Assembly (NCBI GenBank): GCA_022710975.1 | Contig: JAKLGA010000013.1 | Location: 205,363 to 246,837 of the forward strand | Length of the DNA: 41,475 nucleotides | Origin: Myxococcota bacterium | Lineage (GTDB): Bacteria; Myxococcota; B64-G9 | Reading direction: 5' to 3' | Part shown: piece after piece, positions 1 through 41,475 of the stretch | Layout: each line of letters starts with the position of its first letter | Position numbering within the stretch: position 1 is the stretch's first letter | The notes under the pieces: generated by a model | What the model saw: the letters and a program-made list of their open reading frames with translations, nothing else | The model's database searches: none | What the model was told of the DNA's origin: nothing | Translations under genes and position numbers: made by a program

Positions 1-106
1 GCTGCGCAAGGTGCTGGAGGACATCTCCGAGGAGCGCCTGCGCGAGACGCGCGCCCGCCTGTCCGAGACCGACGTGCTCGGCGACGACGAGATCGTGCTG
101 ATCTGA
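1..106 (+). CDS. C-terminal fragment of unknown protein (5' truncated)
   Basis: An open frame enters from the left edge (first full codon at 2) and stops at TGA 104-106. The 34 visible residues are highly charged, predicted helical (runs of Glu/Arg), and end in Asp-Asp-Glu-Ile-Val-Leu-Ile. Too little remains to recognise a family. The stop lies 49 bases before a strong promoter for the next operon, so this gene is probably a separate transcription unit. No clear terminator hairpin is visible after it. Confidence 0.6.
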   Translation, partial: LRKVLEDISEERLRETRARLSETDVLGDDEIVLI

Positions 107-154
107 ACCCGGAATAGGCGCGGCCGGGGGCGGGTTTCCCGGCGCGCGGCGACC

Positions 155-182
155 TTGACAGCCCCGGTCGGCCGGTTACAAT
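155..182 (+). promoter_or_regulatory. Sigma-70-type promoter of the ABC/Gld-like operon
   Basis: TTGACA at 155-160 and TACAAT at 177-182 are separated by 16 bp. The -10 ends 35 bases before the TTG start at 218. The promoter overlaps the upstream in-frame ATG codons at about 155 and 181, which argues that these are not the translation start. Confidence 0.75.
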
Positions 183-217
183 GCGGCCCGCCACGCCGTC
201 CGAGGAGGTGCCTCGCC

Positions 218-1150
218 TTGCTGGAAGCCAAGCACTTGACCAAGATCTACGGCGACTTCCGCGCCGTCGAGGACGTGTCCTTCGACGTCGCCAAGGGCCA
301 GTGCATCGGGCTGCTGGGCCTCAACGGCGCGGGCAAGACCACGCTGCTGCGGATGCTGGCCTGCCTGCTGAGCCCCACGTCCGGCACGGCCCTGGTGGGC
401 GGCAAGGACGTGGGCGAGGACTCCCTCGGGGTCCGGGAGAGCATCGGCTTCCTGCCCGAGACCCCGCCGCTGTACGGCGAGATGCAGGTGGGCAGGTTCC
501 TGGCCTTCGTGGCCCGGCTGCGCCGGGTGCCCGCCGCCCTGGTGGAGGCGCGGGTGAACGAGGCCGTGTCCCGCTGCCAGCTCGATGGGGTGGTGGAGCA
601 GACCATCGAGACCCTGAGCTTCGGCTTCCGCAAGCGGGTGGGCATCGCCCAGGCCATCGTGCACCAGCCCCCGGTGGTGCTGCTGGACGAGCCCATCGCC
701 GGCCTGGATCCCAAGCAGATCGTCGAGATGCGCGAGCTGGTGAAGCGCCTGCACGGCGAGCACACCATCCTGCTCTCCAGCCACATCCTGACCGAGATCA
801 GCCAGACCTGCGATCGCATCCTGGTCATGCACAAGGGCCGCATCGCGGCCCAGGGCAGCGAGGACGAGCTGACCCCGAAGGCGCACCTCGGGGTGCGGGT
901 GCGGGCACTGGGCACCCGCGAGAAGCTGGCGGCGGCCCTGCAGGGGGTCCCGGGGCTCGAGCGGGTCGAGGTGGCCCCGGCCGCCGGCGACGTGGTCGAG
1001 GCCCGCCTCGAGTGCCGCGAGGACGTGCGCCCGGCGGTGGCCGCGGCGGTGATCGGGGCCGGGCTCGGGCTGCTCGAGCTGGGCGCGTCGGAGCTGGCCC
1101 TCGAGTCCGTGTTCCTCACCCTGATCGGCTCGCGGGAGGCGCGCAGATGA
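218..1150 (+). CDS. ABC transporter ATP-binding protein, GldA-like
   Basis: This is a 310-residue ATPase subunit of an ABC-2-type exporter. Walker A (GLNGAGKT) lies at residues 34-41, a signature-like LSFGF at 133-137, Walker B (VVLLDEP) with Asp157-Glu158, and a switch-type His follows. The LSxGxR(K/Q)R form of the signature is typical of the GldA/multidrug ABC-2 branch. A C-terminal extension of about 90 residues follows the nucleotide-binding fold. The TTG at 218 is chosen as start because GAGGAGGTG sits 7 bases upstream and longer forms overlap the promoter. The stop overlaps the next ATG (ATGA), so the four genes to 5035 are translationally coupled. The substrate is unknown; in Bacteroidetes the GldA-GldF-GldG transporter supports gliding, but that role is not established here. 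Confidence 0.92.
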   Translation: MLEAKHLTKIYGDFRAVEDVSFDVAKGQCIGLLGLNGAGKTTLLRMLACLLSPTSGTALVGGKDVGEDSLGVRESIGFLPETPPLYGEMQVGRFLAFVARLRRVPAALVEARVNEAVSRCQLDGVVEQTIETLSFGFRKRVGIAQAIVHQPPVVLLDEPIAGLDPKQIVEMRELVKRLHGEHTILLSSHILTEISQTCDRILVMHKGRIAAQGSEDELTPKAHLGVRVRALGTREKLAAALQGVPGLERVEVAPAAGDVVEARLECREDVRPAVAAAVIGAGLGLLELGASELALESVFLTLIGSREARR

Positions 1151-1872
1151 AGAACGTGTGGCTGATCGCCCGCCGCGAGCTCACCGCCACGCTGCGCTCC
1201 CCGCTCGGCTTCGTGGTGGCCGCGCTGGTCCTGGCGCTCGACGGGCTGCTGTTCAACCTGTGGGCCATGGGCGGCGGGGAGAAGCTCTCGGCCGAGGTGC
1301 TGTACGAGTTCTTCTACGCCGTCTCGGGCACCACCATGGTGGCCGCGGTGTTCATCTCCATGCGGCTGCTGGCCGAGGAGCAGCAGACCGGCACCATCAA
1401 CCTGCTGCTGACCTCCCCGATCAGGGACCACCAGATCGTGCTGGGCAAGTTCCTGGGCGCCTACCTGTTCCTGGCGCTGCTCACCCTGGTGACCTTGTAC
1501 ATGCCGCTGCTCATCATGGTGCACGGCAAGATCTCCTGGGGCCACCTGCTGGCCGGCTACCTGGGCCTGCTGTTGCTCGGGGCGGCGGCGCTGGCCATCG
1601 GCACCTTCGGCTCGTGCGTGGCCAGGAGCCAGGTCGTGGCGGCCTTCGTGGCCGGCGGCATCCTGGTGGCGCTGCTGCTGATGTGGCTGCTCGGGCGGGT
1701 GGCCGACCGCCCCCTGGCGGACGTGTTCAGCTACCTGGCGCTCCACAACGCCCACTTCAAGGACTTCATGGGCGGCAAGATCCATCTGCGGGATATCGTC
1801 TACTACCTGTCGGTGTCCGCCTTCTTCCTGGTGGCGGCCACCCGCATGCTGGAGTCGCGGCGATGGCGTTGA
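1147..1872 (+). CDS. ABC-2 type permease, GldF-like
   Basis: A 241-residue integral membrane permease. It opens with a short cytoplasmic amphipathic helix (residues 1-20, typical of ABC-2 permeases: MKNVWLIARRELTATLRSP) and then has about six hydrophobic segments. Glu-Glu-Gln-Gln-Thr-Gly-Thr after the second segment matches the ABC-2 family motif that contacts the ATPase. The start ATG overlaps the stop of the ATPase gene and the end overlaps the following gene by 10 bases. Its natural partners are the ATPase before it and the GldG-like protein after it. Confidence 0.9.
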   Translation: MKNVWLIARRELTATLRSPLGFVVAALVLALDGLLFNLWAMGGGEKLSAEVLYEFFYAVSGTTMVAAVFISMRLLAEEQQTGTINLLLTSPIRDHQIVLGKFLGAYLFLALLTLVTLYMPLLIMVHGKISWGHLLAGYLGLLLLGAAALAIGTFGSCVARSQVVAAFVAGGILVALLLMWLLGRVADRPLADVFSYLALHNAHFKDFMGGKIHLRDIVYYLSVSAFFLVAATRMLESRRWR

Positions 1873-3992
1873 GGCTTGGCAGCTTGAGGGGTCCCCACGG
1901 CCTGGCGGCGTACCTGCTGGGCCTGGCGGCCATCTTCGCCGGTGAGCGCCTGGTCGGCGGCCAGGGGCTCGGGCGCGTCTTGACCAGCGGGCTGGGGCTG
2001 CTGGCCGTCCTGGCCGTGTGCCTGCTCTACCTGTGGGCCTGGCTGCGCTCGGTGGACGAGGCCCGGCGGGTGGAGCGCCTGGCCAGCCTGCTGGCCCTGG
2101 TCGGCCTGGCCGGGGTGGCGGCGTACTTCGTCGGCTCGGACCTGGTGCTGGGCCCGGCCCCCGTGGCGCGCTCCGGGGAGGCGGGCCTGGGCGGGCGCGA
2201 GGTGCTGGCCGTGGCCTGGCCGATCCTGCTGGTGTGCGGGCTCGTGCCGCTCGTCTTCCTGCAGTGGAGCCTGGCCTCCATGGGGCAGGGGCGCGGCATC
2301 GAGCTGCACCGGGTGCGGGCCTCCTGCGGCGCGGGCGCGGTGCTGGCCATGTTCCTGTGCAGCCTGTTCCTGCTCAACACCGTGGCCAACCGCCTGCCGG
2401 TGAGCGCGGACCTGTCCTACTTCCGCACCTCGTCCCCCAGCGACGCCAGCCGCGGCATGGTGCGCGGGCTGGAGGCCGACCTCGAGGCCCTGCTGTTCTT
2501 CCCCCGCTCGAGCGACGTGCTGGGGGAGGTGCGGGGCTACTTCGAGGAGCTCGCGCGCGAGTCCCCGCGCTTCAAGGTGCGCGCGGTGGAGCTGGCGCTC
2601 GACCCGGACCTCGCCAAGGACCACCGGGTGTCCAAGGACGGCACGGTGGTGCTGGTGCGGGGCGCGGCCGAGGGCCGCATCGAGATCGGCGACAAGCTGG
2701 ACACCGCCAAGCGCAAGCTCAGGAAGCTGGACGCCGAGTTCCAGACCGCGCTGCTCAACCTGGCCTACCAGCGCGAGACGATCTACCTGGTGACCGGCCA
2801 CGGCGAGCGGGCCGCCGAGCGGGAGGAGGGCGACAGCCGCCAGCGCCTGGGCATGCTGAAGAAGCTGCTCGAGTCCCGGGCCTTCACCGTGAAGCGGCTG
2901 GGGCTGGCCCAGGGCCTGGCCGACGCCATCCCGGAGGACGCCGCCCTGGTGATCTGGGCCGGTCCCACCGGGCCGCTCTTCCCTGGCGAGCAGCAGGCGC
3001 TCGAGCGCTACCTCGAGCAGGGCGGGCGGCTGCTGGTGCTGCTCGATCCGGAGGCCGGCGCGGCCCCGGCCGCGGGCTTGCTGCAGAGCCTCAAGCTGGA
3101 GCTCGAGCCCGCGCTGCTGGCCCACCCCCAGTGGTTCGTGCCCTACGCGCGGGCGGACATCGACCGGACCAACCTGGTGACCGACAAGTTTTCCAACCAC
3201 GCGGCCACCACCACGGTCAGCCGCTACAGCCGCGACCTGCCGGTGGCCCTGCCGAGCACGGGCGCGCTGAAGCTGCTGAAGGAGGGCCCGGCGGATCTGC
3301 GGGTCACCTTCCTGGTGCGCAGCATGCCCGAGACCTTCGCCGACCTGAACAAGGACTTCCAGCGGCAGCCCGAGGAGCCTGGCCGGGTGTTCGACCTGGC
3401 CGCCGCGGTCAGCCGCAAGCTCCCGGCGCGCCCCGAGGCCGACGGGGCGAAGACGCCGGACGAGACGAAGAAGCCCGACGAGACGAAGAAACCCGACGAG
3501 GCGAAGAAGCCCGACGAGGCGAAGAAGCCCGACGAGGCGAAGAAACCCGACGAGGCGAAGAAACCCGACGAGGCGAAGAAACCCGACGAGGCGAAGAAAC
3601 CCGACGAGGCGAAGAAACCCGACGAGGCGAAGAAACCCGACGACAAGAAGCCCGAGGAGAAGAAGGACGCCCTCAAGTCCTCCCGCCAGGGCGGCGAGCT
3701 GCGCTACACCGACGAGATGCGCGCGGTGGTGTTCGCCGACGCGGATCTGTTCGCCGACCTGTTCCTGGGCTTCCGCGGCAACCTGTACCTGCTGCTGGAC
3801 GTCCTGCAGTGGCTGGTGGGCGAGGAGCGCGCCGGCGGGGTGGCCACCAGCGAGGAGGACGTGCCGGTGGCCCACACGCGCGGGGACGACGCGCTGTGGT
3901 TCTACGGCACGGTCTTCGCGGTGCCCGTGCTGGTGCTGGTCCTGGGAGTGCTGACCCGCTGGGGCCGCGGGCGGCGGAGGGTGCGGTCATGA
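1863..3992 (+). CDS. GldG/ABC auxiliary membrane protein with KKPDEA repeats
   Basis: A 709-residue protein with about five N-terminal hydrophobic segments (residues ~10-180), a large extracytoplasmic ABC_transp_aux/GldG-like domain (about 180-520), a low-complexity charged stretch at residues 533-600, and a final membrane helix near the C terminus followed by a basic tail. The GldG-like domain has the features of the family: a central 'YLVTGHGE' strand-loop and a later 'GGRLLVLLDPEAG' strand. The start at 1863 is chosen because it lies 10 bases inside the permease gene and gives a proper first membrane helix; longer forms read into the permease. The repeat block is encoded by an 18-bp tandem array (3459-3638). 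It probably forms part of the ABC complex. Confidence 0.85.
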   Translation: MALRLGSLRGPHGLAAYLLGLAAIFAGERLVGGQGLGRVLTSGLGLLAVLAVCLLYLWAWLRSVDEARRVERLASLLALVGLAGVAAYFVGSDLVLGPAPVARSGEAGLGGREVLAVAWPILLVCGLVPLVFLQWSLASMGQGRGIELHRVRASCGAGAVLAMFLCSLFLLNTVANRLPVSADLSYFRTSSPSDASRGMVRGLEADLEALLFFPRSSDVLGEVRGYFEELARESPRFKVRAVELALDPDLAKDHRVSKDGTVVLVRGAAEGRIEIGDKLDTAKRKLRKLDAEFQTALLNLAYQRETIYLVTGHGERAAEREEGDSRQRLGMLKKLLESRAFTVKRLGLAQGLADAIPEDAALVIWAGPTGPLFPGEQQALERYLEQGGRLLVLLDPEAGAAPAAGLLQSLKLELEPALLAHPQWFVPYARADIDRTNLVTDKFSNHAATTTVSRYSRDLPVALPSTGALKLLKEGPADLRVTFLVRSMPETFADLNKDFQRQPEEPGRVFDLAAAVSRKLPARPEADGAKTPDETKKPDETKKPDEAKKPDEAKKPDEAKKPDEAKKPDEAKKPDEAKKPDEAKKPDEAKKPDDKKPEEKKDALKSSRQGGELRYTDEMRAVVFADADLFADLFLGFRGNLYLLLDVLQWLVGEERAGGVATSEEDVPVAHTRGDDALWFYGTVFAVPVLVLVLGVLTRWGRGRRRVRS
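3459..3638 (+). repeat. 18-bp coding tandem repeat (10 units) in GldG-like gene
   Basis: Ten 18-bp units encode PDETKK or PDEAKK-type hexapeptides. The first two have ACG (Thr) where the other eight have GCG (Ala). The remaining variation is mostly AAG/AAA at Lys, and the array decays into a DDKKPEEKK tail. Near-identity of the units suggests recent expansion by slippage, and copy number is likely to vary among strains. Confidence 0.9.
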
Positions 3993-5035
3993 AGCTCGGC
4001 GGCGTGCTCGGCCTGCACGCGGCGTTGCTGCTGGCCTCGGCCGCGGCCGCCTACGCGGTGTACAGCTACGATCCCAACAGCCCGGACGAGGGCCCGCTGG
4101 TGCTGGACGCGAGCCCGGCCCAGACCGAGCGGCTGGTGTACACGAACAAGGGCCGCGTCATCACGGCCAGCCTGCTCGCGGACGGCGGGTTCCAGCTCGA
4201 GGTGGACGAGGACAAGATCCTGCCGCCGGTGAAGGCCACCCCCGGCGCCCCCGGGGAGCCCGCGGCGCCGCCGGAGTCCGCCCCCGCCAAGCCGGAGCGG
4301 GTCAAGAGCCGCTACCGGGCCAGCGACGAGTTCGGCAAGGCGCTCGAGCGCATGCTGCCGCTGCACGCGGTGCAGGCGCTGGGGAAGCTCAGCGACGAGC
4401 AGCGCGAGAAGTTCGGCCTGAAGGAGTCGCTGAGCACCCTCGAGCTCCGCGCCAAGGGGCAGGCGGTCAGCCTGCGGGTCGGCAACCAGACCTACGGCGG
4501 CACCTCCGCCTACCTGGAGCGCGTCGGCGACGGCGAGGCCTTCCTGGTGTCCTCGGCCACGCTCCGGGCGGTCGACTTCCGCCCGCCGCGCTACATGGAG
4601 CGCCGGCTCGGCGCGCAGGGCATGGCCGAGGTGGACTGGCTGCAGGTGGACTGCGCCGGCCAGGGCCGCCGGGTGCTGGTGCGCGCGCACGCCGGGGCCG
4701 GGCAGCCCGAGCGCTGGACCCCCGAGGAGGACCCCTCGGCCGCGGACGAGCTGTTCCGCAACTGGGTCGAGAAGGTCTTCCGCCTGTCCGCCCAGGAGTA
4801 CCTGGCCGAGCCGCCGGCCGCGCCGCTGCAGGGCTGCCGCCTGGCGCTGCGCGCCGAGGGCAAGCCGGTCGGCGAGATCGAGCTGGCCTGGCGCGAGGAG
4901 GCTCCGGGCAAGGCGGTCCACTTCGCCCGCAGCACCTTCACCGGCGGCTGGGTGAAGCTCGAGGCCACCGGCGCCGGCCAGGTCAGCGCCGATCTCCCGG
5001 CCGTGTTCGGCGGCGCCCGGCCCGGCAGCCCGTAG
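3989..5035 (+). CDS. DUF4340-type envelope protein of the ABC/Gld-like operon
   Basis: A 348-residue protein with one N-terminal membrane helix (residues ~5-25, Ala/Leu rich) and an extracytoplasmic remainder, with a Pro/Ala-rich linker around residues 85-105. Length, topology and position after a GldG-like gene fit the DUF4340 family, which is commonly the fourth gene of such clusters. The ATG at 3989 overlaps the preceding TGA in an ATGA junction, which fixes the start. The biochemical role is unknown; it presumably interacts with the GldG-like protein outside the membrane. Confidence 0.75.
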   Translation: MKLGGVLGLHAALLLASAAAAYAVYSYDPNSPDEGPLVLDASPAQTERLVYTNKGRVITASLLADGGFQLEVDEDKILPPVKATPGAPGEPAAPPESAPAKPERVKSRYRASDEFGKALERMLPLHAVQALGKLSDEQREKFGLKESLSTLELRAKGQAVSLRVGNQTYGGTSAYLERVGDGEAFLVSSATLRAVDFRPPRYMERRLGAQGMAEVDWLQVDCAGQGRRVLVRAHAGAGQPERWTPEEDPSAADELFRNWVEKVFRLSAQEYLAEPPAAPLQGCRLALRAEGKPVGEIELAWREEAPGKAVHFARSTFTGGWVKLEATGAGQVSADLPAVFGGARPGSP

Positions 5036-5055
5036 CCCCCCCGGCCTCCAGCCGC

Positions 5056-5083
5056 TTGCCTCCCGCCCGCCCTCTGGTACCAT
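5056..5083 (+). promoter_or_regulatory. Putative sigma-70 promoter upstream of zinc-ribbon/TPR gene
   Basis: TTGCCT at 5056-5061 and TACCAT at 5078-5083, 16 bp apart, the same spacing as the promoter at 155-182. The -10 overlaps an in-frame ATG at 5082, favouring the start at 5124. Confidence 0.5.
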
Positions 5084-5123
5084 GGCGGCCGCGCCCCCGG
5101 ACGCGGCGCGAGGAGCACGCCCC

Positions 5124-6539
5124 ATGCCCCAGAGCTTCGCCTGCAGCACCCACCCGCACGCCCGGGCAGCCTGGGTGTGCTCCAAGTGCGGCAAGAGCCT
5201 GTGTCCGGACTGCGGCGCCCGGCAGGTCATCCAGCAAGGCTCGCTGGTGCGCTGCGTGCCCTGCGGCGGCGTGGCCGAGCCCATCCGCATGCGCAAGGAG
5301 GTGCTGCCCTACTGGGGCATGCTGCACGTCTTCCTGCTGAACATGCTGACGCTCAAGGGGCTGGTGCAGCTCGCGGTGGTGGGCGGGGTGCTGGCGATCC
5401 TGCGCTGGGTGGCTTCGCTGCCCAACGTGATCTTCATCCTGCCGCTGCTGGTGACCCTGGTCTACCTGGCGGTGTGGGCCAGCTTCTACTTCATGGTGGT
5501 GCGGCGCGCCGCCCGCGGCCAGGAGGACCTGCCCGAGCCCGAGGATTTCCTGTCCCCGGGCGAGGTGGCGGGCTCGGGCCTGCGCTTCATTGCGGCCACC
5601 GCCTTGCTGTGGGTGCCGGCCTGCGTGTACATCTACTTCACCCACGGGCTGCTGCACTACCTGAACGTGCCCGTGCTGGACCCGGTGCTGATCCTGATCC
5701 TGCTGGTCTCGGTGGTCTACTTCCCCGGGGCGATGATCGTGGCGGCCATCAGCGGCGACACCGGCGCCATGCTGAACCCGCTGAACGTGCTCGGGGTCAT
5801 CACGCGCATCCCCGGCCAGTACTTCCTGAGCGTGCTGGTCTGGGGGGTGATCACCGTCCTGGCCTTCGTGCTGAACTCCTTCCTGCTGCTGCTCCTGACC
5901 AAGCTGAGGGTCCCCGTGCTGGGCGGCTGGCTGTACCAGGTGCTCAGCATGGTGCCCCACCTGCTGGCGGCCTTCGTGCTCGGGCGGCTGATCTACCAGA
6001 ACGGCGAGACGCTGGAGTACATCTCCGCCCGCGATCTGCTGGTGGAGGCCTGGCCTGGCGCCAAGCCGGTGCACGAGTACGACGAGGCGGCCTACCAGCC
6101 GGCGCGCTCGGCCGCGACCGAGCAGCCGGTGGAGCCGATCCCCCTGGACGAGGAGGGCGACAGCCCGGACAGCTCCCAGGCCGCGCTGGCCCGCGCCGTG
6201 GAGAGCGGCGCCGCGCTGGCCGTGCTCGAGTGCTACCAGGCCCTCGTGGCCGCGGGCCTGACGCCGACGCTCGAGCCGCGCCTGGAGCTCAGGCTGGCGG
6301 CCTGCCTGGATCGGGCCGAGCAGCCCCTGGACGCCGCGCACGCCTGCCGGCGGGCGGCGGAGAAGGAGCCGCGCGGGCCGTTCGCGGCCCGGGCCGTGTT
6401 CACCGCGGCCAAGCTGCTGGTGGATCGGGTCGGGCAGCGCGAGCAGGGCATCGCCATGTACCGGTACCTGGTGGCCAACTTCCCCAAGGACGAGCTGGCG
6501 CTCCGGGCGACCGAGCTGCTGCGGCGGTTGGGGGCATGA
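5124..6539 (+). CDS. Membrane protein with N-terminal B-box/zinc-ribbon and C-terminal TPR-like region
   Basis: A 471-residue protein. Residues ~7-50 hold eight Cys/His ligands in a B-box-like order (C-x3-HP, then CSKC, CPDC, CVPC), suggesting two zinc sites on the cytoplasmic side. Residues ~60-320 contain six or so hydrophobic segments. The final ~120 residues are helical and TPR-like. The start ATG at 5124 follows AGGAG at 5111-5115 by 8 bases; an upstream ATG at 5082 overlaps the promoter -10. The stop overlaps the next ATG (ATGA), coupling it to the GH5 gene, although no functional link is obvious. I do not recognise a named family. Confidence 0.75.
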   Translation: MPQSFACSTHPHARAAWVCSKCGKSLCPDCGARQVIQQGSLVRCVPCGGVAEPIRMRKEVLPYWGMLHVFLLNMLTLKGLVQLAVVGGVLAILRWVASLPNVIFILPLLVTLVYLAVWASFYFMVVRRAARGQEDLPEPEDFLSPGEVAGSGLRFIAATALLWVPACVYIYFTHGLLHYLNVPVLDPVLILILLVSVVYFPGAMIVAAISGDTGAMLNPLNVLGVITRIPGQYFLSVLVWGVITVLAFVLNSFLLLLLTKLRVPVLGGWLYQVLSMVPHLLAAFVLGRLIYQNGETLEYISARDLLVEAWPGAKPVHEYDEAAYQPARSAATEQPVEPIPLDEEGDSPDSSQAALARAVESGAALAVLECYQALVAAGLTPTLEPRLELRLAACLDRAEQPLDAAHACRRAAEKEPRGPFAARAVFTAAKLLVDRVGQREQGIAMYRYLVANFPKDELALRATELLRRLGA

Positions 6540-8014
6540 GGCCCACCCGGCGCGGCCGGGCGGCGACCCGGCTGGCCGCGGCGGCGTTCGCCTGCCTCGC
6601 GTGCGCGCCGGGCTGTGGGCCCGGCGAGTCCGGCCCGGCGCCTGCCCCGCTGCCCGAGCTGCGCCTGCGCGCGCAGGGCGTGCGCCTGCTCGACGCCCTG
6701 GGGCGCGAGGTGTGGCTGCGCGGGGTCAACGCGGGCAACCGCTCCAAGCTGGCCCCCTTCGTGCCCTTCGCCTTCCGCGAGTCCGGCCTCCCGGAGCAGG
6801 CCGGCGCGCCACCCTTCGCGGACGCGGCCCGGGAGTTCTTCGCCCGGGTGCAGGCCTGGGGGCACGACGCCGTGCGGCTGCCGTTCTCCTGGGAGGGGCT
6901 CGAGCCGAGCCCGGGGAGGTGGGACGAGGAGTACCTGGAGCGCTACCTGGCGCTCATCGACGCGGCGGCCGCGCAGGGCCTGCGGGTGATCGTGGACTTC
7001 CACCAGGACGTGTACGCGAGCCCCTTCTGCGGGGACGGGTTCCCGCCCTGGACGCTGCCCCCGCCCGTGCCCCCGCCGCCGGAGGACTGCCAGGGCTGGT
7101 TCCTGCGCACCCTCGACGACCCGGACATCGAGGCGGCCTTCGACCGCTTCTGGGCCGACCAGGGCGGCGTGCGCACCGCCTTCGAGGCCATGTGGCGGAG
7201 GCTGGCCGCCGAGGCCTGGGCGCGGCCCGGGGTGGTGGCCTTCGAGGTGATCAACGAGCCGCTGCCCGGCTCCGCCCGCGAGGCGGACTGGGCGCCCGAC
7301 GTGCTCACCCCGTTCTACTCGCGCCTGGCCGCCCTGCTCGGCGAGGTCGCCCCCGGCGCGCTGGTGGTGTTCGACGCCGGCGCGGCCAGCTCGGCCACGG
7401 CCACCACCTCGCTCGAGCGGCCCGCGGGCGAGGGGCTGGTGTTCGCGCCGCACTACTACGACGCCTCGGTCTTCATGCTCGACCAGTGGTCCCAGGCCGA
7501 TCTCGGCGGGCCGCTCGGACGCCTGCGCGCCCTGGGCGACGGCTGGCAGGTGCCCGTGCTGCTGGGCGAGTTCGGGGCCCGCGCGCGGTGCCAGGGCGGG
7601 GACGACTTCCTGCGCGCCATGTACGCCGAGCTGGACGCGCGCGGCCTGCACGCGACCGTGTGGGAGGCCTCCCAGGATGTGCTCGACTGGAACCAGGAGG
7701 ACTACAGCCTGGTCGACCCCAACGGGCTGGAGCGGCCCTGGGCGGCCGAGGTGGTGCGGGTCTACCCGGCGGCGGTGGCCGGGCGGCTCGTCAGCTTCGG
7801 CTACGACCCCGAGAGCCGCGCGGCCCGCCTCACCTACACCGCCGAGGTCGGCGGCCTGACGGAGCTCGCCGCGCCGTCCCGGCTCTTCCCGCGCGGGCTG
7901 CGGGTGACCCTCGACGGCGCCCCGGCCCGGCAAGCCTACCACCCCGAGGTCGGCCGCCTGGTGATCGAGGCGCTCGGCGAGGGGGAGCTCCGGGTCGAGG
8001 TCGATCCCCTCTGA
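6536..8014 (+). CDS. GH5-family hydrolase, endoglycoceramidase-like, exported
   Basis: A 492-residue exported glycoside hydrolase of family 5. After a signal region (residues 1-30, with APGC as a weak lipobox) the TIM-barrel shows WLRGVN, a DFHQDVY strand characteristic of endoglycosylceramidases, the acid/base Glu241 in VINEP, the His-Tyr-Tyr segment, and the nucleophile Glu345 in LLGEFG. Residues ~410-492 form a small beta-rich C-terminal domain, as in endoglycoceramidases. Known members cleave the glycan-ceramide bond of glycosphingolipids or related glycolipids; the substrate here is unproven, and a plant-like glucosidase role or self-lipid turnover is possible. Translationally coupled to the upstream membrane protein. 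Confidence 0.85.
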   Translation: MRPTRRGRAATRLAAAAFACLACAPGCGPGESGPAPAPLPELRLRAQGVRLLDALGREVWLRGVNAGNRSKLAPFVPFAFRESGLPEQAGAPPFADAAREFFARVQAWGHDAVRLPFSWEGLEPSPGRWDEEYLERYLALIDAAAAQGLRVIVDFHQDVYASPFCGDGFPPWTLPPPVPPPPEDCQGWFLRTLDDPDIEAAFDRFWADQGGVRTAFEAMWRRLAAEAWARPGVVAFEVINEPLPGSAREADWAPDVLTPFYSRLAALLGEVAPGALVVFDAGAASSATATTSLERPAGEGLVFAPHYYDASVFMLDQWSQADLGGPLGRLRALGDGWQVPVLLGEFGARARCQGGDDFLRAMYAELDARGLHATVWEASQDVLDWNQEDYSLVDPNGLERPWAAEVVRVYPAAVAGRLVSFGYDPESRAARLTYTAEVGGLTELAAPSRLFPRGLRVTLDGAPARQAYHPEVGRLVIEALGEGELRVEVDPL

Positions 8015-8036
8015 ATTGCTTTGTTTTTTGTACGCC

Positions 8037-8065
8037 TTGACAGCGGTCCAGTTCCGGTGTAGAGA
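8037..8065 (+). promoter_or_regulatory. Putative sigma-70 promoter of DUF6209-like lipoprotein gene
   Basis: TTGACA at 8037-8042, 17-bp spacer, TAGAGA at 8060-8065. It sits in an AT-richer patch (a T-rich run precedes it at about 8020-8030) and 42 bases before the ATG at 8108, so the lipoprotein gene is probably transcribed independently of the GH5 gene. Confidence 0.55.
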
Positions 8066-8107
8066 ACGCTCCCACCTGGGAACACCCGGGCGCACATGGA
8101 GGGTCAC

Positions 8108-9631
8108 ATGCGGACGCTGGCCACGCTCCTCGCTCTCGGGTCGCTCCTGTCGGCCTGCGCTGGCGAACCGTCCACCGCGTCCATCGCCTCCCGGTCGCCC
8201 GCCCTGGGCAAGGCCGACAGCGGGGATCGCGCGGACCGCGCCTGCCAGGTGGTGCTGCGCTGGGTGGGGCGCGGGCCGGGCGGGGACGACTACGAGCTGG
8301 ACTGCTCCACGGGCGCCTGCCTGTACCTGTGGCGCGGCACGGTCGACCTGAGCGAGGGGCTGCCGGCCGAGACGAGCGTGCACGTGCTCTACCACCGCGT
8401 CTCGGATCCCACCTGGTGGCAGGTGGACACGGCCTGGCAGCCGGGCGGTCAGCCGGGCTTCCGCCACTTCACCTTCGCCCTGAGCGAGCACCTGTGGGGC
8501 CCCGGCGGCGACGAGGCCATCGAGCTGGTGGCCTTCGCCCGCCTGCCCGGCGGCGACCGCCTGTTCGATCACAACCGCTTCAGCCCGGACTTCGAGAACC
8601 ACGGGCTCACCCCCGAGAACTCCTACTCCTCGAACGACGCCGGGCTGTGCCTGCCGGTGGTCGCCTCGCTGGACTTCCTGGCGGACTGGCAGGAGCTCCC
8701 CTCCGGCACCCGGCGCCAGGGCGGCTACCTGACGCTGAACTACGACCTGGCGCGCCTGCCCCAGTGCCGCGGCACCCACAACGGCTACCCGGCCTGGGAC
8801 ATCACCGCCTTCGCCCGCTTCGCCCCGGGCGGGCAGGTGCTCTCGGGCAGCGTGCGCAGCCTGGTGAGCGAGCAGGGCCAGCCCACGAACGAGGGCGTGT
8901 CGCAGCCCCTCCACCTGCGCATCCCGGACGACGCCGAGTCGGTCGAGATCTGGTTCCTGAACGCCACCGGGGCGGGCTCGAGCTGCCAGGCCTGGGACTC
9001 CGACGAGGGCCGCAACTACCACTTCGACGTCTGGCCCGCGGCAGACCACCCGCGCTGCCTGGACGTGGAGCGGGACAACGGGGGGCACTACGAGAGCGAG
9101 CTGATGGTGCTCAACGTGCCCCACTGCGTGGGCTACGATCTGGCCGCGCAGGCCGACGCCGAGCGGTGTGAGTTCCACCTGGAGGGCTTCGGCGACGGCC
9201 ACATGGGGCACTACGGCATCCCGTACGGGTGGCTGATGGCCTACCTGCGGGTCGGCGCGGTGGACGGCCAGGTGCTGAACGCGGGCATGTTCAGCCGCTA
9301 CCACGACGCCCAGACCGGCGCCGAGGGCCGGCGCTTCTCGCTCGGGCTGGAGCTGGAGCCCGGGCTGTGGCGGGCGGGCCTGGCCTACCAGGTGACGGGG
9401 ATGGGCGGCATGATCCCCGCCGACCGGGTGGTCGACGAGTTCGCCTTCTTCCTCGACGTGCGCCGGCCCTCGGGCGAGGTGGTCCGCCTGTGGCAGAGCC
9501 GCCAGGGCGCGAACTACCGCTGGGACGACGCCTTCTCCCTGCCCACCACGACGCAGTACATCCCCTACGGGAACGCCCAGTGGGCGAACTCCGAGGCGGG
9601 CGTGTACGACTCCCGCCGCGCCTGTCGGTGA
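8108..9631 (+). CDS. Exported lipoprotein with DUF6209-like domain
   Basis: A 507-residue predicted lipoprotein: signal peptide MRTLATLLALGSLLSAC with lipobox LSAC (lipidated Cys17). Three beta-rich segments follow. The middle one (around residues 195-340), with GYLTLNYDLARLPQCR and a later WFLNATG strand, resembles the DUF6209 family seen in myxobacteria. About ten Cys residues suggest disulfides. The ATG at 8108 is preferred over the in-frame ATG at 8096 because GGAGGG lies at 8098-8103 and the shorter form gives a clean signal peptide. Function unknown. It converges on the C11 peptidase gene with a hairpin region between. Confidence 0.7.
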   Translation: MRTLATLLALGSLLSACAGEPSTASIASRSPALGKADSGDRADRACQVVLRWVGRGPGGDDYELDCSTGACLYLWRGTVDLSEGLPAETSVHVLYHRVSDPTWWQVDTAWQPGGQPGFRHFTFALSEHLWGPGGDEAIELVAFARLPGGDRLFDHNRFSPDFENHGLTPENSYSSNDAGLCLPVVASLDFLADWQELPSGTRRQGGYLTLNYDLARLPQCRGTHNGYPAWDITAFARFAPGGQVLSGSVRSLVSEQGQPTNEGVSQPLHLRIPDDAESVEIWFLNATGAGSSCQAWDSDEGRNYHFDVWPAADHPRCLDVERDNGGHYESELMVLNVPHCVGYDLAAQADAERCEFHLEGFGDGHMGHYGIPYGWLMAYLRVGAVDGQVLNAGMFSRYHDAQTGAEGRRFSLGLELEPGLWRAGLAYQVTGMGGMIPADRVVDEFAFFLDVRRPSGEVVRLWQSRQGANYRWDDAFSLPTTTQYIPYGNAQWANSEAGVYDSRRACR

Positions 9632-9641
9632 TCACACCTAA

Positions 9642-9666
9642 CCCTTGGGCGCGATGCGCCCAAGGG
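9642..9666 (+). terminator. Strong hairpin, likely terminator between convergent genes
   Basis: A perfect 11-bp stem (CCCTTGGGCGC / GCGCCCAAGGG) with a 3-base loop, beginning 11 bases after the DUF6209-like stop codon. There is no long T tract, so intrinsic termination in the classical sense is uncertain, but stem strength and position favour a 3'-end structure that works on both strands. Confidence 0.7.
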
Positions 9667-9668
9667 CA

Positions 9669-9703
9669 AGATTCTCTTCGCGTCTACCGACGCTCGAGAA
9701 TCT
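9669..9703 (-). terminator. Second hairpin abutting the C11 peptidase stop codon
   Basis: AGATTCTC (9669-9676) pairs with GAGAATCT (9696-9703), enclosing an inner GCGTC/GACGC stem with a TACC loop. It overlaps the last bases of the minus-strand stop codon (9702-9704). It may stabilise or terminate transcripts of the minus-strand gene. Confidence 0.5.
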
Positions 9704-11981
9704 AGTGGACCTGTAGCATCGTCTCCCAGGTGGTGTCGGCGGCCCAGCGCAGGTTGGTGGTGTTGTAGGCCGAGTCGAAGCTGTCCTCGCAGGGGAAGTA
9801 CACGTTCATCCCGCGCGCCTGGGAGTGGCCCGAGCGGTGGAGCTCGTAGAGCACCACGTCCTGGACCGCGGCGATGAAGGCGTCGTACTCGGCCGTGTGG
9901 GCCGGATCCCGGAGCTTGGCCTGGGTCATGATCTGCTGGATGTCCGCGTGCGGACTGCACCAGCCCCAGAAGCAGCCGTAGAACTCCAGCGGGTTGCAGA
10001 GCTGGGTCCAGGTGGCCGAGGACATGGCCTGCAGCCCGGTAGCGGCCGGGTCGGCCGCGGCGGCCAGCGCCTCCATGCCGGCCAGGTCGTAGACCGCCAT
10101 GGTGAGGTCGCTGTAGCTCGCGTCGTACAGGTCGAAGTACGTGTCCGCGGCGAGCTGCCCGAAGGCCTCGGGCGTGGGGTCGGCGAGCGCCTTGAACTGC
10201 TGCAGCAGCGGGGTGTAGTTCCAGCCCTCGCCCGGCTCGGTCTCCTGGGAGGCGACCATCACCTCCACGTCGTCCTTGACCTCGTAGGCCACCTCGGCCA
10301 TGCCCATCAGGCAGGCGTCGAAGGCCAAGAGGGTGAGGTCCTGGCCGGCGATGGCGTCGCCGATCTCGCTGGTGTACATGCAGCCCCCGCCGTTCGTGTC
10401 GTCGCAGCACGCGGCCCGCACCACGCCCGGCTGCTCCATGGCGCGTTGCCTGCGCCAGCCGTCGCCGTGGTCGGACAGCAGCAGGTAGTAGTCGGTCGGG
10501 CGCCCGGTCTGGGTGAGCGCCTTCACGTCCTCGATGAAGTGCCGCAGGGTGTCGGGGTTGCTCATGTCGAGCTCCTGGTTGCCGTTCGCCGTCAGCCCCA
10601 TGGCCGGTCCGGCGAGCCGGGTGCTCGAGTTGCTGTGCACCTGGTAGAAGCGGGTGTCGTTGGTGCCGCTGTGATCGATCACCACGTACACCTCGAGCCA
10701 CTCCACGGAGTCGATCCCGGCGGCCTCCATCTCGTGCCAGTCCCCGGTGATCCACTCGTCCAGGTTGTTGTCCGCGTCCAGGTACATCATGATCACCACG
10801 TCCTGGGTGCAGGTCCACACCCCGGGCGCGCAGGCTCCGGCCAGGCAGCTGTCCCCGCTGGTGCAGCGATCCCCGTCGCTGCAGACGGTGCCGTCGGGCT
10901 GCGCCTCGGTCGCCACGCAGGCGCCGGACTGGCAGGACTCGGCCAGGGCGCACGGGGAGCCGGTGGCGCACGGGCTGTCGTCCGCCACGGCCTCGAGCTG
11001 GCAGCCGCCCGCCGCCTCGGCGCAGGTGTTCTGCTGGCAGGCGATGCCCAGGTCGGGGCACTCGAGCGGCGTGCCCGGCCGGCACTGGCCCGAGCCGCAC
11101 AGCTCCTGGCCGTTGCAGACCAGGCCGTCCGGGCAGGGCAGGCCCTCGTTCCGGGCCTGGACGCGGCAGCGATCGCGCTCCTCGTCGCACACCCCGAGCG
11201 AGCACGGGCCGTCGATGGCGCTGCAGTCGACCGGGGCGCCGGCCTGGCAGACGCCCGCCAGGCAGTACTCGGCGCCGTCGCAGAAGAGCCCGTCCTCGCA
11301 GGCCGCGCCGTCCGCGAGATCCACCCGATCGCAGGCCCGGGCGTCCTCGTCGCACACGCCGGCCCGGCAGGCCTCGTCGAGCCCGCTGCAGTCGACGGCT
11401 CCCGCGGACACGCACGCGCCCGCCTGGCAGCTCTCGGCGCCGTTGCAGAAGAGCCCGTCCTCGCAGGCCGTGCCGTCCGCGATCGCCGGGTAGACGCAGT
11501 GCAGCTCGGGCGCGGCCACGCAGGTGCCCGGGTTGGTGTGGCAGGCGTCCGGCTGATCGCAGCGCATGTTCACGCACGGATCGAGGTTGCAGACCCCGTC
11601 CGCGCAGCCGAACTCGCAGCGGCTGCGCGAGGGCACGTACTGGCAGGCGCCGTCCACGCAGGCCCCGCCGGGCAGGGGGGTCACCAGGGTCTCTCCGTCC
11701 GCGCAGGTGGGCGCGGGCGGGCTGTCGCAGGCGCCGCAGCTCCCGCCGCAGCCGTCCGGACCGCACGCCTTGCCGCTGCAGTCGGGGGTGCAGGCGCAGT
11801 CGCACGCCTCCCAGGACCGGCCATCCTCGGCGCAGGCCTGCTCGCCCAGCCGTCCGGGCTCGCAGGGACAGTCGCGCGTCTCGCCCGGCTCGCACAGCGC
11901 GGGCTCCCCACCGCCGTCGCAGGCCGCGGCGAGCAGGGACAGGGTCAGCAGGCAGGCCAGGCAACTGCGCAGCGCGGTCAT
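9702..11981 (-). CDS. Clostripain-family (C11) cysteine peptidase lipoprotein with Cys-rich region
   Basis: A 759-residue predicted lipoprotein (signal peptide ending LLAAAC). Residues ~25-395 are extremely Cys-rich, with repeated units of the form CEDGLFCNGAESCQAGAC and DCSxLDxxCxxGVCDE. The C-terminal ~360 residues are a peptidase C11 domain: it opens with MYLDADNNLD, carries His505 in LLLSDHGDGW and Cys557 in AFDACLMGM, the His/Cys dyad of clan CD (caspase-like) peptidases. C11 enzymes cleave after basic residues and often self-activate. The start ATG at 11981 follows AGGAGAGG; the longer frame has no signal peptide at its start. The Cys-rich part probably projects the peptidase from the outer membrane. 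Confidence 0.88.
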   Translation of the reverse strand: MTALRSCLACLLTLSLLAAACDGGGEPALCEPGETRDCPCEPGRLGEQACAEDGRSWEACDCACTPDCSGKACGPDGCGGSCGACDSPPAPTCADGETLVTPLPGGACVDGACQYVPSRSRCEFGCADGVCNLDPCVNMRCDQPDACHTNPGTCVAAPELHCVYPAIADGTACEDGLFCNGAESCQAGACVSAGAVDCSGLDEACRAGVCDEDARACDRVDLADGAACEDGLFCDGAEYCLAGVCQAGAPVDCSAIDGPCSLGVCDEERDRCRVQARNEGLPCPDGLVCNGQELCGSGQCRPGTPLECPDLGIACQQNTCAEAAGGCQLEAVADDSPCATGSPCALAESCQSGACVATEAQPDGTVCSDGDRCTSGDSCLAGACAPGVWTCTQDVVIMMYLDADNNLDEWITGDWHEMEAAGIDSVEWLEVYVVIDHSGTNDTRFYQVHSNSSTRLAGPAMGLTANGNQELDMSNPDTLRHFIEDVKALTQTGRPTDYYLLLSDHGDGWRRQRAMEQPGVVRAACCDDTNGGGCMYTSEIGDAIAGQDLTLLAFDACLMGMAEVAYEVKDDVEVMVASQETEPGEGWNYTPLLQQFKALADPTPEAFGQLAADTYFDLYDASYSDLTMAVYDLAGMEALAAAADPAATGLQAMSSATWTQLCNPLEFYGCFWGWCSPHADIQQIMTQAKLRDPAHTAEYDAFIAAVQDVVLYELHRSGHSQARGMNVYFPCEDSFDSAYNTTNLRWAADTTWETMLQVH

Positions 11982-12009
11982 GTCCTCTCCTCCTCGTCCA
12001 CCCCGGCAC

Positions 12010-12038
12010 ATTAACCCCCCGGCGGGGGAGCCGGGCAA
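12010..12038 (-). promoter_or_regulatory. Putative promoter for C11 peptidase gene
   Basis: Read on the minus strand: TTGCCC (12038-12033), 17-bp spacer, GTTAAT (12015-12010), with the -10 about 28 bases upstream of the ATG at 11981. Confidence 0.4.
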
Positions 12039-12068
12039 CCCTCTCCTCCCGGGCGCGCGCGGCGCCGC

Positions 12069-12074
12069 TTGACA
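12069..12074 (+). promoter_or_regulatory. Candidate -35 element (TTGACA) for the small-gene cluster
   Basis: A perfect TTGACA occurs 90 bases upstream of the 63-residue gene, but no good -10 lies at 16-18 bp (GGACGC-like sequence instead). It is listed because all other perfect intergenic TTGACA motifs here precede genes; an alternative or activator-dependent promoter is possible. Confidence 0.3.
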
Positions 12075-12163
12075 CCCAAATGGGGGTTGTGGGACGCTCT
12101 CGCCACGAGCTCGCATGGAGGAGTGCGGTGGTCCCGGGGTGCCGGGGCGGGGAAGGGGACGTG

Positions 12164-12355
12164 ATGGACGGAGTCAAGGTGTTCACCGCGACCAAGGCCA
12201 AGGAGCGCTCGACGCTGGGGGACAGGATCACCGAGTGGCTCAGGACCGCGCCGCGCAAGGTGATCCGCGACGTGACCGTCACCCAGTCCAGCGACGAGGA
12301 GTTCCACTGCTTGACCATCTCCATCCTGTACGGGATCGAGGGCGACAAGCGCTGA
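12164..12355 (+). CDS. Small conserved-looking protein of 63 residues, function unknown
   Basis: Codes for a 63-residue soluble, charged protein beginning MDGVKVFTATKAKER. It has a predicted helix (residues 10-28, ending in GDRITEWL) and then a beta-rich half with a QSSDEEFHCLTISILY segment. GAAGGGG lies at 12152-12158; GTG at 12161 is an alternative in-frame start. The hydrophobic/charged pattern and codon bias match neighbouring genes, so it is probably real. I do not recognise a named family. It may share a transcript with the cNMP-like gene 29 bases downstream. Confidence 0.7.
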   Translation: MDGVKVFTATKAKERSTLGDRITEWLRTAPRKVIRDVTVTQSSDEEFHCLTISILYGIEGDKR

Positions 12356-12384
12356 CCGCCGACGGTCCGGCGCTGCCATCCAGC

Positions 12385-12876
12385 ATGGAACACGACTCGG
12401 TGCAGGTGTTGCGCATCGGCCTCCGCCAGGTGGAGGTGGCCGAGTACGTGCGCGAGGACGCGTCCCTGTGGACCTCGCCCCTGCTTGCGCCGCTCCGGCC
12501 GGAGCAGCGCGAGGCCCTGCTGCGGGGCGCCCACGCCCGGGTGGCCGCGGCCGACGAGCCCATCCTGACGGCCCAGCAGACCAGCGCGCTCTACCTCATC
12601 CTGGGCGGGGCCGTGGTGCTGTCGACCGGCGCGGACGGCGCCGGCCTGACCACGCTGGGCAAGGGGGACTTCTTCGGGCTCTCCGGCGTGCTCGACGGCG
12701 CGCCGGCCCTGGCGGCCGCGGCCGACCACGCCGGCGCGCGCCTGGCCGTGCTGCCGGCAGCCAGCGTGCGCGCGCTCGCGGCCGAGGTCGCCGAGCTGCA
12801 CCGGCTGCTCGTGGACACGGCCCGGCGCCGCCAGGCGCTCGCCAGCGCCTGCGCCGACTTCCTCGACCGCTGGTGA
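12385..12876 (+). CDS. Cyclic-nucleotide-binding-like regulatory protein
   Basis: A 163-residue protein. Residues ~35-120 have the look of a cNMP-binding beta-roll (LYLILGGAVVLS, then TTLGKGDFFGLSGVLDG), matching the GD-FG-E/S region of CAP-family effector domains. The usual FGExALL phosphate cassette is replaced by FGLSGVL and the usual Arg is missing, so nucleotide binding is doubtful. No helix-turn-helix follows; the C-terminus is a helical tail. No good ribosome-binding site precedes the ATG at 12385, so the start may be slightly different or coupled to the upstream gene. Confidence 0.6.
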   Translation: MEHDSVQVLRIGLRQVEVAEYVREDASLWTSPLLAPLRPEQREALLRGAHARVAAADEPILTAQQTSALYLILGGAVVLSTGADGAGLTTLGKGDFFGLSGVLDGAPALAAAADHAGARLAVLPAASVRALAAEVAELHRLLVDTARRRQALASACADFLDRW

Positions 12877-12887
12877 GGGGACCCCCC

Positions 12888-13481
12888 GTGCTCCTGCCGT
12901 TCGTCCTGGTCCTCTTCGGCCTGATCTCCCTGGGGCTGGTCTCCTCGCTGTACGCCCTGACGACCACGCGCGTGCCGGTGCTGCGCACGCCCGGGGCGCT
13001 GCTCGACGGGCTGCGGCAGGCGCTCGCCCCGCGCCCCGGGCAGCTCGTGGTGGACGCCGGCGCCGCGGACGGGCGCGCGCTGGCGGCGCTGTGCGCCGAG
13101 CCGGGTGTGCGCGGCCGTGGCTACGAGCTGAACGGCCCGGTCTGGCTGTGGGGCAGCCTGCGCCTGCTGCTCGCGGGCCGGGCGGGCAGGGTGCGGCTGC
13201 GCTGGGCGGACTTCCGCCGCGCGGAGCTCGAGCAGGCCGATCTGGTGTACGCCTACCTGATGCCCGCGGCCATGCCCGCGCTGGGGCAGAAGTGCCTGGC
13301 GGAGCTGCGGCCGGGCGCCCGCCTGGCCTCCTTCATGTGGCCGGTGCCGGACTGGACGCCCGCGCGGGTGGTCCCCCTGGGCCGGCGCCAGGACCCGCTC
13401 TTCATCTACGAGATCCCGCCCGGCCAGTGCGCGGATCGGCCTGCGGACACGGGTCAAAAACTTGACCACCCGCCGGGCTGA
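12888..13481 (+). CDS. Membrane-anchored class I methyltransferase, FAM173/ATPSc-KMT-like
   Basis: A 197-residue protein starting at GTG 12888 behind GAGGGG. Residues ~4-24 form a single membrane anchor. A Rossmann-type SAM-binding fold follows: motif I VVDAGAADGRAL (~50-61), acidic strand GRGYELNGPVW, then a DLVYAYLMP strand and a C-terminal MWPVPDW. The GYELN and following W-L-x-S-L pattern and the P-x-W-x-P segment resemble the FAM173 family, whose eukaryotic members (ATPSCKMT, ANKMT) are membrane-anchored lysine methyltransferases of mitochondrial proteins. Bacterial members are poorly characterised; the substrate here is unknown. It lies 11 bases after the cNMP-like gene, suggesting one transcript. 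Confidence 0.72.
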   Translation: MLLPFVLVLFGLISLGLVSSLYALTTTRVPVLRTPGALLDGLRQALAPRPGQLVVDAGAADGRALAALCAEPGVRGRGYELNGPVWLWGSLRLLLAGRAGRVRLRWADFRRAELEQADLVYAYLMPAAMPALGQKCLAELRPGARLASFMWPVPDWTPARVVPLGRRQDPLFIYEIPPGQCADRPADTGQKLDHPPG

Positions 13482-13489
13482 GCTATCCT
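13462..13489 (+). promoter_or_regulatory. Promoter of sigma-region-4-like gene
   Basis: TTGACC at 13462-13467 and TATCCT at 13484-13489 with a 16-bp spacer. The -35 overlaps the last codons of the methyltransferase gene. It lies about 90 bases before the ATG at 13580, leaving a long 5' leader. Confidence 0.5.
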
Positions 13490-13579
13490 GGGCGAGGAAT
13501 CGGCCGGAGAGAAATGCGCCCCGCCGACCCGCACGGAACAGCGGGTCCCAGCGGCTCCGGCCCGTCGAGGAGGGATCGC

Positions 13580-13867
13580 ATGCCGGCACGCACGGCCACC
13601 AGGACGACCACCAGGCGAGAGACGCTCAAGAAGAAGAGGGCGTTGCTCGACAAGCTACCCACCCGCGAGGCCCAGGTCCTCAGGATGCGCTTCGGCATCG
13701 AGGAACCTGCCGGAGCGGAGGTGGGCCAACCGGCCGCCGGCTGCCCGCAGGCGGCTCGCGACAAGCTGCAGGCCGTCGAGGAGGAGGTCCTCGACAAGGC
13801 CCGCGGCGGCGAGCCGCCGACCTCGCCCAAGGGCAAGATCCTGCGCTCGTTGAAGAAGAGATCCTGA
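13580..13867 (+). CDS. Small basic protein resembling sigma-70 region 4
   Basis: A 95-residue protein (the ATG at 13580 follows GAGGAGGG). Residues ~28-40, LPTREAQVLRMRFGI, closely match region 4.1 of primary sigma factors (L-x-x-R-E-x-x-V-L-R-M-R-F-G-I). After it, EVGQ aligns with the first HTH helix, and RDKLQAVEEEVLDKAR aligns with the recognition helix RERIRQIEAKALRKLR of region 4.2, with about four extra residues between. The remaining sigma regions are absent. The N- and C-termini are Lys/Arg-rich. It could be a sigma-4-like DNA- or flap-binding regulator or a decayed fragment; the intact frame, strong ribosome-binding site and own promoter favour a functional gene. Confidence 0.65.
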   Translation: MPARTATRTTTRRETLKKKRALLDKLPTREAQVLRMRFGIEEPAGAEVGQPAAGCPQAARDKLQAVEEEVLDKARGGEPPTSPKGKILRSLKKRS

Positions 13868-13936
13868 GCTCCTCCGCGCCGCGTCACGCCCTCAGTTTCA
13901 TTCGCGCCGACGCCGGGTTACTGGCGTGACCGGCGC

Positions 13937-13965
13937 TTGACAGCCATCGCGAAACGGTCGACCAT
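13937..13965 (+). promoter_or_regulatory. Putative promoter of the MCP-CHAT operon
   Basis: TTGACA at 13937-13942, 17-bp spacer, GACCAT at 13960-13965 (weak -10). It is the only good promoter-like pair in the 172-base gap before the MCP gene, about 75 bases upstream of its TTG start. Confidence 0.45.
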
Positions 13966-14039
13966 GGGGTCACCTGACCGGGCGCATCCCGACGGTCACG
14001 CGGTCCGGTGGCCGCCGGCCTGGGAGCGAGGAGCCTCGC

Positions 14040-16628
14040 TTGGACAAGCACCCTGCGGAGGAGGAGAGCAGCCTGGCCTTCCGACCCAAGATCGTGACCC
14101 TGGTGGTCGGCATGTGGGTCGTGGTGGCCACGTTCTCCTACCTCTTCATCCAGTTCGTGTTCGACTTCTCGCTGGCGCAGTCCACCGCGATCACCCTCTT
14201 CCTGTGGGTCGGCGGCCTGGTCGCCTGCGCCCTGAGCCTGGCGCTGGTGCTCCGCATCCACAGGCCCTACGTCGACTTCCTGCGCCAGCACGCCAAGGGG
14301 GGCAAGGTGCCCGAGGCCGTGCTGGCCCGGGCCGTCTCCGCCGCGCCGCGCATGCCCATGCTGGCCTCCCTGGTCGGCATGCTCGGCCCCATCCTGTGGA
14401 TGGTGGCCACGGGCATGCTGGCCTACGCCTTCGCCGAGGGCGTGCGCATCCAGATCCCCTTCCTGATGGTGCTCGGCCTGTTCGACGCCATGCTGATGGG
14501 CTCGATGCTGTTCATGCTGCCGCAGGTCTGGACCCGCGGCGCCCAGGAGCTGCTGGCCGGCTACCGCAGCGACGCGCTGGCGGGCCAGGGCATGTCGCTG
14601 ACCTGGAAGATCGGCTCGCTGGGCCTGATGCTGGCCACGGTGCCCACCCTGCTGGTCGGCGCCATGAGCTTCTACACGGCCGACCGGCTGCTCGACAAGC
14701 AGACCGGCGAGGCGCTGCAGGAGCGCCTGCTGGACCTGTCCTTCATCCTGGACGCGCAGCTCACCGCCGGCACCGGCCGGCTCGAGCTGGAGCGGCGCCT
14801 GAGCGTGGAGGCCGCGAAGCTCGGGCCCAAGATCTACCTGCACCTGGGCACCGGGGACGGCGCCTTCTACCGCAGCGAGCGCTCCGAACCGCTGCCGCCC
14901 GGGCTGTACGAGCGTATCCTGGCCGCGCGCGAGCAGAGCCTCAAGGGGACGGTCGTGGCCTCCGCCCGGGCCGGGACCTTCGCCTACGCCTTCTCGGATG
15001 ACGGCCGCACCGTGGTGATCGCCCCGGTGCGCTCCACCGACGAGGCCACGGCCCAGAACCTCCTGTTCCTCATCGTGGGCATCACCCTGTCCTCGATGCT
15101 GGTGGCCGGCGTGGTCGGCCTGATGTTCGCCCGCAGCCTGGGGCAGAAGCTGCGGACCATGTCGGCCCTGGCCGAGGAGGTGGCGCACGGCAAGCTGAGC
15201 CGTGACGTGCGCGTGGTGTCCGACGACGAGCTGGGCGTGCTGGGCGCGAGCCTGTACGGCATGACCGCCAACCTGCGCCGCATGGTGCGCAGCGTCACCG
15301 CCGTGGCCGGGCAGATCGCCTCCACCTGCGGGCAGCTCCAGGTCAAGGCCGAGGCCATCTCCCGCGGCGCCGAGCTGCAGTCCCACGCGGTCGGGGAGAC
15401 CTCGCGCTCGGTGGGCGAGCTGGATACCAACATCCAGAGCGCCTCCGACAACCTCCAGCGCCTGGCCGAGTCCGCGCAGGAGACCGCCGAGGCGGCCCAC
15501 AAGGTGGGCGAGAGCTACAACCTCATGCTGACCGAGATGGCCGCCCTGCAGGACACCGTGGAGCGCACCGGCCAGATCGTCGGCCGCATGGTGGGCTCCT
15601 TCCTGGAGGTGGCCAGCATCATCGCGGAGCTGAGCGACGGCGCGGCGCGCTCGGCCACCTCCATGTCGGAGATGGATCGCTCCATCTCGGCCGTCACCAG
15701 CCGCGCCGGCGACACGGCCCAGATCGCCCGCAAGGCCATCGAGGCCGCCAGCGACGGCGCCGCCTCGGTGCGCCGCACCATCAACGGCATGGACCGCATC
15801 GTGGGCTCGACGCTGACCGCCTCGGACGTCATCCAGGGCCTGGGCAACCGCATCGAGGCCATCGGCAGCATCCTGGGGGTGATCGAGGACATCGCCGATC
15901 AGACCAACCTGCTGGCGCTGAACGCGGCCATCATCGCCGCCCAGGCCGGCGAGCACGGCCGCTCCTTCGCCGTGGTGGCCGACGAGATCCGCTCGCTGGC
16001 CGAGCGCACCAGCACCTCCACCCGCGAGATCGGCCAGATGATCGCCGACATCCAGGAGGGCTCGGGCCAGGCCATCAAGGCCATGCGCGAGGGCATGGGC
16101 ATCGTCAACGAGGGCGTGTCGCTCGCCAAGCAGGCCGGCGACTCGCTCAACCAGATCCTGACCAGCGTCCAGCGCGCCACCCAGAACGTCGAGGAGATCG
16201 CCCAGAACACCGAGTCGCAGGCGGCCGCCAGCGAGCTGGTGACGCGCGAGATGGCCCAGGTGGCCGAGATGGCCGGACGCATCAGCCAGGCCGCGGTGGA
16301 CCAGACCCGGGCCGGCCAGCAGCTCCAGGAGGCCTTCCAGGGCACGCTGCAGACCACCCGCTCGCTGAGCTCGCGCGTCAACCAGCAGGCCCAGGAGAGC
16401 CGCATGGCGCTCTCGGCCGTGGCGGCGATGAACGAGGCCGCCAGCCGGGCCCACGAGGCCATGCTGGCGCAGTCCACCATCTCCGAGGGCATCCTGGCCG
16501 CGATCCACCGCATCGAGCAGGTGGCCAAGGAGCACGCCGGGGCGGCCGCCGACATGGGCGGCGGCACCCAGACCCTGGGCGAGAAGAGCGACCGCCTCAA
16601 GGAAGAGATCGCCGGCTTCGACGTATGA
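14040..16628 (+). CDS. Methyl-accepting chemotaxis protein with multi-spanning N-terminus
   Basis: An 862-residue chemoreceptor. About five membrane segments occupy residues 18-212, an extracytoplasmic region of ~120 residues follows, then a last membrane segment (~338-360), a HAMP domain (~362-415) and a long coiled-coil signalling domain to the C terminus. The hairpin tip [22 protein letters not shown] is clear. At the positions equivalent to Tsr Glu385 and Arg388 (trimer contacts) it has Ile632 and Gln635. The start is TTG 14040, 6 bases after GAGGAG. The stop overlaps the ATG of the giant CHAT lipoprotein gene, so the two are co-translated. No CheA/CheW or CheR/CheB genes are nearby. Confidence 0.9.
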
Positions 16629-19600
16629 GCCCGCTCCCTGGAACCCGCCCGGGCGCGCGCCATCGGGCGAAGGGCGGTATCGCGGCGCGGCCGGCAGGGT
16701 GGCTGGCGGGCTGCGCCCTGGCCGCGGCGTGGCTGCTGGCCGGCTGCGCCCCGCCCCGGCCCGACGCGCTGGCCGGCGCGACCCGGGCCGGCCCGCGGGG
16801 CGGGGGCGAGTTCCAGCCACGCCAGCTCAGCGCGCACCTGGCCGACGAGCTGTCGCCGGTCGTCGACGCGCGGCGCGGACGCCTGCTGTACGTATCCACC
16901 CAGGGCGGGGATCGCGACGTCTGGGCCCGCCCGCTAGCGGGCGGCTCGCCGGAGCGCCTGACGCCCCACTCGTCCGACGACTTCGACCCGGCCCTGTCCC
17001 CGGACGGCGCCCGGCTGGCCTTCGCCAGCCTGCGGCTGGACTCCAAGGGTGATCTGTTCCTGGCCGGGCCCGACGGCGAGCGGCCGGAGCGCCTGACCAC
17101 CCGGGAGACCTCCGATCGCCAGCCGGCCTTCTTCCCGGACGGGCAGCGCCTGGCCTTCACCTCGTCCGCGGGCGCCGAGCCCGAGGCCATCCACAGCCTC
17201 TCGCTCGAGGACCGCCGGCGCGCGCGGTTGAGCTCCCGGCCGGGCTTCGATCCGGCCGTGTCGCCCGACGGCGCGCTGGTGCTGTTCACCTCGCGCACGC
17301 CGCCCGCGCCCGGCGGCGGCGCCCCGGCCGTGGCCTGCCTGTGGCTGCACCGCCTGGCGGACGGGCTGGAGCGGCCGCTGCACGCCTGCGTCCGGCCGGA
17401 GGGCTTCGGCACGTTCGCCCGCCTGGACGGGGCGACCTGGGTGGTCTGGAGCCGGTTCCAGGACGACACCAACGGAGACGGCCAGGTGGACCTGCAGGAT
17501 CGGCCCAGCCTGTGGCGCCAGCGGCTCGTGGACTTCAGCGGGGACACGCCGCAGGTCGGCCCCCTCACGCCGCTGACGCCGGGCACGTCCGCGGACATCA
17601 CCCCGACGGTGCACGCGGACGCGCTGGTGTACGCCTCGCGCCAGGACGAGGATCTCGACCTGTGGACGGCGCCGCTGGCCGGGGCGCTGGCGCCCGTGGC
17701 CAGCGGCCAGGAGGCGCTGCGCCAGGCCGAGCAGCTCGAGGACCCCCTGGAGGCGCTGTTCCTGCTGCGCCGCTGCGCCGCGGACCGGGCCGGGCTGCCG
17801 GACGCGGACGCCTGCGCGCTGGCCGAGGCCGGCCGCCTGCTGACCGCGCGCCGCACCGCGCAGGCCGCCGAGGTCTACGCCGCCCTGGCCGCGACCGCCA
17901 CCGCGCCCGAGGTGCGGGCCGAGGCCGGCCTCGGTCAGGTGGAGGCCATGACCCAGGCGCGCCTGCCCCTGGGGCTCACCCCTTCGCAGCAGCGCGAGCG
18001 CGCGCCCGAGGGAGAGGCCCTGCTCGCCCGCCTGGAGGGCCTGCCGGGGCCGCCGGCGGCCCGGGCGCTGGCGCGGGCCGACATCCAGCGCCGCATCGGC
18101 CGCTGGGGCGAGGCCCTGGCCGAGCTGGAGGGGCTGCTGGCCGCGTCCGGGCTGTCCGACACCCAGCGCGCGCGGGCGCTGCTGCTGCGCTCGGAGGTGC
18201 TGAGGGTGCTGGGCAACCCCGAGGCTGCCAGGCAGAGCCTGCTGGAGGTGCTGGCGCGCCACCCCGCCCAGCGCGTCGAGCGCCTGGAGGCAGCCCGCCA
18301 GATCCTGGACCTCGCCCGGCAGGGTGGTCCGCTGGCCGGCGCGGGCCAGGGCGAGGTCGAGCGGCTCGAGGAGCTGGCCCGCGACCACGCGGAGCTGCCG
18401 CTGCTGGCGGCGCTGGTGCGGCTGGAGATCGGCCGACTGCACCGGGCCGCGGGCCAGCCGGAGCTGGCCGCGCGCGACTTCCGCCGCGTGGAGGCCGACT
18501 ACCCGCAGGAGACCGAGCTGTGCGCGCGCGCGTTGCTGGCCCTGTCCGATCTGGCCGAGAAGCGGGGCGACGTGGGGCAGGCGCTGGATCACGCCCAGGA
18601 GCTGCTCGAGCGCTACCCCGACTCGGTCGAGCAGGCGCGCAAGGCGCGCCGGCGGGTGCGGCAGCTGGCGGGGGCCTACGCAGAGGACCTGGTCAGCACC
18701 GGGGAGACCGGGTTGGCCATCAAGGTCTACCGCCAGCTGCTCGAGCAGGATCCCGACGACGTCGTGGCCCACCGCCAACTCATCGCCATGCTGGCCGCGC
18801 GGGGCCGGGCGGCCGAGGCCGTGGCCACCTACCGCGCGCAGGCCGCGGCGCGGCCCGGGGACGATCTGTCGATCTACCTGCAGGCCCTCGCGCTCACCTA
18901 CCTCGAGCCGCCGGAGCACTTCGACGAGGCCGAGGACCTGCTCGAGCAGGCGCTGGCGATCAACGAGCAGTCGGCCTTCGCGCACCAGACCCGGGCCTGG
19001 CTGCTGGAGCAGCGCGCCCACCTCGCGGGCGGCGACGAGGAGCGGCTGATGCGGGCGGCCGAGGAGTACCAGGCCGCGCTGGCGCTGCTGGACACGCGGG
19101 CCTACCCGGGGGCCGCGGCGGATCTGGAGCTCAACCTGGGCAACGTCTACCACGCGCTGGGCAACCACCGGCGCGCCCACCAGTTCTACAAGCGCCGCGA
19201 GGCCATGGAGATCCCCTTCGCCCTGCCCGAGCGGCGGCTGGTGTTCCTCGAACAGTTCGGCCGCTCGGCCTTCCTGTGCGACGAGCTCGAGGACGCCGCG
19301 CGCGCCTACGCCGCGGCCGCGCCGCTGGCGCGCGAGCTGAAGCGCACCCGGCGCCTGCCGCGCATCCTGGCCGGGCAGGCGGCCGCGCTCCAGCTCCAGG
19401 GGCGCCACGCCGAGGCGGCCGAGCTGTTCCGCAAGGTGTGCAAGGCCTACGGCGACTCCGGACAGCGGCAGCGCCTGGCGAGCTGCCAGCGCAACGTGGC
19501 CTACAACCTGTACAAGCAGGGCCGCGCGCGCGAGGCCGCCGAGGCCTTCGCCGAGGCCAGGAGCCTGCTGGAGCGCCACGGCGCCGCCGGCGCGGACGAT

Positions 19601-22600
19601 GAGCGGGTGGTCGAGGTGGGGCTGGGGGCGGAGGCCTCCCGGGCGGCCTCGGGCTTCGATCGGGCGGGCGAGCTCAACTTCCTGTCCACCTACCAGGCGC
19701 GCCTGTTCCGCGAGGCCGGCGACACCGGGCGGGCCGCCGCCGCGCTGGGGCAGAAGCTCGAGCTGCTCGAGGCGGAGCTCGGCGCGCGCCGGCCGGCCTC
19801 GGTGCTCCTGGATCTCGCCATCGCCACCAACCAGCTGGCCGTGCTGCAGCTCGAGCAGGGCCAGGAGCTGGCCGCCGCCCGGGGCTTCGCCCGGTCGGGC
19901 CGGCTGTCGGACGAGGTGCAGAACGCCCAGGGCATCTCGGCCAACGCGCTGAACCGGCTGCGCCTGGCGCTGACGGGCCGGGCCGGGCTCGAGCCGGGGG
20001 CGCTGGTCGCGGAGCTGGAGGCGGTCCGGGCGCGCCTGGCCGCGGGGCTGAATTCGTCCGAGCGCGTCTGGATCGAGCTGCTGGCCGGCCTGGGCGCGGC
20101 CCGGGTGGCCGCCCTGGACGCTGACCCGCGCCCGCCCGCCTACCCCGCGGGGGCGGCGCCGGCCGAGCGGCTGCGCCTGGCCGGAGAGGAGCTCGACCGC
20201 GTGGCCCGGGGCCTGCGGTCCGCCGAGGCGGAGCTGCGAGAGGCGCTGAGCCGGGCCCGCGCGCTGGCGGCGGGCAGCCGGGACGGCGCGCGGCTCCTGG
20301 TGCAGGTCGCCGCCAGCCTGGCCGGGGTGCTGACCCGGCTCGGTCACGAGGAGGAGGCCGCCGCCCTGGTGGCCGAGGCCCGACGCCTGGCGGACGGGCT
20401 GGCGCTGTGGGAGGTCGCCTGGCGCCTGCCGGACGGCGAGCCCGCCGCCCGGGCGCGGGCGCTGCTCGAGCTGCCTCCGACCCTGACGCGGGTGCGTGGC
20501 GACGGCGCGGCCGAGGAGGCCGGCGGCCGGCTGTTCGGCGGGCTCCTCCGGCAGGCGCTCGCCGAGGGGCGGCCGGACGAGGCCCTCGGCTGGGCCGAGG
20601 CCTGGCGCCTGCGGCTGCGGGTCGAGGCCCTCGGCCCCGGCGACGTGCGCGCCGGGTCGGAGGCGGATCGCGCCTGGCTGGAGCAGCTCGAGATGCACGC
20701 CCAGGTGCTCGTCCAGGGGCTGGACAGCCTGGACCCGGGCCTGCCCGAGAAGCAGCGGGCCGAGCGGTGGGCCGAGGCCGCGGCGCGCCTCCAGGCCTGG
20801 CGGGAGCTGCGCGACCGGGGCGGCCAGCCTCGCGAGGTGCTGCGCGAGATGCTGCAGGGCCGGGCGGCGGGGGTCGAGGAGCTCGGCCGGCTGCTCGAGC
20901 CCGGCGAGGCGCTGCTCACCGCCGCGCGCCTGGCCGACGGGCTGGCGCTGTTTTTGCTGGACGCGAACGGGCTCCAGGCCGAGTGGGTGGAGGTCTCCCC
21001 GGCGGAGCTGAACGCCGCCCTCGGGCGCCTGACCGGGCCGGACCCGGCCCAGGCCTCCGGCGCCCGCGCCCAGCTCTCCGCCTGGCTGCTGAAGCCGTTC
21101 GAGGCGCGCCTGGCGGGCTGCCGCAGCCTGCTGGCCGCCACCGACGAGCTGGGCCTGTCTCCGGCGCTGCTGGTGCTCGGGGGCAAGGCCCTGGTGCAGC
21201 TCATGCCGGTCGCCCAGCTCGGCGCCGCCAGCGATCTCCGCTGGGCCAGGCGCTTCCGCAGCGTGGGGCAGGAGCGGGCGCTGTGGGTGGGGGCCTCGCC
21301 TCCCAAGGCGGTGGGCCGCGCGCTGCTGGCCGGCTACGGGGCCCTGAGGGAGCTCACCGGCACAGCCGAGAGCGTGCAGCAGGGCCTGGCCGGGGCGGGC
21401 CTGGCCGTCTGGGGGACCCGGCTGCTGGCGTCCCGACCTCGCCCGCTGCGCTCGTCCTTCGAGCTGGACGCCGCGCTGGGCGGCCTCGGCGGCGTGCCGC
21501 TGGGCGGGCTGGCCGGGGCGCCGCTGGGGCACGGGCTGTGGATCCTGGCCGGGGGAGAGGCGCGGACCGGCGCGGCCCCGGGCGAGGGGCTGTCGCTGGC
21601 GCTGGCCGGGGCCGAGGTGCCCAGCGCCCTGGTCCTGCCGCTCGAGCTGAGCAGGCCCTGGGCCGCCGGGCTGTTCGAGGGGCTGATCGCCGGGCTCTCG
21701 GCCGAGAGCCCGACCGAGGCGCTGCGGGGCGCCCTGGACAAGGCCCTGCGGGAGCGCCAGGTGGGCTGGCAGGCGCTCCTGGGCGTCGAGCTGCGCGGCG
21801 ACCCTGGCATGGGGGAGGCCTCCCGCAAGGCCTTCGCCCAGCGCGAGATCGCCTCCGCCATCAAGCTGGCCATGCAGACCTACCAGGACAAGCGCTGGGC
21901 GGATTCTCTGGGCGCCTTCCTCAAGGTTCGCCGGCTGGCCGTGTACCTGGGCCAGACCGCCCTGCTGCCCAGGCTCGACGCGGCCATCGTGCAGAGCGCC
22001 TTCCAGCTCGGCGAGTACGCGCTGGCCGTGGAGGTGGAGCGCCGCATCCTGACCGCGGCCGAGGCCACCTCCGACAAGCTGGCCGCGGCCCGGGCGCGCA
22101 ACTTCCTGGGCGTGCTGCTCTCCAAGGCCGAGGAGCACCCGGCGGCCCTGGGCGCGCTCGCCCAGGCCGTGGGCGAGCTCGACGGCCTGTCCCAGACCGC
22201 CGAGGCCGCTCAGGCGCAGGCCAACCTGGTGCTGGCCCTGGACGCGGCCGCGCGCTACCCCGAGTCGGTCGAGGCCGCCCGGGGCGCGCTCGCGCGCTTC
22301 AAGGCGCTGGGCGACCGCGAGCAGGTCCTGCGCATGCTGCGCACGCTCGGCGCCACCCACCTGCGGCGGCTGAACATGACGGCGGCGGCCCGAGGCTGGT
22401 TCGAGCAAGCGCTGGCGCTGGCGCGCGAGCTGGGCGTCCCGGCGCGGATCGGCGAGGTCAGCCTCGATCTGGTGCGCACGGAGCTGGCCGCGGGGGCCTA
22501 CGAGGCCGCGCTCGGCCGGGCCAAGGAGGCGGAGGGCATCTACCAGCAGGCGGGCGACCGGCGGGGCCAGGCCGAGGCGGTGCTCGAGCAGGCCGGGGCC

Positions 22601-24679
22601 CTGTGGTACCTGGGCGAGTACCAGCGCGCCTTCCTGGCCCAGCGGCAGGCGCTGACCTTCGCCGAGGAGGCCGAGGACACCCTGCTCGGCATCCGCGCGC
22701 GCAGCCTGGGCGGCCTGATCGCGCTGAACCTCGGGGACCTGCCGGGCGCCGAGCGCGCGCTGGACGCGGCCCTGCAGGCCGCCCGCCGGATGGGTTTCCG
22801 CGCCGAGGAGGCCACGCAGCTCAACAACCTGGGCATCGTGGCCCGCGAGAAGGGCGATCTCGACCAGGCCGTCGAGCGCTTCGCCGCCGCGCTGGCCATC
22901 GACGAGCAGCTCAAGAGCGTGCTCGGGCGGGCCTACGATCTGCGCAACCTGGGGCTGGCCGAGCAGCTCCAGGGGCGCCTGGAGCAGGCCACCCTGCACC
23001 TGGAGGAGGCCCTGCAGCTCAGCCGCTCGGTGCAGGACGTGTTCAACGAGGTCAAGGCCCGCGTGGGCCTGGCCGCCCTCGAGCTGGCGCGGGGGCGGCT
23101 CGAGCAGGCGGCGGATCACGCCCAGGAGGCGCACCGCCTGTCGGTCCAGGCCGGGCTGCGGGACGTGTCCTGGCGCGCGCTGCGCACCCTCGGCCTGGTG
23201 GCCGAGCGGCAGGGCCGGCTGCCGGACGCGCGGGCGCACTACGCGGCGGCCATCGGGCTGGTCGAGGAGATGCGCGCCAGCCTCAAGGTGGAGGAGTTCC
23301 GCTCGGGCTTCCTGGACAGCAAGTTCGATCTCTACGAGGACATGATCCACCTGCTGGTGGAGCTGGGGGAGAGCGAGGCGGCCTTCGCCTACACCGAGCG
23401 CTCGCGCGCGCGCGGCTTCCTGGATCTGCTCGCCAACCGGCAGATCGAGGTGGGCATCGCTGGCGACCAGGTGCTGCTGGAGCGGTTGCGGCGGGCCCGC
23501 GAGGAGCTGGTCCCCCTGGGCGAGGCCGTGCGTCGGGCCGCGCCCGAGGAGCGCGCGGCGGCCGAGGCCGACCTGGCCAGGGCCCGCCAGGAGTACCTGG
23601 ACCTGCTCGAGCAGATGCGCCGCGCCCAGCCCGATCTGGCCGACTTCGTCGAGGTGCGGCCTGCCTCGGCCGCCGAGATCCAGGCCCGGCTTCCCGAGGG
23701 GGTGGCGCTGCTGGCCTACTACGTCACCCGCCGGGACGTGCTGGTCTTCGTGCTGCGCAGAGATGGGCTGGGTGCGCTCAAGCTGCCCATTTCTCGCGAG
23801 GAGCTGGCCAGGCGCGTGGCCGAGGTGCGCTCGCTGATTGAGGCCTTCTCCCCGGTCGAGGCCGAGCTCACGGCGCTGTACCGCGATCTGGTGGCGCCGC
23901 TGGCGGACGATCTGGGCGGGCTCCAGAGCGTGGGCGTCCTGCCCCACGACGTGCTCAACTACCTGCCCTTCGCGGCGCTGATGCCCGGGCCGGGCGTCTA
24001 CTGGGGCGACCGGGTGGAGCTGTTCGTGGACCCCTCGGCCAGCGTGCTGATGCAGCTGCTGCACCGCGAGGACGCCCGCTTCGGCCCGGCCGGCGGGCTG
24101 GTCGCGCTGGGGAACCCCGAGCTCGGGGATCCGGCGTTGGCCCTGCCGTTCGCCGAGCAGGAGGCGGCCGCGGTGGGCTTCGAGCAGGCCGGCGGCGCGG
24201 TGCTGGTGGCCCAGGACGCCTCCGAGGCCGCCTTCCGCGCCCAGGCCGGCCGGGCCGATCTGCTGCACCTGGCCTGCCACGGCAGCTTCGATCCGCAGAG
24301 CCCGCTGTTCTCCTCCCTGCTGCTCACCCCGGGCGACGGCCAGGACGGGGCGCTGACCGCCCTCGAGGTCTTCGGGCTGGCGCTCAGCGCCCGCCTGGTG
24401 ACCCTGTCCGCCTGCCAGTCGGGGCTGGGCAGCCTGCGCTCCGGCGACGAGATCATCGGCCTGAACCGCGCCTTCCTGTCGGCCGGCGCGGGCGCGGTCC
24501 TCTCCAGCCTTTGGCGGGTGAGCGACGTGGCCACCGCGGTGATGATGAAGCGCTTCTACCGCAACCTGCGCCAGGAGCCGCCCGCGGCGGCGCTCCGGCG
24601 GGCGCAGCGCCTGGTGCGCCAGTACTTCCCGCACCCGGCCTACTGGGCGCCCTTCTACCTGCTGGGCACCTGGCGCTAG
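16625..24679 (+). CDS. Giant lipoprotein: PD40 - TPR - degenerate CHAT - TPR - CHAT peptidase
   Basis: A 2,684-residue predicted lipoprotein (lipobox LLAGC, Cys41). Residues ~60-355 are TolB/PD40-like propeller repeats ([14 protein letters not shown] type). Residues ~360-1420 are mostly TPR/helical. Residues ~1423-1730 form a CHAT-like fold without catalytic residues. A second TPR array (~1735-2350) ends in [14 protein letters not shown], the usual lead-in to CHAT. Residues ~2356-2684 are an intact CHAT domain with His2552 in LACHGSF and Cys2597 in LSACQSG, ending in [15 protein letters not shown] domains are caspase-like clan CD peptidases, often acting on partner proteins sensed by their TPRs. 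The ATG overlaps the MCP stop (ATGA). Length is far above usual TPR-CHAT proteins (about 900-1,200). Substrate unknown; surface or periplasmic location is inferred. Confidence 0.88.
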
Positions 24680-24731
24680 CGCCTTGTGCGCGGCGCTGGA
24701 ACGGATGCAACCTCATGGCAGGGAGGATGGC

Positions 24732-26825
24732 ATGCGGAATGGATCAGCGTTTTCTGGGTGGATCGCGCGCTCATGCGCGCTCTGTTTTCTGTTCGTCGCA
24801 CCCGCCTGTGAGCTGGGCCCATCTCATCAGGTCCCCTGTCAGCTGAGGCTCTGCCCGGATGGTGCCTGTTCCGAGTGCTGTGCGGCCGAAGACTGCGGCG
24901 CTCTGGACGTCTGCCTCCTCGGAAGCTGCGTCGCGAACACGCTAGGCATGCCCTGCGATTCGGCCGAGGACTGCGCCGGACAAGTGGTCTGCGATCTCGA
25001 CCTGGGGATCTGCGTCAGACCTTGCGAAGCGGATTCGGACTGCGCGTCGGAGTCCGTTCCCTTTGGAGGCGACCGGCTGTGCTCGGGTGGCGGGGTTTGC
25101 GGCTTCCAGCCGTGTGCTGAGGATGGTGAATGTCGCGCCGGGACCGTGTGCTTCGAGGACCGGTGCGTCTCCGGGAGCGGCGTCCTGCGCGTGCAGGTGA
25201 TCGATGGGCGGAGCGGAGGTCCTCTCGCCGGTGCGGCGGTCTCGGTCGAACAGCCCTCCCTGGCCGCCGTCACCGCGCGGACGAGAGAGGACGGCGTGGC
25301 CCAGTTCCTCTCGCTCGACCTCGCGGCGTTGCCTGGCAGGGTCGGGGTGCGGGCCGAGGGCATGACTCCGCTGGAGTCGCTGGAGGCGGCGACCAACCGG
25401 ATGGAGCTGACCCTCGAGCCAGGGGTTCTCGACGGCACGGGTGGTATCCGCTCGGCGCTGGACTTCGCGTCCGTGCCTTGCGCTGCGGGCCACCCCTGTG
25501 AATCGAGGTGGGGGCTCGCGGGACTTTCGATCCCCTTGAATCCCTTCGCGCGCCTTCCCCAGAGGGCTCTCGGAGAGAACGTTCGGATGTACATCGTCGT
25601 GGGGGGCACCGGTGTCGACCGCGGATTCCCCGGAGGAACGGTGGTCGGGATGGGCCAGACTTGGTTCCACGAGTACGCCGAACCGACGGGACCAGTCGGA
25701 CGACGAACGCTCTGGGGTCTCGGGCGCTACCTCGACGTGGCCCAGCTCATCCAGAGCTTTGGCACGATGGTCCAGGACTATACCGCCGGCGGCTCCAGCG
25801 CCGCGACCATGGTCGCCTTGACCTTCGAGAAGACCCTGCGCGGCGCCGGCAGCGGCCTGGTGACCGACCTCGAGATCGCGCCGGTCGGCTGGGTCGTGGA
25901 CACGGACGACGTCGACGGCGACGATCGCCGGGACGACTTGGTGCCGGACTACTCGGCGCTGCCGCCCTCGTCTGGTGGTCCGCTCGCGATGCCCGAGCAC
26001 GCGTCCAAGGCCTTGTTCGTACACGTTCCGGCCTTGCCCGCAGCACCTGCAGGTGGCTTCACCTATGACGCCGTCCTGGTCGTCGCGGCCGTGGCTGTGC
26101 CCGGACTGGGCCTGGTGCCGCTTGGGCTCGGCGCGGGTGCTGACCGGCAACCCGCGCTCGATGCGGTCGCAGATGGCTTCATCGAGGACATCACCGTCCA
26201 GACGGCGGACATCGGAGGCAGGCTACCTGCGGAGACCTCGCAGCGGCTGGTGATCGCGCTTGCCTTGGGCGGTGGGCCCTGCGGCGGGAACGGCGTGGAT
26301 CGCCCCTGGGCCGTGGTTGGTCAGGTGTTCCAGTTGCCCGCCTTCGAGGGGGAGCTGACCTTGCGGCCGTTCTCTCAACCGCCCTCGGTCAGCCTCGACA
26401 CACTCACCGGGGGCGTCCAGATCTCCGGCCTGTCAGCCGAGGTGGGCGCCCTGGCTCTCCTGGTTCACGCTACCGAGCAGAACCTGTGGCAGCTCCTGTC
26501 TCCACCGCAGGAGGGCACGCTCATGCTGCCCGCGCCGCCGCCCGGCCTGGAGAGCATGGACGGGGTGGTGCTGGCCGGGCTGGAGTTCGCCGACGGAAGG
26601 ACCTACCAGGAGCTGCTCGCAGGCGAGGGAGTCGCTCTCGGGGAGCTCCTGCTCGGCCTGGACGGCTTCAGCCTGGCCTGGTCGGAGGGTGCGGAGCCGG
26701 ACTGTGGCTGCGGGACGGGTGCGGCCGGCGGTGGGCTCTGGCTGCTCCTGCTGGCCGCCGGGGCCGGGGTGCTGCGCTGCATACACCCTACAACGCGTCG
26801 GGCTTCGCGGAGTCAGACTCAGTAG
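24732..26825 (+). CDS. Cys-rich lipoprotein with Ig-like domain and MYXO-CTERM-like tail
   Basis: A 697-residue protein. The signal peptide ends at VAPAC, a lipobox-like site. Residues ~30-145 hold many Cys in CxxxxDC-type units, followed by a carboxypeptidase-regulatory-like beta domain (VLRVQVIDGRSGGPLAGAAV, ~152-235). A long beta-rich body of unknown fold follows. The C terminus has DCGCGTG, an Ala/Leu hydrophobic helix and an Arg-containing tail, resembling the MYXO-CTERM sorting signal. The ATG at 24732 follows GGAGG by 5 bases. Third codon positions are less GC-biased than in neighbours, hinting at a different history. Its last 38 bases overlap the 3' end of the convergent PEGA-like gene. 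Confidence 0.75.
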   Translation: MRNGSAFSGWIARSCALCFLFVAPACELGPSHQVPCQLRLCPDGACSECCAAEDCGALDVCLLGSCVANTLGMPCDSAEDCAGQVVCDLDLGICVRPCEADSDCASESVPFGGDRLCSGGGVCGFQPCAEDGECRAGTVCFEDRCVSGSGVLRVQVIDGRSGGPLAGAAVSVEQPSLAAVTARTREDGVAQFLSLDLAALPGRVGVRAEGMTPLESLEAATNRMELTLEPGVLDGTGGIRSALDFASVPCAAGHPCESRWGLAGLSIPLNPFARLPQRALGENVRMYIVVGGTGVDRGFPGGTVVGMGQTWFHEYAEPTGPVGRRTLWGLGRYLDVAQLIQSFGTMVQDYTAGGSSAATMVALTFEKTLRGAGSGLVTDLEIAPVGWVVDTDDVDGDDRRDDLVPDYSALPPSSGGPLAMPEHASKALFVHVPALPAAPAGGFTYDAVLVVAAVAVPGLGLVPLGLGAGADRQPALDAVADGFIEDITVQTADIGGRLPAETSQRLVIALALGGGPCGGNGVDRPWAVVGQVFQLPAFEGELTLRPFSQPPSVSLDTLTGGVQISGLSAEVGALALLVHATEQNLWQLLSPPQEGTLMLPAPPPGLESMDGVVLAGLEFADGRTYQELLAGEGVALGELLLGLDGFSLAWSEGAEPDCGCGTGAAGGGLWLLLLAAGAGVLRCIHPTTRRASRSQTQ

Positions 26826-27387
26826 TGGCGGGCACTTCGGGCGGAGACACCGGCTGCTTGAAGTAGAACTCCGGCAGGATGGGGCCGAGCTGGAGCGGAG
26901 CTGGTGGGGACTCCTGGCCGCCCCAGCAGGCCCCCACCTCGAAGCGCCCCGGTGCGGGCGTTTCCTTCTCCCTGGCGCCCTGGACCATGAAGCCGATCAG
27001 CATGCCCAGCGCAGACAGACCGCCCGCGGACAGCAGGGGCACGCCGATGAGCTTGCCTCCGAGCTCGGCTCCGATGTCACCGCCGGAGCCCTTGTCACCC
27101 ATCAGGCCGCCGCCCACCGCCATCAGGACAACCGGAGGGATGAGCCAGAGCCAGTGCCGTTCGTCGAAGTCCACCACTTCGGCCTGGTAGGGCACCTCCA
27201 CCTCGAGCGGAGTCTGGCCGAGGAGGATGCGCACCCGACCGTCGTCCAGCCAGACCTCCGCGCCGGCCGGTTCGGAGTCCACCCGCAAGGAAGCTGCTCG
27301 CGTCTGGACGCTGGTCCGGGCGCATCCCCAGGACAAGGCGAGGATCACCACGACGCAAGCCGTCGCACGCCTGTGCTTCTCGAACAA
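26788..27387 (-). CDS. PEGA-like domain lipoprotein
   Basis: A 199-residue predicted lipoprotein starting at TTG 27387, 5 bases after GGGAGG. The signal peptide ends in LSWGC (lipid-modified Cys). Residues ~30-70 (DSEPAGAEVWLDDGRV, then GQTPLEVEV) fit a PEGA repeat, a beta domain common in surface lipoproteins. Two hydrophobic Gly-rich segments follow (residues ~75-140), so part of the protein may also sit in the membrane. Starting further upstream at ATG 27438 would bury the signal peptide. Codon usage is less GC-biased, as in the convergent neighbour with which it overlaps by 38 bases. Confidence 0.7.
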   Translation of the reverse strand: MFEKHRRATACVVVILALSWGCARTSVQTRAASLRVDSEPAGAEVWLDDGRVRILLGQTPLEVEVPYQAEVVDFDERHWLWLIPPVVLMAVGGGLMGDKGSGGDIGAELGGKLIGVPLLSAGGLSALGMLIGFMVQGAREKETPAPGRFEVGACWGGQESPPAPLQLGPILPEFYFKQPVSPPEVPATTESDSAKPDAL

Positions 27388-27514
27388 TGCACCCTCCCTC
27401 GCTGCGCTTGATCCGATTCCTGGACGAGGAGACCACATCCACCCAGGGAAGTGAAGATCGCGGACATCGTGGTAGGCTGGGTCCGAACCGGGATGCCCGG
27501 TCGAGGAGGGTGAG

Positions 27515-28216
27515 GTGCAGAACCGCGCAGCGCTCTACGGGGCCCTGGCCGTGACCGTGGCGGCCGGGGTGGTCGTGTGGCTGATGATGGAGCGGCCGAC
27601 CGGGCCGACCGGGGCGGCCGAGGGCCGGCCCGCGGCCGACCTGCCGGCCGAGGCGGAGCCCGGCGCGGAGCTGGGCACGCCGGTGCGGGCGGTTCCGCCG
27701 GCCGGTCCGGCCTCGGCGGCGGCCAGCCCGGCCGGGCCGAAGGCCGCGCGGCCCGCCTTCCCCAGGCCGAAGAACCGGGTGGACCCGTCTGCCCGGGAGG
27801 CCATGCTCCGCGACCTGCGCTCCCGGGTGGCCCACCGGGGCGAGCCCGCAGGGGAGGGCGGGGCCGACCCGCAGGCGGGCAAGGACGAAGAGCCCCGGGG
27901 CAGCCTGTCCAAGGAATACATCCAGCAGTCGATCCGCGAGATCATCCCCCTGGTCAGGGAGTGCTACGAGCTGGCCCTGGCCGAGCAGCCCGAGCTGACG
28001 GGCAAGATCAAGGTGCGCTTCGAGGTGGTGGCCGACGAGGAGCAGGGCGGGCTGGTGGCGGACAGCCAGCTCGTGCTCGAGGAGGGCCAGCCGCCCCCCA
28101 GCGCGCTGCTGGCCGAGTGCGTGCAGGAGAGCATGTACGCACTCAAGCTGCAGGCTCCGAAGGGCGGCGGCAAGGTCGTGGTGACTTACCCCTTCATCTT
28201 CAACCAGGAGCGCTGA
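27515..28216 (+). CDS. AgmX/PglI C-terminal domain protein
   Basis: A 233-residue protein starting at GTG 27515 just after GAGGAGGG. An N-terminal membrane helix (residues ~7-25) is followed by an Ala/Pro/Gly-rich linker and a folded C-terminal domain of ~100 residues: SKEYIQQSIREIIPLVRECYE, GKIKVRFEV, and a final VVVTYPFIF strand. This is the AgmX/PglI C-terminal domain, a TonB-C-like module with a single-TM anchor found throughout Myxococcota, including the adventurous-motility proteins AgmX and PglI. It probably spans the periplasm; a role in motility is not shown by context here. Confidence 0.78.
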   Translation: MQNRAALYGALAVTVAAGVVVWLMMERPTGPTGAAEGRPAADLPAEAEPGAELGTPVRAVPPAGPASAAASPAGPKAARPAFPRPKNRVDPSAREAMLRDLRSRVAHRGEPAGEGGADPQAGKDEEPRGSLSKEYIQQSIREIIPLVRECYELALAEQPELTGKIKVRFEVVADEEQGGLVADSQLVLEEGQPPPSALLAECVQESMYALKLQAPKGGGKVVVTYPFIFNQER

Positions 28217-28228
28217 GCCGTCTGGACA

Positions 28229-28271
28229 GGGGACAGACCCGGGCCAGCAGGACTGGGGACAGACCCGGGCT
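28229..28271. repeat. Pair of GGGGACAGACCCGGG repeats (copies 1-2)
   Basis: Direct copies at 28229-28245 and 28255-28271, 26 bp apart, located 13 bases after the AgmX-like stop and in the gap to the convergent rubrerythrin gene. The same pair recurs at 29047-29086 and 37085-37123. Confidence 0.8.
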
Positions 28272-28307
28272 AACCTACGGTGAAAGAAGGGGAACGGCTC
28301 CCGCGGG

Positions 28308-28883
28308 CTACCAGTTCTCGCCGAGCAGCTCGAAGTAGGCCTGGGGGTGGGCGCAGGCCGGGCAGGCCTTGGGGGCCTCCTTGGCTTCGTAGATGTAGCC
28401 GCAGTTGATGCAGCGCCACTTGGCCGGGGCGTCCTTGGCGAACACCTTGCCGCTCTTGACGTTGTCCAGCAGGCCCTTGTACCGGCGCTCGTGCTGGGCC
28501 TCGGCCACGGAGATGTTGCGGAACAGCGCGGCCACCGCCGGGAACCCCTCCTGCTCGGCCACCTTGGCGAAGCCGGGGTACAGCTCGGTGTGCTCGTGGT
28601 GCTCGCCCGCGGCCGCCGCGGCCAGGTTCTCGGCCGTGGTGCCGACCTTGCCCGCGGGGAAGGTCGCCACCACCTGGACGTCGCCGCCCTCGAGGAACGA
28701 GAAGAAGCGCTTGGCGTGCTCCTTCTCCTGGTCCGCGGTCTCCTGGAACACGGCGGCGATCTGCATCAGGCCTTCCTTCCGGGCCGCCGAGGATGCGTAG
28801 GTGTAGCGGTTACGCGCCTGGCTCTCGCCGGCGAAGGCGGCCAGCAGGTTCTTCTCGGTCTGGGTTCCCTTGAGCTGTGGCAT
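28308..28883 (-). CDS. Rubrerythrin
   Basis: A 191-residue non-haem iron peroxidase. Residues ~10-145 form the ferritin-like diiron four-helix domain, with the iron-binding carboxylates in FAGESQARNRY, QEKEHAKRF, EHHEHTELY and SVAEAQHERRY. The C-terminal rubredoxin-like site has Cys158, Cys161, Cys174 and Cys177 (CINCGY and CPACAHP). It reduces hydrogen peroxide and protects against oxidative stress under low oxygen. The ATG at 28883 follows GGAGAGGTGG; an upstream extension has no support. It is likely expressed from the promoter at 28996-29024. Confidence 0.96.
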   Translation of the reverse strand: MPQLKGTQTEKNLLAAFAGESQARNRYTYASSAARKEGLMQIAAVFQETADQEKEHAKRFFSFLEGGDVQVVATFPAGKVGTTAENLAAAAAGEHHEHTELYPGFAKVAEQEGFPAVAALFRNISVAEAQHERRYKGLLDNVKSGKVFAKDAPAKWRCINCGYIYEAKEAPKACPACAHPQAYFELLGENW

Positions 28884-28995
28884 GTCCACCTCTCCGCTGG
28901 GGCCGGACCCTTCGCCCGGCCGTGGTTGGTTCTCATCCCGCCATCGTCTGTATCCCGGGGGCGGCTGAAAGGGAAGAGAAAAGGACAGGAAGAGG

Positions 28996-29024
28996 ATTCT
29001 TTGGAGGTAACGCCAAGAAATCAA
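28996..29024 (-). promoter_or_regulatory. Putative promoter of rubrerythrin
   Basis: On the minus strand: TTGATT (29024-29019), 17-bp spacer, AAGAAT (29001-28996). The 113-base leader to the ATG contains a pyrimidine-rich stretch at about 28965-28995. No Fur-, PerR- or OxyR-like operator could be recognised. Confidence 0.5.
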
Positions 29025-29026
29025 GC

Positions 29027-29086
29027 GGCAAAGTTCGGCAAAGTTCGGGGACAGACCCCGGCCAACGCGGGGGACAGACCCGGGTC
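29027..29086. repeat. Tandem 10-mer plus pair of GGGGACAGACCCGGG repeats (copies 3-4)
   Basis: GGCAAAGTTC is repeated exactly at 29027-29036 and 29037-29046. It abuts GGGGACAGACCCCGGCC (29047-29063) and GGGGACAGACCCGGGTC (29070-29086). The block ends 12 bases from the minus-strand stop of the MYXO-CTERM gene. Confidence 0.8.
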
Positions 29087-29098
29087 AACGCACGTGGC

Positions 29099-29707
29099 TC
29101 AGCGGGGGTTCCGGCGGCGGAGCGCGAGCAGGCCGGCGAGCAGGGCGAGCAGGCCGGCCAGGGAGGGCGAGGTCGTGGCGCAGCCGCCGGTGCCCGGGTC
29201 GGTCACGTTCCTCGCGCCGACCGACGGGCCGACGTTCCCGCCGAGGTCGACGGCGCGGATGGTGAGGTCGAAGTCGAGCGGCTCCTGCTCGTCCGTGCCG
29301 CCGTCCTCCCAGTGGAGGTAGATCACGTCACCCAGTCCGCGTACGTCGAAGTCCGGCAGCAGGCCCGCCGGCACCGTGCCGCCCACCCGCTCGATGCGGT
29401 AGCCCATGCGCTCGGGCGGGGTGCGGTCGTCCTCGGGCGGGGCGATGCGCAGCACGACGCTCCCCAGCTCGGCGTCCTCGGTCCAGTCCCAGCCGCAGCC
29501 GCTCTGGTCGGGATCCTCGCCCCGGTGGACCTCGACCGACAGCACCTGGACCGGGCCGGGCGGGGTGTGATCGAGCTGCTGCTCGACCGGATCGAGCTCG
29601 TGCGGGATCGGGCCCATCACTGCGGCCCGCGCAGGTCCCCCGAGGGCCAGGATGAACGCGGCCACGCACGCAAGCAGCGCACGGAAACCCTGGGGTGTCT
29701 TCGGCAT
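29099..29707 (-). CDS. Exported MYXO-CTERM protein of unknown function
   Basis: A 202-residue protein with a Sec signal peptide (residues 1-~30, cleavage near ARA-AV). The body is beta-rich and carries a few Cys. The C terminus has Gly-Gly-Cys, a Leu/Ala membrane helix and Arg-Arg-Arg, the classic MYXO-CTERM tripartite sorting signal expected to be processed and retained at the surface by the myxosortase system. The ATG at 29707 follows GAGGAGG. The body may be a fibronectin-like fold (a 'DFDLTIRAVDLGGNVG' strand near the end), but I cannot assign a function. Confidence 0.8.
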   Translation of the reverse strand: MPKTPQGFRALLACVAAFILALGGPARAAVMGPIPHELDPVEQQLDHTPPGPVQVLSVEVHRGEDPDQSGCGWDWTEDAELGSVVLRIAPPEDDRTPPERMGYRIERVGGTVPAGLLPDFDVRGLGDVIYLHWEDGGTDEQEPLDFDLTIRAVDLGGNVGPSVGARNVTDPGTGGCATTSPSLAGLLALLAGLLALRRRNPR

Positions 29708-29763
29708 GATCCGACCTCCTCGGCTCTCTGGAGGACAATCTAGCACGGCGGCTGGAGGAGGGG

Positions 29764-32361
29764 TCAGCGGCCGAGGAAGGCGCGCACCTCGGCGTGCAGG
29801 CCGGCCAGGCGCTCCTTGGCGCGCCAGCCCTCGGCCAGCCGCAGGAAGCTGCCCTTGCGGCCCTCGACCTTGAAGCGCTCGAGGACGCCGCGGTCCTCGA
29901 AGGTGGCCAGGGCGTTGTTCAGCACCTCGCGCGACAGGCTCTCCTGGAAGGAGATGTCGCCGGCCACGAACATGCGGCCGCCGCGCTGCAGCGCGGCGGT
30001 GGTGAAGTCGCGCTCGCTGACCGGCCGCTCGAGCAGGCTGTCGAGGTGCAGGGTGGCCAGCGCGTAGGCCTCCAGGAAGTGCTCCTGCAGGCCCCGGAGG
30101 AAACGCCGCAGCTCGACGCCCTCGGGCGTCTTGAGCACGAAGCCCTCCTCGAGCCGCAGCATGCCCTCGGTCTGCAGCTCGCCCAGCGTCTTGCCCAGCT
30201 CCTCGTCGAAGTACTTCTCCGAGCGGAAGAAGAACTCGTGCTTGAACAGCCGGGTCAGCGCGCGGATGCGCTCCTCGAGCGGCCCCCGCGGCACGGCCTC
30301 GACGGTGAAGCTCTCCAGCGCGGTGACCACCATGGCGGCGTTGACGAAGTGGTGCTGCAGGTTGTTGCGATAGTAGTCGAGCGCCAGCCGCCTGCGCGCC
30401 ACGGGCGCGTACACCAGCTCCGCGCCGGCGCTCTGCATGGTGAGCAGCCCGTCGTGGGAGAAGCGCGCGGCCGCCTCCGCCAGCGCGCGCTCGAAGTCGC
30501 CGAGCGTGGCCGACAGGCGCGCGTCGCGCCGTCGCACCCAGGCGATCAGCCAGCGGGCGCGGGCCACCAGCTCGGTGCGGGTCATGCCTCGCCGGCGGTG
30601 GGTGAGCAGGCTCATGGCCACCAGGGCCGAGGGGGTGACGGTGGCCACCGAGTTGATCTCGTACAGCACCCGGTGGGCCAGCGCCTGCACCAGCTCGCGC
30701 TTGCGCTCCTCGGGCAGGTCGCGCTCCTCCGAGCCGCGCTCGGCCAGGTACTCGCGCACGGACAGCGCCTCGCCGATCTGCACGTAGATCTTGCCGTACT
30801 TCGAGCGCAGCGCCTGGCTCGAGCGCAGCAGGCCGGCCACGTCCTCCTTGCGCTTCTCGCCGCCCGAGAGCTCGTGCAGGTAGGAGCGGCTCTCGACCAC
30901 CTTCTCGTAGTCGATGGAGATCGGCATGATCTGCACGTCGGGGCTGTCGCCCTCGAGGTAGGCCTCCACCAGCCAGGACAGGATGCCGAAACGGGGGGGC
31001 AGCAGCTTGCCCGTGCGGCTACGGCCGCCCTCCAGGAAGAACTCGATGGGGAAGCCCTCCTTCATCACGTGCCTGAGGTAGGTGCGGAAGACCACCGGGT
31101 AGAGCGCGTCGCCCTTGAAGGAGCGGCGCAGGAAGAAGGCGCCCGAGTGGCGGAAGATGGGCCCCATCGGCCAGAAGCTCAGGTTGACCCCCGCGGCGAT
31201 GTGGGGCAGGGGCACGCGGTACTTCAGGCAGAGCTGGCTCAGCACCAGGTAGTCCACGTGGCTCTTGTGGCTGGGGCAGAACAGCACCGGGGCCTTGCGG
31301 ATGGCCGCGCGGATGCGCTCGAAGCCCGCCTCGTCCACCACGAAGCCCTCGTACATCTTCTTCCAGAAGATGTTGAGCGTCGCGTTGAGCCCCAGCGGCC
31401 ACTGGATGCGGGGCTCGGCGGCGATCTCGTCGAGCAGATCGTGGGCGCGCTTCTTGAGCGCCTCGGTCTTCTGCGCGTCCCCCTGCGCCTCACCCTCCAC
31501 CTGCCGGACGATGTGGGTGTCGGCCAGGATCTCGGCCTTGAACTCGGCGTGCGGGCGGATGCGTGGCCCGGTCACGTCGTACAGCTCGAGCTGCACCTGG
31601 TTGCGCAGCGCCGCCTGCAGAGAGGCGGCCCGCTGGTGAACGTCCTCGTCCTGGTGCTGGCTCAGGAAGGCCTTGACGTCCAGCGGCTCGGACACCTTGA
31701 CCCGCGCCCCCTTGTAGCGCCGCAGCAGCACGAACAGCGAGCGCAGCAGACCCGGCTCGTGGGCCTCGCCGAAGATGGCGTCGGCCAGGTTCTTGTCCTC
31801 GCGCTCGGGGTGGACGTCCCAGACGATGATGTGCGGCACCAGGTAGATCGGCCGCGGCTGGGTGAGCTGGGTCTGGATCACGGTCTCCAGCAGGCTGGCC
31901 TCGGTGGCCGCCAGCGGGTTGGTCAGCGTGGTCGGCCGGCCCAGGAACAGCAGCGCCGCGCGACCGGCGGCCAGGGTGCGCGCCAGCTGACGGGCGGGCT
32001 CGGGCTCCTCCTCGTCCAGGCCCCCGGCGTCCTCGTCCCCCAGCTTGCGCAGGCGCTCCCACAGCAGGGAGATCGGCTGCACCAGCACCGGATCCAGCCC
32101 GTTGACGAAGCGCGCCAGCGGCAACCCGTGGTGTGTGCACACGTAGTTGAGGTACAGGAAGTTGATCAGGTTGGCCGAGCGGGACAGGTACACCAGGGTG
32201 CCCTGGCCGGACAGCTCCTTCATGCGCGCGATGGCCGCCGGCGGAAAGGGGATGGGGGCGAAGTAGCGGGCGAAGAAGGAGCGCAGGAAGGGCCCGTAGT
32301 GGTCGTGCATCGCCACGGGCGGCAGCTCGCCTGGCTGTTCCTGCGCGCTCCTCTCGTCCAT
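29764..32361 (-). CDS. plsB: Glycerol-3-phosphate 1-O-acyltransferase (PlsB)
   Basis: An 865-residue peripheral membrane enzyme that transfers acyl groups from acyl-CoA or acyl-ACP to sn-glycerol-3-phosphate, the first step of phospholipid synthesis. Block I is CPSHKSHVDYL with the HX4D motif His365-Asp370, block II is FFLRRSFKGDALYP, and block III is FFLEGGRSRTGKLLPP. Length fits the long PlsB type (E. coli 807 residues), with a large N-terminal region containing an acidic DEEEPEP insert. The ATG at 32361 follows GGGAGG; the upstream extension lacks support. Divergent from a small exported protein gene. Confidence 0.93.
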   Translation of the reverse strand: MDERSAQEQPGELPPVAMHDHYGPFLRSFFARYFAPIPFPPAAIARMKELSGQGTLVYLSRSANLINFLYLNYVCTHHGLPLARFVNGLDPVLVQPISLLWERLRKLGDEDAGGLDEEEPEPARQLARTLAAGRAALLFLGRPTTLTNPLAATEASLLETVIQTQLTQPRPIYLVPHIIVWDVHPEREDKNLADAIFGEAHEPGLLRSLFVLLRRYKGARVKVSEPLDVKAFLSQHQDEDVHQRAASLQAALRNQVQLELYDVTGPRIRPHAEFKAEILADTHIVRQVEGEAQGDAQKTEALKKRAHDLLDEIAAEPRIQWPLGLNATLNIFWKKMYEGFVVDEAGFERIRAAIRKAPVLFCPSHKSHVDYLVLSQLCLKYRVPLPHIAAGVNLSFWPMGPIFRHSGAFFLRRSFKGDALYPVVFRTYLRHVMKEGFPIEFFLEGGRSRTGKLLPPRFGILSWLVEAYLEGDSPDVQIMPISIDYEKVVESRSYLHELSGGEKRKEDVAGLLRSSQALRSKYGKIYVQIGEALSVREYLAERGSEERDLPEERKRELVQALAHRVLYEINSVATVTPSALVAMSLLTHRRRGMTRTELVARARWLIAWVRRRDARLSATLGDFERALAEAAARFSHDGLLTMQSAGAELVYAPVARRRLALDYYRNNLQHHFVNAAMVVTALESFTVEAVPRGPLEERIRALTRLFKHEFFFRSEKYFDEELGKTLGELQTEGMLRLEEGFVLKTPEGVELRRFLRGLQEHFLEAYALATLHLDSLLERPVSERDFTTAALQRGGRMFVAGDISFQESLSREVLNNALATFEDRGVLERFKVEGRKGSFLRLAEGWRAKERLAGLHAEVRAFLGR

Positions 32362-32417
32362 GCCCGACCTCCCTGGGACCCAGGAAGATCGCACATCTCG
32401 ACCCGGAGTCAACAGGC

Positions 32418-32446
32418 TTGGTTCGCCGGGCGGCCTTGGGTACAAT
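32418..32446 (+). promoter_or_regulatory. Putative promoter upstream of small exported protein and GatE
   Basis: TTGGTT at 32418-32423, 17-bp spacer, TACAAT at 32441-32446, in the 124-base divergent gap with plsB. The ATG of the small gene is 40 bases downstream. It may also drive gatE, whose start is 32 bases after the small gene's stop. Confidence 0.5.
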
Positions 32447-32485
32447 GGCGCCGGCCCGCCGCCGGGCGGGCAAGAGGAGGAGCGC

Positions 32486-32881
32486 ATGTCCCAGAAGGCG
32501 ACCCTGGTCGTCGCCGCCGTGTGCGGCGCCATCCTGGCCACGGTGCTGAACCTGAGCTTCCAGGTCGCGGCCGCCAGTCCGGACGAGGTGCCGGAGACGC
32601 CCGAGGACGCCACCAAGCCCGAGCCGGTGGCGCCCGACCGGCCGTGGGAGATGCTGGAGTTCGCCCAGCAGATCCCGCTCGAGTGGGGCACGGTGTTCTC
32701 CATCAACCGGGTGGAGAAGGCCGGCGAGTCCTACACCTTCTGGTTCCTGGCCATGGACGGCACGCTGCGCGGGGTGACCACCCGCGAGTTCACCGGCCCC
32801 AACCGCGGCTCGTTCTTCCCCGAGGTGTACATCATCAAGCGCCGCTGGAACGACCCCTCCACCCCTGGCCTGGAGCGCTAG
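32486..32881 (+). CDS. Small exported or membrane-anchored protein, unknown
   Basis: A 131-residue protein: the N-terminal hydrophobic segment (residues ~5-28) is a signal peptide or anchor, then an acidic Pro-rich linker, then a compact C-terminal domain of ~75 residues with alternating strands (GTVFSINRV, YTFWFLAMDG, TLRGVTTREF). It starts at ATG 32486 after AGGAGGAG. No family recognised. It lies 32 bases before gatE, which suggests, but does not prove, co-transcription. Confidence 0.65.
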   Translation: MSQKATLVVAAVCGAILATVLNLSFQVAAASPDEVPETPEDATKPEPVAPDRPWEMLEFAQQIPLEWGTVFSINRVEKAGESYTFWFLAMDGTLRGVTTREFTGPNRGSFFPEVYIIKRRWNDPSTPGLER

Positions 32882-32913
32882 CGTCGTCACCCGGCCCGGG
32901 AGGGCCCCATCGC

Positions 32914-34833
32914 ATGGACACCTCGAACCCCTTCGCCATGAGCATGGAAGACTTTCGCAAGCTGGGCTTCAAGTCCGGCCTGGAGGTCCACCAGCAGCTC
33001 GCCACCCGCCAGAAGCTCTTCTGCCGCTGCCCGGTCGGCTACCAGCACCGCGAGCACGACGCGGAGCTGCTGCGGCACATGCGCCCGACGCTGAGCGAGC
33101 TCGGCGAGTACGACGGCACGGCGCTGATGGAGTTCAAGACCAAGAAGCAGATCCACTACCAGCTCTTCCAGGACTCGGTGTGCACCTACGAGATGGACGA
33201 CACGCCGCCGTTCCCCATCAACCAGGAGGCCCTGGACGTGGGGCTGCGGGTGGCGCAGCTCTTCGACTGCAACCTGGTGGACGAGCTGCACGTGACCCGC
33301 AAGCAGTACCTGGACGGCAGCATCCCCACCGGCTTCCAGCGCACCGCCATCGTGGGCATCGATGGCGCGCTGCCGCTGGCGGCGCACCCGGCCCGGGTGT
33401 TGCAGATCGGGCTCGAGGAGGACGCCTGCCGCGAGGTGCGGGACGAGGGCCACCACGTCGTCTTCCGCACCGACAGGCTGTCCACGCCGCTGGTCGAGGT
33501 GGTCACCGACGCGAGCCTGCAGGATCCCCGCGAGGTGGTCGAGGCGGCGGAGCTCATCCGCCGCGTGCTGCGCTCCTCCGAGCGCGTGCGGCGCGGGGCG
33601 GGCGCCACCCGCGCAGACGTCAACGTGAGCGTGGCCGGCGGTACGCGGGTGGAGCTGAAGGGAGTGCCGCGCATCGCCTGGTTCGAACGGCTGGTGCGGG
33701 TGGAGGCCTGCCGCCAGCGCCTCCTGCTGGACATCCGCGATCAGCTCAAGCAGCGCGGGGTGAGCCAGCAGCGTTTCCAGGCCGTCATCCGCGACGTGAC
33801 CGAGCTGGCGTCCAAGCTGCGCCTGGCCACGCTGCGCAAGGCGATGAAGCGCGGGGACGTGGTGCTGGGCGTGCACCTGCCCGGGTTCGGCGGGCTGCTG
33901 GACAAACCGGTCCAACCGGGCATCCCCTTCGCCCAGGAGTTCGCCGGCCGGGTGCGGGTGATCGCCTGCCTGGACGAGATGCCGAACCTCGTCCACACCG
34001 ACGACGCGGCCTGCTGGCAGGACCGGGAGCGCGAGCTCAAGAAGCTGCGCGAGGCCTTCGGCGCCAGCCACGTGGACGCCGTGGTGCTGGTGTGGGGCCC
34101 GGCGGAGGACGCCCACACCGCCGCCGACGAGGTGCGACTGCGGGCCCTGGACGCCATCCAGGGCGTGCCCAGCGAGACCCGCCAGGTCTTCGCCGACGGC
34201 ACCAACGACTTCGAGCGCATCCTCCCGGGCCCGGACAGGATGTACCCTGACACCGACTCGCCCCCGGTGCGCATCGAGGCGGAGCGCGTCGCGCGCCTGT
34301 GGGCCGAGCGGCCGCCGCGTCCCTGGGAGCGCCTGGCGCGTTACCGGGAGCTGGGGTTGAGCTCGGTGCTGGCCGACGACGTGCTGCTGCAGGGGCCGCC
34401 CTCGCTGTTCGATCGGCTGCTCGAGCGCACCGGCGCCCGACCCGTGGACCTGGCCGTGGCGCTGGCCCAGCGCCTGGTGAGCCTCACCCGCAAGGGCAAG
34501 CGCCAGGGCCGGCCGTCCGAGGCCGCCCTGGAGGCGCTCTTCCGCCGGCTGGCCGAGGGGCGCCTGGCGCGCGAGGCGCTGCCCGAGCTGCTCGCCAGCA
34601 TGGACGGCGAGGCCAGCGTGGACGCCCTGGTCGCCCGGCTGGCCCCCACGCCGGCCCCGGGGGGCGAGGTGAGCGAGGTGGTCGAGCGGGTGGCGACCAG
34701 GGAGCTCGCGGACTGCAAGGCCACCGACGCCGAGGCCCGCCTGCGCTTCGCCATGGGCAAGGCCATGGAGCAGCTGCGCGGGCGCACCCCCGGCCAGGCC
34801 CTGCGCGCGGCCCTCGCGGCCCGGCTGGGCTAG
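32914..34833 (+). CDS. gatE: Archaeal-type Glu-tRNA(Gln) amidotransferase subunit E (GatE-like)
   Basis: A 639-residue protein, close to archaeal GatE (about 620). It begins with the GatB/GatE catalytic domain (KSGLEVHQQLATRQKLFC, FCRCP; then SELGEYDGTAL, and the long KQYLDGSIPTGFQRTAI). Residues ~310-440 carry the GAD insertion that separates GatE from GatB (KLPGFGGLLDK-like VHLPGFGGLLDK, then DGTNDFERILPGPDRMYPDTD). The C-terminal ~85 residues are a YqeY-like helical tail. In archaea GatE pairs with GatD, which supplies ammonia from asparagine, to amidate Glu-tRNA(Gln). No GatD-like gene is present in this window. The ATG at 32914 follows GGGAGG; the alternative start is 32938. Orphan status is limited to this window. 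Confidence 0.9.
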   Translation: MDTSNPFAMSMEDFRKLGFKSGLEVHQQLATRQKLFCRCPVGYQHREHDAELLRHMRPTLSELGEYDGTALMEFKTKKQIHYQLFQDSVCTYEMDDTPPFPINQEALDVGLRVAQLFDCNLVDELHVTRKQYLDGSIPTGFQRTAIVGIDGALPLAAHPARVLQIGLEEDACREVRDEGHHVVFRTDRLSTPLVEVVTDASLQDPREVVEAAELIRRVLRSSERVRRGAGATRADVNVSVAGGTRVELKGVPRIAWFERLVRVEACRQRLLLDIRDQLKQRGVSQQRFQAVIRDVTELASKLRLATLRKAMKRGDVVLGVHLPGFGGLLDKPVQPGIPFAQEFAGRVRVIACLDEMPNLVHTDDAACWQDRERELKKLREAFGASHVDAVVLVWGPAEDAHTAADEVRLRALDAIQGVPSETRQVFADGTNDFERILPGPDRMYPDTDSPPVRIEAERVARLWAERPPRPWERLARYRELGLSSVLADDVLLQGPPSLFDRLLERTGARPVDLAVALAQRLVSLTRKGKRQGRPSEAALEALFRRLAEGRLAREALPELLASMDGEASVDALVARLAPTPAPGGEVSEVVERVATRELADCKATDAEARLRFAMGKAMEQLRGRTPGQALRAALAARLG

Positions 34834-34840
34834 GCCCGCT

Positions 34841-35929
34841 TCACTCCGCACCCTCGACCTTCACGCTGGCCAGGCCCGAGCGCAGGATCGGACCACGCAG
34901 CGCCGGGTGGTGGATGAAGGGCGCCTTGCAGGCCTTGGCCACGAGTGCCACCCGCATGGGCAGCAGCGCGCGCGCGTAGCGCCGTAGGGGCTCGTCCGGT
35001 GCCTCGGCCAGGGATCGCGCCAGGCAGAGCGCGCTGCGCAGCGCGAAGCTGATGCCCTCCGCCGAGCTGGGGCTGATGAGCCCGGCCGCCTCGCCGAGCA
35101 GCAGGACCCGCCCACCGCCCGGCAGGATGTGACCCGGGTGGAAGGGCCGCAGCAGCCAGCAGCCGCGCCGCTTCAGGCGCCGGCCCAGGCGGAAGCCGCG
35201 CTGGCGGAGCGCCGCGAGCAGCAGGTCGAAGCGCGCCCTGGCGCCGCCGTCCGGCGCCAGGGCGCTGCCCACCAGCAGCGTGCCCTGCTTGGGGATGGCC
35301 CAGGAGTAGTAGTCGGTCACCCGCCGGTCGAACACCGACAGGTAGTGGGGGTGATCCTCCTGGAACTCGAAGGTGTGCTGGAGCGCCGTGTACCGGCGAG
35401 GCCAGGGCGCCGCGGGGAAGGCGAGGCCGCGGACGGCCGAGTGCGCCCCGTCCGCGCCCACCACCCACCGGGCCGCGACCTCCTCCCGCCGCCCGTCCCG
35501 CTCCAGGCTGAGGCGGCAGCCGCGCTGCCCGGGCGTGAGCCCGACCAGGCGGGTGCCCGGGCGGCGCTCGACCGCCTCGGGCACCAGGCCGTAGAGCCAG
35601 CGGTCGAATCGCTCGCGATCCACGTTGAGGTAGAACCGCTGGTAGTGGCGCTCGAGGCCGTTGTCGAGGTCCAGCACCCTCACGCTGAAGAGCTGCGGGT
35701 CCGCCAGGCAGGCGTGCGGCACCCCCAGGCGCAGCCGGGCCAGCATCTCCTGGGCGTCCGGGGCGAGCAGCCCGCCGCAGCACTTCTCCGGATCGCCCGG
35801 CTGGCAGGGCCGGTCGAGGGACCTGCGGTCCACGAGCAGCACCCGCAGCCCGGGGCCCACCAGCCGCGCCAGGGTGGCCCCGGCCGGCCCGGCTCCCACG
35901 ATGACCAGATCGTACTCGCGCGCGCCCAT
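34841..35929 (-). CDS. FAD-dependent oxidoreductase, geranylgeranyl-reductase-like
   Basis: A 362-residue flavoprotein of the p-hydroxybenzoate-hydroxylase fold. The FAD-binding VGAGPAGATLA lies at residues ~11-21, and there is a second nucleotide motif GADGAHSAVRG (~165-175) and LLLGEAAGLISPSSAEGISFAL (~290), the pattern of geranylgeranyl reductases and related prenyl reductases. A CCGGLLAPDAQ segment near residue 50 is typical of the group. The substrate is unknown; prenyl or polyunsaturated lipid reduction is plausible. The ATG at 35929 gives the canonical start just before the FAD motif and follows GGGAG by 9 bases; an upstream ATG at 35953 is possible. Convergent with gatE, 7 bases apart. 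Confidence 0.82.
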   Translation of the reverse strand: MGAREYDLVIVGAGPAGATLARLVGPGLRVLLVDRRSLDRPCQPGDPEKCCGGLLAPDAQEMLARLRLGVPHACLADPQLFSVRVLDLDNGLERHYQRFYLNVDRERFDRWLYGLVPEAVERRPGTRLVGLTPGQRGCRLSLERDGRREEVAARWVVGADGAHSAVRGLAFPAAPWPRRYTALQHTFEFQEDHPHYLSVFDRRVTDYYSWAIPKQGTLLVGSALAPDGGARARFDLLLAALRQRGFRLGRRLKRRGCWLLRPFHPGHILPGGGRVLLLGEAAGLISPSSAEGISFALRSALCLARSLAEAPDEPLRRYARALLPMRVALVAKACKAPFIHHPALRGPILRSGLASVKVEGAE

Positions 35930-36013
35930 GCCTGTCCGCTCCCGTGGGCTCATTCCATTCGATCGCCGCAGACGCGTCAACTGCTGCTCGCCTCCGCGCT
36001 TGGCAGGGTTGTC

Positions 36014-36041
36014 TTGACAGCCCGCGTCAAGGCGCGCTAAC
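36014..36041 (+). promoter_or_regulatory. Putative promoter of nitronate-monooxygenase-like gene
   Basis: TTGACA at 36014-36019 and GCTAAC at 36036-36041 (16-bp spacer; weak -10). It lies 29 bases before the ATG at 36070 in the divergent gap with the FAD oxidoreductase. Confidence 0.4.
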
Positions 36042-36069
36042 GGTCTGTCGTAACCGCGCAGGAGGGACC

Positions 36070-37068
36070 ATGTTCAAGACGCGTATCACGGAGATGTTTG
36101 GCATCGAGTACCCCATCATCGGCGGCGCCATGATGCACCTCGCCCTGGATGGCTACGCTGCGGCGGTCTCGGAGGCCGGCGGCCTGGGCGTGCTGGCCTC
36201 GGCCAACTACAAGGAGATGGGCCCCTTCCGCGACGCGCTCAAGAGGGTCAAGGCCAAGACCGACAAGCCCTTCGCGGTGAACCTGAACTTCTTCCCCGCC
36301 CTCAACCAGATCGACAACAACCTGTACCTGGACGTGATGATCGAGGAGGGCGTGAAGATCGTGGAGTCCTCCGGCCACAAGGCGCCCGAGGAGCTGATCG
36401 GCCGCATCAAGGGCGCCGGAATGAAGCTCATCCACAAGTGCGTGGGCGTGCGCTACGCCAAGAAGGCCGAGAGCATCGGGGTGGACGCGATCACCGTCGT
36501 GGGCTACGAGAACGGCGGCGCCACCGGCCAGCTCGACATCACCACCCTGTGCCTGGTGCCGCGGGTGGTGGACAACGTCAGGCTGCCGGTCATCGGCGGC
36601 GGCGGGGTGGCCGACGGCCGCGGCCTGGCCGCGGTGCTGGCGCTCGGCGCCGAGGGCGTGATCGTGGGCACGCCGCTGTTGCTGGCGGAAGAGACCCCGC
36701 TGCACCCGTCCATCAAGCAGAAGCTGTGCGAGGCCAGCGAGCTCGACACCCGCCTGGTGCTGCGCTCGCTGGGCAACACCCACCGGGTGTGGAAGAACGA
36801 GACCTCGGACAAGGTGGCCGAGCTGGAGGCGGCCGGCAAGGGGCTCGAGGATCTGCTGCCGCTCATCTCCGGCATGATCGTCAAGGAGAAGTTCCAGCAG
36901 GCCTCCGACGGCGGGCTCCTGGCCTGCGGCCAGGGCATCGGGCTGTGCCGCGAGGTGCGCCCGATGCGCGAGATCATCCAGGACCTGGCCCGGCAGGCCG
37001 AGGACTGCATGCAGCGCCTCAACCGGCTCCTGCCTCGCCTGCCCGGGGCCGGGCAGATCACCCACTGA
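36070..37068 (+). CDS. Nitronate monooxygenase-like flavoprotein (NPD/FabK fold)
   Basis: A 332-residue TIM-barrel flavoprotein. Landmarks: YPIIGGAMMHLALDGYAAAVSEAGGLG (N-terminal, typical of the NPD family), and the phosphate-binding PVIGGGGVADGRGLAAVLALGAEGVIVGTPLLL. The segment VGYENGGATG replaces the family's usual GGEAGGHxG, so the catalytic His of nitronate monooxygenase/FabK is Ala here. It may be an enoyl reductase variant or another flavin enzyme; a nitronate role is doubtful. The ATG at 36070 follows GGAGGG. C-terminal ~60 residues contain two Cys. Confidence 0.8.
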   Translation: MFKTRITEMFGIEYPIIGGAMMHLALDGYAAAVSEAGGLGVLASANYKEMGPFRDALKRVKAKTDKPFAVNLNFFPALNQIDNNLYLDVMIEEGVKIVESSGHKAPEELIGRIKGAGMKLIHKCVGVRYAKKAESIGVDAITVVGYENGGATGQLDITTLCLVPRVVDNVRLPVIGGGGVADGRGLAAVLALGAEGVIVGTPLLLAEETPLHPSIKQKLCEASELDTRLVLRSLGNTHRVWKNETSDKVAELEAAGKGLEDLLPLISGMIVKEKFQQASDGGLLACGQGIGLCREVRPMREIIQDLARQAEDCMQRLNRLLPRLPGAGQITH

Positions 37069-37084
37069 TCCGGTCAGTTGGCTC

Positions 37085-37123
37085 GGGGACAGACCCGGGC
37101 GTCGCCGGGGACAGACCCGGGTC
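37085..37123. repeat. Pair of GGGGACAGACCCGGG repeats (copies 5-6)
   Basis: Direct copies at 37085-37101 and 37107-37123, 22 bp apart, 16 bases beyond the stop of the NMO-like gene. The second is identical to the copy at 29070-29086. Confidence 0.8.
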
Positions 37124-37273
37124 CTGCCCCTGGCGGCTGACCTGCGCCAGACTCCTTGAGGCGGCACCACCCTCTCGAGTGAGTCGAGTTCTACCGAAGG
37201 CTCTCACCCAGGCAAGCCGGGTCTGGTGCCGCGAAGTTGGCGGCGCTAAGCTCTTGCCGAGGGAGGGCCAGCC

Positions 37274-39316
37274 ATGCTCCTGCGCCTGAGCGTCTGGTTC
37301 CTGGTTTGCCTGGGGTGGCTGGAGGCGAGCTCGGCCGCGGAGCCGGTCTCGCCCCCGGAGGGGGGCTGGGGCTTCACCGCCGCCGTGCCCTCCCTCTGCC
37401 CCGAGGGCACCCAGCTCATCGAGGTCGACGGACCGGAGGGCTTCGTCCAGTCCTGCATGGACGAGAACAACGAGGTGCACGGCTGGAGCCTGCGGTTCCA
37501 CGCCAGCGGAGAGCGCCGCGAGCAGTGCGAGGCCAGGCACGGCAGGCTGCACGGCCTGTGCGCCGCATGGTACCCGGGCGGCCAGCTCCTGCGGCACGAC
37601 GAGTACCGCGACAACGTGCGCGAGGGTCGCTACGCCGAGTGGTTCGAGAACGGCCAGCTCGCGGAGCTGGGCCTATACCGCGCCGGCGAGCCCGAGGGCC
37701 CGTGGGTCCGGTACTTCGAGGACGGACGGGTGCGCGCCCGCGGGTCTTACCAGGCCGGCAAACTGACCGGCGACTGGGAGTACTTCGACCGGGAGGGCAA
37801 GCCGGCCACCCGGGAGGTGTCCGCGCCGCGCCCTGGCTACCCCGGGGAGCGCCCGCCGCCCGCGTGGCTCCGGCTGGAGGGCTCGAGGGTGCCCGAGCCC
37901 TACCGCGTCCCCGGGCCGAGGGTGGGAGGGCCCTTCCTGAAGGGCCGTCCCCTGGTGGAGGCCCCGGAGCTCGGCCAGGTGCTCGCGCTCGCCGTGCGGG
38001 ACTGCCTGCCCGAGCCGGGCGAGGAGATCGTGCTGGTCGGCCGGCGCGGCGGGCTCGTGCTGAGCTCGACCGGAGCCCGGCTGGCCGCCCCTCGCTGGCC
38101 GCTCGGCCTGCAGACCGCGCAGGTCGTGGATCTGGGGGGCGAGCTGGGGTGCCAGGTGGTGGGCGGCGGGCTGCAGGGGCGGGTGGTCCGCCCGGCGGCG
38201 TCCGGCGACAGCCGGGTCCAGCCTGGCTGGGAAACCTGCTGGCTGCTCGTGGCCCTGGGGCTGGACGGCACCAAGCGCTTCGAGCTCCAGCTGGCCGACG
38301 GACCGGCCGAGGTTGCGGCGCTGGACCTGGACGGCGACCGGACCCAGGAGCTCGTCCTGGCCGAGCCGGGCGCGGAGGGCCTGACGGTGCTCGATCCGCA
38401 GGGGCAGGTGCGCGCTCGCTGGCAGGCGCAGGGCGTTCGGCGGCTCCAGGCCCTCGACCCGGAGCCCCGCGGGGGTGCGCGGCTCGCGGGCCTCGACCGC
38501 TTCGGGCAGCTCCAGGTCCTGGATCACGCCGGCCGCGCGGTCCTGAGGCGGGGGCTGGACGACGGCGCGGCCGGGAGCGTCGCGTGCCGCTGGCCCGACG
38601 CGCAGGCGCCGCTCCACCTGGCCTACCTGCACGAGACACGTGTACGCCTGGTGTCCGCCGGGGGCGAGGTCGTGGCCGAGCACGAAGCCCCGCTGGCCTT
38701 CACCGACTGGAGCACTTCGCTGCGCGCCGCGCCGGTCGCCCTGCGGCCGGGCAGATTGGCCAACCTCGCCAGCCTGGTGGGCCTCCGCCCCGCCTGGAAC
38801 CGGAGCCTGCTGCTCGTCACCTCTCCCGACGGGCAGCTCGTCCACCTCGAGGTGCTCGAGGGTCAGGCCGGCGCGCTGGCCGCGCGGGCGCGCGGCAGGC
38901 TCGGTGAGGAGCTGCTGGTGGCCGTGGGGCCGGGGCGGGTGTGGGCGTACACGCTGGATCAGGGCCTTCTGGCGGGCGCCCTCGAGGGAGCCCGGCGAGC
39001 CCTGTCGGGTCAGGACGGCGCGCCGAGCGAGCTCGAGCTCGGGCTCGGAAACGACTCCCAGGAGATCCGAGACGGCTGGTGGAGGTGGACCGCCTACCTG
39101 ACCGGCGACGCCGAGACCCTGGCCCGGGTGGCGTGCGTGGAGTACCTGCTGGTGGAGGGCTTCCCGGATCCGCTCCGTCTGGTGTGCGCCCGCGGACAGG
39201 ACGGGCACGCCTTCCCCCTGACCATGCAGGGCTGGGGGACCTTCGTGCTCCGGGCGCGGGCGTACCTGTCCTCAGGGCTGGCGCAGGACCTGCGCCACGA
39301 GCTAGTCTTCGAGTGA
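37274..39316 (+). CDS. Exported MORN-repeat protein with propeller-like C-terminal part
   Basis: A 680-residue protein with a Sec signal peptide (residues 1-~22, ends SSA-AEP). Residues ~60-175 carry about four MORN-2/YwqK-type repeats, for example GRYAEWFENGQLAELGLYRAG and GPWVRYFEDGRVRARGSY. The remaining ~480 residues have repeated strands of VVDLGGEL and AALDLDGDRTQELVLAEPG type, suggesting an FG-GAP/VCBS-like propeller, where Asp-x-Asp-Gly-Asp loops could bind calcium. The ATG at 37274 follows GAGGGAGGG. Function unknown. Only 28 bases separate it from the trypsin-like gene, so the two are likely co-transcribed. Confidence 0.75.
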   Translation: MLLRLSVWFLVCLGWLEASSAAEPVSPPEGGWGFTAAVPSLCPEGTQLIEVDGPEGFVQSCMDENNEVHGWSLRFHASGERREQCEARHGRLHGLCAAWYPGGQLLRHDEYRDNVREGRYAEWFENGQLAELGLYRAGEPEGPWVRYFEDGRVRARGSYQAGKLTGDWEYFDREGKPATREVSAPRPGYPGERPPPAWLRLEGSRVPEPYRVPGPRVGGPFLKGRPLVEAPELGQVLALAVRDCLPEPGEEIVLVGRRGGLVLSSTGARLAAPRWPLGLQTAQVVDLGGELGCQVVGGGLQGRVVRPAASGDSRVQPGWETCWLLVALGLDGTKRFELQLADGPAEVAALDLDGDRTQELVLAEPGAEGLTVLDPQGQVRARWQAQGVRRLQALDPEPRGGARLAGLDRFGQLQVLDHAGRAVLRRGLDDGAAGSVACRWPDAQAPLHLAYLHETRVRLVSAGGEVVAEHEAPLAFTDWSTSLRAAPVALRPGRLANLASLVGLRPAWNRSLLLVTSPDGQLVHLEVLEGQAGALAARARGRLGEELLVAVGPGRVWAYTLDQGLLAGALEGARRALSGQDGAPSELELGLGNDSQEIRDGWWRWTAYLTGDAETLARVACVEYLLVEGFPDPLRLVCARGQDGHAFPLTMQGWGTFVLRARAYLSSGLAQDLRHELVFE

Positions 39317-39344
39317 GGGCCGGACTGGTAGGAGGAGAGACCAC

Positions 39345-41475
39345 ATGACCAGGCAGATGAAGCTGTGTGGCGCGATCGTTGTGGGCGCGTGGCTCGTGGT
39401 GCTCGGGTTCGGGTGCAGTGAACCCGTCGAGCCGAGAGAGCTGGGGACCAAGGGCCATCCAATCTTCTACGGCACGGTCGACGACGTGCCCTCCCACGCC
39501 GCGGTCGTGGCGGTGACCGACGCGGGCGGAGCCTACTTCTGCTCCGGCACGCTGATCTCGGAGTACGTGGTGCTCACCGCGGCGCACTGCCTGGAGGGCG
39601 AGACCGCGGCCGGCGTGCGCATCTTCTTCGGCTCCGACGTGGACCCGCCGGCCATCGTGGGCGAGTACCGCAACGTGAGCGAGATCCTGGTCCACCCCCA
39701 GTACACCGGGTCGGGCAACGACCTCGCCCTGGCCCGGTTGAGCTCGGCGCCGCCCGCGGGCATCGCCCCGATCCCGGCCCTTCCGCTGGCCCTGGGGCTG
39801 ACCGCCGCGGACAACAACACCACCACGGTGGACTTCTCCGGGTTCGGCCTGACCGAGAACGACACCGACGGGATCAAGCTGCACGTGGACGGGACCATCG
39901 CGCTGGTGTGCGCAGGCCCGGCGAGCTGCACCTACAGTGGCAACTCGGTCGTGCCCAAGTCCTTCGCCTACAGCCAGGCCGGTGCGATCGGCGGGCCTTG
40001 TTCGGGCGACTCGGGCGGACCGGCCTTCGTCCTGCGCGACGGCGTCGAGTACACGGCCGGCGTGACCTCGTACGGCGACTGGTACTGCACCGAGTACGGG
40101 GTGAGCGCCACGGTGTCCGAGTTCGAGTCATTCATCACCAACTTCATCAACCAGCTCCCGCCCGAGAGCTGCGCCAACGGCGTGGACGACGACGAGGACG
40201 GGGCCACCGACTGCGACGACAGCGATTGCGCCGGCGACGTGGTGTGCCTGCCGAACGCCTGCACCGTGGCCACGCGGGTGGGCTGTGGCTCGAGCCTCAG
40301 CTCGACCACCCAGGGCGCCACGGACCTCTTCAGCGCCTACTCCTGCGCCGGCTGGGCCGAGGACGGCCCCGAGAAGGCCTACCTGCTCGACATCCCGGAG
40401 GGCGCCCAAGTCACTGTGAACATGGATCCGACGCAACAGACCCGGGACCTCGATCTCTTCCTGCTGGGGGGAGCCTGCGATCCGGGCTCCTGCATCGACC
40501 AGAGCTCGAACGGCGGCTCCGATCCCGAGCAGATCGTGTTCACCATGCCGGCGGGCGGCGCCTACGCCATCGTCGAGACCTACGCCCAGCCGGCCACCTT
40601 CACCTTCAGCGTCTCCTGCCAGGGCGCGAGCGAGGACTGCGACAACACCTTCGACGAGGACGGCGACGGGGCCATCGACTGCGCTGATCCGGACTGCCTG
40701 GGCGATCCGGCCTGCGGCCCCGTGCCCGAGGTCTGCGACAACGGCGCGGACGACGACGGGGACGGCTTCGTCGATTGCCTGGACAGCGACTGCGCGGCGG
40801 CGCCGAACTGCCAGCCGGTGCCTGAGGTCTGCGACAACGGGGCGGACGACGACGGGGATGGCCTCGCGGACTGCGACGACGTGGACTGCGCCGCCTTCCC
40901 GGCCTGTATCCCGACCGCCTGTGGCGTGGCGGCGACCGTCGGCTGCGGCGCGAGCTTCAGCTCGACCACCGCAGGGGCGACGGACCTGTTCGACACCTAC
41001 TCGTGCACCGGCGTGACCGAGGGCGGGCCCGAGCTGGCCTACTTCCTCGATCTCCCAGAGGGCACCCTGGTGATCCTGGACATGGAACCCACCCAGGCGA
41101 ACCGAAATCTGGATCTGCTCCTGCTGGGCGGGGGCTGCGACCCGGCCGCCTGCCTCGCCCAGAGCTCGAACCCCGGCTCCGATCCCGAGCAGCTCGTGTT
41201 CTCCATGCCGGCGGGTGGTGCCTACGTGCTCATCGAGACCCCTGCGGCAACCAGCACCTTCAACTTCAGCGTGACCTGTCCGGGTCCGGCCGAGATCTGC
41301 GACAACGGCGCGGACGACGATGGGGACGGGCAGGCGGACTGCGACGATGCGGACTGCGCGGCGGCGCCCAACTGCCAGCCGGTGGCGGAGATCTGCGACA
41401 ACGGCGCGGACGACGACGGGGACGGGCAGGCGGACTGCGACGACGCGGACTGCGCGGCGGCGCCCAACTGCCAGC
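39345..41475 (+). CDS. Trypsin-family serine protease lipoprotein with PPC and Asp/Cys-rich repeats (3' truncated)
   Basis: The frame runs open for 710 codons to the window edge. Signal peptide with lipobox LGFGC (Cys24). Residues ~38-265 are a chymotrypsin-fold protease: His81 in LTAAHC, Asp126 in NDLALARL and Ser223 in GDSGGP. Residues ~307-425 and ~526-645 are two pre-peptidase C-terminal (PPC)-like beta domains. Between and after these are 32-residue units EICDNGADDDGDGxxDCxDxDC that resemble thrombospondin-3-type calcium loops: one before PPC1, three between the PPCs and at least two after PPC2. The ATG follows GGAGGAG by 7 bases. Likely a surface-attached protease used in predation or nutrition, as inferred from its family and the organism type. 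Confidence 0.9.
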   Translation, partial: MTRQMKLCGAIVVGAWLVVLGFGCSEPVEPRELGTKGHPIFYGTVDDVPSHAAVVAVTDAGGAYFCSGTLISEYVVLTAAHCLEGETAAGVRIFFGSDVDPPAIVGEYRNVSEILVHPQYTGSGNDLALARLSSAPPAGIAPIPALPLALGLTAADNNTTTVDFSGFGLTENDTDGIKLHVDGTIALVCAGPASCTYSGNSVVPKSFAYSQAGAIGGPCSGDSGGPAFVLRDGVEYTAGVTSYGDWYCTEYGVSATVSEFESFITNFINQLPPESCANGVDDDEDGATDCDDSDCAGDVVCLPNACTVATRVGCGSSLSSTTQGATDLFSAYSCAGWAEDGPEKAYLLDIPEGAQVTVNMDPTQQTRDLDLFLLGGACDPGSCIDQSSNGGSDPEQIVFTMPAGGAYAIVETYAQPATFTFSVSCQGASEDCDNTFDEDGDGAIDCADPDCLGDPACGPVPEVCDNGADDDGDGFVDCLDSDCAAAPNCQPVPEVCDNGADDDGDGLADCDDVDCAAFPACIPTACGVAATVGCGASFSSTTAGATDLFDTYSCTGVTEGGPELAYFLDLPEGTLVILDMEPTQANRNLDLLLLGGGCDPAACLAQSSNPGSDPEQLVFSMPAGGAYVLIETPAATSTFNFSVTCPGPAEICDNGADDDGDGQADCDDADCAAAPNCQPVAEICDNGADDDGDGQADCDDADCAAAPNCQ
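41292..41475 (+). repeat. 96-bp coding repeats in protease stalk (array continues beyond window)
   Basis: Two nearly identical 96-bp units begin at 41292 and 41388; they differ at only a few synonymous positions in the visible part. Earlier units (from about 40164, 40634, 40730, 40826) are diverged copies of the same 32-residue module. The recent near-identity at the end suggests ongoing duplication. Confidence 0.8.

Follow-up and report, generated by a model that had tools for sequence, protein, structure and literature searches.

A six-helix chemoreceptor and a giant predicted lipoprotein with CHAT domains encoded as a conserved gene pair in one order of Myxococcota: a candidate envelope-sensing branch of a chemosensory pathway

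Why should the gene of a chemoreceptor be overlapped by the gene of a giant, apparently exported protein bearing a caspase/separase-type fold, and do the two products act together? The question arises from the window, a stretch of 41,475 nucleotides of a Myxococcota bacterium (contig JAKLGA010000013.1), for which an initial annotation had proposed that a methyl-accepting chemotaxis protein (MCP) and a dual-CHAT lipoprotein are co-translated and function jointly, a combination of which it knew no description. The literature searches gave nothing relevant either, and none of the papers covered describes a pairing of MCP with CHAT. Both open reading frames and their 4-bp ATGA overlap (16625-16628) were confirmed, and the features of the locus are collected in Table 1.

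Table 1. Features of the MCP-lipoprotein locus (window coordinates)
Feature	Position	Strand	Details
Palindrome GTCAAAAACTTGAC, overlapping promoter-like TTGACC-16-TATCCT, 5' of the sigma-region-4-like gene	13453..13489	+	
Sigma-region-4-like gene, 95-aa Lys-rich protein, motif TREAQVLRMRFGI	13580..13867	+	PF04545 E=3e-4, below cut-off
Promoter-like TTGACA-17-GACCAT 5' of the MCP gene	13937..13965	+	9/12 match; 0/300 shuffles equally good
MCP gene (six-helix orphan chemoreceptor)	14040..16628	+	862 residues; ORF, Pfam, AF2
Extracytoplasmic single-Cache-like (sCache-like) sensor of MCP	14772..15035	+	aa about 245-332; AF2 and Foldseek
Cytoplasmic signalling hairpin of MCP	15279..16625	+	449 aa, 64 heptads; tip about 15903-15959
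Giant lipoprotein gene	16625..24679	+	2,684 residues; ORF, Pfam, profile alignment
Signal peptide with lipobox LLAGC (aa 37-41, Cys41)	16625..16747	+	sequence
Internal degenerate CHAT unit	20831..21736	+	aa about 1403-1704; without catalytic His/Cys
C-terminal CHAT domain	23864..24667	+	His2552 at 24278-24280, Cys2597 at 24413-24415
Terminator-like hairpin	24764..24790	+	85 nt 3' of lipoprotein gene

The giant protein comprises, in order, a lipobox cysteine, a PD40 propeller, a first TPR array, a degenerate CHAT unit, a second TPR array, and a catalytic-looking CHAT domain. Its signal peptide and a lipobox-like Cys kept in those of the order's giant homologues that have their N terminus place it among the bacterial lipoproteins, and it is probably lipidated; most giant homologues of Nitrospinota carry an ordinary signal peptide instead. 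Pfam detects the PD40 repeats and two TPR blocks, in line with the propeller and the two arrays first described, and one CHAT domain, at the C terminus (PF12770, clan CD; 208 bits, cut-off 24, E=2e-61, aa 2414-2681). Its His2552 and Cys2597 align with H615 and C658 of Csx29 and are present in 28/28 relatives, and since these 28 aligned giant sequences reach down to about 27% overall identity, such conservation of the dyad is not expected under neutrality. The internal copy was recovered solely by profile-profile comparison (hhalign 97.4%, E=1e-11) and by its fold (AF2 model, pLDDT 79), with Craspase TPR-CHAT, DdvA, and separase as best Foldseek matches, and the catalytic His and Cys are absent from the homologous places in every relative aligned. 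Judged by its residues, the internal unit is a pseudo-CHAT. Thus, the dual CHAT of the initial annotation holds as two folds, but two active domains are ruled out, leaving the C-terminal CHAT as the sole catalytic-looking unit and putative protease.

The architecture recalls Csx29 (Craspase, type III-E CRISPR) and separase, in which helical/TPR repeats are likewise followed by a pseudo-caspase and then by an active caspase-like unit whose dyad aligns with the present one; Csx29 consists of TPR, pseudo-CHAT1, and active CHAT2, is allosterically activated, and makes one cut in Csx30, the product of the neighbouring csx30 (PMC10028731). Unlike these proteins, the window protein is predicted to be exported with a lipobox, is about 4 times longer, and adds both a propeller and a further, complete but degenerate CHAT. 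Craspase is cytoplasmic, with Cas7-11, whereas the window protein has a lipoprotein signal peptide, and no Csx30 link was found. A Craspase-like or other defence locus was rejected, the NCBIfam Csx29 model scoring 37 bits, far under its cut-off of 300, and PADLOC returning no more than weak generic matches. The nearest solved CHAT apart from CRISPR and separase is that of DdvA (PDB 8rot, 8rw5), a transmembrane anti-sigma factor of Myxococcus xanthus and thus also a membrane signalling protein containing CHAT; DdvA is, however, a single polypeptide controlling an ECF sigma factor, whereas here a separate lipoprotein is encoded beside a chemoreceptor. With TolB the giant protein shares PD40 repeats (a partial match of 61 bits, cut-off 343), but the propeller part alone is in common with Tol-Pal, and no Tol-Pal genes were seen alongside the pair.

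The partner is a methyl-accepting chemotaxis protein, to judge from its Pfam domains (HAMP 363-413, PF00672, 26.5 bits, cut-off 25; MCPsignal 561-743, PF00015, 136.6 bits, cut-off 34.6) and from an antiparallel hairpin that aligns gap-free across 7 homologues with an invariant CheA/CheW-binding tip. Hydropathy and the AF2 model agree on six membrane helices, as annotated, and the parts follow one another as a 4-helix membrane bundle, TM5, the sCache-like sensor, TM6, HAMP, and the signalling hairpin. The sensor, which Foldseek matches to the sensor regions of WalK, McpB, and McpA, is the sole sizeable extracytoplasmic part of the receptor and is absent from the MCP homologues of G003 and G005 (alignment gap in L026 and L027). 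The tip reads IIAAQAG, versus the common EAARAG; as the C3 MCP of the same genome has an identical tip and the MCP of a Che operon a nearly identical one (IIAAAAG), the idea that this tip marks a decoupled receptor was dropped.

It had been noted that no Che genes accompany the pair, which is true locally, but the genome of the window holds several CheA/CheW clusters, one of them with a full-length paralogue of the window MCP, and a Che-free system is ruled out. This paralogue belongs to a CheA-CheW-CheW-MCP-HEAT-CheR operon conserved in the same genomes (hhalign 97.4% with E=1.3e-11 across 340 columns of the N-terminal membrane/sensor part), which makes the window MCP an orphan member of that receptor family rather than a Che-independent protein. 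The CheA of this operon occurs in exactly the 8 pair-bearing genomes and is missing from the ninth (70%-complete); paralogy together with the shared phyletic pattern suggests that the window MCP may control it. Orphan MCPs are ordinary, accounting for 13/21 in M. xanthus (PMC3945109). The window MCP shares with these, and with the Che-operon MCPs, HAMP and the MCP signalling hairpin; like the orphans it has no che genes alongside, relatedness assigning the Che system (PMC3945109), but it differs from them in having a fixed gene partner, the giant CHAT lipoprotein.

The layout of the locus suggests a predicted single transcription unit of the MCP and lipoprotein genes. A promoter-like site precedes the MCP gene in 5/6 genomes checked (the window and 4/5 others, L026 having none, and that of L023 being equalled by 17/300 shuffles), a sequence scan found none within the MCP gene, and a hairpin resembling a terminator lies beyond the lipoprotein gene. 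The giant-gene starts overlap the MCP stop or sit shortly 3' of it, overlapping starts being available in 5/6 genomes (in L026 the earliest is at +21 from the stop), and such overlap suggests coupled translation and stoichiometry. Further upstream, the sigma-region-4-like gene precedes the MCP in 6/8 genomes of the order and has its own promoter-like site: an (A/G)AAACTTGAC block is readable 5' of it in 6/6 genomes having the gene, there is one site in the window, and of 5 exact sites across 9 genomes, 3 fall at this locus. The additional promoter-like site between this gene and the MCP gene speaks for the sigma4-like gene as a separate unit and against its lying on the MCP transcript, although read-through is possible; this upstream neighbour does not certainly belong to the system.

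Within the window's order, a group of uncultured myxobacteria-like bacteria, the MCP and giant genes are adjacent in 8/8 genomes holding either gene, at protein identities of 40-55%, and this adjacency is tighter than for any other neighbour, the sigma4-like gene being present in 6/8 and the cNMP gene co-oriented in 5/8. On this gene-order evidence, the pairing is more than chance. Together with the promoter- and terminator-like sites it bears out the sequence side of the initial proposal, of which the surface exposure, the proteolysis, and the shared signal are putative. Synteny around the pair is partly kept (sigma4-like gene, cNMP gene, and a convergent acyltransferase-like gene), so the adjacency could be partly inherited. 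MCP and giant distances correlate weakly in a mirror-tree comparison (r = 0.32, six genomes), and since the pair persists in G003 and G005 despite loss of the sCache-like sensor, any contact would have to be made without it.

The same giant protein is present in several other phyla, without the pairing. The initial annotation had let its case depend on whether homologous giants lie beside MCP genes: they always do in this order, but no MCP lay upstream in any of 21 loci outside it (those with at least 1 kb upstream), and none of 29 further CHAT loci had an MCP tip at a distance of up to 1.5 kb. A wide occurrence of the pair was therefore discarded. In 7/8 non-Nitrospinota loci outside the order, the giant gene follows a DUF1318 (YdbL-like) gene, and in three of those loci an AsmA/DUF748-like (YdbH-like) protein, assigned from sub-threshold Pfam matches, is also encoded. 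This neighbourhood resembles ydbH-ynbE-ydbL of Escherichia coli, a phospholipid-transport module of AsmA type with a role in outer-membrane lipid homeostasis (PMC8593681). Such outer-membrane lipid-transport-like neighbours hint that the giant protein watches the cell envelope, and envelope lipid state is our best guess for the signal. We know of no giant CHAT protein at the E. coli locus. In the window's order, neither DUF1318 nor AsmA-like genes, as in a YdbH-YnbE-YdbL-type module, were seen beside the pair, the DUF1318 gene being located elsewhere in the genome.

We tentatively propose, at rather less than even confidence, that the products of the two-gene unit form a branch that senses the envelope and feeds into a chemosensory pathway. 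A lipid anchor would hold the lipoprotein outside the cytoplasm, where it would monitor envelope state or a partner. Binding at the TPR/pseudo-CHAT part would switch the proteolytic activity of the C-terminal CHAT in the manner of Csx29, and the extracytoplasmic face of the MCP may read the state of the lipoprotein, by contact or via a cleavage product. The MCP would then relay through HAMP and its 64-heptad hairpin to CheA/CheW of the CheA-CheW-CheW-MCP-HEAT-CheR system. The 8/8 adjacency, the promoter- and terminator-like context, the close or overlapping starts of the giant gene, the invariant dyad beside a dead internal copy as in Csx29, the MCP paralogy and the matching occurrence of the operon CheA, the DUF1318/AsmA context, and the precedent of DdvA support this proposal; the sensor loss in G003 and G005, the low r, the partly kept synteny, the giant without MCP outside the order, and the sub-threshold basis of the AsmA assignment count against it.

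Co-expression without contact is possible too, if on the doubtful side: a common promoter would let both proteins respond to one envelope or surface condition, with the lipoprotein maintaining the envelope on its own, as scaffold or protease, and the MCP being an ordinary orphan. Such orphans are common (PMC3945109), the giant protein lives without an MCP in other phyla, and no contact surface is obvious given the weak mirror-tree signal and the sensor lost in two genomes, but a strict 8/8 adjacency at about 50% identity and the gene overlap, with the coupling that it suggests, speak against mere co-expression. The MCP might instead be the CHAT substrate, a cut switching or destroying receptor signalling as Csx29 cuts its neighbour-encoded Csx30 once (PMC10028731); an invariant dyad would suit this, yet it is equally kept in relatives without a nearby MCP, and the one sizeable extracytoplasmic part to be cut is missing in G003 and G005, making this reading very unlikely. 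Equally improbable is a giant protein whose CHAT is no working protease, a TPR/propeller scaffold of outer-membrane lipid transport with the MCP as a local accident of the order, for although one CHAT unit is already dead and DUF1318/AsmA-like neighbours occur in other lineages, neutrality would not give His and Cys in every aligned sequence.

The giant protein is best read as a putative envelope-status sensor/protease that would have been reconnected, in this order, to a chemosensory receptor. A bolder version, which we consider unlikely, would let a caspase/separase-type protease serve outside the cytoplasm as envelope-integrity sensor for the machinery of outer-membrane lipid transport, wired here to a chemoreceptor so that the bacterium "tastes" its own envelope via the chemosensory array.

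Most known CHAT proteases, such as Craspase and separase, are cytoplasmic, and chemoreceptors are known for reading small ligands and binding proteins. The parts met here (MCP, CHAT, TPR, PD40) are known and their pairing is a new variant; a strict pairing of a chemoreceptor with an exported CHAT partner would, if true, be a new chemosensory input. Moreover, the giant exported CHAT proteins with DUF1318 and AsmA-like neighbours in several phyla would gain a first functional lead, since AsmA-type lipid transport in outer-membrane biogenesis may include them as its protease.

The chemoreceptor (MCP) gene and the giant lipoprotein gene lie at one end of a 247-kb contig (G000:C5) of the 7.1-Mb draft genome, in a window with a G+C content of 72.9%. 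Both were recovered as first described, with a six-helix MCP whose gene overlaps that of the lipoprotein by ATGA. Nine genomes of the order were searched with two separate queries, a central stretch of the lipoprotein and the N-terminal region of the MCP, and both proteins were present in eight (40 to 52% and 40 to 55% identity, respectively), while the ninth, 70% complete, matched neither. The pairing, for which the initial annotation suggested a search in other genomes, holds within the order, the two genes being neighbors on the same strand in 8/8 genomes, with the adjacency in genome G006 read from a short contig carrying the MCP gene and only the beginning of the lipoprotein gene. A search of 195 genomes of the phylum gave no MCP homologue of the window type outside the order.

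Coordinates of the features discussed
Feature	Locus	Coordinates	Strand	Remark
MCP gene	window	14040-16628	+	862 codons, TTG start
Lipoprotein gene	window	16625-24679	+	2,684 codons
Cyclic-nucleotide-binding-domain gene	window	12115-12876
Sigma4-like gene with palindromic element	window	13453-13867
Cys-rich lipoprotein-like protein	window	24684-26825
AgmX/GltG-type protein	window	27515-28216		NF033768
Double-disulfide repeat protein	window	39345-41475		NF033662
MCP homologue without sensor	L026	5547-7763
MCP homologue without sensor	L027	11718-13913
CheA-CheW-CheW-MCP-HEAT-CheR operon	L048 (G000:C12)	4944-13741		also L098-L104
DUF1318 + AsmA/DUF748-like genes	L134	8711-13082		upstream of giant gene
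DUF1318 + AsmA/DUF748-like genes	L137	10813-14896		upstream of giant gene
DUF1318 + AsmA/DUF748-like genes	L138	3076-7057		upstream of giant gene
DUF1318 gene	L081	1923-2504		upstream of giant gene
DUF1318 gene	L078	7443-8039		upstream of giant gene
DUF1318 gene	L085	7666-8205		upstream of giant gene
DUF1318 gene	L136	6037-6504		upstream of giant gene

Upstream of the MCP gene, 6/8 genomes carry a sigma4-like gene, whose Lys-rich product of 95 residues resembles sigma-70 region 4 (PF04545, sub-threshold). Five of these six genomes share a -35/-10 pair between the sigma4-like gene and the MCP gene. It reads TTGACA-17-GACCAT in the window; the other four sites are TTGACA-16-TAAAAT (twice), TTGACA-17-AAAACT, and TTGACT-16-TACAAT. 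These sites are consensus matches, not transcripts; among 300 shuffles, equals numbered 0 for three sites, 2 for one, and 17 for another. Within the MCP gene, where a separate promoter had been considered, scanning revealed no promoter-like site; a terminator-like hairpin lies 85 nt downstream of the lipoprotein gene. Altogether, the recurring site, the lack of an internal one, and the hairpin argue that the two genes most likely form a two-gene transcription unit. A promoter-like site of its own precedes the sigma4-like gene and is overlain by the palindrome GTCAAAAACTTGAC, which occurs at almost no other locus in the genomes searched. Protein and element both recur across six genera, and the product carries a partial sigma-70 region-4 motif, TREAQVLRMRFGI. 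In 5/8 genomes the upstream cyclic-nucleotide-binding-domain gene runs in the same direction; in G006 (L029) it is encoded on the other strand.

Just after the lipoprotein gene begins a gene for a Cys-rich, lipoprotein-like protein whose C-terminal tail (GCGTG-hydrophobic-Arg) recalls a MYXO-CTERM sorting signal; the other genomes examined lack this protein here. Further window genes encode a protein ending in an AgmX/GltG-type domain and an acidic double-disulfide repeat protein (six stretches) that runs off the window end.

The MCP has HAMP and MCP-signaling domains, both above cut-offs, and six membrane helices by hydropathy and in the AF2 model (mean pLDDT 79), in which an N-terminal bundle of four helices is followed by TM5, a small alpha/beta single-Cache-type sensor, and TM6. 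Models of WalK and McpB are the top fold matches of the sensor region. From HAMP to the C terminus, the 449 residues (64 heptads) are gap-free across seven homologues. Two genomes (L026 and L027) have lost the sensor between TM5 and TM6 and still keep the giant CHAT partner.

The window genome encodes seven MCPs and nine CheW-domain matches, spread over several clusters. The eight genomes with the pair also all keep the CheA-CheW-CheW-MCP-HEAT-CheR cluster of contig C12, with its gene set and arrangement unchanged (CheA identity of 60 to 64% where complete), the G007 contig stopping within the MCP gene and G005 being read up to the HEAT gene only. Its HEAT-repeat protein (about 670 to 680 aa) is an unusual Che-operon member. 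The C12 MCP shares the layout of the window MCP, homology between the two extends over 340 columns of the N-terminal membrane/sensor region (hhalign 97.4%, E=1.3e-11), and the window MCP tip resembles those of the C12 and C3 MCPs. By these likenesses, the window MCP is an orphan receptor of the C12 MCP family. Such receptors are common in this branch, making up 13/21 in M. xanthus (PMC3945109).

In the lipoprotein, Pfam recovers the PD40 repeats and two TPR blocks described initially, together with a single C-terminal CHAT domain (208 bits). The claimed second CHAT domain stands as a fold but not as an enzyme. The internal unit aligns with the C-terminal one (hhalign 97.4%, E=1e-11, 296 columns), and its AF2 model first matches Craspase TPR-CHAT, DdvA, and separase (E down to 2e-7; TM-scores about 0.3), but the catalytic His and Cys are missing from the homologous positions in all relatives. 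The C-terminal unit retains His2552 and Cys2597 in 28/28 relatives, aligning with Csx29 H615/C658, whose mutation abolishes cleavage (PMC10028731). Csx29 likewise combines, downstream of its TPRs, a pseudo-caspase with an active caspase unit (PMC10028731), as the lipoprotein has TPRs, a dead CHAT unit, and a dyad-bearing one. The initial observation is confirmed with this one correction: the C-terminal CHAT domain is live-looking, and the internal one, from alignment and model, is a real fold predicted to be dead as an enzyme.

Giant proteins matching this one in architecture and length (about 2,400 to 2,850 aa) turned up when GTDB genomes were scanned and the phylum was scanned for CHAT. They come from records labelled Nitrospinota, Nitrospirae, Desulfobacterales/Desulfuromonadales, other Deltaproteobacteria, and Pseudobacteriovorax, and from other families of the window's phylum. 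Of these outside loci, 21 offer 1 kb or more of sequence upstream of the giant gene, and none of the 21 has an MCP gene in front of it. At Nitrospinota loci the upstream genes are unrelated. At seven of the eight other loci, L076 being the sole exception, a DUF1318 small-protein gene lies directly upstream, preceded in L134, L137, and L138 by a gene for a DUF748/AsmA-related protein of 1,100 to 1,300 residues (Pfam E=1.5e-4 and 5e-6, below cut-off; L138 by homology). We found no description of this recurring envelope-gene neighborhood of giant PD40-TPR-CHAT genes, which spans several phyla. DUF1318 is the YdbL family, and PF07027 matches in the E. coli control. Most genomes of the window's order still have a DUF1318 gene, distant from the giant gene and, where checkable, adjoining a large AsmA-like frame. 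In E. coli, the ydbH-ynbE-ydbL locus is part of AsmA-type phospholipid transport (PMC8593681).

The interpretation of the pair in the initial annotation is partly supported, and the step from a conserved pair to a joint function remains tentative, a possibility that we hold short of probable. Its main rival, co-expression of the two proteins without contact, is only somewhat less probable. Less likely is that the MCP is a substrate of the CHAT protease, because relatives without a nearby MCP keep the dyad just as well and the MCP sensor domain can be lost. The most economical account sees in the giant exported CHAT protein an old envelope component, one often linked with AsmA-type lipid transport, which in the window's order was placed behind a duplicated chemoreceptor. 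Under a joint function, the state of the lipoprotein would be set by its TPR/propeller/pseudo-CHAT part, perhaps also by proteolysis, and would in turn be passed to the conserved CheA pathway. The alternative DUF1318/AsmA-like neighborhood, a new element beyond the initial finding, provides a functional lead for the giant protein.

Follow-up and report, generated by a model that had tools for sequence, protein, structure and literature searches.

The largest gene in the 41,475-nucleotide stretch of DNA analysed here (the window) encodes a giant protein of 2684 residues (16625–24679, + strand) that carries, ahead of a C-terminal CHAT domain with an intact catalytic dyad, an inner region that by profile comparison and predicted fold is a complete TPR–CHAT module, with CHAT1-like and CHAT2-like halves as in separase and Csx29. 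The best overall explanation, to which a probability of roughly 0.6 is given, is that this inner domain (residues 1300–1735; whole module approximately 20522 to 21829) is a duplicated TPR–CHAT module that lost its dyad early and is now a folded pseudoprotease with a regulatory or docking role.

The anatomy of the protein, which has near full-length counterparts in related genomes, is close to certain: a PD40 propeller, TPRs, a complete dead inner CHAT module, further TPRs and a live CHAT domain, all encoded on the + strand. A lipobox-like motif, LLAGCAPP (16733–16756, containing Cys41; judged by eye), forms a predicted lipoprotein signal, and a cysteine closing the hydrophobic N-terminal segment is common to the other homologues covering that region; from its sequence, the protein is probably exported and lipid-anchored in the envelope. 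The signal is followed by a PD40/TolB-like β-propeller region (limits approximate, 16838–17674; Pfam PD40, 4.2e-18; partial NCBIfam TolB, 7.5e-17) and a first TPR region (approximately 18422–19864; Pfam TPR families). The inner module comprises a helical N-terminal part (20522–20890), whose counterparts in the C-terminal module are the ERSRARG helix and the coiled linker, a CHAT1-like half (20891–21259; placed by hhalign of the first halves, with residues 1300–1500 given, and by the model) and a CHAT2-like protease half from which the catalytic residues have been lost (21260–21829; hhalign). A second TPR region (approximately 21842–23341; Pfam TPR_12) leads to the C-terminal CHAT domain (23864–24667, residues 2414–2681; Pfam CHAT, 2e-61), whose alignment to the Csx29 catalytic region identifies His2552 (24278–24280) and Cys2597 (24413–24415) as the predicted catalytic residues. 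Profile alignment places R1599 (21419–21421) and G1644 (21554–21556) at the equivalent positions of the inner module, so that the His–Cys spacing is 45 residues in both.

Homology and predicted fold of the two modules

Compared as profiles, the inner and C-terminal modules align with a probability of 99.7% (E = 4e-27, 419 columns) when the distant homologue L083 is included, and with a probability of 98.9 (E = 3e-17) without it. The true pair scores 204; the best of 20 column shuffles reaches 18.2, the reversed control 21.1 and the PD40–TPR region 20.0. Chance resemblance of the two modules is ruled out by these controls, and the inner region is homologous to a bona fide CHAT domain. Each half matches its own counterpart only, with scores of 119.6 for the CHAT1-like halves (shuffled maximum 17.5) and 64.5 for the CHAT2-like halves (shuffled maximum 19.4), compared with 13.2 and 11.1 for the crossed halves. 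Without L083, the protease half alone scores 33.8 at a probability of 49% (shuffled maximum 19.4), so the bulk of the homology signal sits in the first half. Used as a query, a profile of eight inner sequences matches the C-terminal CHAT regions of the giant proteins themselves in their N-terminal half, with E values down to 2e-19, and also picks up other TPR–CHAT proteins.

The likeness is nearly invisible to single sequences: BLASTP of the window's inner against its C-terminal half gave E = 0.16, and at thresholds as loose as E = 10 Pfam, including its curated CHAT profile, PF12770, returned no match to the inner region of the window's protein. The inner profile drew chance matches only from PDB sequences, tblastn in plasmids was unproductive, and a contig scan of genomes with the window's inner region alone produced 83 pattern matches and no relative.

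Structure prediction with Foldseek, proposed as a check by the first-pass annotation along with the profile alignment of the two halves, and structural alignment gave an inner model resembling TPR–CHAT/Csx29 and separase. The AlphaFold2 model of the inner module (pLDDT 89.9, pTM 0.90; five models, 79.9–89.9) has a predicted caspase-like α/β fold of the CHAT/separase kind, and its secondary-structure elements follow the same order as those of the C-terminal model (85.5 and 0.82). In VIA-align it superposes on the Craspase TPR–CHAT structure 7y84 (Z = 27.0, rmsd 3.3, 347 residues), on Csx29 8eex (Z = 26.5, rmsd 3.5, 352 residues) and on yeast separase 5u1s (Z = 24.7, rmsd 3.5, 339 residues), and the C-terminal model aligns slightly better with the same structures (at best Z = 31.3, rmsd 2.6, 321 residues). 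Foldseek alone reached a best E of 1.6e-9 for the inner model, but with TM-scores near 0.5 and large rmsd. Two axonemal central-apparatus chains, 7n6g_1N and 9ijj_B, also align to the inner model (Z = 17–19), a hint that a ciliary protein may contain a CHAT-like domain.

The first-pass annotation had placed a catalytically dead second CHAT domain at 20891–21810. The peptides that it quoted lie where it put them (LLEPGEALL... from residue 1423, nucleotide 20891; an 11-residue peptide at residue 1718, nucleotide 21776), but a helical match at residue 1319 (nucleotide 20579) extends the module beyond those limits. Three of the pairings that it proposed, one of them joining a 10-residue segment to the FYLLGTW end and the others involving 18-, 27- and 13-residue stretches, are reproduced without a shift by the profile alignment. 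The strands of the dyad have to be reassigned: LWILAGGEA, taken for the His strand, is instead the Cys strand, in which LWILAGG pairs with LVTLSAC and the Cys equivalent is G1644, whereas ALVLPLELS, taken for the Cys position, pairs with the later AVLSSLWRV strand. The true His strand is a 20-residue segment that pairs with a 19-residue one, R1599 being the His equivalent. The earlier register is rejected: the profile alignments contradict it whether or not L083 is included, as do the places of the strands in both models, in which the His and Cys equivalents lie two to three residues past matching strands. The description as catalytically dead holds in that the dyad is absent; the replacing residues, R1599 and G1644, are not those originally named.

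The catalytic dyad and its distribution

In the inner copies of 18 aligned homologues (16 inner sequences, G007 and L083), the catalytic Cys is absent throughout and the His is present once, whereas both residues are kept in 19 of 19 C-terminal modules (15 alignment rows, G007, L083, and L081 and L084 by their invariant columns). The former His position is occupied by R, P, D, A, L, K, H or S, and the Cys position is equally varied; in L083 the two positions are Ser and Val, as read from printed sequences. The sole inner His belongs to G194 (ILYLGAHG), whose inner copy (L049:3789–4850, − strand) has the LGAHG motif and lacks the Cys; it is perhaps an intermediate stage of decay. By regular expression, the dyad is present in all 30 myxobacterial CHAT loci considered, a biased background since these are the best-scoring loci, with L052 and L055 as doubtful matches. 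The inner module thus lacks the His and Cys of an active CHAT protease and combines lost catalytic residues with a retained predicted fold and long conservation, as a pseudoprotease does; on sequence and model it is probably without peptidase activity.

With the conserved TPR part as the query, 18 of the 195 genomes searched in the phylum yielded the giant protein, which occurs in uncultured deltaproteobacterial and myxobacterial lineages; the contigs of its relatives are Deltaproteobacteria or Myxococcales MAGs, among others. The inner region is present in eight of the nine genomes of the window's family (its own included), and searches at the level of order and class returned the same nine genomes. 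Across the phylum, every one of the 17 genomes with a contig spanning that region keeps the module, the contig of G016 ending before it. A sequencing artefact is ruled out by the open inner regions in 17 phylum genomes. Scores against the inner profile vary, with none over 5 bits in G012 and G190, approximately 18–29 bits in G017, G188, G189, G193 and G194, and 45 bits in G192; where such matches are weak or absent, the inner region is recognized largely by position and alignment. The inner regions of L081 and L084 are too degenerate to align, and L080 and L082 are fragments.

Identity to orthologues is approximately 27–41% per 60-residue block in the inner module, compared with 36–78% in the C-terminal module; the lower inner identity also fits weak constraint on the sequence. 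Within the close family, some W, G, P and D residues of the inner copies are invariant.

Origin and role of the inner module

The clearest link between the two modules, and a good starting point for further work, is L083, a distant homologue from a Desulfuromonadales MAG in which the inner copy is still visible to Pfam (CHAT, E = 5.7e-19, 69.1 bits against a cut-off of 24). BLASTP pairs the inner and C-terminal CHAT domains of L083 at E = 1e-23, and the two TPR–CHAT halves of this protein match over approximately 840 residues at E = 9e-31, a value inflated by the TPRs. The 13 inner copies group together with support of 98/97 in a 41-row tree, which makes the catalytic loss look ancient; the tree is unrooted (drawn with a midpoint root), has five long end branches and is compatible with internal duplication and with fusion.

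The sequences most likely reflect duplication of the TPR–CHAT part of one ancestral protein, with early loss of the dyad. The first-pass annotation had likewise proposed a TPR–CHAT duplication after which the inner copy lost its catalytic function, a proposal that agrees with the profile comparison and its controls, the predicted CHAT/separase fold and the homologue L083. The same pseudoprotease might instead have arrived by fusion of a separate TPR–CHAT protein, not as a copy of the C-terminal module: the inner profile matches single-module TPR–CHAT proteins at 51–84 bits, a range comparable to the 24–102 bits for the C-terminal modules of the giant proteins. Such an origin is credible but unlikely, given that in L083 the likeness between the inner and C-terminal halves extends over both TPR and CHAT.

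For the duplicated pseudoprotease, a regulatory or docking role is marginally favoured, by analogy. Sensing of a partner would fall to the propeller together with the first TPR block; the dead module, situated between two TPR superhelices, would relay or block the signal or dock a substrate; and the C-terminal CHAT domain would then cut. The proposed relay is modelled on Csx29, in which, according to PMC10028731, the TPRs lead into CHAT1, a pseudo-caspase, and then CHAT2, the active caspase half; movement of the last repeat is transmitted to this half and switches its active site. In the giant protein, two units of this kind follow one another, the first with a dead protease half.

A serious rival, albeit an unlikely one, is that the module is a passive structural spacer without regulation or docking, maintained for the sole reason that the protein would break if a folded block were taken out of the middle of its TPR array. 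Fast divergence would suit such a spacer, as would the lack of conserved polar residues clustered where the dyad used to be, but the retention of the module in every phylum genome with a contig across the region and the persistence of invariant residues (W, G, P and D) in the close family argue against it. That the inner domain has kept a different catalytic or ligand-binding activity through other residues is very improbable: R182, D238, W255 and W340 (numbering of the first row of the alignment) are invariant in the close family, but there is no invariant Cys, His or Ser, and the invariant polar positions lie away from the former dyad.

Gene neighbourhood and known systems

An MCP-like gene with HAMP and MCPsignal domains (14040–16628, + strand; Pfam, 1e-39) overlaps the start of the giant ORF by 4 bp, and its counterpart adjoins the giant gene in six of the six other family genomes whose contig reaches that side. 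Of 12 distant loci tested, 10 have a DUF1318 (YdbL)-like gene immediately ahead of the giant gene (L046, L047, L048, L049, L067, L068, L070, L071, L072 and L084; the exceptions are L081 and L083), and in most of these a DUF748 (YdbH)-like gene comes before it. The YdbL naming follows Pfam matches of 1.5e-7 to 1.3e-3 in three of four small proteins, and the YdbH naming a match of 3.5e-6 in one of the large proteins; the majority of all these matches fall below Pfam's own cut-offs. The genome of the window has a ydbH/ydbL-like pair elsewhere, unlinked to the giant gene. PMC8593681 presents YdbH of E. coli as belonging to a redundant trio of proteins required for lipid homeostasis of the outer membrane, and a link of the giant gene to outer-membrane lipid transport is possible. 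Its position directly behind ydbH–ydbL-like genes in distant lineages and behind an MCP-like receptor gene in the window's family would fit an envelope role, which these gene-order links make directly testable. An extended version, in which each exported chain would hold four caspase-like folds (two CHAT1/CHAT2 pairs on two TPR superhelices) and the dead module would inhibit or relay to the live one in a periplasmic protease gated by the state of the envelope, is decidedly speculative and improbable.

Other genes in the window include one for a Peptidase C11 of the clostripain family (9702–12116, − strand), which we take to be another clan CD type protease; a 713-residue ORF directly after the giant gene (24684–26825, + strand), with a cysteine-rich start and a weak CarboxypepD_reg match; and a glycerol-3-phosphate acyltransferase gene (29764–32706, − strand), homologues of which adjoin the giant gene convergently in G002, G003, G005 and G006. 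No CRISPR gene was found among the neighbours examined.

CHAT proteases are bacterial relatives of separase, and a conserved tandem of dead and live modules in one chain would suit the study of how pseudo-caspases control live modules, here in a predicted exported protein as opposed to a CRISPR or cytoplasmic setting. Among the papers listed for the CHAT family, the titles and abstract beginnings disclosed no tandem dead/live CHAT chain, which is no proof of absence. Pseudo-orthocaspases and the inactive caspase domains of bacterial conflict systems are likewise caspase folds without a dyad (PMC6426788, for pseudo-orthocaspases, in extract), and passages of PMC7159879 describe inactive caspases as common effectors of vWA systems and an FtsH pair with an inactive first and an active second domain; these belong to other families and architectures, with no dead and live CHAT in one chain. 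The C-terminal 320 residues of the transmembrane anti-sigma factor DdvA (8rot, 8rw5) align to the inner model with Z = 20.4–20.6, but DdvA, as known here from PDB titles, has 991 residues, with one CHAT region aligned. Separase (yeast 5u1s/5u1t, human 7nj1) shares the arrangement in which a CHAT-like protease region comes after helical repeats, with Z = 23.0–24.7 for the inner model, and differs in being eukaryotic, in having one protease region and, according to excerpted text (PMC9729208), in being regulated by securin. Csx29/TPR–CHAT of the type III-E CRISPR system (Craspase) likewise combines a TPR superhelix, a CHAT1 pseudo-caspase and a CHAT2 protease; both modules of the giant protein align with it end to end, and the C-terminal dyad aligns with its dyad region, the Csx29 residues being H615 and C658 in the portion of PMC10028731 consulted. 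Csx29, however, has one module with an active CHAT2 and is tied to Cas7-11, whereas the giant protein has two modules, the inner of them dead, together with a propeller and predicted export.

Follow-up and report, generated by a model that had tools for sequence, protein, structure and literature searches.

A bacterial-type GatE encoded with GatD and GlnRS in a Myxococcota genome, and its predicted role in forming Gln-tRNA(Gln)

The Myxococcota genome considered here encodes both subunits of GatDE, intact in sequence, together with GlnRS; no GatB was found in it, and the two subunits occur together across the genomes surveyed. The best reading of these data, to which we assign a probability of roughly 0.6, is that of a working GatDE which would amidate Glu-tRNA(Gln) to Gln-tRNA(Gln) and so provide a second or repair route in addition to GlnRS. 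The amidation is predicted from the family membership of GatE and GatD, and the second or repair role is suggested by the presence of GlnRS. Excerpts of earlier accounts describe a different distribution: GatDE is now found only in archaea and all known archaea lack GlnRS (PMC9499178), GatDE is exclusively archaeal and even an archaeal signature protein (PMC8762117; PMC9499178), and no bacterium was known in 2014 to carry both routes to Gln-tRNA(Gln) (PMC4206432).

The window, i.e. the whole stretch of 41,475 nucleotides analysed, carries gatE as a single ORF without interruption. The features of the gene are the following:

32914..34833 (+): gatE, bacterial-type GatE, 639 residues plus stop, assigned by the NCBIfam GatE models and its place in the tree
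32974..34290 (+): GatB/GatE catalytic domain, residues 21-459, split by the GAD insertion (PF02934, 149.5 bits)
33298..33345 (+): loop RKQYLDGSIPTGFQRT, residues 129-144, with the bacterial-type letters Q131, Y132, I137 and P138 in clade-diagnostic columns
33835..34122 (+): GAD insertion domain, residues 308-403 (PF02938, 24.4 bits, cut-off 23.4)
34225..34257 (+): motif PGPDRMYPDTD, residues 438-448, in which D446 is diagnostic
34513..34827 (+): YqeY-like tail, residues 534-638 (PF02637, 20.7 bits, below the gathering score of 27)

The protein scores 530.1 bits against the curated equivalog model NF003107 (cut-off 456) and 468.4 bits against TIGR00134 (cut-off 319.55). Its nearest solved chains are the archaeal GatE proteins 2d6f (residues 13-634) and 1zq1 (residues 13-631), and the YqeY-like tail aligns up to the end of 2d6f_C. 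The best GatB model reaches 126.6 bits against a cut-off of 338 and all GatB cut-offs lie well above the scores obtained, which rules out a misread GatB. The sequence-only reading had called the gene a GatE from its GAD insertion and its PGPDRMYPDTD motif and had placed it in a bacterial genome. Call, motif and bacterial host all stand: both curated models and the GAD insertion pass their thresholds, and a match to GatB profiles alone, the outcome which that reading held against the call, is the reverse of what was seen. Third-position GC is 0.972 in gatE, 0.972 in gatD and 0.973 in glnS, so that gatE matches its genome. The neighbours of gatE in the window (a GPAT-like acyltransferase, an FAD-binding protein, a nitronate monooxygenase family protein and rubrerythrin) look unrelated to it. 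A small protein that likely carries a membrane anchor is encoded at 32360-32881 (+), on the strand of gatE, and its end lies 32 bases 5' of that gene; no Pfam match was obtained for the residues from 32441 onwards. Further downstream, 37274-39316 (+) encodes a protein with a terminal prokaryotic YEATS domain and MORN-type repeats.

The genome comprises 7.13 Mb in 29 contigs, with a completeness of 98.6% and a contamination of 2.1%. The 41-kb window is without gatD, as the sequence-only reading had observed. That reading went on to call gatE an orphan, and this part is contradicted by a different contig, C20, which carries a full-length gatD (G000:C20:7122-8510) whose product scores 475 bits against TIGR02153 (cut-off 324). 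The nearest solved chains to this GatD are archaeal GatD proteins (382 and 377 bits), and it retains the asparaginase motifs aligned in both of them, which we take to be catalytic. Since GatD is encoded in the same genome, there is no need to invoke ammonia from another glutaminase or a GatE acting alone, as had been suggested. A search of the genome for gatD, gatA/B/C and glnS had also been recommended; it returned gatD and a full-length GlnRS on contig C28 (782 bits, cut-off 425.8), together with an AsnRS on contig C11 (603 bits), and the GatB profile search had gatE as its sole match. GatDE as a stand-in for a missing AsnRS or GlnRS is therefore ruled out here, both synthetases being present; reviews describe canonical GatDE as standing in for an absent GlnRS. 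A single bacterial GluRS is encoded, the only GluRS-like match in the GlnRS profile search, and contig C10 has an ORF (596 residues) that was read by eye as a bacterial AspRS.

According to the proposed mechanism, GatD would release ammonia from an amide donor, and GatE would phosphorylate the Glu carried by misacylated Glu-tRNA(Gln) and then amidate it to Gln-tRNA(Gln). GatDE would thereby rescue Glu-tRNA(Gln) made by GluRS, and it may supply Gln-tRNA(Gln) during a shortage of free Gln. The catalytic activity, the substrate, the formation of Glu-tRNA(Gln) by this particular GluRS and the repair or back-up role are all predictions drawn from sequence. Excerpts of a study of yeast GatB assign E34, H36, E186, T189, N230 and S232 to the ATP and Mg sites (PMC4027206). 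By spacing, in a mapping of our own, these correspond to E24, H26, E195, T198, N237 and S239 of GatE, which belong to 69 columns that are near-invariant in both of the GatE clades described below.

In a tree of 132 GatE rows, 89 bacterial and 12 archaeal rows, the latter from Thermoplasmatota, are split off by a branch of 0.58 with a support of 100; the other side holds 30 archaeal rows with the two solved chains. Bacterial GatE was sampled from the Myxococcota set and from the 80 loci, out of at least 575, that resemble the window most; canonical archaeal GatE was sampled from a single phylum and the two solved chains. Between the clades lies L251 (G323:C214:1950-4300), a long-branch GatE with mixed diagnostic letters. 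A second tree, rooted with ten GatB and built without L251 and without the GatB rows L291, L292 and L293, places canonical archaeal GatE (22 rows, support 98) as sister to the bacterial type (41 rows, support 98). Within the latter, bacteria form one clade (90) and archaea one clade with weak support (58). The window GatE thus falls outside the canonical archaeal clade in both trees (supports 100 and 98). Excluding five archaeal rows that belong to neither clade's core (L243, L246, L249, L250 and L251), 21 diagnostic columns were counted, each with one letter in at least 85% of either clade and the two letters differing. At D446, in YPDTD, the bacterial type has D in 101/101 rows, whereas canonical archaeal GatE has E in 26/26. 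The GatB majority letter at the 21 columns agrees with the bacterial type in two, with the canonical type in four and with neither in 15, a split that rules out a general likeness to GatB. Archaeal GatE of the bacterial type was accompanied by a GatD of the same type in both loci seen (L005, 694 bits, and L020, 700 bits, to the GatD of the window's genome).

Because bacterial GatE forms a separate clade from that of the canonical archaeal GatE sampled and the third-position GC of gatE (0.972) is that of its genome, the data do not support a recent transfer out of the canonical archaea. The sequence-only reading had advised a phylogeny with bacterial homologues, which sets them apart as a clade from canonical archaeal GatE. 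It had also held that a gatD elsewhere in the genome combined with an archaeal donor clade would reduce the genes to a transferred pair; the first was found, and the second was not found among the archaea sampled.

Published excerpts report that the shape of the D-loop is the feature by which GatDE and GatCAB separate tRNA-Gln from tRNA-Glu (PMC4810234), that the D-loop and the A1:U72 pair are the elements recognised by canonical GatDE (PMC9499178) and that the cradle domain of GatB is held to read U1-A72 (PMC4027206). Counted on the sequences, the D-loops of the genome's tRNA-Gln have 9 bases versus 11 and 12 in its two tRNA-Glu. Both tRNA-Gln(UUG) and tRNA-Gln(CUG) are of the bacterial type, with U1-A72 and G73, and neither has the A1:U72 pair of the canonical substrate. 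Since canonical GatDE reads A1:U72, bacterial-type GatE should read the acceptor end differently. Two residues of loop RKQYLDGSIPTGFQRT, Y132 and P138, are common to 10/10 aligned GatB, and most canonical GatE have other letters at these positions; we conjecture that they might do the U1-A72 reading. On the GluRS side, the Arg/Gln position of the anticodon-binding domain, which we take to align with Thermus Arg358, did not split genomes with GlnRS from those without (29 GluRS from other genomes with GatE and that of the window's genome; row L277 looks misaligned at this position). The excerpt of a 2014 study states that this discrimination signature is not general (PMC3927822).

A scan of GTDB species genomes confirmed at least 575 stretches encoding relatives of this GatE, and the best 80, on which the following counts rest, span many bacterial phyla. 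In 64 of these 80 loci gatD lies within the fetched stretch, mostly in the order gatE-gatD: it is no more than 600 bases downstream on the same strand in 54 loci, further downstream in three, upstream on the same strand in four and on the opposite strand in three. The fetched flanks of the same 80 loci (best of at least 575) contain no GlnRS or GluRS gene beside gatE. The two genes are apart in G053, G055 and G066, as in the window's genome, to whose family G053 and G055 belong. In G242 the gatE-gatD pair directly adjoins a divergent glnS, the sole such case in Myxococcota. In three GatE-bearing bacteria (L294, L295 and L296) gltX directly adjoins glnS on the same strand.

Co-occurrence was followed in 50 genomes from the best 80 loci plus the window's genome (n = 51, of which G004 and G016 are archaeal). 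GatD is over its cut-off in 50/51 (the exception being G007), GlnRS in 40, AsnRS in 44 and GatB in 20. Partial GlnRS was found in G025 and G032, and nine genomes are without any GlnRS; seven of these nine have GatB (G005, G013, G015, G019, G020, G021 and G045), which leaves only G006 and G011 with neither. Four chromosome records (G008, G009, G030 and G039) all encode GatE, GatD, GlnRS and AsnRS, with GatB in G030 only. Since GlnRS or GatB accompanies nearly all of them, bacterial GatDE is almost never the sole possible route to Gln-tRNA(Gln). One member of the sample, Caldithrix abyssi isolate HyVt-577 (G017, locus L021), has GatDE and GlnRS while AsnRS and GatB were not found, possibly owing to an assembly gap.

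This company is what makes a changed substrate worth weighing. Bacterial-type GatDE could act on Asp-tRNA(Asn), on another Glu-tRNA or on a non-tRNA carboxylate, which would account for its presence beside a complete Gln route: GlnRS or GatB stands alongside in 49/51 genomes (in two, only a partial GlnRS), and the separate clade with its 21 diagnostic columns and the gene content of G017 agree with a shift of this kind. On the other hand, the ATP and Mg sites are conserved, as are the motifs of GatD and the architecture of GatE, AsnRS is present in 44/51 so that Asn charging is covered in most, and none of the four proteins searched for near gatE is a neighbour pointing distinctly to another pathway. 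We regard a changed substrate as unlikely.

Among 195 Myxococcota genomes GatE is over its cut-off in 12, including 6/9 of the window's own family when the window's genome is counted, and GatD is likewise over its cut-off in 12. The two go together: GatD is found in 11/12 genomes with GatE versus 1/183 without (p = 5e-16). Partial GatD genes occur in G189, a genome with GatE in which the GatD piece is cut by a contig end, and in G058, which has no GatE. GlnRS is present in 147/195 genomes and in 9/12 of those with GatE, the other three being 70-82% complete. GatE and GlnRS are not associated in this phylum (9/12 vs 138/183, p = 1), because GlnRS is common there anyway. Two members of the window's family, G054 and G056, have GlnRS and neither GatE nor a full GatD; that they manage with GlnRS suggests that GatE is dispensable where GlnRS exists.

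In Thermoplasmatota, GlnRS is over its cut-off in 45/292 genomes. In G372, G489 and G351, GlnRS lies on the same contig (C1 in each) as an archaeal-type GluRS (the second match, 312-326 bits), which disfavours contamination; these three archaea have no GatE match and may charge Gln only directly. GatE was searched for in all 45 GlnRS-positive genomes and in 25 GlnRS-negative ones picked among the listed archaeal GluRS matches. It is over its cut-off in 25/25 of the latter versus 19/45 of the former (Fisher p = 2.6e-7), which indicates that the usual role of GatE in this phylum overlaps that of GlnRS. Two GlnRS-bearing archaea retain remnants of GatE, one with its middle missing (G451:C62:3615-4108) and one reduced to a short fragment of the tail that contains a stop (G360:C80:7626-7871). 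The bacterial type, called by a search of all 292 genomes with the window protein, in which a clear gap separates 461 from 369 bits, occurs above this gap in 15 genomes, 12 of them with GlnRS; it is thus found in 12/45 GlnRS-positive genomes versus 3/247 others (p = 1.5e-8, related genomes not being independent). G263 and G272 carry both types. We read these distributions as GlnRS arrival making canonical GatDE dispensable in Thermoplasmatota, with the bacterial type found mainly beside GlnRS. The glnS loci of this phylum (L191-L210, L148 and L149) have a further trait: tRNA-Gln lies beside glnS in 18 of the 20 loci L191-L210, often one per side, and 15 of these 18 include a tRNA-Gln with the bacterial letter G73, the others (L201, L204 and L209) having A73.

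The three remaining bacterial-type genomes, G445, G319 and G298, in which this is the only GatE match and GlnRS is below its cut-off, raise the idea that the type may suffice alone and, by extension, that GluRS and GatDE are the main source of Gln-tRNA(Gln) with GlnRS as the back-up. The completeness of these three genomes, as of the Thermoplasmatota genomes in general, is not stated, however, the relatives without GatE (G054 and G056) keep GlnRS, and the tRNA-Gln of the window's genome are of the bacterial type in both U1-A72 and G73; we judge such an inverted order to be decidedly improbable. That gatE has no present function and has survived by chance, as a relic or passenger, since GlnRS was gained would suit its patchy presence in Myxococcota (12/195) and the decayed copies in G451 and G360. 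Such a relic should hardly look like the window GatE, which shows zero departures at the columns where conservation within the bacterial type reaches 93% or more, nor would GatD and GatE be expected to stay paired even where their genes are apart, and this explanation appears very unlikely. An orphan GatE that draws its ammonia from some unrelated glutaminase, first suggested by the lack of gatD in the window, is scarcely credible given the full GatD in the same genome and GatD in 50/51 GatE genomes of the best-80 sample, its sole escape being a binning error for contig C20, yet the pair is also apart in two genomes of the same family.

The reading of GatDE as a second or repair route for Gln-tRNA(Gln) draws support from GatE and GatD passing their cut-offs, co-occurring and keeping their catalytic columns and motifs, from the shorter D-loops of tRNA-Gln relative to tRNA-Glu and from the overlapping roles of GatE and GlnRS in Thermoplasmatota. 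It is weakened by the U1-A72 pair, by the failure of the GluRS signature to separate genomes, by the two family members that live with GlnRS and without GatE and a full GatD, and by the near-universal second Gln route, which fits a changed substrate as well.

Compared with known systems, the archaeal GatDE of Methanothermobacter thermautotrophicus (2d6f) and Pyrococcus abyssi (1zq1) resemble the present one in both subunits, the GAD insertion, the catalytic motifs and length. They differ in clade, by the 21 diagnostic columns, and in A1:U72, whereas here the host is a bacterium with GlnRS, tRNA-Gln has U1-A72 and G73, and gatD is apart. Bacterial GatCAB has in GatB a homologous catalytic domain, shares tRNA-dependent amidation as its mode of action and has Y132 and P138 in 10/10 GatB; its partners are GatA and GatC, whereas here the partner is GatD, the scores fall below the GatB cut-offs and no GatB was found. 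A functional parallel is the pair of routes to Asn in Bdellovibrio, Deinococcus and Thermus, in which, according to excerpts of the account, direct charging by a synthetase and tRNA-dependent amidation serve one amino acid in one cell (AsnRS with non-discriminating AspRS and GatCAB; PMC4206432). In the present case the amino acid would be Gln and the amidotransferase GatDE.

No description of bacterial GatDE or archaeal GlnRS was found among the titles and abstract openings of the open-licence literature; bacterial GatDE has likely been sighted elsewhere already, since public annotation models name such proteins GatE. We tentatively propose, at somewhat less than even odds, that GatDE of the bacterial type is an old lineage, sister to the canonical archaeal one, which lives alongside GlnRS in bacteria as well as archaea and would form a dual-route or Glu-tRNA(Gln) repair system, not described in the literature found, with its recognition re-tuned from A1:U72 to U1-A72 or with a partly new substrate. 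In their gene content, the genomes analysed here contradict both the restriction of GatDE to archaea and the absence of bacteria with a dual Gln route, and GlnRS in 45/292 Thermoplasmatota stands against the reviews that deny this enzyme to archaea. The genera among the matches listed include Ignavibacterium, Melioribacter and Caldithrix, some of which have cultured members, so that the question of why a cell should keep GlnRS together with a Glu-tRNA(Gln) amidotransferase becomes testable. Finally, the existence of two GatE clades bears on the argument for GatDE in the last common ancestor.
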